A stretch of DNA of 64,000 nucleotides. Origin: Traorella massiliensis. Its GTDB lineage: Bacteria; Bacillota_I; Bacilli_A; Erysipelotrichales; Erysipelotrichaceae. This document shows, piece by piece, positions 1-64,000 of the stretch (positions are counted from its first letter, which is position 1; the number at the start of each line of letters is the position of its first letter). Location of the stretch: the NCBI RefSeq assembly GCF_900104665.1, contig NZ_LT629968.1, positions 1 through 64,000 of the forward strand, written 5' to 3'. The notes below the pieces were generated by a model, which made no database searches, had not been told where the DNA came from, and saw only the letters and a list, made by a program, of their open reading frames with translations. The position numbers and the translations under genes were made by a program.

Positions 1-30
1 TTCAGAGAGGAGCAAAAGAAGGAGATGTGA
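1..30 (+). pseudogene. C-terminal end of a TnpB-like protein (cut by window edge)
   Basis: The first ten codons read FREEQKKEM followed by TGA. The same last residues (EQKKEM, stop) close the truncated TnpB-like ORF at 11629-12096, and the following ~97 bases are nearly identical in both places. This is therefore the 3' end of a second copy of the same IS605/TnpB-type element, whose body lies left of the window. Whether that copy is full length or internally deleted cannot be seen. Confidence 0.55.
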
Positions 31-127
31 AGGTGTCGGTGGAACCACGCCGCTAGAAAGGCAGGTGGGTATGCAGATAGGGAGTTGCTTATTTGCATAT
101 GATTTTGGTTACAAAATCATTTTCTTG
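8..127 (+). repeat. Right end of IS605/TnpB-like element, copy 1
   Basis: These 120 bases match 12074-12193 at all but two positions (t/c at 38 and 92). The block holds the end of the TnpB-like ORF, a G-rich structured segment and a perfect 9-bp stem hairpin (ATGATTTTG, GTTA, CAAAATCAT) near the boundary. Similarity stops abruptly after TTTTCTTG, which marks the element's right end. Known IS200/IS605 elements carry such subterminal hairpins, and in TnpB systems the omega RNA spans the 3' end of tnpB and the right end. The RNA role here is inferred. Confidence 0.7.
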
Positions 128-137
128 GAAAGGAAAA

Positions 138-362
138 ATGATGATTATAATACAGATGCCATTAAAAAGAGAAGAAATAATTTGCCTTTTAAATGGAATT
201 ACTTATGAAGGACATACTTTTTGTTATCTAAAACAAGAAAGGATGAAGCTTTATTTTGAAGTTAATGGAAATCAGCAACATGCAACAGAGATTGCAGATA
301 AAGTAATTAAAAATAGTCAATGGGGTAAGGCTTTATTTTATCATATTGATTATGAAGAATGA
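138..362 (+). CDS. Small hypothetical protein (74 aa)
   Basis: Product not recognised. The start was set at 138 because AAAGG lies just upstream; a longer reading from 93 would begin inside the transposon right end and is not credible as a native start. The protein is soluble, with no signal peptide or membrane segment, mixed charge and an aromatic-rich C-terminus. It sits directly beside the IS605-like right end and 67 bp before the DUF3284 gene, in the same direction, so it may be the first visible gene of the PTS/MupG operon. The promoter or earlier operon genes may have been displaced by the element. Confidence 0.5.
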   Translation: MMIIIQMPLKREEIICLLNGITYEGHTFCYLKQERMKLYFEVNGNQQHATEIADKVIKNSQWGKALFYHIDYEE

Positions 363-429
363 ATATAAGTATTTAATTACCCAGGAAATAATTACAATAT
401 AAGTAAGTCGTAATGACTATGGAGAAGAT

Positions 430-879
430 ATGAAAGTAAATGTAGAAATGAATCTCTCTCAGAAGGATTTCTTTGATTATCTAACACAATCATTAATAAT
501 CGATATTTTCAAAAATACAGATAAGTTCAAAAATACAAATGAAATTAAAAAAGGGCTTCAGTATAAAAAGAAATTCAAACAGGCAGGTAATAAAGAATTA
601 GAAGGCAATGTAGAAATTATCGAATATGTAAGTCCTGAAAGTTATATAAGTAAGATACAGCTAAACTCTAATATTAGTCATATTGGCTATGAAATAGAAA
701 AGATAGATGATGACCATATCCGAGTTACGTATACTGAAACTTTTGATTCAACAAAAAAACTTCATGTATGGAATTATAAGATAATAAGTTTTATTCTTTT
801 CTATTTCAATGCTAAAAAAATGAAAAAAATGTTAATAGCGATGGAACATCATATTCTAAATAAGGAAGAAAGCATATGA
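430..879 (+). CDS. DUF3284 domain protein
   Basis: A 149-residue protein matching the DUF3284 pattern (SRPBCC-like fold by family knowledge) that is repeatedly found beside lactose/cellobiose-type PTS genes in Firmicutes. The visible layout is an N-terminal helix-like segment (MNLSQKDFFDYLTQSL), a central beta-rich part with IRVTYTETF, and a C-terminal basic-hydrophobic helix. GGAGAAG precedes the ATG by a few bases. Its last codons overlap the MupG gene by 4 bp (ATGA), so the two are translationally coupled. The biochemical function of the family is unknown; a regulatory or lipid/ligand-binding role in sugar uptake is only an inference. Confidence 0.75.
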   Translation: MKVNVEMNLSQKDFFDYLTQSLIIDIFKNTDKFKNTNEIKKGLQYKKKFKQAGNKELEGNVEIIEYVSPESYISKIQLNSNISHIGYEIEKIDDDHIRVTYTETFDSTKKLHVWNYKIISFILFYFNAKKMKKMLIAMEHHILNKEESI

Positions 880-1973
880 AAAGACTTGGTATTTCTTTAT
901 ATCCAGAGATTTCTAATAACCTTCAAAAGGATAAAGAGTATCTTGATTTAGCAGCAAAATATGGTTTTACAAGACTTTTTGTATGTTTGTTAAGTACCTC
1001 AAAACGATCACGTTCTGAAGTAGTTTCGATGTTTTATGATTTGAATACTTATGCGAAAGAAAAAGGCTTTGAAATTATTTTTGATGTATCACCACAAAAG
1101 TTTAAAGAACTACAAATCAATTATCAGGATCTTACTTTTTTTAAAGAGCTGATGGCTGATGGTATTCGAATGGATGAAAGCTTTAGTGGAAGAGAAGAAG
1201 CTGAAATGACATATAATCCATTAAATTTGAAAATTGAATTAAATGCCTCTGTCTTTGATCATTTGATCAATCGTATTTTATGTTTTCAGCCAGATAGAGA
1301 AAAACTCATTACTTGTCATAATTATTATCCATTGAAATACACCGGTTTAGGAATAAAATCTTTTAAAGAGGCAACACAGGAAATGAAAACATTTCAGTTA
1401 TCAACAGCAGTTTTTGTAACATCACAGAATATAGGATGTTTTGGTCCTTGTTTCAATGAAGGATTATGTACACTTGAAAAACATCGTGATTTACCATTAG
1501 AATTACAAGTCAGGCATTTAAAAGCAATGGATATCGTGGATGATATTATTATTGGCAATGCTTATGCTTCAGAGGATGAATTGAGAGCTATGAAAGAAGC
1601 GGCTGATCAGCCTTTGACATTAAATGTAGAGGCAGGCACAAGTACAGTTTTAGAGGAAATGATCCTTTATGATTTTAATCATACTGCAAGAGGCGATATC
1701 AGTGAATATATGATTCGCTCAACAATGCCTAGGGTAATCTATCGGGATGTTTCAATACCGCCTCATAATACTAAAAAACAAGTATATCGGGGAGATGTCA
1801 TTATCATGAATGATAGGATTTCTCGTTATAAAGGTGAGGTCCATCTAGTTCTTCAGACGATGGAAAATGATGGCAGGATGAATGTAGTAGGATCAATTCC
1901 TAAAAAAGAATGGATCCTTTTAGATGAGATAAGATCATGGAGTCACTTTATGCTTAGAAAAGAGGGAAAATAA
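876..1973 (+). CDS. mupG: MupG-like 6-phospho-N-acetylmuramidase (DUF871 family)
   Basis: The 365-residue protein begins RLGISLYPEI, the strand-one pattern of the DUF871/MupG family, a TIM-barrel followed by a smaller C-terminal domain (here from about residue 240, RGDISEYMIRSTMPR). The characterised S. aureus MupG hydrolyses MurNAc-6-phosphate-GlcNAc after PTS uptake, in the cytoplasm, for peptidoglycan recycling. The gene is coupled to DUF3284 upstream (4-bp overlap) and lies 1 bp before a PTS EIIB, which fits intracellular cleavage of a phosphorylated disaccharide. No MurQ or MurP is in view, so the true substrate could be another phospho-disaccharide. Confidence 0.75.
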   Translation: MKRLGISLYPEISNNLQKDKEYLDLAAKYGFTRLFVCLLSTSKRSRSEVVSMFYDLNTYAKEKGFEIIFDVSPQKFKELQINYQDLTFFKELMADGIRMDESFSGREEAEMTYNPLNLKIELNASVFDHLINRILCFQPDREKLITCHNYYPLKYTGLGIKSFKEATQEMKTFQLSTAVFVTSQNIGCFGPCFNEGLCTLEKHRDLPLELQVRHLKAMDIVDDIIIGNAYASEDELRAMKEAADQPLTLNVEAGTSTVLEEMILYDFNHTARGDISEYMIRSTMPRVIYRDVSIPPHNTKKQVYRGDVIIMNDRISRYKGEVHLVLQTMENDGRMNVVGSIPKKEWILLDEIRSWSHFMLRKEGK

Positions 1974-1974
1974 G

Positions 1975-2277
1975 ATGCGTAAAATACTATTAGTGTGTTC
2001 AGCAGGTATGTCAACTAGTATGCTGGTGAAGAAAATATTGAGTGCAGCGGAAAAAGAACATTATGAAATTCAAGTAGAAGCCCGTTCTATTTCTGAAGCT
2101 AGAGGGATTGGCAGTTTATGGGATGTGATTTTATTAGGCCCACAGGTAAAATTTCAATTGAAAGAAATAAAAAATGCTTTTCCTGATAAACCGGTGGAAG
2201 CAATCGATATGAAAAGCTATGGAAGAATGGATGGAGAAGCGATCGTGAAACAGGTTCGTTTTCTTTTAAAAGATTAG
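1975..2277 (+). CDS. PTS EIIB, lactose/cellobiose family
   Basis: A 100-residue cytoplasmic EIIB of the lactose/cellobiose superfamily. The N-terminal strand carries the phosphocysteine loop LLVCSAGMSTSML (Cys8), and residues near 55 (ILLGPQV) match the family's second signature. It accepts phosphate from EIIA and passes it to the sugar bound in EIIC. It starts 1 bp after the MupG stop and runs into the EIIA gene, forming a tight operon. No EIIC gene lies in this cluster; it is presumably left of the window or supplied by the complete system at 34-35 kb. Confidence 0.85.
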   Translation: MRKILLVCSAGMSTSMLVKKILSAAEKEHYEIQVEARSISEARGIGSLWDVILLGPQVKFQLKEIKNAFPDKPVEAIDMKSYGRMDGEAIVKQVRFLLKD

Positions 2278-2278
2278 T

Positions 2279-2596
2279 ATGGAAAGAATGGAACATATTT
2301 GTTTTACACTTATTGCAAGTGCAGGCTGTGCACGTTCTCTATATATTGAAGCGATTCGTCAGGCAAAAGATCAGGAATTTGAGAAAGCATATTTATTAAT
2401 GGATGAAGGTGAGAAATTGTTTGTTGAGGGACATGCTGCTCATGCTGGATTGATCCAGCAGGAAGCCAATGGTCAAAACAGTGTGTTATCTTTACTGCTG
2501 CTCCATGCTGAGGATCAGTTAATGAGTGCAGAAACATTTGGTATACTGGCATATGAACTTATCGAGATTCATAAAAAAATTGCTGAAAAGAGATAA
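2279..2596 (+). CDS. PTS EIIA, lactose/cellobiose family
   Basis: A 105-residue all-helical EIIA of the lactose/cellobiose type. The phospho-accepting histidine is in LLLLHAEDQLM (His76), and the family motif EGHAAHAGLIQ is at about residues 50-60. It carries phosphate from HPr to the adjacent EIIB. The ATG at 2279 follows the EIIB stop by 1 bp; an in-frame ATG at 2288 preceded by GGAAAG is an equally plausible start and would remove three residues. It is the last gene before a strong terminator, so it closes the DUF3284-MupG-EIIB-EIIA operon. Confidence 0.85.
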   Translation: MERMEHICFTLIASAGCARSLYIEAIRQAKDQEFEKAYLLMDEGEKLFVEGHAAHAGLIQQEANGQNSVLSLLLLHAEDQLMSAETFGILAYELIEIHKKIAEKR

Positions 2597-2616
2597 GAGA
2601 CATCTCTTTTTCTTTT
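2586..2616 (+). terminator. Rho-independent terminator after PTS EIIA
   Basis: Perfect 9-bp stem (AAAAGAGAT / ATCTCTTTT) with a 7-base loop and a following T-rich tail. The stem begins inside the last EIIA codons and ends the PTS/MupG operon. Confidence 0.8.
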
Positions 2617-2653
2617 GGTAAAGATATGGTAGAATACAATGGGAGCTGATGAC

Positions 2654-3214
2654 ATGTCACATACAAAAAAAGCTTTAGGGAACGCCCTTAAACAATTGAC
2701 GCATGAAAAACCCTTTGATAGAATTTCAGTTTCTGATATTACCTCAAAATGTAATTTAAATCGTCAAACATTCTACTATCATTTTCAAGATAAATATGAA
2801 TGCTTAGAATGGGTTTATCTGCATGATTGTCTGGATCCGTTAACGCATGGTATTGGTATTGATAACTGGGAAAAGAGAATTGAAAAAATGCTTATGATCA
2901 TGTCAAATGATCAAGAGTTTTATATGCGTACGATCCATGCCACGCCTAAATCATTTATTGATCCTTGTTTTGCAATTTTTAAGAATCTTTTTCTTCATGC
3001 GATCCATGTTATCGATGAAAATGATTATGTAGATGATCAGGAAGAGGAATTTATCAGTGAATTTTTAGCTCAGGGCTGCGTAGGCTGTATTATTTCCTGG
3101 GTGGATAAAGGAATGAAGATGACACCTATTGATCTTTCTTCGAAGCTAAAAAAGATCGAGGCGGATATGGAACAGCTTAAAAAGCAGAAAAGAAAATTAA
3201 AAGCATTAAGATAA
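2654..3214 (+). CDS. TetR/AcrR-family transcriptional regulator
   Basis: 186 residues from the chosen start. The N-terminal TetR helix-turn-helix is clear: FDRISVSDITSKCNLNRQTFYYHFQDK at about residues 20-46, with the characteristic YYHF turn. The C-terminal half is helical, resembling the TetR_C_8 type often found in DhaS-like regulators (family assignment inferred). GGGAG lies 8 bp before ATG 2654; an upstream ATG at 2639 lies only 3 bp after a TAGAAT -10 box and is unlikely. It stands alone between two terminators, so its target is not evident. It ends in a lysine-rich helix. Confidence 0.8.
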   Translation: MSHTKKALGNALKQLTHEKPFDRISVSDITSKCNLNRQTFYYHFQDKYECLEWVYLHDCLDPLTHGIGIDNWEKRIEKMLMIMSNDQEFYMRTIHATPKSFIDPCFAIFKNLFLHAIHVIDENDYVDDQEEEFISEFLAQGCVGCIISWVDKGMKMTPIDLSSKLKKIEADMEQLKKQKRKLKALR

Positions 3215-3243
3215 AGTTTGAATAAAATTCAAACTTTTTTTAT
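3214..3243 (+). terminator. Rho-independent terminator after TetR gene
   Basis: Perfect 10-bp stem (AAGTTTGAAT / ATTCAAACTT) with an AAA loop and a run of seven or more T residues, starting in the stop codon of the TetR gene. Confidence 0.9.
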
Positions 3244-3286
3244 GAAAAAAAATAATATAAATATATCATTTCATTATTTAAAATGA

Positions 3287-3292
3287 TATAAT
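3287..3292 (+). promoter_or_regulatory. -10 box of the polymerase/YolD operon
   Basis: A perfect TATAAT lies 60 bp before the polymerase start, in an AT-rich stretch after the TetR terminator. No GAAC-N4-GTTC type LexA box was seen around it, so SOS control is not supported by sequence. Confidence 0.5.
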
Positions 3293-3351
3293 ATATATGT
3301 ACCGGTATAAAAAATAATCAAATATTAAAAGATATGAAAGAAGGTCGTTTT

Positions 3352-4842
3352 ATGAAGAAGCATGTTTATATTGCTATCGATTTAAAATCATTTTATGCTT
3401 CTGTAGAATGTGTTGAAAGAGGATTGGATCCTGTTTTGGTGAATCTTGTTGTAGCGGATGTTGAGCGTAGTGAAAAAACTATCTGTCTGGCAGTGTCGCC
3501 TGCCTTGAAGGCATATGGAATTTCGGGACGTTCACGCTTGTTTGAAGTCGTGCAAAAGATTAAAGAAGTGAATGAGAATAGAAAGCGTTTGGCTTGGAAT
3601 CATACATTTTTAGGAGAATCTTTTTATGATGATGAACTAAAAAAAAATCCAAATCTGGCGCTTTCTTATATTACTGCAGTACCTAGGATGGCCTTATATA
3701 TTCAATATAGCGCTAGAATCTATCAAATATATTTAAAGTATGTCGCAGAGGAAGATATTCATGTTTATTCAATAGATGAGGTTTTTATTGATGTGACAAA
3801 TTACTTAAAAATGTATGGAATGAGTGGAAGAAAATTGAGTGCTTTGATCATTCAGGATATTTATAGGGAAACAGGGATTCCCGCTGCTGGAGGAGTTGGA
3901 AGCAATTTGTATTTATGTAAAGTGGCTATGGATATCGTTGCGAAACATATTGATCCTGATGAAAATGGAGTAAGAATTGCGGAATTAGACGAGATAAGTT
4001 ATCGCAGGCTTTTGTGGGATCATCGTCCATTAACTGATTTTTGGCGTATAGGAAGAGGTTATACGAAAAAACTGGAGGAGAATGGATTGTTTACAATGGG
4101 AGATATTGCGAGATGTTCATTGGTCAATGAAGAACTTTTGTATCAATTATTTGGGATCAATGCAGAGCTTTTGATTGATCATGCATGGGGGAAAGAACCT
4201 TGTACGATGGAATACATAAAAGCTTATAAGCCACGCTCTAATAGCATGGGAACAGGACAGGTCTTGACAAGTCCATATTCTTTTGAAAAAGCAAGGATCA
4301 TCATAAAAGAAATGTGTGATTCACTGGTTTTAGGTTTGGTAGATAAAGGATTAAATACTGATCAGGTATGTCTTAGCATTGGCTATGATATTGATAATTT
4401 AAAAAGTAAATATAAAGGTGAAGTTAAAAAAGATCATTATGGACGCTGGGTTCCTAAACCGGCACATAGCAGTATTCGTTTAAAAGAGTTTACTTCTTCC
4501 ACCAAAATAATAAGAACAGCTGTTTTAGAACTTTATGATAAGATTACTGATAAAAATTTAAAAATACGACGATTAAATATCTCTTTCAATCATTTACAGA
4601 CAAAAGAAGAGATAGGACATTTAAAAAAAACAGAACAATTAGATCTTTTTGTTGATTATGATGTATTAGAAAAAAAGAAAGAAGCCTATCAAAAACAACT
4701 TGATCGTGAAAAAAGAGTCCAAGAAACGATGCTCGCCATTAAGAAAAAATACGGGAAGAATGCCGTTTTAATGTTAACAAGTCTTGAAGAGGGAGCAACC
4801 GCTAAAGAGCGGAATCAGCAGATTGGCGGTCATAAAGCTTAG
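3352..4842 (+). CDS. Y-family DNA polymerase (UmuC/ImpB/DinB-like)
   Basis: 496 residues, longer than DinB-type Pol IV and close to the Firmicute UmuC-like group that pairs with YolD. Palm motifs are present: the first metal aspartate in YIAIDLKSFYASVEC (Asp10, with Tyr15 at the steric-gate position) and the catalytic pair in YSIDEVFID (Asp142, Glu143). A little-finger region follows the thumb, and the C-terminus is a lysine-rich helical tail. Such enzymes perform translesion synthesis. The start at 3352 is preceded by GAAAGAAGG; the ATG at 3334 has no ribosome site. The gene is followed 8 bp later by the YolD-like gene, the typical two-gene mutagenesis cassette of chromosomes, plasmids and ICEs. 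Confidence 0.88.
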   Translation: MKKHVYIAIDLKSFYASVECVERGLDPVLVNLVVADVERSEKTICLAVSPALKAYGISGRSRLFEVVQKIKEVNENRKRLAWNHTFLGESFYDDELKKNPNLALSYITAVPRMALYIQYSARIYQIYLKYVAEEDIHVYSIDEVFIDVTNYLKMYGMSGRKLSALIIQDIYRETGIPAAGGVGSNLYLCKVAMDIVAKHIDPDENGVRIAELDEISYRRLLWDHRPLTDFWRIGRGYTKKLEENGLFTMGDIARCSLVNEELLYQLFGINAELLIDHAWGKEPCTMEYIKAYKPRSNSMGTGQVLTSPYSFEKARIIIKEMCDSLVLGLVDKGLNTDQVCLSIGYDIDNLKSKYKGEVKKDHYGRWVPKPAHSSIRLKEFTSSTKIIRTAVLELYDKITDKNLKIRRLNISFNHLQTKEEIGHLKKTEQLDLFVDYDVLEKKKEAYQKQLDREKRVQETMLAIKKKYGKNAVLMLTSLEEGATAKERNQQIGGHKA

Positions 4843-4850
4843 GAGGTCTT

Positions 4851-5270
4851 ATGAATCTAAATTTATATAAACAGTGTTATGAGGATATTCTGTATTTTGA
4901 TTATCAGGGTTCGGTAAAGCATGCTCATATGTCATTATATGATCGTGCTGCCCAGTTTTCACCTTTTGCAGCTTTAAACGGGCACGAAGCAGCTATTTTA
5001 GAAACTGCGAGGATGACAGAAGAAAAAATAATGCTTACAGAAGATAGAAAAGCATATATAAATGAAAAGCTTCATTTTTTAAAAGAACATATTCATATGA
5101 AACCATTCGTTGATATTACTTACTTTCAAAAAGATGAGCGAAAAGAGGGTGGCTCATATATAAGAAAAAATGTAAGGATCATAAAAATAGATCATGATTC
5201 TCATATATTGACTTTTGATGATAAAACAAAGCTTTTTTTTGAGGATATTATTGATATTGAGTTTCTCTAA
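4851..5270 (+). CDS. YolD-like protein
   Basis: A 139-residue protein with the YolD-like family hallmark HMSLYDRAAQFSPFAAL near residues 27-43 and a beta-rich C-terminal half ending in DIIDIEFL. YolD-like proteins sit next to UmuC-type polymerases in Firmicutes and are thought to play the UmuD-like partner role; that role is known only by association. GGAGG lies 6 bp before the ATG. It is co-transcribed with the polymerase, with an 8-bp gap and no terminator between them. Confidence 0.85.
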   Translation: MNLNLYKQCYEDILYFDYQGSVKHAHMSLYDRAAQFSPFAALNGHEAAILETARMTEEKIMLTEDRKAYINEKLHFLKEHIHMKPFVDITYFQKDERKEGGSYIRKNVRIIKIDHDSHILTFDDKTKLFFEDIIDIEFL

Positions 5271-5306
5271 GCTTTTAATTAAATAGAGGAATAAAAGAGG
5301 AATAGT

Positions 5307-5381
5307 ATGGAATGCGATAAATTACAAAAATTACTTTTTCATTATGGTATTGAGTCATATAAACACATTGAAAAAAAATAG
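5307..5381 (+). CDS. Possible 24-residue small protein
   Basis: A short ORF, MECDKLQKLLFHYGIESY... ending in IEKK, preceded by a good ribosome site (AAGAGGAA, 4 bp from ATG). It lies 36 bp after the YolD-like gene on the same strand. It may be a real small gene or the remnant N-terminus of a longer one cut short; no continuation was found in the other frames. Not recognised. Confidence 0.3.
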   Translation: MECDKLQKLLFHYGIESYKHIEKK

Positions 5382-5440
5382 ATTCGTCTCATGGTGAGGA
5401 TGATATACGATATAATTATTGATAAAAATATGTTTTACGA

Positions 5441-5698
5441 ATGAATTGTGCAAAGGTAATGGATCATCAGCGAATAGAAGAATTAAACATGTTAGTTCAA
5501 AGATATCGTGATTTTGGAATGAAAGCTCCTTGTTTTATATTGAATGATGAAGGAAATTATCTTATGAAATTTAGTGGATACCACTGTTATGTATCAGAGT
5601 ACCTAGATTATAGAATAGCTGAAAATATTACGGACCCAGCACTAGTAAAACTGATGCAAGAACGTTTGGTTCTTGTTTCTCAGTTTGCGCAAAAATAG
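5441..5698 (+). CDS. Hypothetical protein (85 aa)
   Basis: Not recognised. A small soluble protein with a predicted N-terminal helix (IEELNMLVQRYRDFGMKAP) and a beta segment (CFILNDEGNYLMKFSGYHCYVSEYL). The start is uncertain: ATG 5441 has no Shine-Dalgarno sequence, whereas ATG 5459 has AAAGG only two bases upstream. A TATAAT at 5411-5416 could drive it. It is followed 12 bp later by another small gene, so the two probably form a pair downstream of the polymerase/YolD cassette. Confidence 0.5.
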   Translation: MNCAKVMDHQRIEELNMLVQRYRDFGMKAPCFILNDEGNYLMKFSGYHCYVSEYLDYRIAENITDPALVKLMQERLVLVSQFAQK

Positions 5699-5710
5699 AA
5701 GAATGTCCTT

Positions 5711-5950
5711 TTGACAGAGATTATGTCGATGTACTCCTTATTTGATTTATCACCTTATGATCAAAGGGTAGGAATCGATGAAAAACAACAAAATCTGAAT
5801 GATTTGATTCTTGTTTCAGATAAACATGGAGAATACGATCTCATTGAGATAGAAGATGTGTATGAAGCTTTGCTTGCATATGAGAGTAAAGGTGAATTTC
5901 AAGTATTGCGTTATTTGGAAGCAGATGAAAAAAAGGCAAAGCGAACTTGA
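5711..5950 (+). CDS. Hypothetical protein (79 aa or shorter)
   Basis: Not recognised. An acidic, helix-prone small protein (EIEDVYEALLAYESKG near residues 45-60). The longest reading starts at TTG 5711; ATG at 5723 or 5729 are alternatives, and none has a strong ribosome site. It follows the 85-aa gene by 12 bp in the same direction. There is no signal peptide or membrane segment. Confidence 0.45.
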   Translation: MTEIMSMYSLFDLSPYDQRVGIDEKQQNLNDLILVSDKHGEYDLIEIEDVYEALLAYESKGEFQVLRYLEADEKKAKRT

Positions 5951-6032
5951 TGAGATGATGGCGTATTTTTTATAAAAAATCACATTTTGAATAACATAAC
6001 GTCTTTGGTGAATAATAGGATTTAGAATTTCA

Positions 6033-6061
6033 TTGTACTTTAAAATAAAATTCATTATAAT
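6033..6061 (+). promoter_or_regulatory. Promoter of the two-component operon, predicted leaderless
   Basis: TTGTAC (6033-6038), a 17-bp spacer and a perfect TATAAT (6056-6061), followed by exactly six bases before the ATG at 6068. No Shine-Dalgarno sequence exists. Transcription should start at or within a base or two of the start codon, giving a leaderless mRNA. Confidence 0.7.
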
Positions 6062-6067
6062 ATTTTT

Positions 6068-6751
6068 ATGAAAATATGTATTTGTGATGATGATATCAGT
6101 CAATGTGAAAGCCTAAAAGCGATGATCTTAATTCATGATGAAAATCATAAAATCATATCTTTTCATAGTGCAGAGGAAATGTTGTTTGAATGTGAAGAAC
6201 AGTTTCCTTTTGATTGTATCTTTTTAGATATTCAAATGAAAAAAATGAATGGGATCGAATGTGCTAGGAAAATTAGAAGCATTGATAAGAATGTCGTGAT
6301 TGTATTTTTATCTGCTATTCGTGATTATGTTTTTGAGGGTTATGAAGTAAATGCTATGCGTTACTTGTTGAAGCCTTTAGATCAAAAGAAATGTCATGAG
6401 TTGTTAGATTTGATTGAATCATCGATTCAGAAAGAAAAGACGTATCTGTATGTCAATAAAATGAAAATTTGCTGCGATGATATTTTATATATTGAATCTT
6501 GTGGTCATTACTGCAGTATCTATGCTTCTGAAGTTATAGAAGTTAAAATGTCTTTAAATGAACTATATTCTAATCTTCCAAAGTCGTTTATTCAAACACA
6601 TCGTTCTTATATTGTGAATTTAAACCATGTCGATGCAGTGATTGCAGATCATTGTCTTTTAGAAAATCAGGCTATGATTCCTATTAGTAGAAGTTCTCAA
6701 AAAAAAGTAAATGAAGCTTTTATGGAATATATTAAGGGAGGTCTTTTATGA
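6068..6751 (+). CDS. LytTR-family response regulator
   Basis: A 227-residue protein with a receiver domain at about 1-120 (acidic CDDD at 6-9, phospho-acceptor Asp54 in CIFLDIQM, Lys in LLKPLD) and a LytTR DNA-binding domain from about 130, with the family hallmarks LYIESCGHYCSIY and FIQTHRSYIVNLNHV. AgrA-type regulators of this class bind direct repeats and often control peptide-related or transporter genes. It overlaps the kinase gene by 4 bp and lies upstream of an ABC exporter pair, the likely target. The transcript appears leaderless. Confidence 0.9.
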   Translation: MKICICDDDISQCESLKAMILIHDENHKIISFHSAEEMLFECEEQFPFDCIFLDIQMKKMNGIECARKIRSIDKNVVIVFLSAIRDYVFEGYEVNAMRYLLKPLDQKKCHELLDLIESSIQKEKTYLYVNKMKICCDDILYIESCGHYCSIYASEVIEVKMSLNELYSNLPKSFIQTHRSYIVNLNHVDAVIADHCLLENQAMIPISRSSQKKVNEAFMEYIKGGLL

Positions 6752-7746
6752 TCGGTCTCTTGATTTTGATTTTATATTCACTGCTTTCTCAATGGAAGAC
6801 ACAACATTTTAAAAGAATATTTTTTCTTTCTATTATAACGTTAGTCAGTGGATGGCTTGCTTATATTTATTTTAAGGAAGCATTACTTTTGATTTTATTT
6901 ATAAATATTATCCTTCAGCTTTTTTATTATTCTTACTGTCAAAAAACATTCAAAGTACCTGTTATCATACAAGCAGCAGTTATGGCTATGATTATCTTTT
7001 TAGGATATCAAGTCAGTGCTTATGAATTTACTTCTTTACTTTTGACATTATTATTTATTTCTTTAAGAATTTATGACATGTCTTTGCATAGTACTTTTGA
7101 AAGTTATAGTACAAGTTATCAAAACAAGCTTTTAAAAAATCAGGTAGAAGAGGTCCAAAATATTTATATGACCATGAGAGGCTGGCGTCATGATTATCAT
7201 AATCATCTTCAGTCTTTAAAAGCTAAACTGAATCAGAATCAGGTTGAAGAATCAATACGTTATCTCAATGATCTTGAAAAGGATCTGGATGATATTAAAC
7301 AGATTGTGGAAAGTGGAAATATTGAAGTGGATGCTATTTTAAACTCAAAGCTTTCACTGGCAATGGCTCAAAATATTGAGGTTTCAGTGAAGGTATCGAT
7401 TCCTCAAAATTTGTCAATAACAAGTATCGATTGTTGCGTATTATTAGGAAATTTAATAGATAATGCTATAGAGGCATGTGAAAAAGTCAATGATAGAAAA
7501 TATATTCGTTTATATATTGGGTTATATAAGAAACAGCTTTATATTAGTATTACAAATGCGACTAATGAAGTTGTAAGAAAGTTTGATGAGGAATATATTA
7601 CGACAAAAAGAGGGAATCATGGTCATGGTTTAAAAAGGATCAACAAAGTAGTTGAAAAATATCATGGTTATATTAATCGAAAAAATGAACCGGGAGTTTT
7701 TGTGACAGAAATTATGCTGCCAATGAACCAAACGTGTACGAAATAA
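6748..7746 (+). CDS. GHKL sensor histidine kinase (AgrC-like)
   Basis: 332 residues. The N-terminus has about five hydrophobic segments (residues 1-108), then a dimerisation helix with the phospho-accepting histidine in WRHDYHNHL (His148) and a GHKL ATPase domain (N-box LLGNLIDNAIEACE, G-box GNHGHGLKRI). This polytopic type usually senses peptides or membrane-active compounds. The 4-bp overlap with the response regulator indicates a coupled two-component system; the ABC exporter genes follow 65 bp downstream after a terminator. Confidence 0.9.
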   Translation: MIGLLILILYSLLSQWKTQHFKRIFFLSIITLVSGWLAYIYFKEALLLILFINIILQLFYYSYCQKTFKVPVIIQAAVMAMIIFLGYQVSAYEFTSLLLTLLFISLRIYDMSLHSTFESYSTSYQNKLLKNQVEEVQNIYMTMRGWRHDYHNHLQSLKAKLNQNQVEESIRYLNDLEKDLDDIKQIVESGNIEVDAILNSKLSLAMAQNIEVSVKVSIPQNLSITSIDCCVLLGNLIDNAIEACEKVNDRKYIRLYIGLYKKQLYISITNATNEVVRKFDEEYITTKRGNHGHGLKRINKVVEKYHGYINRKNEPGVFVTEIMLPMNQTCTK

Positions 7747-7766
7747 TACCATTCGTGCACTTTTTT
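7734..7766 (+). terminator. Terminator after the histidine kinase
   Basis: 9-bp stem GTGTACGAA / TTCGTGCAC (one G-U pair) with a 9-base loop and six T residues. The stem starts in the last kinase codons and separates the two-component genes from the ABC exporter. Confidence 0.8.
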
Positions 7767-7811
7767 ATAAGTAATCATGATTTTTATTTATAATAAGTCT
7801 GGGGTGATAAA

Positions 7812-9620
7812 ATGAAGAAATATTCGATATGGAGCAATTATAAATATCTTTATGCATATATGTGGAAGTACAGTCCTAGGCTTGTTGTTGATAATATCCT
7901 AGAAGTTATTACCAATGCTCTTCAACCTCTTATAGGAGTTATTTTTCCTTCGATGATCGTGGGTTTGCTTGAAAGAGGAAGTGATGTTCAGCGTTTGATT
8001 TTTACTTGTCTTTTTGCGTTTGCGTTAGCGGGTGTCTTAAGTGGTTTAGCGAATTATTTTAAAAATAGAAACTGGTTTTATTATATTTTTATTCGCTGTG
8101 AAATCTTTTGGCCTTTATTGATGAATAAATCAATGGATATGGATTATGCTTTATATGAAATGGAAGATGTACAGAATAGTATGAGTAAGGCCCAAAGTGC
8201 AATTAATTTCAATCAACGTGGAATTGAAGGCTTTTATCATCAAAATATTCTTTTATTAACGAGTATATTGGGCTTAGGACTCTATATTCTTATCATTTCA
8301 AACATTCATCTTTTATTAGTAGTATTTCTTGTAATTCTATCTTTGATTCAATATCTTTTCTATGTTATTGCGAAAAGATATGATGATGCACATCGTAATG
8401 AACAGGCAAAAAGAGAGCGTCATCAGCGTTATTTTTTCAATAGTAGCAGCGAAGTAAAAAATGGTAAAGATATTCGTATCTATCAGCTTCAAAACTGGCT
8501 GACTTCGATTTTTGAGCGTTATAATCGGGATTATCAGCATCAGGAAGCCAAAACAAAGAGTTTATATTATTTATATGATTTTGTAGGTTTAGTTCTACAA
8601 CTAATAAGAGATGGCGTATGTTATGGATATTTAATATATTTATTAACACAGGGATTGAATATCAGTGAATTTGTCTTATATTTGGGAGTGGTCAGTGGTT
8701 TTGGCAGCTGGTTTAGTCAGATCAGTGAGAGTATTGCATCTCTTTCAAGATGCCTTATGGAAATAAGATATTATCGTGAATATTTGGATATGAAAAATAT
8801 CTATTTACATGATAATGGAAAAGTTGTTTTACCAGATCAGAATCAAACTTTTGAAATTGAGTTTGATGATGTATGCTTTTCATATCCTGACAGTGATCGT
8901 TTGATATTGAATCACGTTTCATTCAAAATTGATTCTTCTGAAAAAATAGCTTTAGTAGGGGTGAATGGAGCAGGAAAAACAACACTTGTGAAAATGCTAT
9001 GTGGTTTTTATAAACCGACATCCGGGCGTATTCTTATCAATGGCATTGATCTTAATGAGCTGGATATCAATCAATATTTTGATCAAGTTGCTGTATTATT
9101 TCAGGATTCTGTTTTATTTTCTTATACAATTGCTCAGAATGTTACAGGATTAAAAGATGATCAAATTGATCGAAATAAACTTATCGAAGTATTAAAGAAA
9201 AGTGGTTTATATGAGAAAGTTGCTTCTTTGTCTAAAAAAGAAAACACATATATTGGCAAGGATATAGAAAAAGAGGGGATTCAATTATCAGGGGGACAGA
9301 TACAAAAATTATTTTTAGCACGTGCTCTTTATAAAAATGCCCATCTTTTGATTTTAGATGAACCAACAGCAGCCTTAGATGCGATTGCGGAAAGTGAAAT
9401 GTATGATCAGTATGCTTCTTTAGTTAAGAATAAAACTTCACTGTTCATTTCTCATCGTTTATCATCGACACGTTTTTGTGATCGTATCTTCTTTTTAGAA
9501 AAAGGAAAGATAGCTGAATGTGGGACTCATGATGAATTGATGGAAAAGAATGGTTTATATGCCAATATGTTTTATATACAGAGTCAGTATTATAAGGAGA
9601 TGAGCGAAGATGAAGCTTAA
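7812..9620 (+). CDS. ABC exporter, TMD-NBD half-transporter A
   Basis: 602 residues. An N-terminal six-helix exporter domain (about 20-320) is followed by an ATPase domain with Walker A GVNGAGKTT, signature LSGGQIQK, Walker B LLILDEPTAALD and H-loop ISHRLS, all intact. GGGGTGAT precedes the ATG, and TATAAT lies shortly upstream. The gene overlaps the next half-transporter by 11 bp, so the two likely form a heterodimer in the cytoplasmic membrane. Position behind an AgrC/AgrA-like pair suggests peptide or antimicrobial export or detoxification, with no substrate gene in view. Confidence 0.88.
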   Translation: MKKYSIWSNYKYLYAYMWKYSPRLVVDNILEVITNALQPLIGVIFPSMIVGLLERGSDVQRLIFTCLFAFALAGVLSGLANYFKNRNWFYYIFIRCEIFWPLLMNKSMDMDYALYEMEDVQNSMSKAQSAINFNQRGIEGFYHQNILLLTSILGLGLYILIISNIHLLLVVFLVILSLIQYLFYVIAKRYDDAHRNEQAKRERHQRYFFNSSSEVKNGKDIRIYQLQNWLTSIFERYNRDYQHQEAKTKSLYYLYDFVGLVLQLIRDGVCYGYLIYLLTQGLNISEFVLYLGVVSGFGSWFSQISESIASLSRCLMEIRYYREYLDMKNIYLHDNGKVVLPDQNQTFEIEFDDVCFSYPDSDRLILNHVSFKIDSSEKIALVGVNGAGKTTLVKMLCGFYKPTSGRILINGIDLNELDINQYFDQVAVLFQDSVLFSYTIAQNVTGLKDDQIDRNKLIEVLKKSGLYEKVASLSKKENTYIGKDIEKEGIQLSGGQIQKLFLARALYKNAHLLILDEPTAALDAIAESEMYDQYASLVKNKTSLFISHRLSSTRFCDRIFFLEKGKIAECGTHDELMEKNGLYANMFYIQSQYYKEMSEDEA

Positions 9621-11418
9621 AGAAACATGGGATTATGTAAGAAAATTTTACCGTATGATCCGAAAAGATCATCCGACAGTTTTGTTTTATGTGATACTTG
9701 GGGGAATTTTAAAAGGATTTATTCCCTACATATCTTTATATTATTCCAGTAAAATTTTAGATGCCTTATTAGCGTCTGATGTAGAATTAGCAAAGATGCA
9801 GATCATGATCCTTCTTGCTTCAACCTTTCTTTTAAGCTGTATCGAAAGAGCTTGTTATCAAAGCATGAGCGTTATTGCTGAATCTAGTTATTATGCAGTA
9901 TGGAAACAGACGGCACATAAGGCTTATGTTATGGAATATGAAGAATTTGAAAAAACGGAAACGATGGATAAGATACGAAGAGCTAAAAACGGTTCTAATG
10001 GCAGTGGTGGTGTTGAAAGTCAGATTTCGTCTTCTTATATCTTAGTTAGTAATTATACTTCGATTTTTTGTTCGCTCGTTTTTACGATACAGCTTTTGAT
10101 TCAAAGTAGGAATTCTTCAAATTTTATTATTTATACTATAATTTTATTACTTGTTTTTATTGCTTTTATGACAATGGAAAATTATATGCAGAAAAGACTG
10201 GCGAAAATTGAAGTAACGATGCAGCGTGACAATGAGCATATGAATTCTTTATCTGCTTATATCATTTCAAGTGCTTTGGATGTTCAAAACGGTAAAGATA
10301 TTCGTTTATATCGTATGAAGGATTTGATCAATTACTGGTACCATGTTTTTAATAAAAAAATTAATCAAGTGTTTAAAAAATATGCGGATACTGCGGGTAC
10401 TTATTATGGAATCATTGCCTTTTTCATGCAGATATTTACTGCCTTTGTATATATTTATGTAGGGTTGAGTGTATTAGATGGAAATATCAGTATTGGTGAT
10501 GTATTGCTTTATACGGGAAGTATTACCCGTTTAAGTACGACTTTTAATGAAGCGATCAGCGGGTATAATCAATTAGTTTATCGGTTTGAATATTTGGGTA
10601 ATTTTGAAGAATTCATTAATTCTAAAAATATGCATTATGAAGGTACTCTACCAATTGAAAAAAGAGATGATTATCAGTATGAGTTTGAATTTAAGAATGT
10701 TTCTTTTAAATATCCAAATACTGATAACTATGTATTGAAGAACATAGATTTAAAACTGAAAGTGAATCAACGATTAGCGATCGTAGGACAGAATGGTGCT
10801 GGTAAGACAACTTTGATTAAATTATTATGCCGTTTATATGAACCTAGTGAGGGTGAAATCTTATTGAATGGTATCAATATAGAAAAATACGATTATAAGG
10901 AATATACAGATATTTTTTCAGTTGTATTCCAGGATTTTAAATTATTTCCATTACCTTTAGATGAAAATATAGCCGGTAGCAGTGATGTAGACGAAGATAA
11001 GTGTCTTGAGGCACTTGATAAAGTATCACTGAAGGAAAAGGTATTGAGTTGGCCAGAGAAGCAGCATACACGTCTTTACAAGGATCTGGGCGATGGTGTG
11101 AATATCAGTGGTGGTGAAGCTCAAAAGATTGCGATTGCCCGTGCTTTATATAAGGATGCTCCTTTTGTGATCATGGATGAACCGACAGCAGCCCTTGATC
11201 CGTTAGCTGAAGCTGAAATCTATGAGAATTTAAATCAGTTAGTTAATGATAAAACAGCCATCTTTATTTCTCATCGTATGAGTTCATGTAAATTCTGTGA
11301 TGAAATCATCGTATTTGAAAATGGTGAGATCACTCAAAGAGGAACCCATGAATCATTGTTAGAAGAAGAGGGCTTGTATCAGCAGTTATGGAATGCTCAG
11401 GCTCAGTATTATGTATAA
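9610..11418 (+). CDS. ABC exporter, TMD-NBD half-transporter B
   Basis: 602 residues, the partner of the preceding gene. Membrane domain at about 20-330. The ATPase has Walker A GQNGAGKTT, signature ISGGEAQK, Walker B VIMDEPTAALD and H-loop ISHRMS. The signature's LSGGQ is altered to ISGGE, the only visible deviation. The start lies 11 bp inside the upstream gene with AAGGAGATG before it, so translation is coupled. A strong terminator follows, closing the exporter operon. Confidence 0.88.
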   Translation: MKLKETWDYVRKFYRMIRKDHPTVLFYVILGGILKGFIPYISLYYSSKILDALLASDVELAKMQIMILLASTFLLSCIERACYQSMSVIAESSYYAVWKQTAHKAYVMEYEEFEKTETMDKIRRAKNGSNGSGGVESQISSSYILVSNYTSIFCSLVFTIQLLIQSRNSSNFIIYTIILLLVFIAFMTMENYMQKRLAKIEVTMQRDNEHMNSLSAYIISSALDVQNGKDIRLYRMKDLINYWYHVFNKKINQVFKKYADTAGTYYGIIAFFMQIFTAFVYIYVGLSVLDGNISIGDVLLYTGSITRLSTTFNEAISGYNQLVYRFEYLGNFEEFINSKNMHYEGTLPIEKRDDYQYEFEFKNVSFKYPNTDNYVLKNIDLKLKVNQRLAIVGQNGAGKTTLIKLLCRLYEPSEGEILLNGINIEKYDYKEYTDIFSVVFQDFKLFPLPLDENIAGSSDVDEDKCLEALDKVSLKEKVLSWPEKQHTRLYKDLGDGVNISGGEAQKIAIARALYKDAPFVIMDEPTAALDPLAEAEIYENLNQLVNDKTAIFISHRMSSCKFCDEIIVFENGEITQRGTHESLLEEEGLYQQLWNAQAQYYV

Positions 11419-11419
11419 A

Positions 11420-11450
11420 AAGTTCACTTCATTATGAAGTGAGCTTTTTT
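11420..11450 (+). terminator. Terminator of the ABC exporter operon
   Basis: An 11-bp stem (AAGTTCACTTC / GAAGTGAGCTT, one G-U pair), ATTAT loop and seven T residues immediately after the stop codon. Confidence 0.88.
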
Positions 11451-11628
11451 TATATATTAGGAAATTTCATTTTTGATTAATAGAAAGATGATAAAAGAAA
11501 ATAAAAAAAGTTAAGTGTGATTTATGTTATGATAATATATATCATTAATTTGAAATTATAGTATCATTATAGTTATTAATATGATATAATATCTGTACAA
11601 AACATCTCATTTCTGTCAAGGAGGCATC

Positions 11629-12096
11629 ATGAAAGTCTTTTCTCTTTCCAACCGTTTCTATTACCGCGAATTCCCTGATCTGAAGAACACCGTTCTTCAT
11701 GATCTTGATGTCTACAACCGTGTCCTTCATAAGGCCTATAAATGTCTTTACGATCGTGCCTATAAGGGAGCCGCATTTAAGGACAGCGAGCTTCACCAGC
11801 TCCTTAAAAAGCAGTTTCATCTCAATGACTATATCCCTCTGTCTGCTGTCCATGAAGCCAAGGGCCTGCTAAAGGCTAATGCTGCCTTGAATAAAAAACT
11901 GATCCAGAAAACAGATAAAAGAATGAATAGGATCAGAATGAAGATCAGAGAAAAGGAAACGGAACTGGAAAAGGTCATCTGTGAAAAGGAAAAGATGATC
12001 CGGAAAACGAAACTGCATGGAACTACAGAAAAGGACTATCTGTATGAAGCAACTGTGATCGATCCTAGCACTAAGGAGCAAAAGAAGGAGATGTGA
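11629..12096 (+). pseudogene. Internally deleted TnpB-like protein (155 aa)
   Basis: The N-terminal ~140 residues resemble the start of IS605 OrfB/TnpB proteins: a pattern of LNDYIPLSAVHEAKGLLKAN followed by a lysine/arginine-rich helix pair. After VIDPS the reading jumps to EQKKEM, the C-terminal tail also seen at the window's left edge. The RuvC catalytic part and zinc finger expected in a ~400-residue TnpB are absent, yet the frame is kept across the junction. AAGGAGG precedes the ATG. As nuclease it must be inactive; whether the product is made, or binds its own right-end RNA, is unknown. TnpB assignment is inferred from pattern memory. Confidence 0.5.
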
Positions 12097-12193
12097 AGGT
12101 GCCGGTGGAACCACGCCGCTAGAAAGGCAGGTGGGTATGCAGATAGGGAGTCGCTTATTTGCATATGATTTTGGTTACAAAATCATTTTCTTG
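12074..12193 (+). repeat. Right end of IS605/TnpB-like element, copy 2 (candidate omega RNA region)
   Basis: Near-identical to 8-127. It includes a G-rich structured stretch after the stop codon and the perfect ATGATTTTG/CAAAATCAT hairpin at 12167-12188. In characterised TnpB systems the RNA scaffold covers this region and the guide is the sequence just beyond the right end, here starting TACATTAACAATTACTT. The RNA interpretation is inferred. Confidence 0.6.
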
Positions 12194-12365
12194 TACATTA
12201 ACAATTACTTCGATGCTCTTTGTAATTCAAATATGCTTATTTATTTAATATATCAACAAAAAGTATTATATTACAGATAAAGTCTCACATTAATTAAATG
12301 AAAATTGAAAAAATGCTTGGGTATCGTTATCTTATGATTTTTAAGATTCACTATTATCTATATTA

Positions 12366-12412
12366 ATAAAAAAGGTTCATGAAGCTTTATTTTAAGAGCT
12401 TTAATGAACCTT
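12366..12412 (-). terminator. Terminator of tRNA-Trp
   Basis: Read on the minus strand: a long stem AAGGTTCAT...ATGAACCTT extended by AAGC/GCTT, then six T residues, directly downstream of the tRNA-Trp gene. The rest of the interval 12194-12365 is AT-rich, and I see no gene in it. Confidence 0.75.
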
Positions 12413-12424
12413 GCTGTGTTTCTA

Positions 12425-12498
12425 TGGCAGGGGTAGCAAGAATTGAACTCGCATCAGCGGTTTTGGAGACCGTTATACTACCATTGTACTATACCCCT
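12425..12498 (-). tRNA. tRNA-Trp (anticodon CCA)
   Basis: On the minus strand the 74-nt sequence folds with a 7-bp acceptor stem AGGGGTA/TACCCCT, discriminator G and encoded CCA. The anticodon loop is CTCCAAA, reading CCA. The T-arm is GCGAG TTCAATT CTTGC. The anticodon stem has one A-C mismatch at its outer pair. Confidence 0.92.
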
Positions 12499-12539
12499 AA
12501 CTGCCATATAATATTATCATAATCACAAACTTTACGCAA

Positions 12540-12554
12540 GTATAAATTAAAAAG
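12540..12554. repeat. Target-site duplication, left copy (15 bp)
   Basis: GTATAAATTAAAAAG occurs here and identically at 13956-13970, immediately outside the ends of the insertion sequence. Confidence 0.88.
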
Positions 12555-13955
12555 TGTCGCCATTAAGGGAAAATGTCACCATCTCATATATTAAAAACTT
12601 GACTTCCTGTATTGTAATATACAGGAGGTATTTTTTATGAAAGACAAGCTTCTTGCTTTAAAACTCTTACAGCAGAAAATGCATGATTCATCCTTGACCT
12701 ATCCAATTATCTCTGAGAAAACCGGCTACTCCAAAAGACAGCTCATCCGTTTATCCGAATCTCTTTGCAGCAGTGCGGATATGGAGACTCTTTGCCGCCA
12801 TGCCAATGCAGGAAAAGAGCCTGTCAATAAAGCTCTTCATGATGAAATCCAATTCCTTATTGACCTTAAAAAGCCATATCCTTCTATTACAATATCACAG
12901 TTTCGTGATATTTTCTTTGAAGATATATTAAATAATCCTGCTATGTCCGATATCATTCATCAGTATCACCTAAAGCCCCGCAGCTTTAGCTGGTTCAGAA
13001 ATCTTTTTATCCAGCAGGGATGGAAATCTCCCGAAAGCAGAAAGCCTCTGAGAAGGGACGGCAGAGCCGTACATCCTTTGAGAGACCCTGCTCCGCAAAG
13101 AGGCATGCTCATCCAGATTGACGGTACGCCTTTCGACTGGATGGGAAACGGCGAAAACTGGACTTTACATCTGGCTGTGGACGATGCCACCACCGAACCT
13201 CTGGCAGGCTGTTTCATGCCCACCGAACGTCAGCTTGGCTACTGCTATGTCATGCATAATATTTTGACAAAATACGGAATTCCCATGTCGCTCTACTCTG
13301 ACAAGCATACCATCTTCCGATCTTCCAAAGAAGGATGCCTTACCCAATTTGGACTGATGATGGATGATCTTGGAATAGAGATGATATTCGCCAGCACACC
13401 ACAGGCAAAAGGACGCATCGAAAGATATAACGGCACCGTACAAAGAAGACTTCCAAATGATATCATACGGTTCGGCATCAAAGATTATGATACGCTCAAC
13501 AGATGGTTTGACACATTCTATCTGCCATATATCCGTCAGAAGTTTGCCTTTCTTCCCAAAGATCCCCATGATGCCTTTGTACCTCTGGATGGACATGACA
13601 TAGATTCCGTTTTCACTCTTCGCTATGAACGTATCATCAGGAACGATTCATTCAGTCTGAATGGTATCTATTACAGTCTGATCGATGAAAAGGGAGAGAT
13701 CATCCATATTCTCAATGATACTCCCGTCAATATCCGTATCAATGTATTCAACAATCAAATGTATGTTTTACGCTATGGGAAAAAGTATCCTGTGAAGATA
13801 GTCAGGGATAGAAGAAAAAGGATATCGGATATCGCTGAAAATCAAAAAGATTTACATGAAATACTCAACCATCTACATTCTCATAAGTAGAACCCGCTTC
13901 TATCAATGCTTGTTTATCTTTTCACAATAGGTGACATTTTCCCTTAACATTAACA
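12555..13955. mobile_element. IS1202-like insertion sequence (about 1.4 kb)
   Basis: The element begins TGTCGCCATTAAGGG and ends CCCTTAACATTAACA. Perfect 18-bp inverted repeats TTAAGGGAAAATGTCACC lie at 12563-12580 and 13930-13947, with TGT/ACA at the tips. Exact 15-bp duplications flank it. One DDE transposase gene fills it. Unusually long target duplications are typical of IS1202-type elements. Codon use and GC are higher than in the neighbouring genes, consistent with recent arrival. Boundaries are exact to within one or two bases. Confidence 0.85.
12637..13890 (+). CDS. IS1202/ISNCY-type DDE transposase
   Basis: 417 residues, intact. A helix-turn-helix lies near residues 20-45 (YPIISEKTGYSKRQLIRL). 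The RNase H-like core has Asp162 (QIDGTPF), Asp222 (LYSDKHTIF) and Glu262 (KGRIERYNGT), the DDE order of integrase-like transposases, and the C-terminal domain is beta-rich. GGAGG lies 8 bp before the ATG. It is the only gene between the 18-bp inverted repeats, so the insertion sequence appears complete and potentially active. Confidence 0.9.
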   Translation: MKDKLLALKLLQQKMHDSSLTYPIISEKTGYSKRQLIRLSESLCSSADMETLCRHANAGKEPVNKALHDEIQFLIDLKKPYPSITISQFRDIFFEDILNNPAMSDIIHQYHLKPRSFSWFRNLFIQQGWKSPESRKPLRRDGRAVHPLRDPAPQRGMLIQIDGTPFDWMGNGENWTLHLAVDDATTEPLAGCFMPTERQLGYCYVMHNILTKYGIPMSLYSDKHTIFRSSKEGCLTQFGLMMDDLGIEMIFASTPQAKGRIERYNGTVQRRLPNDIIRFGIKDYDTLNRWFDTFYLPYIRQKFAFLPKDPHDAFVPLDGHDIDSVFTLRYERIIRNDSFSLNGIYYSLIDEKGEIIHILNDTPVNIRINVFNNQMYVLRYGKKYPVKIVRDRRKRISDIAENQKDLHEILNHLHSHK

Positions 13956-13970
13956 GTATAAATTAAAAAG
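13956..13970. repeat. Target-site duplication, right copy (15 bp)
   Basis: Identical to 12540-12554. It overlaps the T-tract and the first bases of the trkH terminator hairpin, so the insertion occurred exactly at the 3' edge of that terminator. Confidence 0.88.
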
Positions 13971-13989
13971 AGAATCAGAATGATTCTCT
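13962..13989 (-). terminator. Terminator of trkA-trkH
   Basis: Minus-strand stem AGAGAATCA / TGATTCTCT with a three-base loop followed by TTTTT. It overlaps the TrkH stop codon. Confidence 0.85.
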
Positions 13990-15442
13990 ATAAATGTGTA
14001 TTTCTTCGATATGTTTGTGGAAGCATTGTGATCAGCAAAGGGAATATCTCCAATCTTCCTAAAAGCATACATAAGGAAAGAATAATTTTTGAAAGATTTG
14101 AAAAAGATGCAAAGTTACCTAAAGGACCGGCAATACCCAATCCTGGTCCAACATTTCCAAGGCAGGTAGCTACTGCTGAGAAGGTACTTTCAAAGTCAAA
14201 TCCGTCAAGAGATACAATGATCAATCCAAGAAAGAAAATTGAAATATAAGCCATAAAAAAGACAAATATTTGACTGATAACCTCATCACTGACAGCCTTT
14301 CCTTCAAAAGTAACGACATTGACACTTCTATCATGAAGCGTTTTTTTGATCGTATTCTTAAACTTTTTGAACATGATGACCCAGCGACTGACTTTCACTC
14401 CGCCTCCTGTAGAACCGGCACAGGCACCAATAAACATCAGTACTAAAAGCAATGTTTTAGAAAACTGTGGCCATAAATTGAAATCATAGCTTGAGAAACC
14501 AGTAGTAGTAATGATACTAGATACCTGGAAAGAAGAATGTCGCAAAGCTGTTAAGATATTTCCATAGAAAGGCCATAAATTTAATGTAATCAAAATAATA
14601 AAGGTAAGTGTGATACCTACATATGCTTTTACCTCTTCGCTAGCAAAAAGGGCTTTTTTATCCCATATAAGAATGTAGAAATAGAAGTTAAAATTAACGC
14701 CAAAAAGGAACATAAAGATAGTAATGATAACCTCATAAACGACATTATTATATTGACCAATGCTCTGATTTAAGATCGCAAAGCCACCAGTTCCTGCTGT
14801 ACCAAAAGCATTACACATCGCATCAAACAAAGGCATTCCTGCTAAACATAAAAGAGCAATTAATAAAATGGTTAAAAAAGTATAAATAATGTATAAAAGT
14901 GAAGCACTCTGACGTATTTTCGGAACAAGTTTGCCAACCATAGGACCAGGTGATTCAGCACGCATAATATGCATGTTATGATCATTTCCCTGCATTTTCA
15001 CAATAGAAAGAATGAAAACAAGGACTCCCATCCCGCCAATCCAGTGTGAGAAGCAACGCCAGAATGTAGCACAACGAGCAATAGATTCCACATCAGCAAT
15101 AACGCTTGAGCCAGTTGTGGTAAAACCAGAAACAATTTCAAAGAAGGCATCGATATAAGTAGGAGTTGCATTTGTCAATAAAAGTGGAATGGCACCTATT
15201 AAAGACATAAAAACCCATGCCAGTGAGACAATGACCAATCCTTCTTTCGCATAAATTGTTTTATTTTTAATTGGAACTTTTAAAGATAATAAATACAGGG
15301 CAAGACAAAAAATTGATGTATAGGCGAAATATACCGTACAAGATTCCTGATAAATCAGTCCTACAACAAAAGGAAAAAGCAAAAGAGCTGCTTCCACTCC
15401 CATTACAATACCTAAAACACGTAATATCATTCGTTTATTCAT
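13988..15442 (-). CDS. trkH: TrkH-family potassium uptake protein
   Basis: A 484-residue polytopic membrane protein, the channel-like subunit of the Trk/Ktr potassium importer. The selectivity-filter segments of the four membrane-pore-membrane units can be seen as FTTTGSSV, FGTAGTGGF, ITTTGFSSY and GNVGPGLG. It starts 2 bp after the trkA stop on the same strand, with GAGGGAT before its ATG, so the two form one operon. An IS1202-like element is inserted just past its terminator without damaging the gene. Confidence 0.92.
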   Translation of the reverse strand: MNKRMILRVLGIVMGVEAALLLFPFVVGLIYQESCTVYFAYTSIFCLALYLLSLKVPIKNKTIYAKEGLVIVSLAWVFMSLIGAIPLLLTNATPTYIDAFFEIVSGFTTTGSSVIADVESIARCATFWRCFSHWIGGMGVLVFILSIVKMQGNDHNMHIMRAESPGPMVGKLVPKIRQSASLLYIIYTFLTILLIALLCLAGMPLFDAMCNAFGTAGTGGFAILNQSIGQYNNVVYEVIITIFMFLFGVNFNFYFYILIWDKKALFASEEVKAYVGITLTFIILITLNLWPFYGNILTALRHSSFQVSSIITTTGFSSYDFNLWPQFSKTLLLVLMFIGACAGSTGGGVKVSRWVIMFKKFKNTIKKTLHDRSVNVVTFEGKAVSDEVISQIFVFFMAYISIFFLGLIIVSLDGFDFESTFSAVATCLGNVGPGLGIAGPLGNFASFSNLSKIILSLCMLLGRLEIFPLLITMLPQTYRRNTHL

Positions 15443-15444
15443 AC

Positions 15445-16803
15445 TTATCCCTCAAGAATATCATTCAGATCGTTTAAACCTGAACGAGTTGTTACCAAAA
15501 CAATATTGTCCTTAGGAAGAATAACTTCATTACCATCTGGTAAGAGAACATGACGATTTCTTACAATGCAGGCAATCAATACCTGTGATTTGATTTTCAA
15601 ATCCTTCAATGGAACATTAGGTTTTTTAAATGTATCGGCAACTTTAAATTCTAATGCCTCAACTTCATCATTAATGATCTTTGTTAAAGTTTCAACATTA
15701 CTTCCCATAGAATTATGCATAGCACGTACATAACGGGTAATCTGATTTGCTACTACTTTCTTTGGAGAAACAATAGTATCAAGTCCAACATCACTTAGGA
15801 GTTCTCCAAAATCAATACGATTTACTTTCGCAATCGTTTTCTTTACATTGGCACGATTTGCATATAAAGCCAAAAGAATATTTTCTTCATCCATACCTGT
15901 CAGTGTTATGAAGGCATCAGTTTCATTTAAACCTTCTTCTAATAAAATATCCGGTTCTGTCGCATCAGCATTAATAATTGTTGCTTTTGGAAGCTTATAT
16001 GCCAATTCTTTAGCCTTTTCTTCATTCATTTCCACAATAGTAACATTATAGTTCATTTCAAGTAGCATCTTACTCAGATAATAAGCAATTCTGCCACCGC
16101 CAATGATCATGATATTTTTAATTTTTGGACGAGGGACGCCGATTGCTTTAAAGAACAATAAGATTTCAGTTGGCTTAGCTGTAATAGAAACTTTGTCACC
16201 TTCCTGGAATATAAAATTTCCATCAGGTATAATTGCCTGGCTATTACGTAAGACAGCACATACCAAGACTTTGACACCACTGATATTTTCTAATTTTTTT
16301 AAAGGTGTACCAATGAGAACTGAATCAGCTTTAACTTTAAACTCGACAAGATCCACAAGTCCTTTCGCAAAAGAATCATTTTTTATAGCACTTGGAAACC
16401 GCAAAGAACGAGCAATTTCAACAGCCGTTTGAAATTCTGGATTGACAGACATTGATAATCCTAAATCAGTCTGTATGTAATGAATGTCATTGGCATATTC
16501 AGGATTACGAACACGTGCAATCGTATGCTTAACTCCAAGTTTTTTCGCTAAAAGACAGCAAAGCAGATTCACTTCATCTGAACTGGTAACTGCAATTAAT
16601 AAGTCTGCTTCTTTTACTCCTGCTTCAATCAAAACATCTCTTGAGGCAGCATTTCCTTGAATACACAGACAATCCATCGTATTTGTAGTATGGCTGACAA
16701 CTCTTTCATTTTTATCGATAATAACGACATCATGTCCTTCTTTAGATAACTGGAGTGAAACGGTTTGACCAACTTTCCCATCCCCGCATACAACTATTTT
16801 CAT
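15445..16803 (-). CDS. trkA: TrkA potassium uptake regulatory protein
   Basis: 452 residues from the chosen start (MKIVVCGDGKVGQ). It has two tandem RCK units, each with an N-terminal nucleotide-binding fold (VVCGDGKVG at the start, IMIIGGGRIAYYLS near residue 225) and a C-terminal TrkA-C part (around 140-215 and 380-450). It is the cytoplasmic gating subunit for TrkH, encoded immediately downstream. The ATG at 16803 is preceded by GAGG; a longer reading from 16842 lacks a ribosome site and adds residues absent from the family. Confidence 0.93.
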   Translation of the reverse strand: MKIVVCGDGKVGQTVSLQLSKEGHDVVIIDKNERVVSHTTNTMDCLCIQGNAASRDVLIEAGVKEADLLIAVTSSDEVNLLCCLLAKKLGVKHTIARVRNPEYANDIHYIQTDLGLSMSVNPEFQTAVEIARSLRFPSAIKNDSFAKGLVDLVEFKVKADSVLIGTPLKKLENISGVKVLVCAVLRNSQAIIPDGNFIFQEGDKVSITAKPTEILLFFKAIGVPRPKIKNIMIIGGGRIAYYLSKMLLEMNYNVTIVEMNEEKAKELAYKLPKATIINADATEPDILLEEGLNETDAFITLTGMDEENILLALYANRANVKKTIAKVNRIDFGELLSDVGLDTIVSPKKVVANQITRYVRAMHNSMGSNVETLTKIINDEVEALEFKVADTFKKPNVPLKDLKIKSQVLIACIVRNRHVLLPDGNEVILPKDNIVLVTTRSGLNDLNDILEG

Positions 16804-16944
16804 AATTACCTCACTTATATATCCTAGATAAATCAGAACCATTATAGCACGTTAAAATAACTTGTAAATATGCATAAGTGACAGTTTTGACATTTTTGTT
16901 TGATTGAAGTGTGTTATAATGAAAAAACCAAAGGAGAGATTGTC

Positions 16945-17355
16945 ATGAAGGATAAATTTAGGAAGTTTATGACGGGAAGGTACGGTGTAGACCAATTAAG
17001 TAATGGTCTAAATGTGCTGTTTTTTATTTTAGTGATTCTTGGTATTTTGACACGAAACAACATTATCCTATTCTTATCTTTAGTACCAATGATCTATAAC
17101 TATTTCCGTATGTTCTCTAAAAATTTCAGTAAACGTTATAATGAAAATAGAATCTATACAAATATGATGTCACCTGTCTATAATTTTGTAGATAAAATTA
17201 AATATAAATTTCAGAAAAATAAAAAACGTGATAAAAAGAAATATAAATATTATCACTGTAAGAATTGCGGCCAGGAATTAAGAATTCCAAGAGGCAAGGG
17301 TAAAGTAACGATTACTTGTCCGATATGTAAGCATTCATTTGATGGAAGAAGCTAA
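16945..17355 (+). CDS. Small membrane protein with C-terminal zinc ribbon
   Basis: 136 residues from the ATG at 16945, which follows AAAGGAGAG. Two hydrophobic segments at about residues 20-55 give a hairpin in the membrane, a basic linker follows, and the C-terminus has a four-cysteine zinc ribbon (CKNCGQ ... CPICKHSF). A TATAAT at 16915-16920 forms its promoter. This architecture is common in Firmicute proteins annotated only as zinc-ribbon domain protein; function unknown. It is monocistronic, with a terminator overlapping its stop codon. Confidence 0.7.
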   Translation: MKDKFRKFMTGRYGVDQLSNGLNVLFFILVILGILTRNNIILFLSLVPMIYNYFRMFSKNFSKRYNENRIYTNMMSPVYNFVDKIKYKFQKNKKRDKKKYKYYHCKNCGQELRIPRGKGKVTITCPICKHSFDGRS

Positions 17356-17367
17356 GGCTTCTTTTTT
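17346..17367 (+). terminator. Terminator after zinc-ribbon gene
   Basis: Stem AAGAAGC / GCTTCTT with the stop codon in the loop, followed by TTTT. Confidence 0.75.
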
Positions 17368-17431
17368 CAATTAAAAAGAAAAGCATGATCATATTAAAAT
17401 GGTTTTCTTATACGCTTATATAACGGAATAT

Positions 17432-17445
17432 GTTAAAATAGAAAC
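17432..17445 (+). promoter_or_regulatory. Extended -10 promoter, predicted leaderless
   Basis: TGT-TAAAAT (extended -10, hexamer 17434-17439) followed by exactly six bases before ATG 17446. No Shine-Dalgarno sequence at the start codon; the -35 region is poor. Confidence 0.55.
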
Positions 17446-17988
17446 ATGAAAATATGCTTATTTTTATATCTGTATATTCTTTATCCATTCTATACATTGT
17501 GGTTTGCTTCACATGCATCACTGATTCATGAGAATCTTTCCTATGTAGGAAATTTGAAGGGAATGCATACCTATTTTATTATTTGGGCAGTGATGTGTGA
17601 AATAGCTTTGGTAATTGGATTTTATAAATGTCTTCCTAAGTGCATTCATGCAAAGATGTTATTTCCTTTGATCGTGATTAGTGCCTTCTTGTTTTTGGGA
17701 TCCTCAATATTGCCATATTTGCCGCAAAGCTATCCGCTATCGGCTCAATTTCATATTCTATTGTCGTTTATAGGCTTATTGATGATCTTGGCAGTAATTG
17801 CAATGATGGTATTTTCATTGCATTTATCTTATTCCATCTTTCCCTATGATTATATACTTATGTTAATCTATGGGATGGCTTTAGGAATATATGGAGCTCA
17901 TTATATGAGCGTAAATTCGCTTGTGGAAGTATTTTTGGGAATTACACTTCCTATTTATTTATTTCATTTGGGAGGCAGGTTACAATGA
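17446..17988 (+). CDS. Polytopic membrane protein, unknown function
   Basis: 180 residues with about six hydrophobic segments (near 1-18, 42-58, 70-90, 103-125, 133-150, 158-175). Not recognised as a named family. It is probably made from a leaderless transcript (see the promoter just upstream) and overlaps the next gene, a lipoprotein, by 4 bp (ATGA), so the two are co-translated and may form a membrane complex. No catalytic motif is visible. Confidence 0.65.
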   Translation: MKICLFLYLYILYPFYTLWFASHASLIHENLSYVGNLKGMHTYFIIWAVMCEIALVIGFYKCLPKCIHAKMLFPLIVISAFLFLGSSILPYLPQSYPLSAQFHILLSFIGLLMILAVIAMMVFSLHLSYSIFPYDYILMLIYGMALGIYGAHYMSVNSLVEVFLGITLPIYLFHLGGRLQ

Positions 17989-18575
17989 AAAAGGGTTTTC
18001 TTTGTTTATTACTATTATGTTTAAGTGGATGTGTCAATGGGTATACACTGATACGTGAATCTGACAGTGATGCCGTTAAGATCATTATTCTGGCAGATGA
18101 AAATAAACGTGAACTGGTAAACTTACAAATTGAAAATACGGAAGTTGTTTTCTGTCAAAATGATTGTACACAAGAAATCGAGGAAGCTGAAAATGAATAT
18201 GCAGATGGTCTTGTAGCTATTGGCAATACAGCTTTACAGGCAGTGGATGACTATGAAAATACTAATGAGATACCTGTTATTAAAGTCATGATGAATGATC
18301 CATTGGAGTCATTGAAAAAGCTATTTCCTCAATATCAGAATTGGGTAGCAGCTAGTGATAGTGAAAATGTTGAAGAAGCGGATGCTCTTTATTATGCAGA
18401 AGGAGCAGAAGTAACAACAGATAAACCATTTTATCAGGAAGATAATCCGCAAAGTATTTGTACGCTGATACCGGATAGGGAACAGCTTGTAAGTGAACTT
18501 GAAACAAAAATAAGCCTGCTTTTAGAAAACAGGCTTAGAGAATATAATATATATCTTGAATGGATTGTCAAATAA
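17985..18575 (+). CDS. Putative lipoprotein, unknown function
   Basis: 196 residues with a typical lipoprotein signal: basic MKKG, a leucine-rich core and the lipobox LSGC, lipidated at Cys16. The mature part is acidic. Its body (VKIIILADENKREL, DGLVAIGNTALQAV, EIPVIKVMMNDP) has an alternating strand/helix pattern reminiscent of periplasmic-binding-like folds of the ABC-substrate type, but this is a weak inference. It is translationally coupled to the membrane protein upstream; both may act together at the outer face of the membrane. Confidence 0.65.
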   Translation: MKKGFLCLLLLCLSGCVNGYTLIRESDSDAVKIIILADENKRELVNLQIENTEVVFCQNDCTQEIEEAENEYADGLVAIGNTALQAVDDYENTNEIPVIKVMMNDPLESLKKLFPQYQNWVAASDSENVEEADALYYAEGAEVTTDKPFYQEDNPQSICTLIPDREQLVSELETKISLLLENRLREYNIYLEWIVK

Positions 18576-18594
18576 GAGGGCGTTTAAGCTTTTT

Positions 18595-19425
18595 TTACAC
18601 GAAAAATGGAATGACTACAAAATAAATGAATACAATTGCTCCTAAAATAATACGATAGTAACCAAATACTTCAAAAGAATGTTTACGGATGTAAGAAAGT
18701 AACATTTTAATAGCAACGATACTAACAATAAAAGCTGTAATCATACCAGCCATTAAAACGGCAATATTTTGTATCGTTAATATACCGTCGTAACGTATCA
18801 GATCTAAAAGACTTGCACCGAGCATGACCGGAATTGCCAGGAAGAAAGAGAATTCACTGGCTGTTTTACGGTTGAGTCCTAAAAGGGTACTTCCCATAAT
18901 TGTAGCTCCTGAACGGCTTGTTCCTGGAATCAGTGCTAACATCTGGAAGACACCAATCTGGGCAGCTTTGACAGAAGTGATCTCATTTAGACGGTTAACA
19001 GTAGGACGTCTTTTACGCCTTTCAATAACGATAAAGCCAACGCCATAAACAATTAATGTAATTGAAATAACGGGCGGGTTGAAAAACCATGCTTTAATCT
19101 GATCGTTAAACAGAACTCCAATAATCCCGGCTGGAACACAGGCAATTAGAATTTTGACCCACAAGTTAATCGTTTCCTTTTTTTCGCTGATAGATTTTCT
19201 TTTTGAAAAAGGATTTAAACGATTAAAGTACATAAGTACAACTGCCAGGATAGAGCCGAATTGTACGACAACTAGAAATAGTTCAACAAATGTTTCGCCG
19301 CCTGCGAGCTGTAGGAACTCATCTACGAGTATCATATGACCCGTACTGCTGATTGGAAGCCATTCAGTAATTCCTTGAATAATGCCCAGGATAATGGCTT
19401 TTAGTATTTCTATCAAAAAATCCAT
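18595..19425 (-). CDS. uppP: Undecaprenyl-diphosphatase UppP
   Basis: 276-residue polytopic membrane phosphatase. Both signature regions are intact: GITEWLPISSTGHM near residues 19-32 and PGTSRSGAT near 166-174. It dephosphorylates undecaprenyl pyrophosphate for reuse in wall synthesis and is the BacA-type bacitracin resistance factor. AAAGGAG precedes its ATG. It is a single gene, convergent with the lipoprotein gene upstream in the window and divergent from htrA. Confidence 0.95.
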   Translation of the reverse strand: MDFLIEILKAIILGIIQGITEWLPISSTGHMILVDEFLQLAGGETFVELFLVVVQFGSILAVVLMYFNRLNPFSKRKSISEKKETINLWVKILIACVPAGIIGVLFNDQIKAWFFNPPVISITLIVYGVGFIVIERRKRRPTVNRLNEITSVKAAQIGVFQMLALIPGTSRSGATIMGSTLLGLNRKTASEFSFFLAIPVMLGASLLDLIRYDGILTIQNIAVLMAGMITAFIVSIVAIKMLLSYIRKHSFEVFGYYRIILGAIVFIYFVVIPFFV

Positions 19426-19553
19426 ATAAAAATCTCCTTTATGATATTTCTATTGTAACACAAAAAAAACAATCTTCACAAATATTTCACAAAGTTATCA
19501 TTTTTATGACACATCATAAGTGTATAGTATAATACTGCAAGGGAGGTATTAGT

Positions 19554-20708
19554 ATGGATGATGAAAACATTGTAGAAACAGAAGTTCATGAAACCGAAAT
19601 AAAAGAAGAAAAAAAAGAAAAAAAGAATAAATCGAAAGTAATTTGGATATTCATTTGTGCTTTAGTAGGCTTTGTAAGTGGTATTGGCGGTACTTTCCTT
19701 ACGCTTCAGTTAAGCGGAGGTATCAGCAGCAACACAGATGTGATATACCAGTCTGTTGTTCAAACAAATGAAGATGGTGAAGCTGTTGATGAAATGTCAA
19801 CTGTGGATGTTGTTGAGAATGTAAAAGATAGTATTGTTGAAATTACGACATCTAAAACAGAAACGACCGTATTCTTGCAGCAGTATGTAACAAGCGGTGC
19901 CGGCAGTGGAGTTGTTTTTAGCGATGCAGGCTTGATCGTTACAAATCATCATGTTATTGACGGTGCTGATGAGATTAAAGTCAGATTAACAAATGGTGAT
20001 GAATATGATGCTGAATTAATTGCGAGCGATGCTCAGAGTGATCTGGCTGTGTTGAGAATCGATGCAGAGAATCTGACACCTGTGGTTTTAGGTGATTCGG
20101 ATACGCTGAATGTTGGTGAAAGTGTTATTGCTATAGGTAATCCGCTAGGGTCATTAGGCGGCACAGTAACAGAAGGGATTCTTTCTGCTAAGGATCGTGA
20201 GATCACAATTGATGGGCAAAGCATGACGCTGCTTCAGACAAGCGCTGCTATCAATCCAGGTAATTCAGGTGGCGGTTTGTTTAATTCTAAAGGTGAATTA
20301 ATTGGTGTCGTTAATGCGAAATCAAGTGGTAGTGATATTGAAGGATTAGGATTTGCTATTCCTATTAATATTGCGAAAAGTGTCGTAAATGATCTTGTGG
20401 AAAATGGCAAGGTTAGTGGAAGAATTACATTAGGAATTACTTATTATGAAATTAGTAGCATTACTCAAGCGATGGAACATGGTGTAAATGTATTAGGACT
20501 TTTAGTAAGTGAAGTTACACCAAACAGTAATGCTGCAGCTGCAGGTATTCAGGCAAATGATGTTATTGTTGAAGCAGATGGCGAACAAGTAACGACTAGC
20601 GATGATTTGCGAAGTGCTCTAAGCTCACATAAAATTGGAGATACGATGACTTTCACTGTTGTCCGTGATAAAGAATATGTTGAATTAAGCTGTACGCTGG
20701 CGGAATAG
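19554..20708 (+). CDS. htrA: HtrA-like membrane-anchored serine protease
   Basis: 384 residues. A charged cytoplasmic N-terminus (1-28) is followed by one membrane segment (29-50), an extracellular trypsin-like protease domain with the triad His133 (TNHHVI), Asp163 (SDLAVL) and Ser238 (NPGNSGG), then a C-terminal PDZ domain (about 290-384). Such proteins degrade misfolded exported proteins at the membrane-wall interface. The start is preceded by GGGAGG, and a TATAAT lies 25 bp upstream. It is monocistronic, ending at a bidirectional terminator. Confidence 0.93.
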   Translation: MDDENIVETEVHETEIKEEKKEKKNKSKVIWIFICALVGFVSGIGGTFLTLQLSGGISSNTDVIYQSVVQTNEDGEAVDEMSTVDVVENVKDSIVEITTSKTETTVFLQQYVTSGAGSGVVFSDAGLIVTNHHVIDGADEIKVRLTNGDEYDAELIASDAQSDLAVLRIDAENLTPVVLGDSDTLNVGESVIAIGNPLGSLGGTVTEGILSAKDREITIDGQSMTLLQTSAAINPGNSGGGLFNSKGELIGVVNAKSSGSDIEGLGFAIPINIAKSVVNDLVENGKVSGRITLGITYYEISSITQAMEHGVNVLGLLVSEVTPNSNAAAAGIQANDVIVEADGEQVTTSDDLRSALSSHKIGDTMTFTVVRDKEYVELSCTLAE

Positions 20709-20714
20709 CGAAAT

Positions 20715-20754
20715 TAAAAATCTGTGACTGATGATCTAGTCACAGATTTTTTTT
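20715..20754. terminator. Bidirectional terminator between htrA and radical SAM gene
   Basis: A 14-bp stem (AAAAATCTGTGACT / AGTCACAGATTTTT) with an 8-base loop and T-runs on both strands. It serves htrA (+) and the radical SAM gene (-), whose last codons lie in it. Confidence 0.9.
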
Positions 20755-21686
20755 GAATTATTCATTCCTTGATATATGTTATTGCGTGCCATATATTTAT
20801 CAATTTCATTTAAGACACAAACTTTTTTTATGGTCCATAAGGGAGCAATTAATTCACTGGCAATGCCATCCCCTGTTAAACGTTCAATGATGATCTCTTT
20901 GGGAAGATAAGTTAACTGTTCACAAACGATTTCCACATATTCTTCTAAAGTTAAGATATGGAATGGCTTTTTCTCATATTCGTTAGCCATAACTGTATTT
21001 TTCAAAAGATGAAGCATATGGATCTTAACAGCGTGAATGGGTAGTGAAGCAATTGTCTGAATCGTTTCGATCATCATGTCTTTTGTTTCATAAGGAAGAC
21101 CATTGATAATATGAACACAGATCTTACAGTTTGTTTTAGAAAGTTTATCAATGGCTTTTAAAAAACAGGCAAAGTCATGAGCACGATTGATTCTTTGGGC
21201 AGTTTCATCATGAATGGTCTGTAAACCGACTTCAACCCAAATATCTTTATAGGAAGTTAAAGAATCAAGGTAGGCAATATTTTCATCATTAAGACAGTCC
21301 GCCCTTGTTGCAATACAGACAGCGACAACATCTTCTCTTTGAACAAAAGGTTCAAAAAGTTCTTTCAGCTTTTCAAGAGGACCATAGGTGTTCGTATAGG
21401 CTTGAAAATAAGCCATTCCTTTCCCATGAGGCCATTTCTTTCGTAAAAGCTTTACTCCTTCCTCGTATTGGGTCATGATATCTTCATGATGGATAATACT
21501 ATCGCCACTGCCTAATGCACTACAGAAAGTACAGCCACCCGTTGCTTTGCTGCCATCTCGATTCGGACAGGTAAAACCACCATCGAGTGGAACTTTAAAA
21601 ACTTTTTCATGGTAAGTATTTTTTAGATAATAATTAAATGTATGGTATCTTTTGTTGTCATTTGAATAGATAAATGGATTTTTCAT
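20736..21686 (-). CDS. Radical SAM protein, TIGR01212/YtqA family
   Basis: 316 residues from the ATG at 21686. The [4Fe-4S]/SAM cluster motif is spaced as in the TIGR01212 family: Cys40, Cys52 and Cys55 in FTCPNRDG...GGCTFC. The remainder keeps the family's AYTNTYGPLEKLKELFEP and WVEVGLQTIHDETAQRINRAHD. The biochemical role of the family is unsettled. The start was placed at 21686 because a TGT-TATACT extended -10 box ends six bases upstream, predicting a leaderless transcript; a reading from 21710 would begin upstream of that promoter. Confidence 0.85.
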   Translation of the reverse strand: MKNPFIYSNDNKRYHTFNYYLKNTYHEKVFKVPLDGGFTCPNRDGSKATGGCTFCSALGSGDSIIHHEDIMTQYEEGVKLLRKKWPHGKGMAYFQAYTNTYGPLEKLKELFEPFVQREDVVAVCIATRADCLNDENIAYLDSLTSYKDIWVEVGLQTIHDETAQRINRAHDFACFLKAIDKLSKTNCKICVHIINGLPYETKDMMIETIQTIASLPIHAVKIHMLHLLKNTVMANEYEKKPFHILTLEEYVEIVCEQLTYLPKEIIIERLTGDGIASELIAPLWTIKKVCVLNEIDKYMARNNIYQGMNNSKKICD

Positions 21687-21692
21687 GATAAT

Positions 21693-21733
21693 AGTATAAC
21701 ATATTTGCATCTGCTTCTTAAATTCATTATAAT
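21693..21733. promoter_or_regulatory. Divergent pair of leaderless promoters
   Basis: Minus strand: TGT-TATACT (hexamer 21698-21693) then six bases to ATG 21686. Plus strand: TTGCAT (21705-21710), 17-bp spacer, TATAAT (21728-21733), then six bases to ATG 21740. Neither gene has a Shine-Dalgarno sequence; only 53 bp separate the two start codons. Confidence 0.7.
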
Positions 21734-21739
21734 AAATTC

Positions 21740-22435
21740 ATGTTAAGAAAAATCAAAGTGAACAATCTTGAAATTCCATATACACTGATTATCAAGAATG
21801 TGAAAAATATAAATTTGCATATTACCCGGAATGGCGAAATTGTCGTATCCTGCAATGCTTATGTACCACTTAAGAAGGTGGATGAGTTTGTGGGCATGAA
21901 ATGTCAGTGGATTTTTGAAAAGATAGCGATGATCCAAAGACAACAGAAAATTCTTCAGGATGACCAGCGTTTTTTATTTCTAGGTAAAAGCTATCCAATC
22001 AAAACAGTTTTATCTAGAACTAGTGGCGTTCGGCTGAGTGAAGGAATTTGTATGATATATAAAAAAGAAAATGAAGATGAATTAAAGATATTGGCTAAAT
22101 ATGAAAAGGAAATGACGCAAAAAATATTGAGTCAGAAAATGAAGTCGGTATATGAAATAATGAATCTTGATTATGGTATCAGTGAGCCAACGCTTAAAAT
22201 TCGTAAAATGACGAGTCGATGGGGAAGCTGTACACCTAAAAAGAATCAGATTACTTTGAATTCACAGCTGATTCATTATAATGAGCGTTTTATTGATTAT
22301 GTTGTAATTCATGAATATGCTCATTTGATTCAGCCAAATCATTCAAAAGCATTTTATGCAATTATTGAGAAATATATGCCTGATTATAAAGAAGTAAGTA
22401 AAAATGGACCAAAATTATTCGATTTAAATGATTGA
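21740..22435 (+). CDS. YgjP-like (DUF45) metallopeptidase-fold protein
   Basis: 231 residues. The zinc site is HEYAH at 191-195, with a third ligand His201 in QPNHSKAF, preceded by the family motif RKMTSRWGSC (155-164). Family members are called M48/SprT-like or YgjP-type; some have been reported as UTP pyrophosphatases, so the substrate here is open. Transcribed divergently from the radical SAM gene, apparently as a leaderless mRNA. Confidence 0.82.
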   Translation: MLRKIKVNNLEIPYTLIIKNVKNINLHITRNGEIVVSCNAYVPLKKVDEFVGMKCQWIFEKIAMIQRQQKILQDDQRFLFLGKSYPIKTVLSRTSGVRLSEGICMIYKKENEDELKILAKYEKEMTQKILSQKMKSVYEIMNLDYGISEPTLKIRKMTSRWGSCTPKKNQITLNSQLIHYNERFIDYVVIHEYAHLIQPNHSKAFYAIIEKYMPDYKEVSKNGPKLFDLND

Positions 22436-22475
22436 TTTTATGGTATGATTATCAAGAAAAAAGGAGGAGAGCAAC

Positions 22476-23315
22476 ATGGTAAGAATCGTTGAAAAGAAGC
22501 GTCTAAATCCAACCGTGACGCAGATAGTCGTAGAGCATGAAAGAATTGCGAAAAAGGCGAAAGCAGGACAGTTTATTATTCTGCGTGTTGATGAAAAAGG
22601 AGAGCGGATTCCTTTGACAATTGCAGATACGGATCCAGAAAAACATACCGTTACGATTATTTTTCAAATCGTTGGTGCAACAACGAAAAAGCTAAATGAA
22701 TTGAATGAGAATGATTATATTCATGATTTTGTGGGTCCTTTAGGAAAACCAAGTGAAATTGAAGGACTGAAAAAAGTATGCGTTATTGGTGGCGGTGTAG
22801 GCTGTGCTATTGCTTATCCAACTGCAAAGGCCCTTCATCAGCAGGGAAGTGATGTTACAACGATTGTTGGCTTTAGAAATAAGGATCTATTGATATTAGA
22901 GGATGAATTTAAGCAGGTAAGCGATCGTTTTTATATTATGAGCGATGATGGCAGCGTAGGTGAAAAAGGTGTCGTTACTAATGCTTTGGAACGACTTTTG
23001 GAAAAGGAAACTTTTGATTGTGTGATTGCTATCGGACCGCTTGTGATGATGAAATTTGTATCGTTGATGACAAAGAAATACAACGTTAAGACGGTCGTAT
23101 CAATGAATCCGATCATGATCGATGGAACAGGCATGTGTGGCGGATGCCGGTTGAGCGTAGGCGGTAAGACGAAGTTTGCCTGTGTAGATGGACCGGATTT
23201 TGATGGTCATGAGGTAGATTTTGATGAAGCGATAAGCCGTAATACATCCTATCGGGAATTTGAAAAGCATGCCTATGAAAAGACATGTGCTCTTCTAAAT
23301 AAGGAGGTGCAGTGA
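22476..23315 (+). CDS. NfnA-like ferredoxin-NADP reductase subunit alpha
   Basis: 279 residues in the ferredoxin-NADP reductase fold. The FAD-binding N-terminal barrel is at about 1-95 (RIPLTIADTD), the NAD(P)-binding part follows (CVIGGGVGCAIAYP), and a C-terminal [2Fe-2S] site comes from GMCGGCRLSV...FACVDGP. It pairs with the next gene, whose start overlaps its stop by one base. Known homologues form NADH-dependent ferredoxin:NADP oxidoreductase (electron-bifurcating) or serve sulfide dehydrogenase/dihydroorotate dehydrogenase electron transfer; the gene pair favours NfnAB. GGAGGAG precedes the ATG. Confidence 0.88.
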   Translation: MVRIVEKKRLNPTVTQIVVEHERIAKKAKAGQFIILRVDEKGERIPLTIADTDPEKHTVTIIFQIVGATTKKLNELNENDYIHDFVGPLGKPSEIEGLKKVCVIGGGVGCAIAYPTAKALHQQGSDVTTIVGFRNKDLLILEDEFKQVSDRFYIMSDDGSVGEKGVVTNALERLLEKETFDCVIAIGPLVMMKFVSLMTKKYNVKTVVSMNPIMIDGTGMCGGCRLSVGGKTKFACVDGPDFDGHEVDFDEAISRNTSYREFEKHAYEKTCALLNKEVQ

Positions 23316-24697
23316 TGCCGAACATGAGTTTGAAACGGGTTGAGATGCCTGTGCAGGATGGAAAAGTACGTAGTGGAAATATTGATGAAGTAGCTTTAGG
23401 ATATACTGAAGAGATGGCCGTAGAAGAAGCAAACAGATGTTTGGACTGCAAGCATAAGCCTTGTATGCAGGGATGTCCTGTGTCGATTCATATTCCTGAT
23501 TTTATCCGTGAGGTAAGGGAAAAGAATTTTGAAAAGGCTTATGGGATTCTTAAATCAACGAGTTCTTTACCAGCTGTCTGTGGTCGTGTGTGTCCTCAGG
23601 AAAATCAGTGTGAAAAATATTGTGTACGAGCTATTAAAGGTGAAAGTGTCGGTATCGGAAGATTAGAACGCTTTGTAGCGGATTGGGCTAGAGAGAATCT
23701 AAAGGAAGAAATGACAAAACCTGTTACAAATGGACATAAAGTAGCTATTGTAGGGGCAGGACCAAGTGGTCTGACTTGTGCAGGTGATCTGGCTAAGCTG
23801 GGATATGAGGTTACTGTGTTTGAAGCCTTACATGTAGCAGGAGGCGTTCTGGTTTATGGTATTCCGGAATTTAGATTACCAAAGGCGATTGTTCAGCATG
23901 AAATCGATGCTTTGGGAAAAATGGGTGTTCATATTGAATGTGATAGTGTCATTGGAAGAAGTGAAACTGTTGATGAATTATTTGATGAAGGCTTTGAAGC
24001 AGTCTTTATTGGCAGCGGAGCAGGACTTCCTAATTTCATGGGATTAGAGGGTGAAAACTTAAAAGGTGTTTTCTCAGCAAATGAATATCTGACACGCTTT
24101 AATCTAATGAAGGCCTATCAGGAAGATAGTGATACACCGATTTATAAAGCTCATAAATGTGTTGTTGTCGGCGGCGGCAATGTTGCGATGGATGCTGCCA
24201 GAAGTGCCAGACGTTTGGGAGCTGAGGTAACGATCGTTTATCGAAGAAGCATGGAAGAACTTCCGGCACGTCATGAAGAAGTAGAACATGCCATGGAAGA
24301 AGGAATTGAATTCAAACTATTAACAAACCCAGTGAAGGTTATTGGAGAAGAGGGCTGGATCAGTGGTGTTGAATGTGTGGAAATGGAATTGGGTGAAGAG
24401 GATGCTTCCGGAAGAAGAAGACCGATTGTGAAAGAGGGAAGCAATTTTATCATTGACTGTGATTGCATGATCATGGCCATCGGTACAAGTCCGAATCCAT
24501 TGCTTCGCTCAACGACCAAAGGCTTAGAAACAAATCCTAAAGGATGCCTTTTGGTGGATGAACAGGGAATGACAACAAGAGAAGGTGTATTTGCCGGAGG
24601 AGATGCTGTCAGTGGTGCAGCAACGGTCATTCAGGCAATGGGAGCTGGAAAGAAGTGTGCGGCTTCTATTCATGAATATATTCAAAACAAGCTGTAA
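23315..24697 (+). CDS. NfnB-like / glutamate synthase small-subunit-type oxidoreductase
   Basis: 460 residues from ATG 23315 (AAGGAGG upstream). The N-terminal segment carries eight cysteines for two [4Fe-4S] clusters (CLDCKHKPCMQGCP and CGRVCP...CEKYC), then an FAD fold (VAIVGAGPSGLTCAGDLA) and an NADPH fold (VVVGGGNVAMDAARSA). The family includes GltD/gltA small chains and NfnB. No glutamate synthase large subunit is near, and the NfnA-like partner is directly upstream with overlapping stop/start (TGATG), so an NADH:ferredoxin/NADPH transhydrogenase is the best reading. Confidence 0.9.
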   Translation: MPNMSLKRVEMPVQDGKVRSGNIDEVALGYTEEMAVEEANRCLDCKHKPCMQGCPVSIHIPDFIREVREKNFEKAYGILKSTSSLPAVCGRVCPQENQCEKYCVRAIKGESVGIGRLERFVADWARENLKEEMTKPVTNGHKVAIVGAGPSGLTCAGDLAKLGYEVTVFEALHVAGGVLVYGIPEFRLPKAIVQHEIDALGKMGVHIECDSVIGRSETVDELFDEGFEAVFIGSGAGLPNFMGLEGENLKGVFSANEYLTRFNLMKAYQEDSDTPIYKAHKCVVVGGGNVAMDAARSARRLGAEVTIVYRRSMEELPARHEEVEHAMEEGIEFKLLTNPVKVIGEEGWISGVECVEMELGEEDASGRRRPIVKEGSNFIIDCDCMIMAIGTSPNPLLRSTTKGLETNPKGCLLVDEQGMTTREGVFAGGDAVSGAATVIQAMGAGKKCAASIHEYIQNKL

Positions 24698-24711
24698 AAG
24701 GCTTGTTTTTT
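24684..24711 (+). terminator. Terminator after the NfnAB-like operon
   Basis: 9-bp stem AAAACAAGC / GCTTGTTTT with an 8-base loop and trailing T residues, overlapping the end of the NfnB-like gene. Confidence 0.82.
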
Positions 24712-24713
24712 CA

Positions 24714-24740
24714 AAAGAGGATGCATCAATAAGCATCCTC
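24714..24740 (-). terminator. Terminator of the large surface-protein gene
   Basis: Minus-strand stem GAGGATGC / GCATCCTC with an 8-base loop followed by TTTT. It overlaps the stop codon of the surface-protein gene. Confidence 0.7.
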
Positions 24741-27700
24741 ATATTTTTTCTTTAAAAGAATGAACAGGAAACAGGAAATGATGCATAGAAGAACATAAGA
24801 GAATCGTGAAATATCTCCGGTTTCAGATGATTTTGATGGTATAGGCATATTGGCAAAAGAAATTGCATAAGAATCATCTTGTTTCAAAAGAGTATCATCA
24901 ACAAAGACCCCTTCTTCACCAATTACTATTTTAACGATCTTATCACTAAGAAGATAACCTTCAGGTGCCTGGCTTTCTTTAAGATACCATGTTCCATAAG
25001 GAAGATTCATTTCTATACGTCCTTCCTCATCCGGCAATATATCCATAACTTTATTTTTACATTCTACATCATCATAAAGTGTAAATTTAATTGTATCAGA
25101 CAAAATTTTCTGAAAAGTTTGTGCATGAATCTTAGTGATTTGAAAATGAAACTGTTTCAATTCATTGACAATGTGTTCTCCTTGATTGATGAGCACCTTG
25201 ACTGTTTCTTCACTTGACGGATCAATAGAAAAATCATATTCTTTCTCATCTAAGATATATGCAGGATGTGTATTGATTTCTTTTAAGTAGTAATTTCCAA
25301 AAGGAAGACGTGGAATATGAAGAAATTGTCCTTTTTCATCGATACCTAACGTAGTAATTAATGTATCAGGTTCAATTACAGCATTGCCTTTGTGATCATA
25401 AATGTAGTCACGAGTATAAATTGCATATAAAACATCTTCATACGCTTTTTCATCTAAAGCATTATTTTCTTCTAGAAGCTTTGTAAATACAATGTCATAA
25501 TCTGGAAGATCATTTTTTAAAACAGAGTGAATTTCATAAGGAATTGTTGTATGTGTCGTTTTGATTTCAAACTCATGCTTTTCAGTGTTACTTATATATC
25601 CTAAAGGTGATTTTGTTTCTATGTAGTAATATTTTCCTACAGGAAGTTCTTTTGAACAGACACTTTCCCAAGAACTTTTTAAGACCTGTATTGCTTCATC
25701 TTTTTCATAATAGACATGTCCACCTAAAATAATGTCTTCAGCTGCATAGATAGTTATCTGGGCATCTGAGAGAAACTCTTCATTAAATTGTGGCATTTGC
25801 CCAGTGCCGGCACTACTTTGCCATGGAAGAGTATGAGTAAAAACTTCACCAATCTTTGAAAATTTTAAATGACCTGTATCTAATGTGTTGAACGCTTCAA
25901 AAGAATTGCTGATAACAGCATGGATCTGTTCTTTAAAGTGGGTATCAATATTAAAAACTTCATCCGATAAAAGAAAACCATAAGGAGCTTCAATTTCCTT
26001 TACATAATAGTGAATTTCATCATCTAAGGAAATTGGAAGATCTGCGTTGAATGTAAGCCTGCCATTCTCATCTGTAACAGCTTTTTCGATCAATGTATCA
26101 GCCGGCAATAAAATAATGCCATCAAGAACCAGATCCGTTTTAGTGTATAAGCCATAGATGGCACCGGATAATAAATTTCCTTCGTCATCTTTCTTTGTTA
26201 GTTCGATTGATACTTTCTGACGGTCATTTTTAAAACTGATCTTTTCTGAAACGACTTCTACGCTCTGTTTTTCATATTCAAGTTTTACTCTTTGAATTTC
26301 AGTGTTCAGTACCATGCCATTCTGTACCTTGATTTCTTCAATTCTATATTCACCTAATGGAAGCTTGCTGGATGTTGCATAGCCGTTAGTTCCGGTCGTA
26401 ATCGTTTCTGCGATTTCATCTTTTTCGTATAGAATGGTGCCATCATTGGATGGATCCATGATATTTGCATCTGCAATGATCTGGAATTCTGTATCGGACT
26501 GTCCTTTTGATTCATAATCAAAGGAATAGTTTCCATCATCGTTCTGATGGATGCCTGTGAAGACTTCGCCTTCTTTATATACCGTGATCTGTCCTTTAAC
26601 AGAAATATCTTCCATTTCAACCGTGATCACAGGTGTCCGACCATCTTCACCAGCTTCATATACACCATCCTCTGAAACCGTAAATTTTACTGGCTCAGTG
26701 TTCAATACATAGCCATTTGGAGCCGTAATCTCTTCCAGCTGATAGTTACCGTACATGATAACATCATTTAAATAAACGATGCCCTGATCTGTCGTTGACC
26801 ATGTGTCTACGGTGTGGGGAATAGGGAACCAGACAAACTGAGTCAAATATTCATTCGTATCAAGATTCTTAATTTTGAAAGTCGTATTTGGCAGTAAAAC
26901 AGTCTTGCCGGTTTCAGCATCTTTCTTCACAAGTTTCAGCATACCTTCAAATGGCGCATCATTCATGATGATCCAAGGCTGAGGTTCATCGCTGTCTTCA
27001 GTGATCGTAACAATGAAATCATCAACTTTGTAATGCTCATCCGGTACTTTTGTTTCTTTTACGATGTAAACTCCATAAGGAAGTCTTTGTGATTCAAGGT
27101 ATCCTTTGGAATCAGTCGTTGAAACATCATAGGCTGGTGCATGATCCCATCCCATTTCATCCACATCTGATTTCAATTTAGCTGTAAATTCTGCCCCTTC
27201 CAGTGCAGGGGTTTCGCCTGTAGAGCCATCAGTACCGATCTTGATCAGACTATATGCCTGTTCATTCGGTTTATCCTTGTGCGTTACAGAAACACTTACA
27301 TTTGGAGTATTATGGTCTTTATATTCCAGATCAGCCGTTACATCTACAGTGTTGACTACGACAGTTCCATTAGACAAGACTTCATGAACATTATAAGATC
27401 CCAGATGCAGATCTGTCCAAGTAATTTGTCCATTGACATCAGTCTTTTTCGTTGTGTTAGGAATCAGGCTATCTTTCGCATACAATACACTGCCATCAGC
27501 TGGATCAAGAATATCCTCATGGGCATGAAGCTCATAAGTAACACCTTCCAGTGTAGCATCACCCGTCATTCCAGTTTCAGTTTCATCAAACTCTTTAGTC
27601 AAAGTAATACTTCCTTTAACAGGCCGATTGGAGATGGTTCCTTCTTCTACCTCTCCATTTTCATTGATGAAAAACTCTAAAACAGTATCGTCATTCAGTA

Positions 27701-29342
27701 TGTATTTTTCAGGTGTACGTTTTTCTCTTACTGAATAATGTCCGTAAGGAAGATTTGAGAAAGTAACTGAACCATCAGTTCCAGTTGTAGCTGTCTGAAT
27801 CACTTCATCATTCCAGTTCAATAGTTCAAATGTTGCGGGAGCATCTGTCACTGTCTTGCCGCTATCGGCATCTTTCTTAAAGACCTTGATGCTTCCTTTG
27901 ATTACTTGATCGGTTACCGTCTGTCTGACAATCACATTTGCCTGATGACCGGTGGTAACCGTTACCTCATATCTTGCAGTATCCTTTTGATAGCCAGTCG
28001 GCTCTTTTGTTTCATAGAGCATATATTTTCCTGCATAAAGATTTTCCCATGGATTCATGGAGCCATTAGATACAGTGGTTCGTTGCCCTATTATCGTACC
28101 AGATTTTAGAACAACTTCACCAGTTGATGGATGAATGATATCCTCTGCAACTGCCAGTTCATAGATGGCTCCTTGCAAAGTTGCCTCACCTTGTGGCGCA
28201 CTTCCCGTTTCAGCATCCTGTTTTATTGCGATAATACTTCCTTTACCAATCGTATTGGTTTGAGTATAAGTAACCGTTTCATTCGACTGTATCATAACTG
28301 ATTTGATTGATGGATCTAATACTAAGCCTTCTGGTACAGAAATTTCTTGGATATATACTGTTTGAGGTAATAAATCTTGAATCGCTACAGAGCCATCATT
28401 ACCTGTTGTATATGTACCAATTGGATTGCTCATATCAGCATTATAACTAATTCTAAAGCTAGTGTTTGATACATGATTACCTTCATTATCCTGCTTAACT
28501 ATATTTAATGAACCATAATGTTTTACATTGATATGTAATGAGGCACTTGCATAATTAGTTAACTTCAATGTACTAACTGCTTGCGAATCTGTTCCTATAT
28601 TTTTTACGGCAAATAAAACCCCCATACTTGATGACATGATATTCTGTTTCAGATGAATAGTAGCATTTTCATCAGCCTCAGAGCCTGCTGTTATAGTAAG
28701 CTGATCATTTGTTTTTGATAGGGTTAGACCTTTCGATGCTGATACTGTGTATTGATCCAATATATGATTGGTGTCAGTTAATGTAATACTCTCATTTTGG
28801 TTCAAAGAAATAGTTTGTCCATCAAAAGAAGGCTTTACTTCCATTTGATTGACTTTATCTAGGACATTCTTTTTCCAGGCCTCCATACTTTTTGGAGTTG
28901 GATATTTAGTTGGATGAAGATAATGACCTCCATCTTCTCTGCCACCTAATTCATCCCAAATTAGATTCTGTGTCAATACATAATTATCTTCGGTTGGATT
29001 AATGTCATAACCAAAATATTTAATATAAGTTAAACGTTTCTGCATTTCTAATGAAATAGGCTGATTGTTCACGATGATGTTTGAAAAAGAAATTTCGTTA
29101 TTTGACCCAACATGGACAATATGCCCAGGCTCAATACAAAATGCTGTTTCACCATCAATCGTAATCAAAGCTGGCTTTCCAGTCTGATTTCCCCAGCTCG
29201 CATACCATCCGTCAAAAGGAAAGCTTATCTCAACATGATGCGAGGTAGCTTTTACAGCAATGCCATTTGAAAGAGTTCCAATAGCACATAATAAAGCTAA
29301 TAAAACGTTAAAAATAGAAGAATTCTTTTTAGATACTTTCAT
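24726..29342 (-). CDS. Large thioester / Cna-B repeat surface protein
   Basis: 1,538 residues. Residues 1-33 form a signal peptide. An N-terminal thioester adhesin domain follows: Cys69 in AFCIEPG and Gln125 in YVLTQNLIWDEL are the expected thioester pair. At least eleven Cna-B/SpaA-like modules come next, each ending in a Y-x-[VLI]-x-E-x-x-x-P-x-G-Y type E-motif, as in YQLEEITAPNGYVLN and YYVKEIEAPYGFLLSD; lysines in VKKDAETGK repeats could form isopeptide bonds. The C-terminus is a wall-sorting-like tail (SSETGD, hydrophobic helix, KKKYEDAY). The LP of a classic LPxTG is missing. The start was set by AGGAGGAG before ATG 29342. No sortase or pilin partner is in the window. Confidence 0.88.
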   Translation of the reverse strand: MKVSKKNSSIFNVLLALLCAIGTLSNGIAVKATSHHVEISFPFDGWYASWGNQTGKPALITIDGETAFCIEPGHIVHVGSNNEISFSNIIVNNQPISLEMQKRLTYIKYFGYDINPTEDNYVLTQNLIWDELGGREDGGHYLHPTKYPTPKSMEAWKKNVLDKVNQMEVKPSFDGQTISLNQNESITLTDTNHILDQYTVSASKGLTLSKTNDQLTITAGSEADENATIHLKQNIMSSSMGVLFAVKNIGTDSQAVSTLKLTNYASASLHINVKHYGSLNIVKQDNEGNHVSNTSFRISYNADMSNPIGTYTTGNDGSVAIQDLLPQTVYIQEISVPEGLVLDPSIKSVMIQSNETVTYTQTNTIGKGSIIAIKQDAETGSAPQGEATLQGAIYELAVAEDIIHPSTGEVVLKSGTIIGQRTTVSNGSMNPWENLYAGKYMLYETKEPTGYQKDTARYEVTVTTGHQANVIVRQTVTDQVIKGSIKVFKKDADSGKTVTDAPATFELLNWNDEVIQTATTGTDGSVTFSNLPYGHYSVREKRTPEKYILNDDTVLEFFINENGEVEEGTISNRPVKGSITLTKEFDETETGMTGDATLEGVTYELHAHEDILDPADGSVLYAKDSLIPNTTKKTDVNGQITWTDLHLGSYNVHEVLSNGTVVVNTVDVTADLEYKDHNTPNVSVSVTHKDKPNEQAYSLIKIGTDGSTGETPALEGAEFTAKLKSDVDEMGWDHAPAYDVSTTDSKGYLESQRLPYGVYIVKETKVPDEHYKVDDFIVTITEDSDEPQPWIIMNDAPFEGMLKLVKKDAETGKTVLLPNTTFKIKNLDTNEYLTQFVWFPIPHTVDTWSTTDQGIVYLNDVIMYGNYQLEEITAPNGYVLNTEPVKFTVSEDGVYEAGEDGRTPVITVEMEDISVKGQITVYKEGEVFTGIHQNDDGNYSFDYESKGQSDTEFQIIADANIMDPSNDGTILYEKDEIAETITTGTNGYATSSKLPLGEYRIEEIKVQNGMVLNTEIQRVKLEYEKQSVEVVSEKISFKNDRQKVSIELTKKDDEGNLLSGAIYGLYTKTDLVLDGIILLPADTLIEKAVTDENGRLTFNADLPISLDDEIHYYVKEIEAPYGFLLSDEVFNIDTHFKEQIHAVISNSFEAFNTLDTGHLKFSKIGEVFTHTLPWQSSAGTGQMPQFNEEFLSDAQITIYAAEDIILGGHVYYEKDEAIQVLKSSWESVCSKELPVGKYYYIETKSPLGYISNTEKHEFEIKTTHTTIPYEIHSVLKNDLPDYDIVFTKLLEENNALDEKAYEDVLYAIYTRDYIYDHKGNAVIEPDTLITTLGIDEKGQFLHIPRLPFGNYYLKEINTHPAYILDEKEYDFSIDPSSEETVKVLINQGEHIVNELKQFHFQITKIHAQTFQKILSDTIKFTLYDDVECKNKVMDILPDEEGRIEMNLPYGTWYLKESQAPEGYLLSDKIVKIVIGEEGVFVDDTLLKQDDSYAISFANMPIPSKSSETGDISRFSYVLLCIISCFLFILLKKKYEDAY

Positions 29343-29469
29343 ACTTCTGCTCCTCCTACTATTCTTATATGCACCAAAACTCAAAAAAGGAAAAAATTTT
29401 CAAAAAATTATAGAATTTAATAAGTTGCTGTAAAAAATAAGACATTATATAATATTAAGGGGGGGATCA

Positions 29470-30054
29470 ATGAGGCTGATATATCGATATTTTATAGACG
29501 CTATTCAATCTTATAAACGTTTATTTATAATTTCGCTTATAATTGTTTTTCTCATGACCATAATGAATATGGTGCTTCCTTATGGAATTCGCTTATATTT
29601 AGATGTTCTAATAGAGAATGGAAATTGGCAGTATTTTATAATGGGACTTATATTGTTTGAGGGATATTTGTTGATATGTACACTAGTTAAAATAATCTGG
29701 TATGCTTCTTTGGATAATTTTGGTGGTCAATATATTAAGGATCTAGAACTTGAAATGGAAACAGCCATTTCTCAAACATCATTAAAGAAAATTGATGAAT
29801 TGAGTCTTAATAGAATCAAGCATATCATGTATGCCGATTTATTAGATGTTTTTAGAGTGATTGGACACCATATGCCATCTGTGTTTGGTTCGCTTTTGGT
29901 AATTGTAGCTATATTGATATTAGCTGTCGTATATGATCCACTCGTTACATTATTTCTCTTTTTTTCTTTGATCATAGGTCTTTGTATTTCTTTCTTTTCA
30001 AGAAAAACTATCGCAAAGATGGCGAGCAATACAAATAGTGCATTAAAAAAATGA
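29470..30054 (+). CDS. ABC transporter, N-terminal membrane part (split gene)
   Basis: 194 residues with about four membrane helices (near 16-36, 53-75, 135-155, 158-176), matching the first two thirds of an ABC exporter membrane domain. It stops abruptly at TGA after a run of seven A residues. The remainder of the membrane domain and the ATPase continue in the -1 frame from 30051. GGGGGGA precedes the ATG. Joined, the two products would give about 548 residues, a normal half-transporter length. This could be a frameshift mutation, a slippage or programmed frameshift site, or a genuinely split gene with ATGA coupling. Confidence 0.65.
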   Translation: MRLIYRYFIDAIQSYKRLFIISLIIVFLMTIMNMVLPYGIRLYLDVLIENGNWQYFIMGLILFEGYLLICTLVKIIWYASLDNFGGQYIKDLELEMETAISQTSLKKIDELSLNRIKHIMYADLLDVFRVIGHHMPSVFGSLLVIVAILILAVVYDPLVTLFLFFSLIIGLCISFFSRKTIAKMASNTNSALKK

Positions 30055-31115
30055 ACACAGATACGAATGAATTTATTGATTTAATGATGTTGCATCAAAC
30101 AAATCATATTTTAGATTATTTTTTGAACAAAACTTCTTCTACTATCCATAGCTTTATTCAAACAGCTAAAAGAGAAGATAAGATTATATACTTTTTTACA
30201 GGTCTGGTGAATAATTATAATACATTATTTAGAATAGCTTTATCGGCTTTTTTATCATTACCTGTAATAAATGGTTCCATTGTAAATTTAGTATTTTTTA
30301 CATTATTATCAAATATAGTCATGGAAGAGGGCCAAAAGCTAGAGCAACTTATCCAACAAATCATGAAATCATACATTAGTTTTGAAAATGTAGAGAAGCT
30401 CAAAAGTCTGCAGCCTCGTCAATTAGAAAATACAACGTTAAATGATATTGAAAGCATTAAATTTCATAATGTTTCGTTTTCGTATCAAGAAAATTCAAAG
30501 CATATTTTTGAAAATATAAACTGTGAATTTAAAAAGAATGACTGTATACGCCTTATAGGAGAAAATGGTAGTGGGAAATCAACGCTAGTGAAAATGATTT
30601 TAGGTTTATACTCACCTGATAGTGGGTCGGTTACAATCAACGATAGAAACATAGCTGATTATACTCAAGAAAGTCTGAATAGTGAAATTCTTTATTTAAG
30701 TCAGGAAGAGAAATTTCTCAATACTACAATTGAAGAATATTTAAGAATCATTTCGAATGATAATATTGATAATAATAAAATTGATAAATGTTCTCAGTTT
30801 GCACATTTTGACGTCAGAATGGATACTGTAATTGAAAATAATGGGCAGTCTTTATCAGCTGGGCAACAAAAGAAGCTATTGCTGATGAAACTTTTGCTCA
30901 GAATTGAAACATCTTCGGTTATTATTTTAGATGAGGTAGAGGCAGGACTGGATCAGCCAACAAAACAACGATATTATGATTTTATAAATCAAAGCTGTCG
31001 AGATTTAAATAAGATATTCATAGTTATCAGTCATGAAAAAAATGCTGATTTTATCTCTTTCAATAAAGAGGTCCAAATTATAAATGGTAAAATGTTTATC
31101 AGTAGTTTAAAGTAA
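30051..31115 (+). CDS. ABC transporter, C-terminal membrane part plus ATPase
   Basis: 354 residues. The first ~120 are the end of an exporter membrane domain; the rest is an ATPase with Walker A GENGSGKST, signature LSAGQQKK, Walker B VIILDEVEAGLD and H-loop VISHEK, all compatible with function. The ATG overlaps the TGA of the preceding ORF (ATGA) but has no Shine-Dalgarno sequence of its own beyond the A-run. The intact catalytic motifs argue against long-standing decay. It lies between the giant surface protein (divergent) and a small membrane protein, in the same direction as the latter. Confidence 0.7.
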   Translation: MNTDTNEFIDLMMLHQTNHILDYFLNKTSSTIHSFIQTAKREDKIIYFFTGLVNNYNTLFRIALSAFLSLPVINGSIVNLVFFTLLSNIVMEEGQKLEQLIQQIMKSYISFENVEKLKSLQPRQLENTTLNDIESIKFHNVSFSYQENSKHIFENINCEFKKNDCIRLIGENGSGKSTLVKMILGLYSPDSGSVTINDRNIADYTQESLNSEILYLSQEEKFLNTTIEEYLRIISNDNIDNNKIDKCSQFAHFDVRMDTVIENNGQSLSAGQQKKLLLMKLLLRIETSSVIILDEVEAGLDQPTKQRYYDFINQSCRDLNKIFIVISHEKNADFISFNKEVQIINGKMFISSLK

Positions 31116-31152
31116 TAGAAATAGTTATTATAAAAAAGAAAGAAGGATTTTA

Positions 31153-31482
31153 ATGGAAGTATTTCAAATAATCAAAAAAATGGAGTTTTATGAACATGAG
31201 TTTACTTTCAAAAATAATGTATATACGTTAGAAATTGAAGGTTCTTTATATAAATTATTATGGAATCTTGATTTAATCATGTATTTTTTCTTTGCGGCTG
31301 ATCTGTTTCTTTCTATAGATAGTCTTTATCAAAGAACAGAATCTTTTTGGATGACTTTTTTGATATTGATAGCAGCCCTTGTTGTTTTTACTTATGTTAT
31401 ACGTTATATTTTTAGATTTGAGATACGAAAATATATCTGTCGTAAGAAAAAAGTTAAGATAAGTAAAAAAGAACACATATAA
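31153..31482 (+). CDS. Small membrane protein (109 aa)
   Basis: Two hydrophobic segments (about 40-55 and 68-90) and a very basic C-terminus rich in lysine. GAAGGAT precedes the ATG. It is 37 bp after the ABC transporter and ends at a strong terminator. Its last ~30 codons, the terminator and about 60 bp beyond are repeated, with small differences, at 40571-40759, where they form the remnant of a related gene. Function unknown; co-transcription with the ABC gene suggests an accessory or immunity-like role, which is inference. Confidence 0.6.
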   Translation: MEVFQIIKKMEFYEHEFTFKNNVYTLEIEGSLYKLLWNLDLIMYFFFAADLFLSIDSLYQRTESFWMTFLILIAALVVFTYVIRYIFRFEIRKYICRKKKVKISKKEHI

Positions 31483-31580
31483 AAACATTACCGATAAATA
31501 TGATTTCGGTAATGTTTTTTTAATAACATAAATGAATTATTAGGGAGAAATGTAACTTCTCATATCAGCAATTCTTTCCA
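31392..31580 (+). repeat. Direct repeat, left copy (~190 bp)
   Basis: Matches 40571-40759: the last third of a small membrane-protein gene, its terminator and ~60 bp of flanking sequence. The noncoding part is almost identical; the coding part differs at several bases, some of them amino-acid changing (for example YVIRYIF here, YVIRHIF there). The two copies bracket the PTS/GH1/decarboxylase block. Confidence 0.85.
31481..31521 (+). terminator. Terminator after small membrane-protein gene
   Basis: 13-bp stem AAAACATTACCGA / TCGGTAATGTTTT with a ten-base loop and a T7 run. The identical hairpin recurs at 40660-40700 within the right-hand direct repeat. Confidence 0.88.
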
Positions 31581-31684
31581 AAACTATATATCAGTGGATA
31601 TTCACGAGGCAAATAAATTCGTCCAAAATTAATACTGATTATATAATATATGAACTTCGCATGAAGAAATACTGTAAGAGTGAT

Positions 31685-33571
31685 TTACAATTGTGAGATA
31701 AACTCACTTAAATCTTTAGAATGAATCAACTTAGGAATTTTTGAAGTGTCGGATAAAGAGCGTATGATAGAGTCATAAACTGTTTTAAAGATTTTCTTAT
31801 CCTGTTTGGAAATGGTAATTAACAAGACGATATGAATAAGAGAATCATCCCATTGAATACCTTTTTCTGATATCAAAACCGTAAACATCGTTTTCGTATT
31901 AGAAAAATCCATCGAATGCGGAATAGCAAATGTATGAAAGAAACAGGTTGTTGATAGGCTTTCCCGGTAGAGTACTTTTTCAGTATATCCTTGTTTTTCT
32001 AAACCAAAACCAATAATTTTTTCACAAAGAAAGCGAATAGCACTTTCCTTAGTAGAATATGCATCTGTCTTAAAAAACAGATGTTCATGGAAATAAGAAG
32101 ATAATACTTTATTTTTGTTTGCAATATCTTTTTCAATCAGTTTTTCATTGATTGCATGATAGATCTTCAACTCATCAGCAACCGTATATAACGGAGAAAT
32201 GATGATGACTTTTTTGCCAATAATGTTGATTGGCTTGATTGAAATAATTAAATCTACATTGTAGTCAATATTAATATCATCTTCATCGGGAGTAACAACT
32301 GTCAGATCGATATAATCCTTATGGTACTTTAATATTTGAGCAGAAACAGTATCTATCAAATTCAGATAATCGCTGCAGATCAATAGAATTTTCACTTTTA
32401 TCAGGTCAACTTCAGAGGCATTCATCAAAAGGCCGATATGAACAGCAATGAAGCCAATTTCCGAATCAGATATCTCTATATGGAACTCATCAGCTATCTT
32501 TTTTGAAATATGGATGGAAACTTCAAAAACAAATGGACAATTTTTCTTTAAGGTATCTAAGATATCATTTGAAATTAATTGATTATTTCTAATTCTTTTG
32601 ATCATTCCATCAATATGCATGGCAAAGTTTTGCAGGGATTTGAAATAATCAATTGAAAACATATAATAGTTAAAGGTTTCTGAAAGAATCTGATCAATTC
32701 TACGAATAAAATCTGGAGCTAAAACAGGGTTTGTTTTCTCATTTGAATGTAAATATTCCTGATTTTTTATTTGTCCAGACAGTAGCAAGGCAATATAAAT
32801 GATATCTTCTTCATGTGGTTGAATATTCCAGTGTAAGGAATAACTTTTACAAATATCTTTGGAAATCTGATATTCTACAGACTGCTGATCTACATAGTTT
32901 TTCGGCAGATCTTTAATATAGATGGCAGATTTCATTCTAAATAGTGCAATTGTAATATTCAGATATAAATTAAATGAGTAGTTTTTATCAACATAATAGC
33001 CATGTCTGTTGATTGACTCATTTACAATTGTTTGTATTCTGGTGAAATTCAGTTGATCGAAATATTTTGAAATATTGTTTATGGAATTGAAAGTAGAACT
33101 TGTTTCTTCTTTGATCAGCTCCATGATCAGCTTTCTTTTGTAATATTCACTACCTTCGATAGAGATGGATCCTCGTTCACGTTTCAGCTCAAGGTTATGA
33201 TCCGCTAGTATTTTACTGATTTTTTTGATCTCTTTTTCAAGAGTGCTTACTGAAATATATAACTTGTCTGCAAGCTGATTGATATTGTATGTTTTATTTT
33301 TCTTGATCAGCCGCCGAAGAATGATATGTGTATTGTTGGTATTTTCGACAAATAGTGAAGGATCGATCTGTGATAACACAGTTGGATCGATCTTATAGCC
33401 ATACGGTGTATTTATGATTAAATTTGTTTTTTTATTAATATATGCAATATCGTTCTGAATGGTCCTTTTTGAATAATTTAAAAGCTGCGATAGTCTTTCG
33501 CAGGTAATAGTATCATTCTGATTTGTAATCAAATGGATGATTTTCAGTTGCCTATCTGTAAATTGATTCAT
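31685..33571 (-). CDS. PRD-containing PTS-linked transcriptional regulator (LicR/BglG type)
   Basis: 628 residues from MNQFTDRQ. Domain order by pattern: two N-terminal helix-turn-helix segments (about 10-60 and 85-120), two PRD modules (about 170-390), an EIIB-like fold (KILLICSDYLNL near 400) and a C-terminal fructose-type EIIA domain whose histidine is in FAIPHSMDF. Such activators are phosphorylated by HPr and EIIB and switch on the adjacent sugar PTS. It is divergent from the EIIA-EIIC-EIIB genes, 132 bp away, which are its likely targets. GGTGAAG precedes the chosen ATG. Confidence 0.88.
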   Translation of the reverse strand: MNQFTDRQLKIIHLITNQNDTITCERLSQLLNYSKRTIQNDIAYINKKTNLIINTPYGYKIDPTVLSQIDPSLFVENTNNTHIILRRLIKKNKTYNINQLADKLYISVSTLEKEIKKISKILADHNLELKRERGSISIEGSEYYKRKLIMELIKEETSSTFNSINNISKYFDQLNFTRIQTIVNESINRHGYYVDKNYSFNLYLNITIALFRMKSAIYIKDLPKNYVDQQSVEYQISKDICKSYSLHWNIQPHEEDIIYIALLLSGQIKNQEYLHSNEKTNPVLAPDFIRRIDQILSETFNYYMFSIDYFKSLQNFAMHIDGMIKRIRNNQLISNDILDTLKKNCPFVFEVSIHISKKIADEFHIEISDSEIGFIAVHIGLLMNASEVDLIKVKILLICSDYLNLIDTVSAQILKYHKDYIDLTVVTPDEDDINIDYNVDLIISIKPINIIGKKVIIISPLYTVADELKIYHAINEKLIEKDIANKNKVLSSYFHEHLFFKTDAYSTKESAIRFLCEKIIGFGLEKQGYTEKVLYRESLSTTCFFHTFAIPHSMDFSNTKTMFTVLISEKGIQWDDSLIHIVLLITISKQDKKIFKTVYDSIIRSLSDTSKIPKLIHSKDLSEFISQL

Positions 33572-33703
33572 ATTCTTCACCACTTATATTATAATCTATC
33601 CTTTTTTCATTTCAATTTTTTATTTACCAGGGGGTACGCAAAAACAAAAATGCACAACATGAGTGTTTGTTATAGAATGATGCCAAGGAGGAAAGCGATA
33701 GAT

Positions 33704-34030
33704 ATGGAAAAATCACAAGTACAGTTATTAGCGTTTCAATTGATTGCACATTCTGGAGATGCGCTAAATCACTTTAACCTTGCTTTAGACAATGCAGAGG
33801 AGGGAAAGTTTCAAGAAGCTCAAAAAGAGATTCATGAAGGAGATAAAGCGCTTGTGGCAGCACATAAAGCACAGACGGGCATGCTTACTTTCGAAGCGAG
33901 AAATGAAGTCATAGAATATAGTGTTATCATGATGCATGCCCAGGATCATCTTATGACAACGCTGAATTATGAACGGTTTGCAAAAAGGCTGATCAAGTTG
34001 TATGAAAAGATGCTTAACGAAAAAGAATAA
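33704..34030 (+). CDS. celC: PTS EIIA, lactose/cellobiose family
   Basis: 108 residues, all-helical, with the phospho-accepting histidine in SVIMMHAQDHLM (His78) and the motif VAAHKAQTGM at about 51-60. It starts at ATG 33704; AAGGAGG lies 12 bp upstream, a slightly long spacing. It heads an EIIA-EIIC-EIIB operon and transfers phosphate from HPr to the EIIB encoded two genes later. The gene order and the divergent PRD regulator are typical of cellobiose/beta-glucoside systems. Confidence 0.85.
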   Translation: MEKSQVQLLAFQLIAHSGDALNHFNLALDNAEEGKFQEAQKEIHEGDKALVAAHKAQTGMLTFEARNEVIEYSVIMMHAQDHLMTTLNYERFAKRLIKLYEKMLNEKE

Positions 34031-34041
34031 AGGAGGAAAAA

Positions 34042-35355
34042 ATGAATAAACTACAAAATTTACTAGAAAAGAAGCTTCTCCCATTAGCTGGTATGATGCA
34101 GAGCAATAAGATATTAAGCTCCATATCCAATGGTCTGATGGCTGGAGTTCCATTTATGATTATTGGATCGTTGACGCTGGTAATCAGTACACCACCGGTC
34201 GATTACACTACTTTAGATCCGGGAATTATCTATACGTTTATCAAGGGATGGACAGATTTAGCTAACTCGCTTGGTAATATTCTGACAATGGTCAGCTTTG
34301 CCAGCATGAATTGCTTTGCTCTGATTTCAAGTGCAGCTATTGGTTATTATTTGGGACAGAAGCTTGGTATCAAGGGATTGTCAGCAATGGTAAACGCATT
34401 GGTTGCATTTCTGGTTACTGCTACATTTACATATGACGGTGAATTAATTCAGGGCTTTACAAACTATGGAGGACAAGGTCTTCTGAGTTGTATCATCGTA
34501 TCAGTATTATCTACTTTGGCATTGTCTTGGCTTATCAATCATAATGTCGGAAAGATCAAAATTGGTGGTGCAGGAGTGCCTCCCGCTATTACCCAAAACT
34601 TTGTTACATTAGTACCATGTGCCATTATTGTATTTTCTTGGGCAATCATAAATACGCTATGCATCCAGATTGCCGGGGTAGCATTTCCAAATGTCATTGA
34701 TTTAGTCATGTCACCTTTAGTATCCATTCTGCTATCTCCTGCTGGAACGATTATTTATTGTCTTCTTTGCAGCTTAGGATGGTGGTTCGGTATTCATGAC
34801 AACGCCTTCTCAGGTTTCTCACCATTCCTTTGGACAGCATTTTATGCCAATCAGGCAGCTTATGCAGCAGGAACGAACATTTATGAGCTGCCATACATCG
34901 TAAATTATGGTATGTATTATACATTTGTAAATATTGGTGGTTGTGGAGCAACCTTTGGTCTTGCGGTGTTATTATTTTTATTCTCTAAATCCAAACAGTG
35001 TAAGACAGTTGGTAAATTAGGAATCCTTCCAGCATTTTTCAATATCAATGAACCAATTATCTTTGGTGTTCCGCTGATGATGAATCCGGTATTTATCATT
35101 CCTATGGCGATTACAACAAGTGTTAACTTCATTATCACATATGTTGCAACTGCATTGAAGCTGGTGCCGCATGTCGTTTCCTTTGCCGGATGGAATTTGT
35201 GGACACCAATTGGTGGCTTTTTAGCAACATTGAGCTGGACAGGGTCGGTTTTGGCAATCGTTCTTATTATAGTAGATATGCTCATCTACTATCCATTCTT
35301 TAAAACTTATGATAATCAGAAGTTGAAAGAAGAAGCGAACGATCCAAATCAATAA
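34042..35355 (+). CDS. celB: PTS EIIC, cellobiose/lactose family
   Basis: 437-residue integral membrane permease of the lactose/cellobiose EIIC family, with about ten hydrophobic segments. Family-typical stretches include the N-terminal LLEKKLLPLAG, GWWFGIHDNAF near 250 and FFNINEPIIFGVP around 330. It binds and translocates the sugar while EIIB phosphorylates it. GGAGG lies 7 bp before the ATG. It is 11 bp after EIIA. The sugar is likely a beta-glucoside because a GH1 gene follows beyond an IS insertion. Confidence 0.9.
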   Translation: MNKLQNLLEKKLLPLAGMMQSNKILSSISNGLMAGVPFMIIGSLTLVISTPPVDYTTLDPGIIYTFIKGWTDLANSLGNILTMVSFASMNCFALISSAAIGYYLGQKLGIKGLSAMVNALVAFLVTATFTYDGELIQGFTNYGGQGLLSCIIVSVLSTLALSWLINHNVGKIKIGGAGVPPAITQNFVTLVPCAIIVFSWAIINTLCIQIAGVAFPNVIDLVMSPLVSILLSPAGTIIYCLLCSLGWWFGIHDNAFSGFSPFLWTAFYANQAAYAAGTNIYELPYIVNYGMYYTFVNIGGCGATFGLAVLLFLFSKSKQCKTVGKLGILPAFFNINEPIIFGVPLMMNPVFIIPMAITTSVNFIITYVATALKLVPHVVSFAGWNLWTPIGGFLATLSWTGSVLAIVLIIVDMLIYYPFFKTYDNQKLKEEANDPNQ

Positions 35356-35406
35356 GGTGTTTTGATGATTTTTCCATAAATATATTATTAATCGCGTATA
35401 AAATTT

Positions 35407-35727
35407 ATGAAACTTAATTTATTATTGATCTGCAGTTTAGGAATGTCCAGTAGCATATTGGAGATGAAAATCCGTGAAGAGGCGGAAAAGCGAGGCTATG
35501 ATTGTAAAGTTCATGCAATCTCTGTTCAAGAAACATCAGAATATGCAGGAGAGCAATATGATGCAGTACTTATTGCTCCACAAATTGTTTATTTGACAAA
35601 AGAAATCCAAAAAGATATTCACCAAGATACAGTCTTAGTGAATATGGCTGTTACTGACTATGGCATGATCAAGGCAGACAATATTTTGGATGCGACAATT
35701 CAGGCAATTGAAGAACATAAACGATAG
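35407..35727 (+). CDS. celA: PTS EIIB, lactose/cellobiose family
   Basis: 106 residues with the phosphocysteine loop LLICSLGMSSSIL (Cys9) and the second motif VLIAPQIVYL at about 56-65. The start has no clear Shine-Dalgarno sequence; TATAAA (35397-35402) lies just four bases before the ATG, and 51 bp separate it from EIIC, so it may have its own weak promoter or use low-efficiency reinitiation. It completes the three-component PTS. An IS1182-like element begins about 100 bp downstream. Confidence 0.85.
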   Translation: MKLNLLLICSLGMSSSILEMKIREEAEKRGYDCKVHAISVQETSEYAGEQYDAVLIAPQIVYLTKEIQKDIHQDTVLVNMAVTDYGMIKADNILDATIQAIEEHKR

Positions 35728-35830
35728 AAAAACAAAGGTGTAGTTAGAGAGAAGGAGTAAGGACGAAAAGTAGTACTTAATCGAAAAGAAAAAGAAGAGA
35801 TTTTAAATAAAAAAGTTAAATAAAAAAAAT

Positions 35831-37491
35831 GAGCGCACTAAAAACAAGTGCACAAATGAAATAAAATAAATTTAGCGAAAATCAGGTTTCATTTTTAATC
35901 CAAGCATCAAGATGAATATTGATGGCGGCAAAGATTGAAAAGAAAGCTGCTTTGGAGTCTTCACGAATTCTCATCTGATGAAGATGATAGTCATTGAGAA
36001 TTCTATTATTGATTCTCTCAGTACAAGTTCTATTTTTGTATAGTTCTTTCCATTTATCTGTTTTGTAAGGAACAGGGCCAAAAAGACGCATATCAAGCGA
36101 ATCGTTAATGTAAACAGTTCTACCATATGGAGAAGGAGAACATGTATCTGCATGTGGACAAGAATCAATCAATCCCATTTTTAGAGGACAACGGAATTTT
36201 CTTCTTTGCCTTTGATAGTCGTAGCCACAGTGATACATTTCAACACCACAATCACAAATTGGTTTGCCGTTTTCACTAATAGAATCAAAGTGTTTATAAA
36301 TATTTTTACCCAATTTACGTTGATTGAAATCAATGATTGGGATAATATTATGGTGACGCAGAAATTGGTAAACGGCAGAAGAATCGCTTGCGGAATCGAA
36401 ACACATGAATTTTGGAGAGAGTTCAGGGTTAATATCAAGGAAACGAGCGGTAGAGGAAATGGAAGACAGAGCATCATGACGAGAAGCTTTCTCTAAATCG
36501 ATAAAGACGGGAAGGTCAGTATGGATTAGAGGGTTATGATAAGAAATGTTATAGAGAGTATAACCGAAGTAATACATTCCAAGATCACTGTCCCAACCAA
36601 AATCTGCGTTTTTAGCGCTATAACGATGAGTGTTTAAAATATTGTCATCTTTAATGATTTGATGACCAAAAGGAGAAGCATGAATATGAAAAGCAGAACC
36701 ATCACCAGAAAAGACAAGATTGTAGGAATCAATAAAGCCCATGTCATGAGAAGGAATGACAGCAATAGCGTTAAAAAGTAATTGAAGAGTATAAATCATA
36801 CGATCACGGTCAAAAACAGAACCATCATGAGTGTAATTATCGAAAAGAGAATAAGTATCATCATTAGAGAAGTTCATTAATTTTTCACCTTTCTTAGGTT
36901 TAGAAGAATTAGATTTATTCGTAAAAAGGCCTTTAGGAAGAAGATCGTTATGGTGAGAAAAAGAATGAGTGATACGGTTAATGAAATCGTAATGAGAAGA
37001 ATGGTTAGGAACATTCCAAGAACCGATAAGATATTGAAGAAGCCTATCGTGATGAACTTCATAACACCAATTTTTAAGAGAAGTAAAACCAAGATGAAGC
37101 ATCAAAACGACAGAACGCAAATAGATAGCAGGATCGTTAGCGGGACGACCCAAAGGAGAATATAAAGGAAAGATGATATCGGCGACAAGGTCGACATCAA
37201 GTTTAGACAACTTATGAATAGCAGACTTAAAATTAGGAGAAGAAAGTCTGAAAAGATCAGAAGTTGAAAGAGAAGACTTTTCTGTCTTAAGAAATTCTTT
37301 GTAATCTTGAGACGAAGAGAAATAAATTAACATTGAAGATCACCACCTACTTACTACAGAAAGGCGAGCAAAGCGAGCCCGCAACGAGGGCGATTTGTCA
37401 AGCAAAAAGTGAAAAAAGTTGGGGGGATTTCAAAAAAACGGCAATTAAAAAAGAGCGTAAACAAGCCGTTAAAATGTTTTCGACCACGCTC
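35831..37491. mobile_element. IS1182-like insertion sequence (tentative ends)
   Basis: A single intact transposase gene on the minus strand, flanked by imperfect terminal repeats: GAGCGCACTAAAAACA at the left and, read inward from the right, GAGCGTGGTCGAAAACA. About 1.66 kb between these points fits the IS1182 family. Both ends can also form short hairpins. A GC-rich stretch with direct GCGAGC repeats lies upstream of the transposase start. No unambiguous target duplication was found. The element sits between the PTS EIIB gene and the GH1 gene. Confidence 0.6.
35882..37333 (-). CDS. DDE transposase, IS1182-like
   Basis: 483 residues, intact. An N-terminal helical domain with the family-like GRPANDPAIYLRSVVLMLHLGF (about 58-80) is followed by a DDE core: FSGDGSAFHIHA (first Asp), MCFDSASDS (second Asp) and RTCTERINNRI (Glu). 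A cysteine/histidine-rich insertion (CDCGVEMYHCGYD, CPHADTC) may bind zinc. The assignment to IS1182 rather than another IS4-like group is by pattern only. Confidence 0.8.
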   Translation of the reverse strand: MLIYFSSSQDYKEFLKTEKSSLSTSDLFRLSSPNFKSAIHKLSKLDVDLVADIIFPLYSPLGRPANDPAIYLRSVVLMLHLGFTSLKNWCYEVHHDRLLQYLIGSWNVPNHSSHYDFINRITHSFSHHNDLLPKGLFTNKSNSSKPKKGEKLMNFSNDDTYSLFDNYTHDGSVFDRDRMIYTLQLLFNAIAVIPSHDMGFIDSYNLVFSGDGSAFHIHASPFGHQIIKDDNILNTHRYSAKNADFGWDSDLGMYYFGYTLYNISYHNPLIHTDLPVFIDLEKASRHDALSSISSTARFLDINPELSPKFMCFDSASDSSAVYQFLRHHNIIPIIDFNQRKLGKNIYKHFDSISENGKPICDCGVEMYHCGYDYQRQRRKFRCPLKMGLIDSCPHADTCSPSPYGRTVYINDSLDMRLFGPVPYKTDKWKELYKNRTCTERINNRILNDYHLHQMRIREDSKAAFFSIFAAINIHLDAWIKNET

Positions 37492-37494
37492 TAA

Positions 37495-38919
<1,425 letters not shown>

Positions 38920-39061
38920 TTAAACTTATATATTAGTTATCGGCATTATGGTATTGTAGATAGTGGAGAAGTATAAGCTTAATGTACTTATATGGATTTG
39001 TATCATTTTCGATTCCATCAGGAAGGATAATTTGATTGAGCTTGAAGGAGGAGGCTTTGAA

Positions 39062-40483
39062 ATGGAAGGCATAACAAAAGAAGAGCTGTATCGTTCTGTA
39101 CAGACAATAGTAAAGACGTACATAGATTTTTACGATACTTTACGTGAAAAGAAGGCGGTGACTATTGCTAGTGATGACGTCATTCAAAAATTGAGAAATA
39201 TCGGTTTTTCAAAAGAAGGGCGCGAGTTGGATCAAGTGATTCACGAGATGATTGAAACTATTTATGCGAATCAGGCAATTATGCAGCACCCGCGGTTTTT
39301 TGCCTTTGTACCAAGTCCGGCTTCTCCGTTATCATGGATTGGTGATGTCTTGACAGATTCTTACAATCCACATGCAGGGACATGGTTAGAAAGTTCTAGT
39401 GCAAGCTGCATTGAACAGGAAACAATCAAATGGTTATGTCAAAAAGCAGGATATCCGAAAACGGCAGGAGGATTATTTGTTTCGGGTGGCTCAATTGCAA
39501 ATCTGACAGCTCTTGTTGTTGCACGTCATGCAAAACTTTCAGAAGATATGTACTTCAATGGGGTTGCATACCTTTCTCAGCAGACACATTTTTCCGCCGC
39601 TAAGGCACTGCGTATTATGGGACTGACTACAGAACAGATTCGCATCATTCCTTGTGACGATCAGTTACGAATGGACACTCGTAGTCTGGAAAAGGCAATC
39701 TTGCAGGATCTTGAAGCAGGAAAAAAACCATTTGTAGTAGTTGCAACGGCAGGAACGACGAATACAGGATGCATCGACCCGCTTCATCCGATTGCAGATA
39801 TTTGTGATAGGTATGATTTATGGTTCCATGTTGATGGAGCCTATGGTGCCTCTGTCTTAGTTTCAAATGAGTATCATCATCTGTTAGATGGGATTTCTCG
39901 TGCAGATAGTATTACATGGGATGCACACAAATGGTTATTTCAAACGTACGCATGCAGTATGATCCTTTTTAAAAATTCACATGATCTTGCCAATTGTTTC
40001 AGCTCTAATCCTGAATATCTGAAGGATGCCGTGGCAGAAAATGATGAAGTGAATTATTGGGAGTGGGGAATTGAACTCACTCGGCCAGCTCGCAGTTTAA
40101 AGTTGTGGCTGACCTTACAAACGTTAGGAACGGATAAGCTTAGTGAAATGGTTACCCATGGTATCCAATATGCTCAGCGTTTAGAAGAAATAATTAAAGA
40201 GAAACCAAATTGGGAAATTGTAACTTCGGCACAACTGGCTATCATTAATTTTCGTTACGCACCTAAATCATTAAGTGAACATTCTTGTGATCAGATCAAT
40301 GAGGCAATTTCACATAAAATGACAGAAAATGGGTTTGCTTGTGTATTGACTACCCAATTAAAGGGAAAAACGGTTTTAAGGATTTGTTCAATTCACCCAG
40401 AAACAACAGAAAAAGATTTAAAGGAAACGGTTGAACTTTTAAATAAGTATGCAATTGAAGCGAGTGAGGAAATACTGTCATAA
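39062..40483 (+). CDS. Group II PLP-dependent aromatic amino acid decarboxylase (tryptophan-decarboxylase-like)
   Basis: 473 residues from ATG 39062, chosen for GGAGGAGG just upstream (a reading from 38963 has no ribosome site). PLP site: His176 in QTHFSAAKAL stacks on the ring, Asp258 in FHVDGAYGAS, and Lys290 in SITWDAHKWLFQTYAC forms the Schiff base. The catalytic-loop side and the substrate region (HPRFFAFVPSPASP, ELTRPARSLKLWLTLQ) resemble, from memory, the Ruminococcus gnavus tryptophan decarboxylase. Products would be tryptamine or another arylamine plus CO2. Tyrosine, phenylalanine or other substrates remain possible. No amine antiporter is adjacent. Confidence 0.82.
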   Translation: MEGITKEELYRSVQTIVKTYIDFYDTLREKKAVTIASDDVIQKLRNIGFSKEGRELDQVIHEMIETIYANQAIMQHPRFFAFVPSPASPLSWIGDVLTDSYNPHAGTWLESSSASCIEQETIKWLCQKAGYPKTAGGLFVSGGSIANLTALVVARHAKLSEDMYFNGVAYLSQQTHFSAAKALRIMGLTTEQIRIIPCDDQLRMDTRSLEKAILQDLEAGKKPFVVVATAGTTNTGCIDPLHPIADICDRYDLWFHVDGAYGASVLVSNEYHHLLDGISRADSITWDAHKWLFQTYACSMILFKNSHDLANCFSSNPEYLKDAVAENDEVNYWEWGIELTRPARSLKLWLTLQTLGTDKLSEMVTHGIQYAQRLEEIIKEKPNWEIVTSAQLAIINFRYAPKSLSEHSCDQINEAISHKMTENGFACVLTTQLKGKTVLRICSIHPETTEKDLKETVELLNKYAIEASEEILS

Positions 40484-40570
40484 TCAAAAGAGTACTTCTA
40501 TAAATAATTATAATCAGATAGTTGACTTTATTTATATGATTGGTATATTTGTTGTTAAAGCTTCTATACT

Positions 40571-40759
40571 TACGTAATACGTCATATTTTCAGATATGAA
40601 ATACGTAAATATATCTGTCGTAAGAAAAAAATTAAAATAAGTAAAAAAGAACACATATAAAAACATTACCGATAAATATGATTTCGGTAATGTTTTTTTA
40701 ATAACATAAATGAATTATTAGGGAGAAATGTAACTTCTCATATCAGCAGTTCTTCTCAA
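40571..40759 (+). repeat. Direct repeat, right copy (~190 bp), with gene remnant
   Basis: Right-hand counterpart of 31392-31580. It carries the last ~30 codons of a paralogue of the 109-aa membrane protein (ending RKKKIKISKKEHI, stop), preceded in frame by a stop codon, then the same terminator and downstream bases. The remainder of the gene is missing. Apart from this, interval 40484-40824 holds only the tRNA terminator. Confidence 0.85.
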
Positions 40760-40789
40760 AATCTTCTCAACGGACCTCTTGAAAATGCA

Positions 40790-40814
40790 AAAAAAGCCCT
40801 AAATATAGGGCTTT
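40790..40814 (-). terminator. Terminator of the tRNA-Asn/tRNA-Glu operon
   Basis: Minus-strand stem AAAGCCCT / AGGGCTTT with a six-base loop, then TTTT, just downstream of tRNA-Glu. Confidence 0.85.
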
Positions 40815-40824
40815 CTGAGTAATT

Positions 40825-40900
40825 TGGTGACTCGTACGGGATTCGAACCCGTGAATGCATGCGTGAAAGGCATGTGAGTTAACCGTTTCTCCAACGAGCC
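40825..40900 (-). tRNA. tRNA-Glu (anticodon TTC)
   Basis: 76 nt on the minus strand. Acceptor stem GGCTCGT/ACGAGTC with one G-U pair, encoded CCA. Anticodon stem CATGC/GCATG with loop CTTTCAC. T-arm CGGG TTCGAAT CCCG. It follows tRNA-Asn by 5 nt. Confidence 0.95.
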
Positions 40901-40905
40901 ATCAA

Positions 40906-40981
40906 TGGCGCCTAAAACAGGACTCGAACCTGTGACCTGCCGGTTAACAGCCGGATGCTCTACCTACTGAGCTATTTAGGC
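40906..40981 (-). tRNA. tRNA-Asn (anticodon GTT)
   Basis: 76 nt on the minus strand. Acceptor stem GCCTAAA/TTTAGGC, discriminator G, encoded CCA. Anticodon loop CTGTTAA between CCGG/CCGG stem halves. T-arm ACAGG TTCGAGT CCTGT. It is the first gene of a two-tRNA transcript. Confidence 0.95.
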
Positions 40982-41092
40982 AAGTGCTTAATTATAATAG
41001 CATGACACTTAAGATAATGCAAGTACTTTTTTTAAAAAATATTGAATTGATTGAAATGGGATATTATAATAACACTACTGGAAGGAAAAAAT

Positions 41093-42805
41093 ATGAAATT
41101 ATTGCTGCGATATTTAAGAAACTATATAAAAGAAACGATACTTGGGCCCTTTTTTAAATTACTGGAAGCAGGTCTTGAGCTTTTTATACCTTTAATCATT
41201 GCGAAAATGATTGATGAAGGTATTGTTCAGCAAAATCAGACATTGATCTGGTTATGTGCATTCTGTCTTGCACTATTAGCTTTAATTGGCTGTATCAGTG
41301 CTATCAGCGCTCAATATTTTAGTGCTAAGGCTGCTGTTGGAATGAGCGAGGAAATGCGACGTGATTTATTTGCTCATATTGAAAGCTTTGGCTATACAGA
41401 AATTGATCAAGTAGGTACAAGTACTTTGATTACACGTTTGACCAATGATATCAACCAGGTACAAAACGGTGTTAATTTATTCTTACGTCTATTTTTACGT
41501 TCGCCGTTTATTGTATTTGGTTCTATGCTGATGGCTTTTACGATAAGTCCCCGATTAGCAATCATATTTGTATTGACAATTCTAATATTATTTCTAGTTG
41601 TGATTTTTATTATGGTTGTGAGTATTCCATTAGTAAAGAAAACAGCTGCTCTTATTGAAAAAATGACCCAGCTGGTTTCAGAGAATTTAAGTGGTGTTCG
41701 TGTTATTCGTGCTTTTCATATCGAAAAAGAACAGGCAATGGAATTTGAAACACAAAATAAGAATTATTTTGATGCGAGTATATTGGTAGGAAAAATCAAT
41801 GCTTTTTTAAATCCAGGTACTACATTGATATTAAATTTAGCTATTTTGATATTGATATATAAAGGAAGCTTTCAGGTATTTGAAGGCGGAATTACACAAG
41901 GACAGCTTGTAGCTTTAGTTTCTTATATGTCGAGTATTTTGATTGAACTGATTAAATTAGTAAATCTTGTTTTAAATTTAACTAAAGCAATTGCCAGTGC
42001 TTCACGTATCGAATCAATATTTGAAATGCAGACAAGCTATTTAAATCATCCTCAAAAAATATCTTATATCGATGATTGTATTTATTACTTTGATCATGTT
42101 TCTTTCAGATATCAAAATGATCAAATGGATACGATAGAAAATGTATCTTTCCGTATTCCTAAGCATGTCCGTATAGGTATTATCGGGGGAACAGGAAGTG
42201 GGAAAAGCACACTGGTTCATCTCATGGGCCGCTTTTATGATGTGAGCGATGGCAGGATCTTATATAAGGGAGCAGATATTAAAGATGTTGATTTAGAAAA
42301 ACTTCATCAGGAAGTTGTGCTGGTTCCCCAACAAGCTGTTTTGTTTAAGGGAACGATTGCGCAAAATTTAAAATGGGGAAAGAAGGATGCCAGTGAAGAA
42401 GAAATGATGGAAGCCTGTCGGAATGCTCAAATTGCAGATTTTGTAGAAGAAAAGGGATTGGATTATGAGATTGCTCAAAACGGATTGAATTTAAGCGGTG
42501 GTCAGCGTCAGCGTCTTACGATTGCCCGTGCGTTGATTGCTAAGGCAGAGGTATTGATTTTAGATGCGAGCAGCAGTGCTTTAGATTACGCAACAGAGGC
42601 AGCCTTAAGAAAGGCGATTGCTCAAAATTATGATTGCACATTAATTACGATTTCTCAGCGTATATCCTCATTAGCAGATTGCGACATGATCTTGGTAATG
42701 GATGAAGGAAGACTGGCTGGTATGGGAACGCATGATGAGTTGATGAAAAATTGTGCTATTTATCAAGAAATTAATGCCTCACAGATACGGGAGGTGAAAG
42801 CATGA
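41093..42805 (+). CDS. Heterodimeric ABC multidrug-type exporter, degenerate half
   Basis: 570 residues from the ATG at 41093 (GGAAGG upstream; TATAAT at 41065). Exporter membrane domain at about 10-300, then an ATPase with Walker A GGTGSGKST and signature LSGGQRQR. The Walker B end reads LILDASSSALD, with Ala where the catalytic Glu belongs, and the H-loop has Gln (ISQRIS). It therefore supplies the degenerate site in a BmrC/LmrC-like heterodimer. The stop overlaps the next gene by 4 bp. Exported compound unknown. Confidence 0.88.
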   Translation: MKLLLRYLRNYIKETILGPFFKLLEAGLELFIPLIIAKMIDEGIVQQNQTLIWLCAFCLALLALIGCISAISAQYFSAKAAVGMSEEMRRDLFAHIESFGYTEIDQVGTSTLITRLTNDINQVQNGVNLFLRLFLRSPFIVFGSMLMAFTISPRLAIIFVLTILILFLVVIFIMVVSIPLVKKTAALIEKMTQLVSENLSGVRVIRAFHIEKEQAMEFETQNKNYFDASILVGKINAFLNPGTTLILNLAILILIYKGSFQVFEGGITQGQLVALVSYMSSILIELIKLVNLVLNLTKAIASASRIESIFEMQTSYLNHPQKISYIDDCIYYFDHVSFRYQNDQMDTIENVSFRIPKHVRIGIIGGTGSGKSTLVHLMGRFYDVSDGRILYKGADIKDVDLEKLHQEVVLVPQQAVLFKGTIAQNLKWGKKDASEEEMMEACRNAQIADFVEEKGLDYEIAQNGLNLSGGQRQRLTIARALIAKAEVLILDASSSALDYATEAALRKAIAQNYDCTLITISQRISSLADCDMILVMDEGRLAGMGTHDELMKNCAIYQEINASQIREVKA

Positions 42806-44544
42806 ATCGAAAAACTGTCATGAAAAGAGTACTTTTCTATATTCAACAGGATAAAAAATTAGTAGTTGCATCTTTTGTTTGTGCTTTTATCAGTGTTGTT
42901 ACAACGTTATATTTACCAATTTGTATTGGTGAAGCGATAGATGATGCAATTGGAGTGGTAAATGTTGATTTTGATGCAGTTATTCAAGTCTTGATACGCA
43001 TGGGAATCGTCCTTCTTGTAAATGTTTGTGTGACATGGCTGATGAATCGGATCAATAATAAATTGACATATCATGTTTCCTATAGAATTCGTAAGGATGC
43101 GGTTGAACATATCAGCAAATGTCCGATTTCTTATCTTGACAATCATGATCAAGGGGATCTTCTCAGTCGTATTTTAAATGATGTGGAAATTCTCTGTGAT
43201 GGTCTTTTAATGGGTTTTACGCAGTTTTTCACAGGTATTTTAAGTATTTTTATTACTTTGTTCATCATGCTTCAGATTGATCTGCGAATGGGTATCTTAG
43301 TTTTATTGATTACTCCATTATCCCTTGTGATGGCGACTTTTATTTCCAAAAAGACACATCGGCTTTTTTTGATACAATCAAAAAACCGTGGGAAAATGAG
43401 TGCATTTATCAATGAAAGAATTTCTCATCATAAAGTAAGTATTGCTTATGAACACCAGCAGGAAAATATAGATGAGTTTCATGCGATGAGCGAAGAATTA
43501 AAAGAGAGCTCGATGAAAGCTATTTTCTATTCATCATTGACAAATCCATGTACTCGTTTTGTTAATTCAATCGTCTATGCTTCTGTTGCACTGATGGGAT
43601 CGCTGATCGTTATTGGCGGTACTATGAGCGTAGGGCAGTTAACGATTTATCTAAATTATGCCAATCAGTATACAAAGCCGTTTAATGAAATTACAAGCGT
43701 TATCAGTGAGTTGCAGAATGCTTTGGCATGTGCACAGCGGGTATTTGAATTTATTGATTCTCCTGTGGAAAAATTAGATGGCCCAACAGCGAATGAACTT
43801 GAAAAGGTTAAGGGGAAGGTTGAGTTACGTCATGTGTCTTTTTCTTATAACAAATCAAAACCTTTAATTAGTGATTTTAATCTATGTGTACAACCTGGAC
43901 AACGTATTGCAATCGTAGGGCCTACAGGGTGTGGGAAGACAACCTTGATCAATCTTTTGATGCGTTTCTATGAAATTGATCAGGGAGATATTTTGTTAGA
44001 TGATGTGAACTATCGGGATATTACCGTAAAATCATTACGTAGTCATTTTGGCATGGTCTTACAGGATACATGGATCAAGAATGCAACGATTCGGGAGAAT
44101 ATTACTTTGCATAAAAATATTAGTGATGAAAAACTGATAGAAGCCAGTCGTAAGACCAAGGCCCATACATTTATTCAGCGTTTGCCTAAAGGATATGACA
44201 CGATGTTGAAAGATGTTAGCTCAAGTCTTTCAATTGGACAAAAACAGTTATTATGTATTACTCGAGTCATGGTACAAGATCCTAAGATTCTCATACTGGA
44301 TGAAGCTACTTCGAATATTGACACTTTAACCGAATTGCAGGTTCAAAATGCGTTTCAGGAATTGATGAAAGATAAAACAAGTTTTATTGTTGCTCATCGC
44401 TTGAGTACGATTCAAAATGCGGATCGTATCCTTGTCATGAAAGAAGGAAAAGTGATCGAACAGGGAACCCATGAAGGACTATTGAAGAAAAATGGCTTTT
44501 ATGCGACATTGTATCAGTCGCAGTTTTCAAATCAAATGAGTTGA
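42802..44544 (+). CDS. Heterodimeric ABC multidrug-type exporter, catalytic half
   Basis: 580 residues. Six-helix membrane domain at about 15-320, then an ATPase with Walker A GPTGCGKTT, Walker B ILILDEATSNID (catalytic Glu present) and H-loop VAHRLS. Its signature is LSIGQKQ rather than LSGGQ, as expected for the partner that completes the degenerate site in BmrD/LmrD-type exporters. Coupled by an ATGA overlap to the preceding half-transporter. No dedicated regulator is adjacent. Confidence 0.88.
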   Translation: MNRKTVMKRVLFYIQQDKKLVVASFVCAFISVVTTLYLPICIGEAIDDAIGVVNVDFDAVIQVLIRMGIVLLVNVCVTWLMNRINNKLTYHVSYRIRKDAVEHISKCPISYLDNHDQGDLLSRILNDVEILCDGLLMGFTQFFTGILSIFITLFIMLQIDLRMGILVLLITPLSLVMATFISKKTHRLFLIQSKNRGKMSAFINERISHHKVSIAYEHQQENIDEFHAMSEELKESSMKAIFYSSLTNPCTRFVNSIVYASVALMGSLIVIGGTMSVGQLTIYLNYANQYTKPFNEITSVISELQNALACAQRVFEFIDSPVEKLDGPTANELEKVKGKVELRHVSFSYNKSKPLISDFNLCVQPGQRIAIVGPTGCGKTTLINLLMRFYEIDQGDILLDDVNYRDITVKSLRSHFGMVLQDTWIKNATIRENITLHKNISDEKLIEASRKTKAHTFIQRLPKGYDTMLKDVSSSLSIGQKQLLCITRVMVQDPKILILDEATSNIDTLTELQVQNAFQELMKDKTSFIVAHRLSTIQNADRILVMKEGKVIEQGTHEGLLKKNGFYATLYQSQFSNQMS

Positions 44545-44589
44545 CTTAGAAGAAAAAAATGCATATCCTAACATTAGGGAGGAAATAAG

Positions 44590-45489
44590 ATGAACATAAA
44601 AAAAAGTATCCTTGAAACGATTGGGCATACTCCTTTGATAGCGTTAAATGAGCACCTGTTTGCCAAGGTAGAATCATTTAATCCTGGAGGCAGTGTAAAG
44701 GATCGTATTGCATATAAGATGATCCAGCAGGCTCTTGATGAAGGAAGAATTGATCAAAACACCGTAATTATTGAACCAACAAGTGGAAATACAGGCGTAG
44801 GGTTAGCAATGGTATGTGCAGCCTTGCATATGAAGTGTGTCATCGTTTTACCGGATTCCATGTCTTTAGAAAGAAGAAAGCTGATTCAGGCATATGGTGC
44901 TGAACTGGTATTAACGGAAGGTGCCTTGGGAATGAAGGGGGCCATTGCGGAAGCTATGCATCTTCATGATGAAATTAGTAATTCATTTATTCCTCAGCAG
45001 TTTGAAAATAGTGATAATCCTTTGGCACATTATGAATCAACAGCCATTGAAATATTTGAAGATACAGAAGGTCAGATCGATATATTTGTAGCCGGTATTG
45101 GTACAGGCGGCACGATTAGCGGGGTTGGACGATATTTGAAGGAACATAAAAAAGATGTTGAAATAGTAGGCGTAGAACCATCAGAAAGTGCTGTAATCAC
45201 AACAGGTGAAGCCGGTAAGCATAAGATTCAAGGAATTGGGGCTGGCTTTATTCCAAAAAATCTAGATCAGAATGTGGTTGATCGAGTGGATACTATCAGT
45301 AGTGAAGAAGCTTATAGCGGTGCGAATGAGTTAGCGCAGGAATATGGTATTTTATGTGGTATTTCTGCTGGAGCAGCTTATTGTGAAGCTAAAAAACTTC
45401 AAGCAAAAGAAGAAAATAAAAATAAAAACATCGTCGTTTTGCTTCCAGATACGGGAGAGCGTTATTTATCGACAGATCTATATAAATAA
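44590..45489 (+). CDS. cysK: Cysteine synthase (O-acetylserine sulfhydrylase)
   Basis: 299 residues of the PLP fold-type II family. The PLP lysine is Lys37 in NPGGSVKDR; the substrate loop PTSGNTG and the phosphate loop GTGGTISG are intact. It makes cysteine from O-acetylserine and sulfide. GGGAGG lies before the ATG. The gene is monocistronic, 45 bp after the ABC exporter pair, and closed by a hairpin terminator. A related beta-synthase activity cannot be excluded from sequence alone. Confidence 0.92.
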   Translation: MNIKKSILETIGHTPLIALNEHLFAKVESFNPGGSVKDRIAYKMIQQALDEGRIDQNTVIIEPTSGNTGVGLAMVCAALHMKCVIVLPDSMSLERRKLIQAYGAELVLTEGALGMKGAIAEAMHLHDEISNSFIPQQFENSDNPLAHYESTAIEIFEDTEGQIDIFVAGIGTGGTISGVGRYLKEHKKDVEIVGVEPSESAVITTGEAGKHKIQGIGAGFIPKNLDQNVVDRVDTISSEEAYSGANELAQEYGILCGISAGAAYCEAKKLQAKEENKNKNIVVLLPDTGERYLSTDLYK

Positions 45490-45513
45490 AAAAACTACAT
45501 TATGTAGTTTTTT
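45488..45513. terminator. Bidirectional terminator after cysK
   Basis: Stem AAAACTACAT / ATGTAGTTTT with A- and T-runs on both sides. It serves cysK (+) and the small membrane-protein gene (-). Confidence 0.85.
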
Positions 45514-45716
45514 TAATAGATTGGTATGCAGGCAAGTATAAGCGCAATGGCTAATATAATATATCCTGTATATAAAAGCTTTTTTTCATCGTGTGTATAA
45601 GCATTGTCAGGAGTTTTTAGTTGTCTTTTTGAAAAACGTACCCTGACGATGCATACGATAGCGATACCGGCAAAAGCGGCAATATAAGTAATGATTTCTT
45701 TGATTGAGATTGGCAT
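45513..45716 (-). CDS. Small two-helix membrane protein (67 aa)
   Basis: Two hydrophobic helices (about 9-25 and 48-66) joined by a basic loop (RVRFSKRQLK). AAAGGAAG lies 6 bp before the ATG, and TATAAT is placed upstream on the minus strand, so the gene looks real despite its size. Not recognised. It is convergent with cysK and stands alone. Confidence 0.6.
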   Translation of the reverse strand: MPISIKEIITYIAAFAGIAIVCIVRVRFSKRQLKTPDNAYTHDEKKLLYTGYIILAIALILACIPIY

Positions 45717-45782
45717 AAATACTTCCTTTCATATTATGTAATAACATAAGTATTATAACTTGAATGGTTATGTTCAGCAAGT

Positions 45783-45860
45783 AAAAAAACGGCTGAATAT
45801 GTGATGGGGAGGAAGAATCAGCCGTTTTTATAAAACGAGGTTTTTACACCTAATTGTTTC
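45783..45860 (-). ncRNA. Candidate small RNA with C-rich terminator loop
   Basis: Minus-strand promoter TTCTCA (45895-45890), 17-bp spacer, TATAAT (45872-45867). About 60 bases downstream comes a perfect 12-bp terminator stem AAAAACGGCTGA/TCAGCCGTTTTT whose 21-base loop reads TTCTTCCTCCCCATCACATAT. No ORF starts in the transcript. Its loop could pair with Shine-Dalgarno sequences, as C-rich loops of known Firmicute small RNAs do. No gene on either strand would otherwise need a terminator here. Expression is not proven. Confidence 0.5.
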
Positions 45861-45915
45861 ATGTTTATTATAGAGATAAGAAGATGATTTGAGAAAAAAT
45901 TAAAAGAAAAATAAT

Positions 45916-45968
45916 TGTGGTAAAAATTCAAATATTCAAAGGTGAATACACAAAAAATTACCACATTA
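45916..45968. promoter_or_regulatory. Operator candidates upstream of the uronate operon
   Basis: Inverted TGTGGTAA (45916-45923) and TTACCACA (45958-45965), 42 bp between centres (about four helical turns). The second is part of AAAAATTACCACATTA (45953-45968), whose complement is identical over 16 bp to 53642-53657, at the promoter of the opposing uronate operon. A TATAAT for the plus-strand genes lies at 46008-46013. Confidence 0.6.
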
Positions 45969-46039
45969 CATATCCTTATTTTATTAGTACAAAACTAAAA
46001 AAAAAGATATAATGAATATGAAAGGAAGGACAATGAATT

Positions 46040-46822
46040 ATGATGAATTACATAAAAGATAAAACAACTGTTGAATTAACAAATCGTAGTGATCTGTATC
46101 CAGGTATGATGCTTTATTCTTATCTGGTAAGACAGAAAAAAGGCGAAACGAAAACGTATGATGATAGTGAGAAGGAAACACTGATCGTTTTGCAGGAAGG
46201 AAAGCTTACATTGAGCTATGAAGGAAAGAGTGCAACGATCGAACGTGTCAATGTATTTGATGATGCGCCAGTGGGACTTCATGTGTGCAAAGGTGTACAT
46301 GTAGAGGTAAGTGCTGATACTGATAGTGAATATCTGTTGTTTATGACAGAAAATGAAAAAGAATTTGCGACTACTTTATTTACAAAAGAAAACGTGGTGG
46401 TTGTTGACCGTGGTGCTGGACAGTGGAATGAATGTGCTACTCGTAATGTAAGAACGATGGTAGACTATAAGATCAACCCACTGAGCAATATGGCTTTTGG
46501 GGAAACTGTCAACTATCCAGGTAAATGGTCTACTTTTATTCCTCATTTACATGATCAGCCAGAATTATATTATTATCGTTTTAACCGTCCTGAGGGATTT
46601 GGTGCAAGCTTCTATGGAGATAATGTTTATCAGGTAAAAGATTATAGCTATATCTGTGTAACTGAAAAATTGCCTCATCCACAGGTAACGGCACCGGGAT
46701 ATGCTATGTATTATTTCTGGATCATCCGTCACTTTGATGATAATCCTTGGACAGGTGCTGAAAATGTGAAGGAGCACGAATGGCTGTTAGATCCTAACTG
46801 CAAGATCTGGCCAGAAAAGTAG
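46040..46822 (+). CDS. IolB/KduI-family sugar-acid isomerase
   Basis: A 260-residue double-cupin protein of the KduI/IolB family. The metal site lies in the second cupin: FIPHLHDQPELYYYRF (His, His, Glu) and a later His in RHFDDNPW. Family members isomerise 5-keto-4-deoxyuronate (KduI) or 5-deoxyglucuronate (IolB), and E. coli KduI has been linked to galacturonate/glucuronate conversion. Here it opens a KDG-pathway operon and there is no uxaC, so a hexuronate isomerase role is plausible. AAGGAAGG lies 10 bp before ATG 46040; ATG 46043 is also possible. Confidence 0.8.
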   Translation: MMNYIKDKTTVELTNRSDLYPGMMLYSYLVRQKKGETKTYDDSEKETLIVLQEGKLTLSYEGKSATIERVNVFDDAPVGLHVCKGVHVEVSADTDSEYLLFMTENEKEFATTLFTKENVVVVDRGAGQWNECATRNVRTMVDYKINPLSNMAFGETVNYPGKWSTFIPHLHDQPELYYYRFNRPEGFGASFYGDNVYQVKDYSYICVTEKLPHPQVTAPGYAMYYFWIIRHFDDNPWTGAENVKEHEWLLDPNCKIWPEK

Positions 46823-46830
46823 GAGGAAAC

Positions 46831-47787
46831 ATGAACGAGATATTAGATAAAATCAGTAGAATTGGGATCGTGCCGGTCATTAAAATTGATCGTGTTGAAG
46901 ATGCTCTTCCATTAGGAAAAGCACTTTGTGAAGGCGGACTCCCAGTAGCTGAGGTAACATTCAGAACAGAGCATGCGAAAAAGGCAATGCAGATCATGAA
47001 TAAAGAATTGCCACAGATGCTTCTTGGTGCTGGAACTGTGCTAACGAAAGAACAGGTAGATGATGCGTTAGAAGCAGGTGCAAAATTTATCGTTTCTCCG
47101 GGATTGAACCCTGAAATCGTTCGTTATTGTATTGAGAAAAAGGTGCCTGTCGTACCTGGATGTGCGAATGCGAGCGACATTGAAGCTGCTTTATCTTGTG
47201 GCTTGACGACTGTAAAATTCTTCCCTGCAGAACCGCTAGGGGGATTAAAAATGATCAAAGCATTGGCAGCACCATATGTCAACGTAAACTTTATGCCGAC
47301 AGGCGGCATTAAGGAAAGCAACATCGTAGAATATTTAGATTATGATCGTATCGTTGCTTGTGGTGGTACCTGGATGGTGGATGCGAAGGCTATCAAAGAG
47401 GGTAATTTTGATCGTATCAAAGAATTAACACAGAATGCTGTTAAGACCATGTTAGGACTTGAATTGGCACATGTGGGTGTTAATGCTGATGAAACGAGTG
47501 CTGAAGATGTTGCAGGTGAATTTGCATCTTTGCTTCAGTGTGAAACAGAACCTCATTCTAAATCTTGCTTTGCAGGTAAAACCATTGAAGTGATGAAGAA
47601 TAAGTTAGGTACACATGGTCATATTGCCTATAAGGTCAACAGTGTTGAAAGAGCTGTTCGTTATTATGAAAGCTTAGGTTATACATTTGATGAAAGCTCT
47701 AAGGCATATAATGATGATCATTCATTAAAAGCTATTTATTTTGAAAAAGAAATTGGTGGATTTAAGATTCATTTATTGAAGAAATAG
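46831..47787 (+). CDS. eda: KDPG/KHG aldolase with C-terminal VOC domain
   Basis: 318 residues, about 100 more than a standard Eda. Residues 1-205 are the class I aldolase: Glu41 and Arg45 in VAEVTFRTE, and Schiff-base Lys129 in TTVKFFPAEPLGG. Residues ~212-318 form a glyoxalase/VOC-like unit (LAHVGVNADETSAED and HIAYKVNSVERAVRYYESLGY). The aldolase cleaves KDPG to pyruvate and glyceraldehyde-3-phosphate. The VOC part's function is unknown; the same fusion occurs in some other Firmicute aldolases as far as I recall. Located 8 bp after the isomerase gene, GGAGG before ATG. Confidence 0.88.
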   Translation: MNEILDKISRIGIVPVIKIDRVEDALPLGKALCEGGLPVAEVTFRTEHAKKAMQIMNKELPQMLLGAGTVLTKEQVDDALEAGAKFIVSPGLNPEIVRYCIEKKVPVVPGCANASDIEAALSCGLTTVKFFPAEPLGGLKMIKALAAPYVNVNFMPTGGIKESNIVEYLDYDRIVACGGTWMVDAKAIKEGNFDRIKELTQNAVKTMLGLELAHVGVNADETSAEDVAGEFASLLQCETEPHSKSCFAGKTIEVMKNKLGTHGHIAYKVNSVERAVRYYESLGYTFDESSKAYNDDHSLKAIYFEKEIGGFKIHLLKK

Positions 47788-47795
47788 GAGAGAAT

Positions 47796-48818
47796 ATGAA
47801 GATTATTACTTTAGGTGAAATTATGCTGCGTCTTTCTTCACCAGAGCGTACACGCTTTGTGCAGTGTGATTCTTTTGATGTTTGTTATGGTGGAGGAGAG
47901 GCCAATGTTGCTGTCTCATTAGCAAACTATGGTCATGATGCTTATTTTGTGACAAAGCTGCCAACTCATGAAATTGGGCAGTCGGCAGTAAATGCATTAC
48001 GCAAATATGGTGTCCATACGGACTATATCGTTCGTGGTGGTGAAAGAGTAGGTATTTATTATTTAGAGAGTGGTGCTTCTATGCGCCCTAGCAAGGTTAT
48101 TTATGACCGTGCAGATAGTGCCATTGCTAAGGCAGAGGTTGAAGAATTCGACTTTGATGCGATCATGGAAGGGGCTGACTGGTTCCATTTTTCAGGAATT
48201 ACCCCGGCAATTAGTGCGAAGGCTGCAGAATTGACAAAAGAAGCTTGCAAGGCAGCGAAGCGTCATCATGTAAAGGTTTCTTGTGATTTGAATTATCGTA
48301 AAAAATTATGGACACCTGAACAGGCTCAAAAGATCATGAAAGATTTGATGCAATATGTTGATGTCTGCATTGGTAATGAAGAAGATGCAGAGCTGTGTTT
48401 AGGCTTTAAACCAGAAGGAACTGATGTTTCTAGCGGTAAATTAGATTTAGATGGATATAAGAAGATCTTTGCGCAGATGAAGGAAGAATTTGGTTTTGAA
48501 AAAGTTTGTACGACACTGCGTGAAAGTCATAGTGCTTCTCATAATGGCTGGAGTGCTTTGATCTATGATGGAAATGAATTCTATCAGTCAAAACACTATG
48601 ATGTAAATCCTATTGTTGACCGTGTTGGTGGAGGAGATAGCTTCTCTGGTGGTCTGATTCATGGTTTGTTAACGATGAAAACACAGGGTGAAGCTTTAGA
48701 GTTTGCGGTAGCTGCAAGTGCTTTGAAACATACAATTCCAGGTGATTTCAACCTTGTAAGCGAAAGTGAAGTATTGACACTGGCAAATGGAGATGCCAGT
48801 GGAAGAGTACAAAGATAA
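47796..48818 (+). CDS. kdgK: 2-keto-3-deoxygluconate kinase (PfkB family)
   Basis: 340 residues of the ribokinase/PfkB fold. The N-terminal GEIMLRLSSP and YGGGEANVAVSLA are substrate-side motifs, and the C-terminal catalytic signature is VDRVGGGDSFSGGLIHGL with the base Asp in GGGDSF. It phosphorylates KDG to KDPG, feeding the Eda encoded 8 bp upstream. GGAGAG precedes the ATG. A hairpin terminator follows, so transcription into the Fe-ADH gene is probably reduced. Confidence 0.9.
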   Translation: MKIITLGEIMLRLSSPERTRFVQCDSFDVCYGGGEANVAVSLANYGHDAYFVTKLPTHEIGQSAVNALRKYGVHTDYIVRGGERVGIYYLESGASMRPSKVIYDRADSAIAKAEVEEFDFDAIMEGADWFHFSGITPAISAKAAELTKEACKAAKRHHVKVSCDLNYRKKLWTPEQAQKIMKDLMQYVDVCIGNEEDAELCLGFKPEGTDVSSGKLDLDGYKKIFAQMKEEFGFEKVCTTLRESHSASHNGWSALIYDGNEFYQSKHYDVNPIVDRVGGGDSFSGGLIHGLLTMKTQGEALEFAVAASALKHTIPGDFNLVSESEVLTLANGDASGRVQR

Positions 48819-48839
48819 CAGCCTATAGGGCTGTTTTTC
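48817..48839 (+). terminator. Terminator/attenuator after kdgK
   Basis: Stem AACAGCC / GGCTGTT with a five-base loop and TTTT, placed inside the cluster between kdgK and the Fe-ADH gene. It probably lowers rather than blocks downstream expression. Confidence 0.75.
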
Positions 48840-48853
48840 TAAAGGGAGGAACT

Positions 48854-50026
48854 ATGGAAAATTTTGAATTAAAGTTGCCCACAGAAATATATTTTGGGAA
48901 AGGACAGATCGTTCATTTGCCGGAATTAGTGAAACGTTCAGGTAGAAGAGTCTTACTGACATATGGTGGCGGAAGCATCAAAAAAAGTGGTTTGTATGAT
49001 CAGGTGACCACCTTATTTAAAGAAAATGATATTGAATGGGTAGAATTAAGCGGTATTGATCCGAATCCACGAAAAGAGAGTGTTGATGCAGGGGCTCAGC
49101 TTGTCCGTGAACATGATTTGGATTGTATCGTTGCTGTTGGCGGTGGCAGTGTTATTGATTGCTCTAAGGCCATCAGTGTTACTTGTAAGAGTGAATATGA
49201 TTGCTGGACATTAGTTACCCATCCTGAATTGATTGGTGAAGCACTGCCAATTTATACAGTTCTTACAATGTCAGCAACAGGAAGTGAAATGAATTGGGGC
49301 GCAGTTATCACAAATTTAGATACAAATGAAAAACTGGGATTTAGAAATGATGTCATGCGTCCTAAGGCAAGCATCTGTGATCCAACTTATACTTATACAG
49401 TACCAGCTTATCAGACAGCTTGCGGCTGTGCTGACATTATGAGTCATGTTTTTGAATCTTATTTTGATCAGGTAAAAGATGCAGATATTCAGGATGGTCT
49501 TGCGGAAAGTATATTAAAAGCATGTGTTAAATATGTACCCATTGCGTTAAAAGAACCTGATAATTATTCTGCCAGAGCCAATATCATGTGGGCTTCTACT
49601 AATGGCTTAAATGGTCTGACAGGGGTTGGAAAAGTTAAGATCTGGGTTTGCCATCCAATGGAACATGTGCTTTCTGCCCACTATGATATTACTCACGGTG
49701 CAGGACTCGCAATCTTGACCCCTCGCTGGATGAAACATATTCTTAATGAGAAAACGGCCCCACAGTTAAAACGTTTTGCTTGTGAAATCTTCCATGTCAA
49801 TTCTTCACTCTCTGATATTGAAGCCGCTAAAGAAGGAATTAAAAAACTTTACGATTTCTTTGTTTCTATCGGATTACCTATGACCTTAGAAAAGGTTGGT
49901 ATTGATGATAAGAAATTAAAAGAAATGGCACATCAGGCATATAAAGACGACTTCCAAAAGACATGGGCGCCATTAACAGAACAAGATATCTATGAAATTT
50001 ACTGTGATTGTTTGGTAGAAATGTAA
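48854..50026 (+). CDS. Iron-containing alcohol dehydrogenase (YqhD/BDH type)
   Basis: 390 residues of the Fe-ADH family. The nucleotide loop GGGSVIDCSKA is near residues 96-106; metal ligands lie in CADIMSHVFESY and in HPMEHVLSAHYDITHGAGLA (Asp and three His). It resembles NADPH-dependent YqhD/butanol dehydrogenase proteins. In this operon it may reduce an aldehyde side product or recycle NAD(P)H during uronate breakdown; a specific uronate step is not required of it. GGGAGG precedes the ATG. It ends at the convergent terminator shared with the opposite operon. Confidence 0.88.
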   Translation: MENFELKLPTEIYFGKGQIVHLPELVKRSGRRVLLTYGGGSIKKSGLYDQVTTLFKENDIEWVELSGIDPNPRKESVDAGAQLVREHDLDCIVAVGGGSVIDCSKAISVTCKSEYDCWTLVTHPELIGEALPIYTVLTMSATGSEMNWGAVITNLDTNEKLGFRNDVMRPKASICDPTYTYTVPAYQTACGCADIMSHVFESYFDQVKDADIQDGLAESILKACVKYVPIALKEPDNYSARANIMWASTNGLNGLTGVGKVKIWVCHPMEHVLSAHYDITHGAGLAILTPRWMKHILNEKTAPQLKRFACEIFHVNSSLSDIEAAKEGIKKLYDFFVSIGLPMTLEKVGIDDKKLKEMAHQAYKDDFQKTWAPLTEQDIYEIYCDCLVEM

Positions 50027-50027
50027 A

Positions 50028-50059
50028 TAAAAATGCATAGCTTGAGCTATGCATTTTTA
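50028..50059. terminator. Bidirectional terminator between convergent uronate operons
   Basis: Perfect 14-bp stem (TAAAAATGCATAGC / GCTATGCATTTTTA) with a TTGA loop, T-rich on both strands. Confidence 0.92.
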
Positions 50060-50655
50060 TTAGCGTTATTAAAAGTTTCAATTATTTTTTCATCCTCAAC
50101 ATAAGGAGTAGAAGCTTCTAAAAGATGACGGATCATCTCATTGTTATGACAAACGATAAAATCACATTTTACTTTAGAAATATCACTATCATTTCCTACC
50201 GCAACATACTGTGTTAAAGGAAGATCCGGATATTTTTTCTTTACCAGAATAGCATATTTATCACTTTCAATCTTAGGATTTGCAATTTTAACTGTCTGAT
50301 TTTCACGACGAATAAACCAATGTTTATCATTTGTTTGACCGGAAACAGTTCCTTTAGGATCAAGACAGCTGATCAAGGCAATCCCTTTATTGTAAAGAAG
50401 AATGACAAAACGGCTTGTAATCTTGTGATCATTATTCTGCAATGTAGTAAAAGTCATTCGATGTGTACCTATTTTACTTTTTAGAAAGCTGCTTGTCGAT
50501 GCGTCTTTACGAATCGTAACCCGATAAAAATATTCTAAAAAGCTTGGTATAAGATCAGGAAAAATACTATGCTTATAAGAAGGATAGAGACGATAAGCCT
50601 TAAATCCATAAACAACGAGCAAAGCAGTGATAATACTTAACAAAAAAACTTCCAT
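50047..50655 (-). CDS. Membrane-anchored NERD-like protein
   Basis: 202 residues. One N-terminal membrane helix (about 3-20), then a domain with the strand order of nuclease-related (NERD) domains: FVILLYNKGIALISCLDPKG, a DKHWFIRREN segment, NPKIESDKYAILVKK and QYVAVGNDSDI. The assignment is tentative; the usual NERD catalytic lysine/glutamate pattern is only partly visible. Its ATG directly follows the altronate dehydratase stop, with AAGGGGTG 9 bp upstream, so it is the third gene of the uxaB-uxaA operon, an unexpected partner. Confidence 0.5.
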   Translation of the reverse strand: MEVFLLSIITALLVVYGFKAYRLYPSYKHSIFPDLIPSFLEYFYRVTIRKDASTSSFLKSKIGTHRMTFTTLQNNDHKITSRFVILLYNKGIALISCLDPKGTVSGQTNDKHWFIRRENQTVKIANPKIESDKYAILVKKKYPDLPLTQYVAVGNDSDISKVKCDFIVCHNNEMIRHLLEASTPYVEDEKIIETFNNANKNA

Positions 50656-52128
50656 TTATAAAGTCACCCCTTGTTTGAAAATCGCTATTTCACGACAGTT
50701 ATGAATTTCATTCTGACACTTATCACCATTGATGATATCAATGATCTTGTCTACTAAATCATCGCTTACTTCATCCAATGTATGATTTTCTAAAAGAACA
50801 CCGGCATTAAAATCGATCCACTGTGGTTTTTTATTAAATAATGCAGTATTCGTAGAAATCTTAACAGTAGGAACAAATCCCCCAAAAGGTGTGCCTCTTC
50901 CTGTAGTAAATAAAACTAACTGTGCACCTGAAGCAGCCATGGCAGTTACACTGACCATATCATTACCAGGTCCATATAAAAGGGATACTCCGGCTTTTTT
51001 ACGTGCTTCACCATAATTCAATACATCAGCAATGGGACTGGTACCTGCTTTTTGAATGCACCCCAATGATTTCTCTTCAAGCGTCGTAATACCACCGGCT
51101 TTATTTCCAGGTGATGGATTTTCATAAACCACTTGATTATAACTCATGAAGTATTCTTTATAACCGTTGATCAAATGAACAATTTTCTCAAAAGTCTCTT
51201 CAGAATCAGCACGGTTCATCAAAATATGTTCCGCTCCAAACATTTCAGGTACTTCACTTAGAATAGAATTAGCCCCCAATGTTAACATCTTGTCTGAAAA
51301 ACGTCCTACAAGCGGATTTGCTGTAATTCCTGAAAAACCATCGCTTCCACCACATTTCAGACCAAATGTAATATCCTTGAAATCAACCTTTTCACGCACA
51401 TCATGACGCATCTCTTCATAGATTTCATCTAAGATGATATTTGCTTCCTTGACTTCATCTTCAACATCCTGACAATTCATATAACGGATACGTTTTGAAT
51501 CAATATCCACAAGTGAATCATAGAAAGGCTTTAACTGATTGTTTTCACAGCCAAGACCTAAGACAAGGACACCACCGGCATTAGGGTGCATTACGATATT
51601 GCGTAAGATCTTGATCGTATTTTCCTGGTCATTTCCCATCTGAGAACATCCATAAGGATGATCAAAGGTATAAATTCCATCAATGTCACTTAAATCATGA
51701 CGGCTTTTAAAATTCTCTAAAATATTTCTGGCAATCGAATTAACACAGCCCACGGTTACGATAACCCATAACTCATTACGGATCCCCACTTTACCATTGC
51801 TTCTGCGATATGCCATCAGTTCACGATTTGTCTTAACTGTATGTTTATCAAAGGTAACAGGTGTATAAACATATTCTTTAAGACCGGAAAGATTCGTTTT
51901 CATATTATGAGAATGAACCTTTTCTCCCTGATGAATCAGACGAGTTGCATGACCAATCGATTCACCATATTTAATGATATCTTCATTTTCCTGAATATCA
52001 CGCATGGCAATCTTATGTCCGGCATCGATATCATCCAGAAGTTCAAAACCATTTACGACATCATGCTTCAACCCCTTTTCAAGGGCAATCAGCACATTGT
52101 CTTTATCATTGATATGTAATGTTTTCAT
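50656..52128 (-). CDS. uxaA: Altronate dehydratase
   Basis: 490 residues from MKTLHINDKDN. An N-terminal SAF-like domain (1-~95) is followed by the UxaA/GarD large domain, with conserved stretches GYRRSNGKVGIRN-like (MAYRRSNGKVGIRNEL), TFDHPYGCSQMG, GLGCENNQ and LKCGGSDGFSGITANP. It converts D-altronate to 2-keto-3-deoxygluconate, the KdgK substrate. The ATG comes 1 bp after the uxaB stop; a longer reading from 52149 would overlap uxaB and lacks support. No separate short and long subunits: this is the one-chain form. Confidence 0.92.
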   Translation of the reverse strand: MKTLHINDKDNVLIALEKGLKHDVVNGFELLDDIDAGHKIAMRDIQENEDIIKYGESIGHATRLIHQGEKVHSHNMKTNLSGLKEYVYTPVTFDKHTVKTNRELMAYRRSNGKVGIRNELWVIVTVGCVNSIARNILENFKSRHDLSDIDGIYTFDHPYGCSQMGNDQENTIKILRNIVMHPNAGGVLVLGLGCENNQLKPFYDSLVDIDSKRIRYMNCQDVEDEVKEANIILDEIYEEMRHDVREKVDFKDITFGLKCGGSDGFSGITANPLVGRFSDKMLTLGANSILSEVPEMFGAEHILMNRADSEETFEKIVHLINGYKEYFMSYNQVVYENPSPGNKAGGITTLEEKSLGCIQKAGTSPIADVLNYGEARKKAGVSLLYGPGNDMVSVTAMAASGAQLVLFTTGRGTPFGGFVPTVKISTNTALFNKKPQWIDFNAGVLLENHTLDEVSDDLVDKIIDIINGDKCQNEIHNCREIAIFKQGVTL

Positions 52129-52129
52129 A

Positions 52130-53566
52130 TTATCCAAAATGCTTGACAAGGGCTTTTTTCATACCCAAAGCTAATATGTCATTCACACACTGGCTTACAT
52201 AGTCAAGGCTTCCTTTCATCTGTGTAAAATCATATTCCCAATGATCCTTCATTGACATCACTTCCTGAACCAAAGCAGCAACATCATTTTGCTTCCATAA
52301 ACGTGCCCACATTTCAATAAATGCCGGATCATCCATTACTAAAGATGTACCATCTTCTTTCTTCAAAGAATACATCACAAATAAAGAAGCAAGTGAGAAT
52401 AAAGAATGCTTAGGTAATTCATTTGTTTTTTCATAATAACCAATAGCACTTGGCAATACACGTGTTTTATATTTGGTCATTGAATTCAAAGAAATAGTCA
52501 ATAATTCATGATAGATCGTCGGATTCATGAAACGTTCCATCACATCGTTTGTAAATTGTTCCTTTTCACTCTGAGGAAGATCAATCGTTGGCCAGACTTC
52601 TTCTTTTAAGAAAGCAAATAGCCAATTTTTCAAATATTCATCATTCATCATTTCATTGACTGCACGGACACCATACTGATAAGCAATAGGAACCATACAA
52701 GTATGTGAACCATTCAGAATTTTAACTTTTCTTTCCTTATAAGGTTTCACATTATCCGTAACAAGGATATTTAAATCAGTTTTTTCAATTGGTAATACTG
52801 TTTTAATAGCAGGATCACCTTCAATGACCCATAAATGAAATATTTCCCCTTTTACGACATTGTTATCAATATAGCCATCCTCTTTCTGCAGACGCTCGAT
52901 CTGATCTTTTGGATAACCTGGAACGATACGATCAACAAGCGTATTATAGAAAAGATTAGCCTCATTCAGCCATGTAATAAATTCTTCACTATAATGACGA
53001 TCTAAAGAAAGCTTATTAAGATATTCTTTCAATGTTGAGCCATTGTGATCAATCAGTTCACATGGCAAGATATATAGACCGGCTTCCTTTGATCCCTGGA
53101 AGAAATCAAATCTCTTCTTTAAGAAAGTTAAAAGCTTGCCCGGATATGTTGGTGATGTTACCGTTTCATCTGTATCGCTTGGATCATAAGCTATACCAGC
53201 TTCTGTTGTATTTGAAAGAATGATCTTCAAATCTTCACTCTTAGCATAATCCAAATAACGCTCATATTCCTGATAAGGATTGATAAAGTCACTTAAAACA
53301 TCAATGACTTGTTTATGATGGATTACTTCACCATTACTAACACCTTCTAAAAGCAGTGTATATAAACCATCCTGTTTTCTTAATTCTTCTACTCGGCCAA
53401 AATCTAATGGCTGTACCACACATACATCTCCATTAAATTCAGCTTTATCATTCATTTCCTGAATAAACCAGTCAATAAAGGCACGCAAAAAGTTACCTTC
53501 TCCAAATTGCAGCACTTTCACTGGCCGGCTTTTCTTTTCATGTATTTTTGTACTTAATATTTCCAT
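52130..53566 (-). CDS. uxaB: Tagaturonate reductase (altronate oxidoreductase)
   Basis: 478 residues of the mannitol dehydrogenase-like UxaB family. The N-terminal NAD motif is LQFGEGNFLRAFIDWF (about 20-35), and the C-terminal substrate domain contains VKILNGSHTCMVPIAY, the family's catalytic segment. It reduces D-tagaturonate to D-altronate for the UxaA encoded next. GGAGG lies 5 bp before ATG 53566; the alternative ATG six codons upstream lacks a site. The promoter with operator lies about 80-110 bp upstream. Confidence 0.92.
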   Translation of the reverse strand: MEILSTKIHEKKSRPVKVLQFGEGNFLRAFIDWFIQEMNDKAEFNGDVCVVQPLDFGRVEELRKQDGLYTLLLEGVSNGEVIHHKQVIDVLSDFINPYQEYERYLDYAKSEDLKIILSNTTEAGIAYDPSDTDETVTSPTYPGKLLTFLKKRFDFFQGSKEAGLYILPCELIDHNGSTLKEYLNKLSLDRHYSEEFITWLNEANLFYNTLVDRIVPGYPKDQIERLQKEDGYIDNNVVKGEIFHLWVIEGDPAIKTVLPIEKTDLNILVTDNVKPYKERKVKILNGSHTCMVPIAYQYGVRAVNEMMNDEYLKNWLFAFLKEEVWPTIDLPQSEKEQFTNDVMERFMNPTIYHELLTISLNSMTKYKTRVLPSAIGYYEKTNELPKHSLFSLASLFVMYSLKKEDGTSLVMDDPAFIEMWARLWKQNDVAALVQEVMSMKDHWEYDFTQMKGSLDYVSQCVNDILALGMKKALVKHFG

Positions 53567-53641
53567 AATTACCTCCATATCCATTATTTCAAATTCATTC
53601 TATCAAAAAAGCCTTACTCTTACACAAGAAGAACATCGTTT

Positions 53642-53657
53642 TAATGTGGTAATTTTT
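53642..53657. promoter_or_regulatory. Operator candidate at the uxaB promoter
   Basis: TAATGTGGTAATTTTT, identical over 16 bp (opposite orientation) to 45953-45968. On the minus strand a TATAAT lies five bases upstream, so the site covers the expected transcription start, a classic repressor position. Confidence 0.65.
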
Positions 53658-53668
53658 GGTTTATTATA

Positions 53669-54877
53669 TCAAATCATAAAACGGTATAAACATTTATAAT
53701 GACCGGTAACAGAAATAATATCTAACAATTCTTCTAATAAAATATCTTTATACAGCAATTGCTGACTTAAATGTTTTAAATCATTACAGATCATCTGTTC
53801 TCTTTGAACATAACTAGCTTTTTCTTTATATTTCATGGAATAATAAGCAAAGATTTTTTTTGTTGTTTCATCTTCAAATTGAGAAAAATCTGTTTTGAAA
53901 AGATATTTTTTTAATAAATCCTGACGATGGGTCCTTTCTAATACATGGAAAAACAGAAGCGAAGATTCTTTAATGAATATCATATTTAAAGAGATGACTG
54001 ATAAAAAGTATTGGATACATTCTTCATATAAATTTAAATCATACGCCAAAACAGCACTTTGAATAAAAACATGTGCTTTTAGAGAATCACATAAATCATG
54101 ATAAAGATAATTGAGACAGTTTTTCATCGTTCCATAAGCTGAAACTGCATCATTGCCTTTTTCTTCAAGCAAAGCCATAGCGCTAAGAAGCAGAATGTTT
54201 TCTAAAATTGTAAGAGAGTGATGCAGCTGAATGTCTTGCAACAGACAATAAGCATCAAGAAGTGAATGGGAAGATATGATTGATTCAAGATAATAACCGA
54301 AAAACAGTGGTTTATTCTGATATATAGACCACTGCTCATAAATATCTTTGAAAGCTTTTTTTCTAATGGCAGGATACATAAAAAGAAAAAATATAAGTTC
54401 TTTATCCTCTTTACAAAGCAAATGATTTAAAAAATAGAAAATATCCAGAACCTCTTTTGCAGGAAGTTTTTCATATAATGATAACTCTAAAACAGCCTTA
54501 TAAAGTAATAATCTTTCATAGATATAAATCACATGGTCATAATGATCTATTTTTTCATTAACAGTCTTTAAAAGAAGTTCTAAATGATAATTAGAACCAA
54601 AAGGAAGTATTTTTAAAAGTCTCTTACCATAATGACAAAGCTCGCTTAAAAGCTTATCATTTAGCACATATGTCATATGAAGCTGATAACATAAGGAGCA
54701 ATAAAATATTTCATTTTTAGAAACGATTCCTTTTTCAATTCTCACAAGCGTTTTAGGAGAACATGAGAAACAGGTATTCTGAGCCTGTTCTAATAAATCT
54801 TTGCGAGAAATATGATTCTTTTGCCGATAATAACCAATTAAAAAACCGATGGCCTGTTTTTCATGATGATAAGGCAT
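53669..54877 (-). CDS. Rgg/TPR-like regulator A (402 aa)
   Basis: The N-terminal ~70 residues look like a degenerate helix-turn-helix (IGFLIGYYRQKNHISRKDLLE...CSPKTLVRIEKGIVSKNE). The remaining ~330 residues are almost entirely helical with repeating paired helices, as in the peptide-binding TPR domain of RRNPP/Rgg-PlcR regulators. It aligns with the products at 55843-57105 and 57285-58526 (shared pattern [EK]K-x2-IG-x-L-x2-[FY]YR and KTL-x2-IE-x-G). It follows the XRE gene by 2 bp without its own ribosome site, so it is translationally coupled. Ligand and targets unknown. Confidence 0.6.
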   Translation of the reverse strand: MPYHHEKQAIGFLIGYYRQKNHISRKDLLEQAQNTCFSCSPKTLVRIEKGIVSKNEIFYCSLCYQLHMTYVLNDKLLSELCHYGKRLLKILPFGSNYHLELLLKTVNEKIDHYDHVIYIYERLLLYKAVLELSLYEKLPAKEVLDIFYFLNHLLCKEDKELIFFLFMYPAIRKKAFKDIYEQWSIYQNKPLFFGYYLESIISSHSLLDAYCLLQDIQLHHSLTILENILLLSAMALLEEKGNDAVSAYGTMKNCLNYLYHDLCDSLKAHVFIQSAVLAYDLNLYEECIQYFLSVISLNMIFIKESSLLFFHVLERTHRQDLLKKYLFKTDFSQFEDETTKKIFAYYSMKYKEKASYVQREQMICNDLKHLSQQLLYKDILLEELLDIISVTGHYKCLYRFMI

Positions 54878-54879
54878 GA

Positions 54880-55272
54880 TTATTTATATTTATAAGAAAC
54901 CATACGAATATTATCATAGATATAGTTTGCTAATTCAATTTTTTGAGATGCATTCATCTTTTTCACATTCACCCAAGGGGATATAAAATCAGAAATTGAT
55001 TCAATGAATTTATCTGCTTCCGAATTACTTAATAAATGCTTATCAAAAGAATCTATGATACCCGCTTCCTGTAAGAATTGTCTTAAAGTCATACCAAGGC
55101 CGACAGCCAATATATTGAGCGTATCAATACTTACTGTTTTTGGTACTTTATTTTTGATCTTTCCGATATAATCGGCACTAATTTGATTATTACAACGCTC
55201 AGCCAAAGCCTGATTTGTAAGATTCTGTCTGCGGCATTCTCTCATTAAAAATTCACTTAATTGTTGAATCAT
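54880..55272 (-). CDS. XRE-family DNA-binding protein (130 aa)
   Basis: An N-terminal XRE helix-turn-helix is visible at about 5-70 (LTNQALAERCNNQISADYIGKIKN, DTLNILAVGLGMTLRQFLQEAG). The C-terminal 60 residues are helical. AGGTGAT lies 4 bp before the ATG. It is the first gene of a two-gene operon with TPR-like regulator A and is divergent from the exported peptide gene at 55478; the 205-bp intergenic region between them carries three TTGGAAA-like motifs. It likely controls that divergent promoter region. Confidence 0.75.
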   Translation of the reverse strand: MIQQLSEFLMRECRRQNLTNQALAERCNNQISADYIGKIKNKVPKTVSIDTLNILAVGLGMTLRQFLQEAGIIDSFDKHLLSNSEADKFIESISDFISPWVNVKKMNASQKIELANYIYDNIRMVSYKYK

Positions 55273-55349
55273 ACTATCACCTATTTTTATTATAAATTTT
55301 ATTATGCCCTTTTATAGAATAACATATTCCTAAAAACAGTATCATAGTA

Positions 55350-55428
55350 TTGGAAATCGTCAAAAAATGACCAAATTTGCCACTTTTCCAACACTTAAGC
55401 AACTTTTTTACGAAAAATGGAAAAATCG
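55350..55428. promoter_or_regulatory. Repeated TTGGAAA-like motifs in the divergent promoter region
   Basis: TTGGAAATCG (55350-55359), TTTTCCAA (55384-55391, inverted) and ATGGAAAAATCG (55417-55428) occur in the 205 bp between the XRE gene and the peptide gene. The last sits just upstream of where a -35 box for the peptide promoter (-10 TAAAAT, 55451-55456) would be. No good -35 exists, which suggests activator dependence. Confidence 0.4.
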
Positions 55429-55477
55429 CTTTTTAAAAAATTATTTCGTGTAAAATATAAGGGAAGGAGGAAATGAT

Positions 55478-55681
55478 ATGAAAAAATTACTAATTGTTTT
55501 AGGAGCTTTATCATTATTGACATCTTTCAATACAAAGATTCAAGCTACAGAAGATCCGGATAAAGATGATATTGTCTGTTTCTATGTAGAAGATGAAGAG
55601 GGGAATTTGGAATATGTCTGTGAAGAAGAACCTATAGTGCAGCCATATGTCGTATGTTCACCTGAATGCTGGGGCGTATAG
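55478..55681 (+). CDS. Exported cysteine-containing peptide 1 (67 aa)
   Basis: A signal peptide (MKKLLIVLGALSLLTSF..., likely cleaved after IQA at residue 23) precedes a short acidic mature part with four cysteines (34, 48, 60, 64) ending PYVVCSPECWGV. AAGGAGG lies 7 bp before the ATG. It is divergent from the XRE/regulator A operon and followed by a hairpin. The size, export signal and position beside TPR-like regulators fit a pheromone precursor or small toxin. A comparable peptide at 58615 ends MVICPGPGCDPS. Function not established. Confidence 0.65.
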   Translation: MKKLLIVLGALSLLTSFNTKIQATEDPDKDDIVCFYVEDEEGNLEYVCEEEPIVQPYVVCSPECWGV

Positions 55682-55686
55682 GTAAG

Positions 55687-55711
55687 AAGCGGTGCTAATA
55701 GGCACCGCTTT
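55687..55711 (+). terminator. Hairpin after peptide 1 gene
   Basis: Stem AAGCGGTGC / GCACCGCTT with a six-base loop, but few T residues follow. It may be a weak terminator or a stabiliser between the two small genes. Confidence 0.5.
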
Positions 55712-55730
55712 GTAAAAGGGGGTAAGGTGG

Positions 55731-55862
55731 ATGAAATATCGCCACTATTTAATAAATGAAAAATATGAATTTAGTGCGCAGTGTTTTATATTTATGTATA
55801 AAAAATTAACTAATCCAGCGTTATCTCAATTTATATTAATAATTATGAATGAAAATGATTAA
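55731..55862 (+). CDS. Small protein (43 aa) downstream of peptide 1
   Basis: ORF of 43 codons (MKYRHYLINEKYEFSAQ... ending FILIIMNEND) with a strong purine-rich ribosome site (GGGGGTAAGGTGG) directly before the ATG. The product has a weakly hydrophobic, aromatic-rich character and no clear signal peptide. It lies 49 bp after the exported peptide gene, past a hairpin, and its last 20 bp overlap the 3' end of the convergent regulator B gene. Not recognised; could be an immunity-type or accessory microprotein. Confidence 0.4.
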   Translation: MKYRHYLINEKYEFSAQCFIFMYKKLTNPALSQFILIIMNEND

Positions 55863-57105
55863 ATTTATTTGATTGAAGAAAATGATAAAAACTTTTATAA
55901 TCTCTGGTTATGGCAACATGGGCTAACATTTCTTCAGTTAAGATATTTTGATAAAGTTCGCTATATTTACATAACGGTATCAATTGATTTAAGATCAGAT
56001 CTGTTAACAAACGATGTTTCTGAATGAGGGTTAAAGGCCATAAATGTTTAATTTGATAATATTTAAATATTTTAGATACCACCTCATTGTGAAATGAAAG
56101 TGTCTGAGAGTCTTTTAATAAATTTATTAAAAGTGAAATCTGATTTGTTTTTTCAAGAGCATCAAATAAAAGCAGATGATTATAATTTAGCTGTTTATAT
56201 GAAGCATGATAGCATATTAAAGCATTTTGAATCGCCTGCTCATATTGTTTCATCGCATAACAAACAATCGTAGCACGCATATGAAGGCTTAATAGAAGCT
56301 GATCTGGATAATCAGGATTTGATTTAATCAAAGCGAGGATCTTACAAATCGTCTTGTATGCAGACTTTACATCATTCATATTTAACTGAATCATGGCCAT
56401 GATACTATATATAGTAATTTTTTGATAATCACTTATCTGGTTCTTTATTTGGATATAAAAATTTTTAATTCTATGATAAGCATCAAAAGGTATAAAATTT
56501 TGACTTATATGAAGCAGGTGATTTTGAATAAACAAAGGATCTGTATAAAAAGGAAGACATTCTTGTTGGATCTGGCTACGGTCTAAATATGTAACTACAT
56601 TACATATCTGATATAAAAAATAAAGAATTAGTTTCTTATCTTCATGATTGACCATCTCTTTTAAAGCCAAATATAAATCAATTGTTGAACGGGATGGCAG
56701 GTTTTCATTTAAATGATAATCTAGAATATCATGAAAGAGATTTAACATTTCTTCAAAATAAATGACATTATTCATAAGATAGAGACTTTGTTCGATATCA
56801 TAAAGAAGTTCTGTCATTAATGATTTTGAGAAAACATGTAAAGAGGAGATTAATTGATCATGGTATTGCTGAAGCAGTTTCACATCATTTTCTTCAAGAG
56901 AAAAATGCATATTCAAACTGACAGCAAGATAATCATAATAATGATCGCTTACTACGGTTCCTTCTTCTATTTTTTTAAGTGTCTTTAAAGAACAGATCTT
57001 TTTACCATTAGAAATTTGAATGATCTCTAATTTATCAATATTCATTCTTTGCCTATAAAACCCTAAAAGCTTACCAATAACTTTCTTTTCATAATTTCCA
57101 TTCAT
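55843..57105 (-). CDS. Rgg/TPR-like regulator B (420 aa)
   Basis: Same architecture as regulator A. The N-terminal segment (VIGKLLGFYRQRMNIDKLEII...CSLKTLKKIEEGTVVSDHYYDYLAVSLNM) resembles a degenerate helix-turn-helix, followed by about 350 residues of paired helices typical of TPR peptide-binding folds. A TATAAT on the minus strand lies exactly six bases before the ATG, with no Shine-Dalgarno sequence, so the mRNA is probably leaderless. It is divergent from regulator C. Its 3' end overlaps the 43-aa ORF by 20 bp, allowing antisense interference. Confidence 0.6.
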   Translation of the reverse strand: MNGNYEKKVIGKLLGFYRQRMNIDKLEIIQISNGKKICSLKTLKKIEEGTVVSDHYYDYLAVSLNMHFSLEENDVKLLQQYHDQLISSLHVFSKSLMTELLYDIEQSLYLMNNVIYFEEMLNLFHDILDYHLNENLPSRSTIDLYLALKEMVNHEDKKLILYFLYQICNVVTYLDRSQIQQECLPFYTDPLFIQNHLLHISQNFIPFDAYHRIKNFYIQIKNQISDYQKITIYSIMAMIQLNMNDVKSAYKTICKILALIKSNPDYPDQLLLSLHMRATIVCYAMKQYEQAIQNALICYHASYKQLNYNHLLLFDALEKTNQISLLINLLKDSQTLSFHNEVVSKIFKYYQIKHLWPLTLIQKHRLLTDLILNQLIPLCKYSELYQNILTEEMLAHVAITRDYKSFYHFLQSNKFNHFHS

Positions 57106-57229
57106 AATATCATTATAAAAAGAATTGATTTAAAAATATAAATATTATATTCATCGTTTTATGAATATCTTATTTAAGAGGGAAGATAGAGCATATCGTA
57201 TAAGATGACTTTTATAGAAGGGGTAGAAG

Positions 57230-57258
57230 TTGTCTGAGAAAATTCATTATTGTATAAT
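57230..57258 (+). promoter_or_regulatory. Promoter of regulator C
   Basis: TTGTCT (57230-57235), 17-bp spacer, TATAAT (57253-57258). The start site would be near 57265, between two possible start codons (57267 and 57285). Confidence 0.6.
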
Positions 57259-57284
57259 TATTGTATATGGGAAGTAGGGATAGA

Positions 57285-58526
57285 ATGTTGTTAACTGAAA
57301 CAGAAAAGAAAAGATTAGGGAAACTTTTTGATTATTATCGCATTAGTAGAGGAATCAACATTAAACAAATAGAGGGTGAAGGATTATCTGCTTATTCTAC
57401 GTTTCATTATGCGACCAAAGGGAAAGTAATCAAAAACGATGAATTTTATCTCAATTATCTTGATTACTTTGGTTTAAGTTTTAAGTGCAAAGATAACTTT
57501 GAAGAATGGCTCAGTGATTATTTGATACGTTTAGTACATGTCTTTGAATATTATGAAGAAGATCGTTTTGATGAGTTGTATCATGAAATGATTCAAGAAC
57601 TTACACCCTATAAAGATTCTGCTATCTATCATGAATATATATGCGTATTTGAATATCTGTTTGGTTATTATCGAGAGAATAAGTATATGCGTTTAGAGGA
57701 AGTGAATGATTGTCTAGTTATGATCAAAACAGATATCATAGAAGATGAATTAAAGATATTGCTTTTAGATTTAATGTTTCGTTCAAATAATGATTTTATA
57801 GGAAGTTATAAGCTGGCAGATAAGATTATTTTATATATTCAGAAATTTGAAAATCATCCGATGATGAAATATCAATTGGCTTTTTATAATAAATATGAAT
57901 GCCACTTCCTAAAAGCATTAGAATTATTTAAAGAAAGTTTAAATATTTTTGAAGAGCAACAAAACAAATACTGGCAGATCAAATGTAGATTAAGCATCTA
58001 TGGTATTTATCGAAATACTGATGATTCTTTAGCACAGAAAGAAGCTAAAAAGCTTTTAGAAATGAAAAGAACACAGGATATACCGAATGTTTTAAAGAAA
58101 AATATGAATTATAGTCTTGGTATGGATAATTACTTGAATAAAAGATATGATACTGCTTATCAATTATTTATGGAAAATATTAAAAACCATCAGTCTTTAA
58201 ATGAATTGTTATTTGTATGTAGTATCTGTTCGCATAAACAAATGGATTATCCAAAAGAATTATGTGAGGAAAATATAAAAACAAGATATGATGTCGATTA
58301 TTTAAGATATTTTTTAATGGTAAAAGAAGGGGCTAGCGATGATGAATTAGTGGAATATATCATGAAGCGTATAATTCCTGATCAGCTAAAATATCAGAAA
58401 TATTATCACCCCTTTTGGTCGCTGATGGAATATGAGATGGAGAAGATTGCTTTAAGAAATACAAAGCATAAAAAAAGCTATTTGAATTTTCATCAAAAAA
58501 TGAATGAATTTATAAGAAATGCCTAA
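57285..58526 (+). CDS. Rgg/TPR-like regulator C (413 aa)
   Basis: The N-terminal ~65 residues (RLGKLFDYYRISRGINIKQIEGEGLSAYSTFHYATKGKVIKNDEF) parallel the first segments of regulators A and B. The rest is helical, with TPR-like pairs (for example YQLAFYNKYECHFLKALELFKESLNIFEEQ and LGMDNYLNKRYDTAYQLFMENI). ATG 57285 has AGGGAT upstream; ATG 57267 is possible if the mRNA is nearly leaderless. A terminator follows, then the second exported peptide gene, the ABC operon and secreted proteins, its probable targets. RRNPP-type assignment is by architecture only. Confidence 0.6.
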   Translation: MLLTETEKKRLGKLFDYYRISRGINIKQIEGEGLSAYSTFHYATKGKVIKNDEFYLNYLDYFGLSFKCKDNFEEWLSDYLIRLVHVFEYYEEDRFDELYHEMIQELTPYKDSAIYHEYICVFEYLFGYYRENKYMRLEEVNDCLVMIKTDIIEDELKILLLDLMFRSNNDFIGSYKLADKIILYIQKFENHPMMKYQLAFYNKYECHFLKALELFKESLNIFEEQQNKYWQIKCRLSIYGIYRNTDDSLAQKEAKKLLEMKRTQDIPNVLKKNMNYSLGMDNYLNKRYDTAYQLFMENIKNHQSLNELLFVCSICSHKQMDYPKELCEENIKTRYDVDYLRYFLMVKEGASDDELVEYIMKRIIPDQLKYQKYYHPFWSLMEYEMEKIALRNTKHKKSYLNFHQKMNEFIRNA

Positions 58527-58541
58527 AATTGGGCATTTTTA
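58517..58541 (+). terminator. Terminator after regulator C
   Basis: Stem AAATGCC / GGCATTT around the stop codon, then TTT. It separates regulator C from the peptide 2 gene. Confidence 0.8.
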
Positions 58542-58558
58542 CTTTTTTATTCTATTTC

Positions 58559-58587
58559 TTGCAATCGTTTACATCGTTATTTACAAT
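58559..58587 (+). promoter_or_regulatory. Promoter of peptide 2 with overlapping cre-like site
   Basis: TTGCAA (58559-58564), 17-bp spacer, TACAAT (58582-58587). TGCAATCGTTTACA (58560-58573) fits the CcpA cre pattern TGnAAnCGnwnnCA and overlaps the -35 box, a repressing position. Confidence 0.5.
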
Positions 58588-58614
58588 ATAAGTAGAAATA
58601 AGGGGGGATTTCAA

Positions 58615-58740
58615 ATGATTCCAAAATTGATAATATTACTTTCACTTCTGTTTAGTGGAAGTGGCTGTAAAGCTGTCAGTCCCGACAAAACAGTTATTGA
58701 AATGGTTATTTGCCCGGGACCAGGGTGCGATCCAAGTTAG
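58615..58740 (+). CDS. Exported cysteine-containing peptide 2 (41 aa)
   Basis: MIPKLIILLSLLFSGSGC begins a short export signal; Cys18 could be a lipidation site, though the lipobox lacks the usual Leu at -3. The remaining ~23 residues end EMVICPGPGCDPS, with a C-x4-C pair comparable to the C-x3-C end of peptide 1. AAGGGGGG lies 7 bp before the ATG, and it has its own promoter after the regulator C terminator. The size and neighbourhood match pheromone precursors of TPR-type regulators, by inference only. Confidence 0.6.
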   Translation: MIPKLIILLSLLFSGSGCKAVSPDKTVIEMVICPGPGCDPS

Positions 58741-58832
58741 ATGATTTTAAAAGAAGAGAGGAGTGAAAAGGGAAACTGAAAAAGAATAGAATATTTTATA
58801 GAAAGAGTCTTAAAGTGAAAAGAGGTGTCAAT

Positions 58833-59219
58833 ATGAAGAAAGTAAGGAAAGTTTTATTATCTATATTTTTATTAACTGGATTATTTGCTGTTATAGGGCA
58901 AAATGTAAATGCTAATTATGGAAGTTTTAAGAATGTAACTGTTTCAGAAACTCAGCTAACAACGCTTGCAAAAGAAATTAAAAAAACAGATACTGGGAAA
59001 ACTACCATTACTGATTTTGAAGCAGAAGGTAGAGTCATTATTTGCTTTTATGTATATAATAGCAATACAAATAATTTAATCTATCAGTGGACACAATGGT
59101 CAGATGTTACTTCTAAATCAGTAACTGCTGGCGCAATAGATGGACAGTATTATACTTTAAAGGCGAAACTTTTAGATAGTGCTGGTTCAATTAGAGTTAC
59201 TGGAAAATTCAAACCATAG
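58833..59219 (+). CDS. Secreted beta-rich protein 1 (128 aa)
   Basis: A signal peptide (basic KKVRKV, hydrophobic core, likely cut after VNA near residue 27) precedes about 100 residues with alternating strand pattern, many Thr/Ser and aromatic positions (RVIICFYVYNSNTNNLIYQWTQW) and no membrane segment. AGAGGTG precedes ATG 58833. The next gene encodes a protein of the same design. Not recognised as a known bacteriocin or adhesin; a secreted effector or bacteriocin-like product is possible given the transporter genes that follow. Confidence 0.55.
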   Translation: MKKVRKVLLSIFLLTGLFAVIGQNVNANYGSFKNVTVSETQLTTLAKEIKKTDTGKTTITDFEAEGRVIICFYVYNSNTNNLIYQWTQWSDVTSKSVTAGAIDGQYYTLKAKLLDSAGSIRVTGKFKP

Positions 59220-59241
59220 AAAAAAACGAGGAGGTATAAGT

Positions 59242-59643
59242 GTGAAAAAGGTTAAAATTTTATTAACAGCCATATTGATTTCTGGTATATTTCTTACAAA
59301 TGTAGAAGCTAATACTAGAAGTTGGACTGGTAAAACAATAACTTATTCAGGTACAACAGTTGTTACAGGTTTAACAAAACCATCCATATCTACAAGTAGT
59401 GGAACGATCACTTATTGTTTGGAAACTACAGCAGATTGGATAAATATTTACTTTGATTTTTACAATGAAGAAGGTAATCATGTAGGAAATCAAATATCTA
59501 CTGCATATAAAGGTAAAGGAGCATATAGCAGTTATTCTTTTACACCATCGTTTATAATGACTACTGGAAGTTATACTGTAAAAGCAAAACGTCAAAATAT
59601 ATGGGATTCAGGTTTAATTTCTAATGGATCCATAAAACTATGA
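59242..59643 (+). CDS. Secreted beta-rich protein 2 (133 aa, GTG start)
   Basis: The start is GTG 59242, chosen for AGGAGG eight bases upstream. The signal peptide ends near VEA (residue 24). The mature part is Ser/Thr/Gly-rich with strand-like alternation (TVVTGLTKPSISTSSGTITY, WINIYFDFYNEEG) and ends SNGSIKL, comparable to the GSIRVTGKF end of protein 1. It lies 22 bp after protein 1 and overlaps the first permease gene by 4 bp (ATGA), tying secretion targets and transporter into one operon. Function unknown. Confidence 0.55.
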   Translation: MKKVKILLTAILISGIFLTNVEANTRSWTGKTITYSGTTVVTGLTKPSISTSSGTITYCLETTADWINIYFDFYNEEGNHVGNQISTAYKGKGAYSSYSFTPSFIMTTGSYTVKAKRQNIWDSGLISNGSIKL

Positions 59644-60470
59644 AAAAGATTTGGATTCGACATTTTCTGAAAACACTTGTATTGTTTCTTATTTTGTCTG
59701 CGATCATGTTTTACACACAGACTAAAGATTATTTGATTGCCAGATTTGGCGAGCCAACTCCTGAACAGCTGTATTTTGTGAACGAATTAAATAATACGAA
59801 TGAAATATATTATGCAATGTGTACACCTTTAGAAACAACCTTTATGTGGGGGATGAGTTTATGGCAGATTCTGATTCCTCTTATATCAACGTATTCAGTA
59901 TTTTCATTTCTTGTTTATAAAGATAAAGTGATGCATTTTACAGCAATAAGAAAAAATAAATATTCAAGAGAATTGATAAAAAATATAATATTGACCGCCT
60001 TGATTGGCGCTTTGGCTGTTTACATAGGATATGTCATCGTATTTGAATGGGCAGCTGCCTATTTTCCGTCAAGAAGTTTGCTTGGTGAAGAAATCATTGG
60101 CAGTTATACAATGTTTGCGGATATATTTGGCAGGGAAACACTGATTGAACACTATCATTTGTATTATTTGGCCGAAGGATTTGTGTCATATTTTTTGATT
60201 GCTTTGGAGTTTGGCTTGCTGACGATATATGTATCATTAAGAACAGATAAGAAGTATTTGGTCGTATTGATCCCGTTTATCTTTTATGTCATCAGTGCAT
60301 TGATGGGATCAGGGGAGCTGGATTATTATTCAGTATTAGCTTATACAGCCCCGTCTACTTATCAGTATATAATGACAACGTATATGGTATGTTATCATGT
60401 AATAGTTTTGGGAGTATTAGGTGGAATATTATACAATTATATTAAAAAAAGTAAGGAAAGAATTGTATAA
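59640..60470 (+). CDS. ABC-type permease 1 (276 aa)
   Basis: Six hydrophobic segments (about 10-28, 70-92, 113-135, 175-198, 205-225, 245-268) and a large loop after the first helix, the layout of ABC-2 type permeases such as LanE/LanG-like immunity subunits. The ATG overlaps the stop of secreted protein 2. It probably works with the ATPase at 61875. A long hairpin follows before the next permease. The exact subfamily is not recognised. Confidence 0.6.
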   Translation: MKKIWIRHFLKTLVLFLILSAIMFYTQTKDYLIARFGEPTPEQLYFVNELNNTNEIYYAMCTPLETTFMWGMSLWQILIPLISTYSVFSFLVYKDKVMHFTAIRKNKYSRELIKNIILTALIGALAVYIGYVIVFEWAAAYFPSRSLLGEEIIGSYTMFADIFGRETLIEHYHLYYLAEGFVSYFLIALEFGLLTIYVSLRTDKKYLVVLIPFIFYVISALMGSGELDYYSVLAYTAPSTYQYIMTTYMVCYHVIVLGVLGGILYNYIKKSKERIV

Positions 60471-60488
60471 ATAATCTGATTTATAAGC

Positions 60489-60522
60489 AATCCCATATAA
60501 AGTATTTGCTTTATATGGGATT
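60489..60522 (+). terminator. Long intra-operon hairpin
   Basis: Perfect 14-bp stem AATCCCATATAAAG / CTTTATATGGGATT with a TATTTG loop, not followed by a proper T-run. It is more likely an RNA-processing or stability element than a strong terminator. Confidence 0.5.
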
Positions 60523-60544
60523 TAACTAGAGGAGTGAGATCAAG

Positions 60545-61183
60545 ATGATGAAAGAGAAAATTTCATTTTATTTTAACTATATTACCATTGGGCTCATGAT
60601 TCTTTTTTCATTTTTTCTAGCTTTCGATATTACAAAAGTTTTGGGATATTTTAACGGAGAAATGCATTACAGCATAGGAAGTAATTTTCAGCCTCTTTTA
60701 ATCATTTATGTGGGTGAGTTAATGTTATTATTTTTCAATCAGGAGCCTATGGAAATGATGGTAACAAGATATACTTTTTGGTTAGAATATATTATTGATC
60801 GAATTTGTCGTAATATGGTTCTGATCCTAGTGTATTTGATTTCTGTTTGTTTAATACTTTTTGTGACTGGTATGTGTAATATATTAGAAGTTATTCAAGT
60901 TTATTGCTATCAATGTTTCACTGCAATGTTATTTGTGATGATAATGATATTTTTTGAAAAGATTGGTAAAAAAGATTGGTCCTATATTTTCTTTCCAGTG
61001 GTATTATGTTCATCAATTATCACAAATAATGATTTTCTTCAATCAATAAATATATTATATGGTTTATATCCTAATGGACCTAATATGCAGATATCACATT
61101 TTATTATTTATCTGTTTCTATATGCAGTAATTTATTGGCTGATTACAAAAGGGAAAGAGATTGCTTATGATGAAAGTAATTAG
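60545..61183 (+). CDS. ABC-type permease 2 (212 aa)
   Basis: Six hydrophobic segments (about 12-30, 50-68, 92-112, 122-142, 148-165, 190-205) in a compact ABC-2-like membrane protein. GAGGAG lies before the tandem ATG codons 60545/60548. It overlaps permease 3 by 17 bp, so these two are translationally coupled. No sequence motif identifies a substrate. Confidence 0.55.
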   Translation: MMKEKISFYFNYITIGLMILFSFFLAFDITKVLGYFNGEMHYSIGSNFQPLLIIYVGELMLLFFNQEPMEMMVTRYTFWLEYIIDRICRNMVLILVYLISVCLILFVTGMCNILEVIQVYCYQCFTAMLFVMIMIFFEKIGKKDWSYIFFPVVLCSSIITNNDFLQSINILYGLYPNGPNMQISHFIIYLFLYAVIYWLITKGKEIAYDESN

Positions 61184-61865
61184 ATTTATTTTGATTCAGA
61201 TTCTATATATTTCTATATTTTTGTTTATTTTGTTTGAGGCACAATCACAAAGTTTATATTTTAAAGGGAATGAATTTTCAGAAATATTAAAGTCTGCATC
61301 TTTTTATTTCACAAGAAGTCCTATGGCACAAATTCGTTTATTTATTTTCTATTCATTATTTTTTACAATCGTAAGTATTGGTATGCTTATGGAGTTGTCA
61401 GATGAAGCTGGATTAGATAACTTTATTATATATCGTTATCAAAGTAAGAAAAGATATATTGAATATAAATTTAAAAGGATAGCTAGAAAAAGTATTGAAC
61501 AATTCATAATAATATTCATATCTGTTTTTCTAGCGAGTTTATTTTTTATGATTTTGACTGGAGATTATAAATTCTCAATTATAAGTTTTATCATGATTAT
61601 TATATTTAGTATAAAATTTATGTTTGTATATAGTTTTATGTCAATTTTGGCTAAAATGCTTCTAATTCGTTTGAATGTTAATATAATTACAGTGGTTATT
61701 TTAACCCTTTATATCATTATAATGATGCTGGATATTAATTTTGGTGTTTTAGATTTGTTGTTCTTTTCAGATTCAATGATTGGTATGATACAAGGTATTA
61801 TTAGTTTGATTGTTTGCAGCACGATTTATTATCAGGTCTTAAATTATAGAAAGGAAATAATATAG
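61167..61865 (+). CDS. ABC-type permease 3 (232 aa)
   Basis: Hydrophobic segments at about 6-22, 55-75, 110-135, 140-165, 172-192 and 205-222. ATG 61167 or 61170 is preceded by GGGAAAGAGA; both overlap the end of permease 2. The amphipathic region RYQSKKRYIEYKFKRIARK may be the coupling helix contacting the ATPase. It is followed 9 bp later by the ATPase gene. Confidence 0.55.
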   Translation: MMKVIRFILIQILYISIFLFILFEAQSQSLYFKGNEFSEILKSASFYFTRSPMAQIRLFIFYSLFFTIVSIGMLMELSDEAGLDNFIIYRYQSKKRYIEYKFKRIARKSIEQFIIIFISVFLASLFFMILTGDYKFSIISFIMIIIFSIKFMFVYSFMSILAKMLLIRLNVNIITVVILTLYIIIMMLDINFGVLDLLFFSDSMIGMIQGIISLIVCSTIYYQVLNYRKEII

Positions 61866-61874
61866 GTAAATATT

Positions 61875-62513
61875 ATGGGTATTGAGTTAGTTGAAATTAC
61901 AAAGGGATTCAAAAAAAGACCTCTATTTCATAGCTTTAGTTATGTGTTTGAAAAAGGGAAAACTTATGTTATCTTAGGAGATAACGGAGTAGGTAAGAGT
62001 GTTTTGTTAAGAATAATTTGTGGTTTTTCGGTGTGTGATTCTGGGAAAGTGGTGATTGATGGAAAACAGTTAGGAAAAGAATATGATTTTATTCAAAATG
62101 CAGGTGTTTGTATCAATAGTCCAGATTTTGTTCCATATTTAAGTGGAATTAAAAATTTAGAAATGGTTGCAGCTATAAAGAAGATATGTAATAAGGATGA
62201 TCTATATAAATGGGCGGATATCTTTGAAATGAAAGATGAAATTGATCGTACTTATCGGAAATATTCGATGGGAACGAAACAAAAGCTACGTCTAATACAG
62301 GCGTTTATGGAAGACCCTGAGTATATAATTTTAGATGAACCATTTAATGGTTTGGATCAGAGTGTCAAGAAAAAATTAATTGTGCTTATTCAAGAGGAAC
62401 AGAAAAAAGGGAAAACGATAATTCTTACCAGTCATTATTTAGAGGAAGTTTCGCAAATTAATTGTGAGATCTTAGAAATGACCAAAAATCATTTAGAGAA
62501 AAAGATTGTATAA
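61875..62513 (+). CDS. ABC transporter ATP-binding protein (212 aa)
   Basis: Compact ATPase with Walker A GDNGVGKS, a Q-loop region around VCINSPDF, signature YSMGTKQK, Walker B YIILDEPFNGLD and switch His in LTSHYLEE. The MGT signature resembles CcmA/BcrA/LanF-type ATPases of immunity or antibiotic-resistance exporters. It is the last gene of the operon and presumably serves the three permeases encoded before it. AGGT lies before the ATG. Confidence 0.82.
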   Translation: MGIELVEITKGFKKRPLFHSFSYVFEKGKTYVILGDNGVGKSVLLRIICGFSVCDSGKVVIDGKQLGKEYDFIQNAGVCINSPDFVPYLSGIKNLEMVAAIKKICNKDDLYKWADIFEMKDEIDRTYRKYSMGTKQKLRLIQAFMEDPEYIILDEPFNGLDQSVKKKLIVLIQEEQKKGKTIILTSHYLEEVSQINCEILEMTKNHLEKKIV

Positions 62514-62584
62514 AGTTTAACATTTTATTATGATTTATATCGTATTATTTATATAGATCGAAACTTATCGAATTTATCTGTTGT

Positions 62585-62618
62585 AAAAAAGCCTCCTGTT
62601 TGTAAGTAAACAGGAGGC
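62585..62618 (-). terminator. Terminator of the Fe-ADH gene
   Basis: Minus-strand 11-bp stem GCCTCCTGTTT / AAACAGGAGGC with a six-base loop, then TTTTTT. The plus-strand side lacks a T-run, so the ABC operon may share it only weakly. Confidence 0.85.
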
Positions 62619-62623
62619 CTCTA

Positions 62624-63775
62624 TTATTTATAAATTTCTTTATATAAGCGAATCATATCGTTGACTTTAATTTCTTTTCTTGTGTTGCTTGGTGATCCGC
62701 TGGCATAGGCATCATTTGCCATCTTATCGATACATCCATCAAATGTTTCCTTATCAATGCCATATTCACTCATCGTAGGAATATTCATCTTGGCAAGGAA
62801 ATCTGTTAGATAGCTGATAAAGTCATTGGCAGCTTTTTTATCTGAAGTGCTGGTTGATACACCTGTATAGCGAGCAATGTCAGCAAAACGTTCATAAGCA
62901 CCATCAACTACATATTTCATGCAGCCTTCTAATAACATGGCGTTGCTTAATCCGTGAGGTACATGGAAAAGGGCACCAATTGGACGGCTCATGCCATGAA
63001 CGATCGTTACAGATGAATTGTTGAAAGCAATACCTGCTTCCAGGGCAGCAAGTGACATCTGAATACGTGCTTCTTCGTTAGAAGGTTCGTTGTATGCAAT
63101 CAGAAGGTTGTTGAAGATTCTTTTGATCGCACTCAGTGCAAATGTGTCGGAAAGTGGCTGTGCCTTTTTTGAAGTATAAGCTTCAACGGCGTGGCAGAGA
63201 GCATCGATACCTGTAAAACTTGTTACTGATTTTGGGGCGCTCATTGAGAATGCTGGATCGATGAGAGCAATATCTGGAATGAGACATGCACCTTTTAGAA
63301 GCATTTTTACTTCTGATGCAGTATCGGTAATGATCGTAAACATCGTTGCTTCACTACCTGTACCAGCTGTTGTTGGAATTGCAACCATCTTTGGCAGATC
63401 CATTTCAATATTTTTACCCATGTAAGAGGCAATTGGTTCTTTTGATTGATTCATCATAGCAATTGCTTTCATGGAATCGATTGGAGAACCACCGCCAATG
63501 GCAATGAGGAAATCACATTCATTTTCCTGATAGACTTTAACGCCCTCTGATATCATAATATCATTCGGTTCACCGCTAATACCGGCATAGATAACAAATT
63601 TTTGATCATTAGCACTTAAAATATCAATGACTTTCTGAGCATTTCCCAGTTTGATCATCGTTTCATCTGTTACGATCAGCGCTTTTGTACCGCATGATGC
63701 AATCGTGGCTTGGGCATCATTTAATGCGTTGGAACCGCTGATGATCTTAGATGGAGTTAAAAATGTATGGGCCAT
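62624..63775 (-). CDS. Iron-containing alcohol dehydrogenase
   Basis: 383 residues of the Fe-ADH family. Nucleotide loop GGGSPIDSMKA near 94-104; metal-binding region in GIDALCHAVEAYTS and IVHGMSRPIGALFHVPHGLSNA (Asp, His residues). It resembles the lactaldehyde/1,3-propanediol/ethanol dehydrogenase group. It follows the upstream gene by 2 bp on the minus strand, so it belongs to an operon that extends beyond the window and whose sugar or aldol product it may reduce. Confidence 0.9.
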   Translation of the reverse strand: MAHTFLTPSKIISGSNALNDAQATIASCGTKALIVTDETMIKLGNAQKVIDILSANDQKFVIYAGISGEPNDIMISEGVKVYQENECDFLIAIGGGSPIDSMKAIAMMNQSKEPIASYMGKNIEMDLPKMVAIPTTAGTGSEATMFTIITDTASEVKMLLKGACLIPDIALIDPAFSMSAPKSVTSFTGIDALCHAVEAYTSKKAQPLSDTFALSAIKRIFNNLLIAYNEPSNEEARIQMSLAALEAGIAFNNSSVTIVHGMSRPIGALFHVPHGLSNAMLLEGCMKYVVDGAYERFADIARYTGVSTSTSDKKAANDFISYLTDFLAKMNIPTMSEYGIDKETFDGCIDKMANDAYASGSPSNTRKEIKVNDMIRLYKEIYK

Positions 63776-63777
63776 AA

Positions 63778-64000
63778 TTATTTCACCATATAGCCACGAA
63801 TTAATTTACAGAGGTCATCATAGCCTCCTAAGAATGAAGTGATCGTTGCTTTAAAGGCTCCATAATGTTCGAAGTCTTCTGGCTTTAATCCATCTTCATC
63901 ATAAGCTTTACGGAATTCTTCAAGTTTCATCAGTTTAGAAAGATAATCTGGATTGACAGGCTGACTCATATAGTCTTTGATTTCATAATTTGATTCATTG
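63778..64000 (-). CDS. C-terminal part of a larger protein (possibly transaldolase-like)
   Basis: The frame is open from the window edge to a stop at 63778, giving about 73 residues without a required start (MSQ at 63969 is internal to an open frame). The end, LEEFRKAYDEDGLKPEDFEHYGAFKATITSFLGGYDDL split over two helices, recalls the C-terminus of some transaldolase-family proteins, from memory only. It is the upstream partner of the Fe-ADH gene. Confidence 0.35.
   Translation of the reverse strand, partial: NESNYEIKDYMSQPVNPDYLSKLMKLEEFRKAYDEDGLKPEDFEHYGAFKATITSFLGGYDDLCKLIRGYMVK

Follow-up and report, generated by a model that had tools for sequence, protein, structure and literature searches.

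A probable aromatic L-amino-acid decarboxylase in a repeat-bounded beta-glucoside PTS block of Traorella massiliensis

A gene resembling the tryptophan decarboxylase (TDC) of Ruminococcus gnavus lies, in Traorella massiliensis, within a sugar-use block flanked by direct repeats, and this locus raises two questions: which amines would the enzyme produce, and how did its gene come to be there? The window, i.e. the whole stretch of 64,000 nucleotides that was analysed, had been the subject of a preliminary description that called the enzyme tryptophan-decarboxylase-like and saw in the repeats a sign of transfer. The reading that we favour, with a probability of roughly 0.8, is that the gene encodes an aromatic L-amino-acid decarboxylase (probably acting on tryptophan and phenylalanine, perhaps on tyrosine) that entered the lineage in a beta-glucoside PTS block by homologous recombination. 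The features of the locus are the following.

31153..31482, plus strand: ORF for a small membrane protein of 109 aa, whose tail is duplicated; split over two contig ends in the congener G003
31389..31583, plus strand: upstream copy of the 195-bp direct repeat, made of the tail of the preceding ORF and its terminator
31685..33583, minus strand: PRD/EIIA-domain transcription regulator, divergent from the PTS genes (PF00874, PF00359, PF08279, PF05043)
33704..34030, plus strand: PTS IIA, lactose/cellobiose type (PF02255, 77.3 bits; start picked by its ribosome site)
34042..35355, plus strand: PTS IIC, lactose/cellobiose family (PF02378; TIGR00410, 260.9 bits for a cut-off of 236)
35407..35727, plus strand: PTS IIB, lactose/cellobiose type (PF02302, 52.8 bits)
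35755..37491: insertion sequence (IS) of 1737 bp, ends GAG...CTC, with 9 full and 1 partial copies in the genome
35882..37333, minus strand: transposase of the IS (DUF772; weak IS1182-like match, 63 bits for a cut-off of 270)
37513..38919, plus strand: GH1 glycosidase, 6-phospho-beta-glucosidase-like (PF00232, 399.8 bits), 143 nt upstream of the decarboxylase gene
39062..40483, plus strand: PLP-dependent aromatic L-amino-acid decarboxylase, R. gnavus TDC-like, 473 aa (Lys290 in DAHK; pocket differences Glu110 and Ala323)
40567..40761, plus strand: downstream repeat copy, in which the tail of the small membrane-protein ORF recurs in truncated form with its terminator
40825..40981, minus strand: tRNA-Glu and tRNA-Asn adjoining the right end of the block, a pair also present in congeners

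The decarboxylase frame is uninterrupted from the ATG at 39062 to the stop at 40483. A longer start is possible at an in-frame GTG (38963), and the ATG was chosen because it is the start suited by a strong ribosome site, AAGGAGGAGG, located a few bases upstream of it. The protein is a group II PLP-dependent amino-acid decarboxylase (Pfam PF00282, 253.6 bits for a cut-off of 27), the single match to this family in its own 2.6-Mb genome. Its residues 287-290, DAHK, agree with the [DN][AP]HK motif of group II and include the PLP lysine, aligned with K306 of 4obu; the available text of PMC12484125 gives DAHK as the motif of the aromatic/tryptophan group.

When all PDB sequences were searched, the top match was 4obu (523 bits, E 4.6e-156, residues 10-468), the R. 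gnavus enzyme RUMGNA_01526 (4obu/4obv), which shares about 49% identity with the window protein over its whole length. The runner-up, a plant enzyme, reaches 245 bits, less than half of that score, and the glutamate decarboxylases of the PDB at most 170 bits. The proposed kinship with R. gnavus TDC is thereby borne out, as are the three TDC-like stretches quoted in its favour, all of them found in the protein and agreeing with the R. gnavus chain at 8/9, 14/16 and 15/16 letters. A closer relationship to glutamate or other decarboxylases, named beforehand as the outcome that would count against it, was not observed: the glutamate decarboxylase model TIGR01788 gives 28.4 bits, below its cut-off of 380.4, and the model of the enterococcal tyrosine decarboxylases, proteins of about 620 aa, gives 53.9 bits for a cut-off of 905.3 (TIGR03811). 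The best-scoring NCBIfam model is that of L-2,4-diaminobutyrate decarboxylase (NF052646, 248 bits for a cut-off of 900), and no NCBIfam equivalog reached its own cut-off in the profile search. A predicted structure (mean pLDDT 81.1, pTM 0.83, low in the catalytic loop 314-340) retrieved chains of R. gnavus TDC at Foldseek ranks 1-4, with 48-49% identity and E values down to 5.3e-45. As TM-scores to these chains are only about 0.76 and the rmsd is high, the sequence match outweighs the fold match as evidence. The gene thus almost certainly encodes a real and complete enzyme of a known tryptamine-making kind. In this fold-type I decarboxylase, Lys290 would hold PLP as an internal aldimine, as in relatives; an aromatic amino acid would displace it from PLP, and loss of CO2 would yield the arylamine.

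The active-site positions that have been mutated in R. gnavus TDC (F98, V99, H120, L126, L336, L339, W349, L355 and T356; PMC9448781), together with Y312, added by PMC9643649, make up a published set of ten. Alignment to the R. gnavus enzyme, the check that the preliminary description had proposed, gives a divided answer: eight of the ten positions are kept (F98, V99, H120, Y312, L336, W349, L355 and T356, in R. gnavus numbering), while Leu126 and Leu339 are replaced by Glu110 and Ala323, respectively. Just beyond this set, position 348 is a threonine in R. gnavus TDC and a tyrosine, Tyr332, in the window enzyme, where it aligns with the loop tyrosine of the plant chain 6eei. This loop tyrosine is important for catalysis in plant and animal enzymes. 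Among the 27 sequences of our tree, glutamine at 126 with alanine at 339 is found in the enzymes of Holdemania, Paenibacillus, Variovorax and genome G087, and glutamate at 126 recurs in one sequence only (L070). The window enzyme thus belongs to a group with a pocket slightly unlike that of R. gnavus.

A guide to the likely products comes from expressed homologues. According to PMC9553188, expression in E. coli of the enzymes of R. gnavus, Blautia hansenii, Tyzzerella nexilis and Clostridium asparagiforme yielded aromatic amines in every case, tryptamine among them, with preferences that vary among tryptamine, phenethylamine and tyramine; tyramine is the favoured product of the C. asparagiforme enzyme, and phenethylamine exceeds tryptamine when the R. 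gnavus enzyme is expressed in E. coli. A review (PMC12607914) states that the R. gnavus and C. sporogenes enzymes yield mainly tryptamine, alongside phenethylamine and tyramine. With two pocket positions changed, a branch apart from that of R. gnavus in the tree and homologues of broad activity, the tryptophan specificity implied by the first name of the enzyme is not established, even though the kinship stands. The best name would be aromatic L-amino-acid decarboxylase, a preference for tryptophan being unproven. Tryptamine and phenethylamine are the likeliest of the predicted products and tyramine a possible one. We infer the decarboxylase activity, its substrate range and the release of the amines from these comparisons. 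No gene for an amine exporter or exchanger occurs among the ORFs of the block, and, in the available text of PMC12993505 and PMC12607914, a role in acid defence is unsupported for relatives of the enzyme.

Two other substrate ranges have to be weighed against this one. The main substrate might be phenylalanine or tyrosine, or a derivative such as DOPA or 5-hydroxytryptophan, tryptophan being minor, a proposal to which we give appreciable weight while holding it somewhat short of an even chance. It draws on the replacement of both leucines and on the varied preferences of the homologues (PMC9553188). However, Trp349, His120, Phe98, Leu355 and Thr356 are all retained, and in the available text of PMC9448781, which concerns tryptophan analogues only, mutations at 126 of R. 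gnavus TDC had modest effects and L339V kept broad activity. It is far less probable that the enzyme is a group II decarboxylase of a non-aromatic substrate, e.g. a basic amino acid bound by Glu110. A glutamate in the pocket and the first rank of the diaminobutyrate model would be in keeping with such a role, but the score of this model lies far under its cut-off, the aromatic R. gnavus enzyme is the nearest solved relative by a wide margin and eight of the ten pocket residues are common to both.

Relatives of the enzyme are few among the genomes searched. The tree comprises 27 rows, after omission of L057, a second entry of the Holdemania gene, and of L059, whose frame is interrupted by a stop, and its Cloacimonadota and Gemmatimonadota rows, on long branches, serve as outgroups only. 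The window enzyme is sister to that of Holdemania filiformis (L002, 66% identity, support 100/98), and R. gnavus TDC pairs with the enzyme of G018, a genome of the Erysipelotrichaceae, as is that of the window (support 100/100); the junction of these two branches lacks resolution in this tree. Matches at E <= 0.001 were found in 18 of the 315 genomes of the order, of which two (G122 and G060) are weak, at 27-28% identity. Near full-length relatives, at about 40% identity or more, thus occur in 16 of the 315 genomes, the window's own included, so that the earlier remark that few gut bacteria have this enzyme is fair. In a sample of the class, 16 of 395 genomes match, 5 of them (own included) at 44% identity or more and the others weakly. 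The enzyme is missing from all four congeners, two of these genomes being less than 85% complete. The genus Holdemania was predicted in silico as a tryptamine producer (PMC6930238, in its available text); therefore a member in another genus of the same family is unsurprising. Beyond this prediction, our literature search found nothing on a decarboxylase of this type in the Erysipelotrichaceae. Among other relatives, L059 (in genome G078, 48% identity) carries an in-frame TAG and may be decaying, and in G087 and G018 (loci L079 and L080) a gene for a LysR-type regulator, recognized from the first residues of the proteins, is oriented divergently to that of the decarboxylase, an arrangement not shared by the window gene.

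The block between the two repeats spans about 9 kb and contains the PRD regulator, the lactose/cellobiose-type PTS, the IS, the GH1 gene and the decarboxylase gene. The GH1 protein scores up to 514 bits with NCBIfam 6-phospho-beta-glucosidase models, in every case under the cut-off. The closest relative of the PRD regulator among the 315 genomes of the order is only 45% identical, so the donor of the PTS part was not found. GH1 directly adjoins the decarboxylase both in the window and in G087, with a different gene order, and it was absent beside the decarboxylase relatives of Paenibacillus and the other loci examined. As GH1 matches are abundant (11, 24 and 63 per genome in three genomes checked), the closeness of GH1 to the decarboxylase is weak evidence for an operon link.

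The direct repeats reported at the ends of the block are real: the two copies, of 195 nt, are 94% identical, with an identical core of about 110 nt, and, save for a reverse-strand self-match of the terminator, the repeat is found nowhere else in the genome. Each copy consists of the last codons of the 109-residue ORF followed by its terminator, and the downstream copy leads into tRNA-Glu and tRNA-Asn. The congener G003 offers a site without the block. Its contig C72 carries, in order, the gene tail, the repeat, tRNA-Glu, tRNA-Asn, an ABC pair (89-91% amino-acid identity) and cysK (93%), and residues 1-48 of the small membrane-protein gene form the end of its contig C104; the gap between the two contigs measures about a dozen bases by window coordinates and falls within the small gene, away from the junction. 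At 10 of the 11 positions that distinguish the window copies within the gene tail, G003 has the letter of the downstream copy, and this agreement, with the identical core, indicates that one gene tail is present in the window in two versions. Upstream of the block, at 29470-31115, an ABC exporter gene apparently consists of two overlapping frames, of 194 and 354 aa, and is possibly a frameshifted pseudogene; it was not found in contig C104, so the left side of the block is also variable. Next to it, 24726-29384 encodes a large surface protein of 1552 aa; inspection by eye shows numerous repeats of collagen-adhesin-type domains, and the C-terminus bears a membrane anchor.

Transfer of the block into the lineage is plausible. 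The suggestion of the preliminary description holds in so far as G003 lacks the block at this site and all four congeners lack the enzyme; it does not hold for the repeats as mobility ends. These were considered as attachment sites or IS ends and rejected, being a duplicated gene tail with its terminator. The block does not qualify as an integrative mobile element, as no integrase is present among its ORFs (ORF list and profile search) and its repeats are not attachment sites, nor as a composite transposon, the single IS copy (35755-37491) lying inside the block and none at its ends. The decarboxylase gene would have entered the lineage within the beta-glucoside PTS block, between the small membrane-protein gene and the tRNA-Glu/tRNA-Asn pair. 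The duplicated tail at both ends suggests homologous recombination through a single crossover in the tail and terminator rather than the action of an integrase; a crossover of incoming DNA carrying its own version of the tail, or a duplication followed by divergence, would each fit the repeats.

Several sources and signatures were sought. The composition of the decarboxylase gene is not foreign (GC3 0.316, compared with 0.289 +/- 0.046 across 21 genes of the window that lie outside the block, its GC being also within the spread), and the hint given by the 1-kb profile (41% at 39000-40000) is not upheld by gene-level GC or GC3. The 28000-48000 part of the window has no near DNA match among 72,556 plasmids. 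At the protein level, 417 plasmid records match the decarboxylase, all at less than 60% identity; relatives can therefore be plasmid-borne, though the source was not found. The best of these matches, at 52%, is from Paraclostridium bifermentans, whose plasmids (139-146 kb; L091, NZ_CP094934.1) carry a 52-56% identical decarboxylase annotated merely as an aminotransferase. A phage origin was set aside, as 3 of 50,697 phage records match, all at 32% identity or less.

The IS inside the block has its own history. Its copies in the genome are about 100% identical, and 7 of the 9 full copies have matching 5-bp flanks. The window copy is flanked by AGAAG and TAAAT, i.e. without a 5-bp target duplication; a rearrangement may therefore have brought its two sides together, and joint arrival of the PTS genes with the GH1-decarboxylase pair need not be assumed. 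The IS now lies between these two groups of genes. All nine full copies have, in constant orientation, a Shine-Dalgarno-like GGAG or GGGG 11 or 12 nt beyond the IS end, the background being that AAGG[AG]G occurs in about 0.9% of random 22-nt stretches of the window. Relatives of the IS in three other genomes have a G-rich run starting 9-12 nt away in 7 of 8 cases, the exception being a tandem copy (L172); L178 was left out of these relatives because it is cut by a contig end. The loci of the comparison as a whole are L130-L138 and L170-L177. The IS thus appears to target ribosome-binding sites by inserting just upstream of Shine-Dalgarno sequences. Our literature search found nothing obvious on an IS with such targets, and this preference is perhaps a more novel point than the decarboxylase itself. 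A second and different transposase-like ORF, recognized by eye, lies at 12637-13890 (GC 42%, GC3 0.44, above its neighbours).

The absence of the block from G003 could also have come about the other way round: were the block ancestral here, its deletion in G003 would make a recent transfer unneeded. Recombination between the 195-bp direct repeats would give exactly the layout of G003, and the composition of the block is like that of the remainder of the window. We nevertheless consider this course of events unlikely, while keeping it in view, because the enzyme is missing from all four congeners, the PTS-regulator DNA of the block was not found in these same genomes and the nearest relative of the decarboxylase belongs to another genus. 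Entry by homologous recombination remains our preferred reading. A further proposal concerns expression. The decarboxylase gene might be intact and silent, cut off from the PTS promoter by the IS, which lies between the PTS genes and GH1, and a simple scan found no promoter-like match in the 143-nt gap before the gene. Frame and ribosome site are, however, intact and such promoter scans are weak evidence, which makes silence decidedly improbable. More speculative still in its scope, and scarcely better placed, is the idea that the enzymes of Holdemania, Paenibacillus, G087 and the window, which have Gln or Glu at position 126, Ala at 339 and Tyr at 348, represent a separate specificity class of gut arylamine-forming decarboxylases, and that a beta-glucoside PTS/GH1 module has, in this lineage, taken over its expression, whereby amine output would track the use of plant glucosides.

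Tryptamine and phenethylamine of bacterial origin act on receptors of the host, and links to insulin resistance and irritable bowel have been published (PMC10435514, in its available text). If our reading is true, a further genus would make these amines, by means of an insert missing in its congeners, and the trait could not be read from a species or genus name alone. The decarboxylase extends a known family and leaves ideas of what is possible unchanged.

The nearest characterized system, R. gnavus TDC (RUMGNA_01526), resembles the window enzyme in its length, fold, DAHK motif, eight of ten pocket residues and stand-alone gene devoid of a dedicated exchanger. It differs by Leu126, Leu339 and Thr348, where the window enzyme has Glu110, Ala323 and Tyr332, by its well-supported separate branch and by its gene context, the window gene following GH1 in a PTS block. 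The homologue of Holdemania filiformis, from the same family, shares alanine at 339 and tyrosine at 348, whereas it has a glutamine at 126 instead of a glutamate and its gene lies outside any PTS-GH1 block, with GH1 genes within about 5 kb. The staphylococcal SadA is described in the available text of PMC12607914 as homologous to the R. gnavus enzyme, stand-alone and broad in its products, and, unlike the window gene's setting, as devoid of flanking mobile elements. Finally, the tyrosine decarboxylases of enterococci and lactic acid bacteria (TDC/TyrP operon) likewise carry out the PLP-dependent decarboxylation of aromatic amino acids, but they are proteins of about 620 aa with a DPHK motif, encoded in an operon with a tyrosyl-tRNA synthetase and an exchanger (PMC12607914 and PMC12484125, in their available text).
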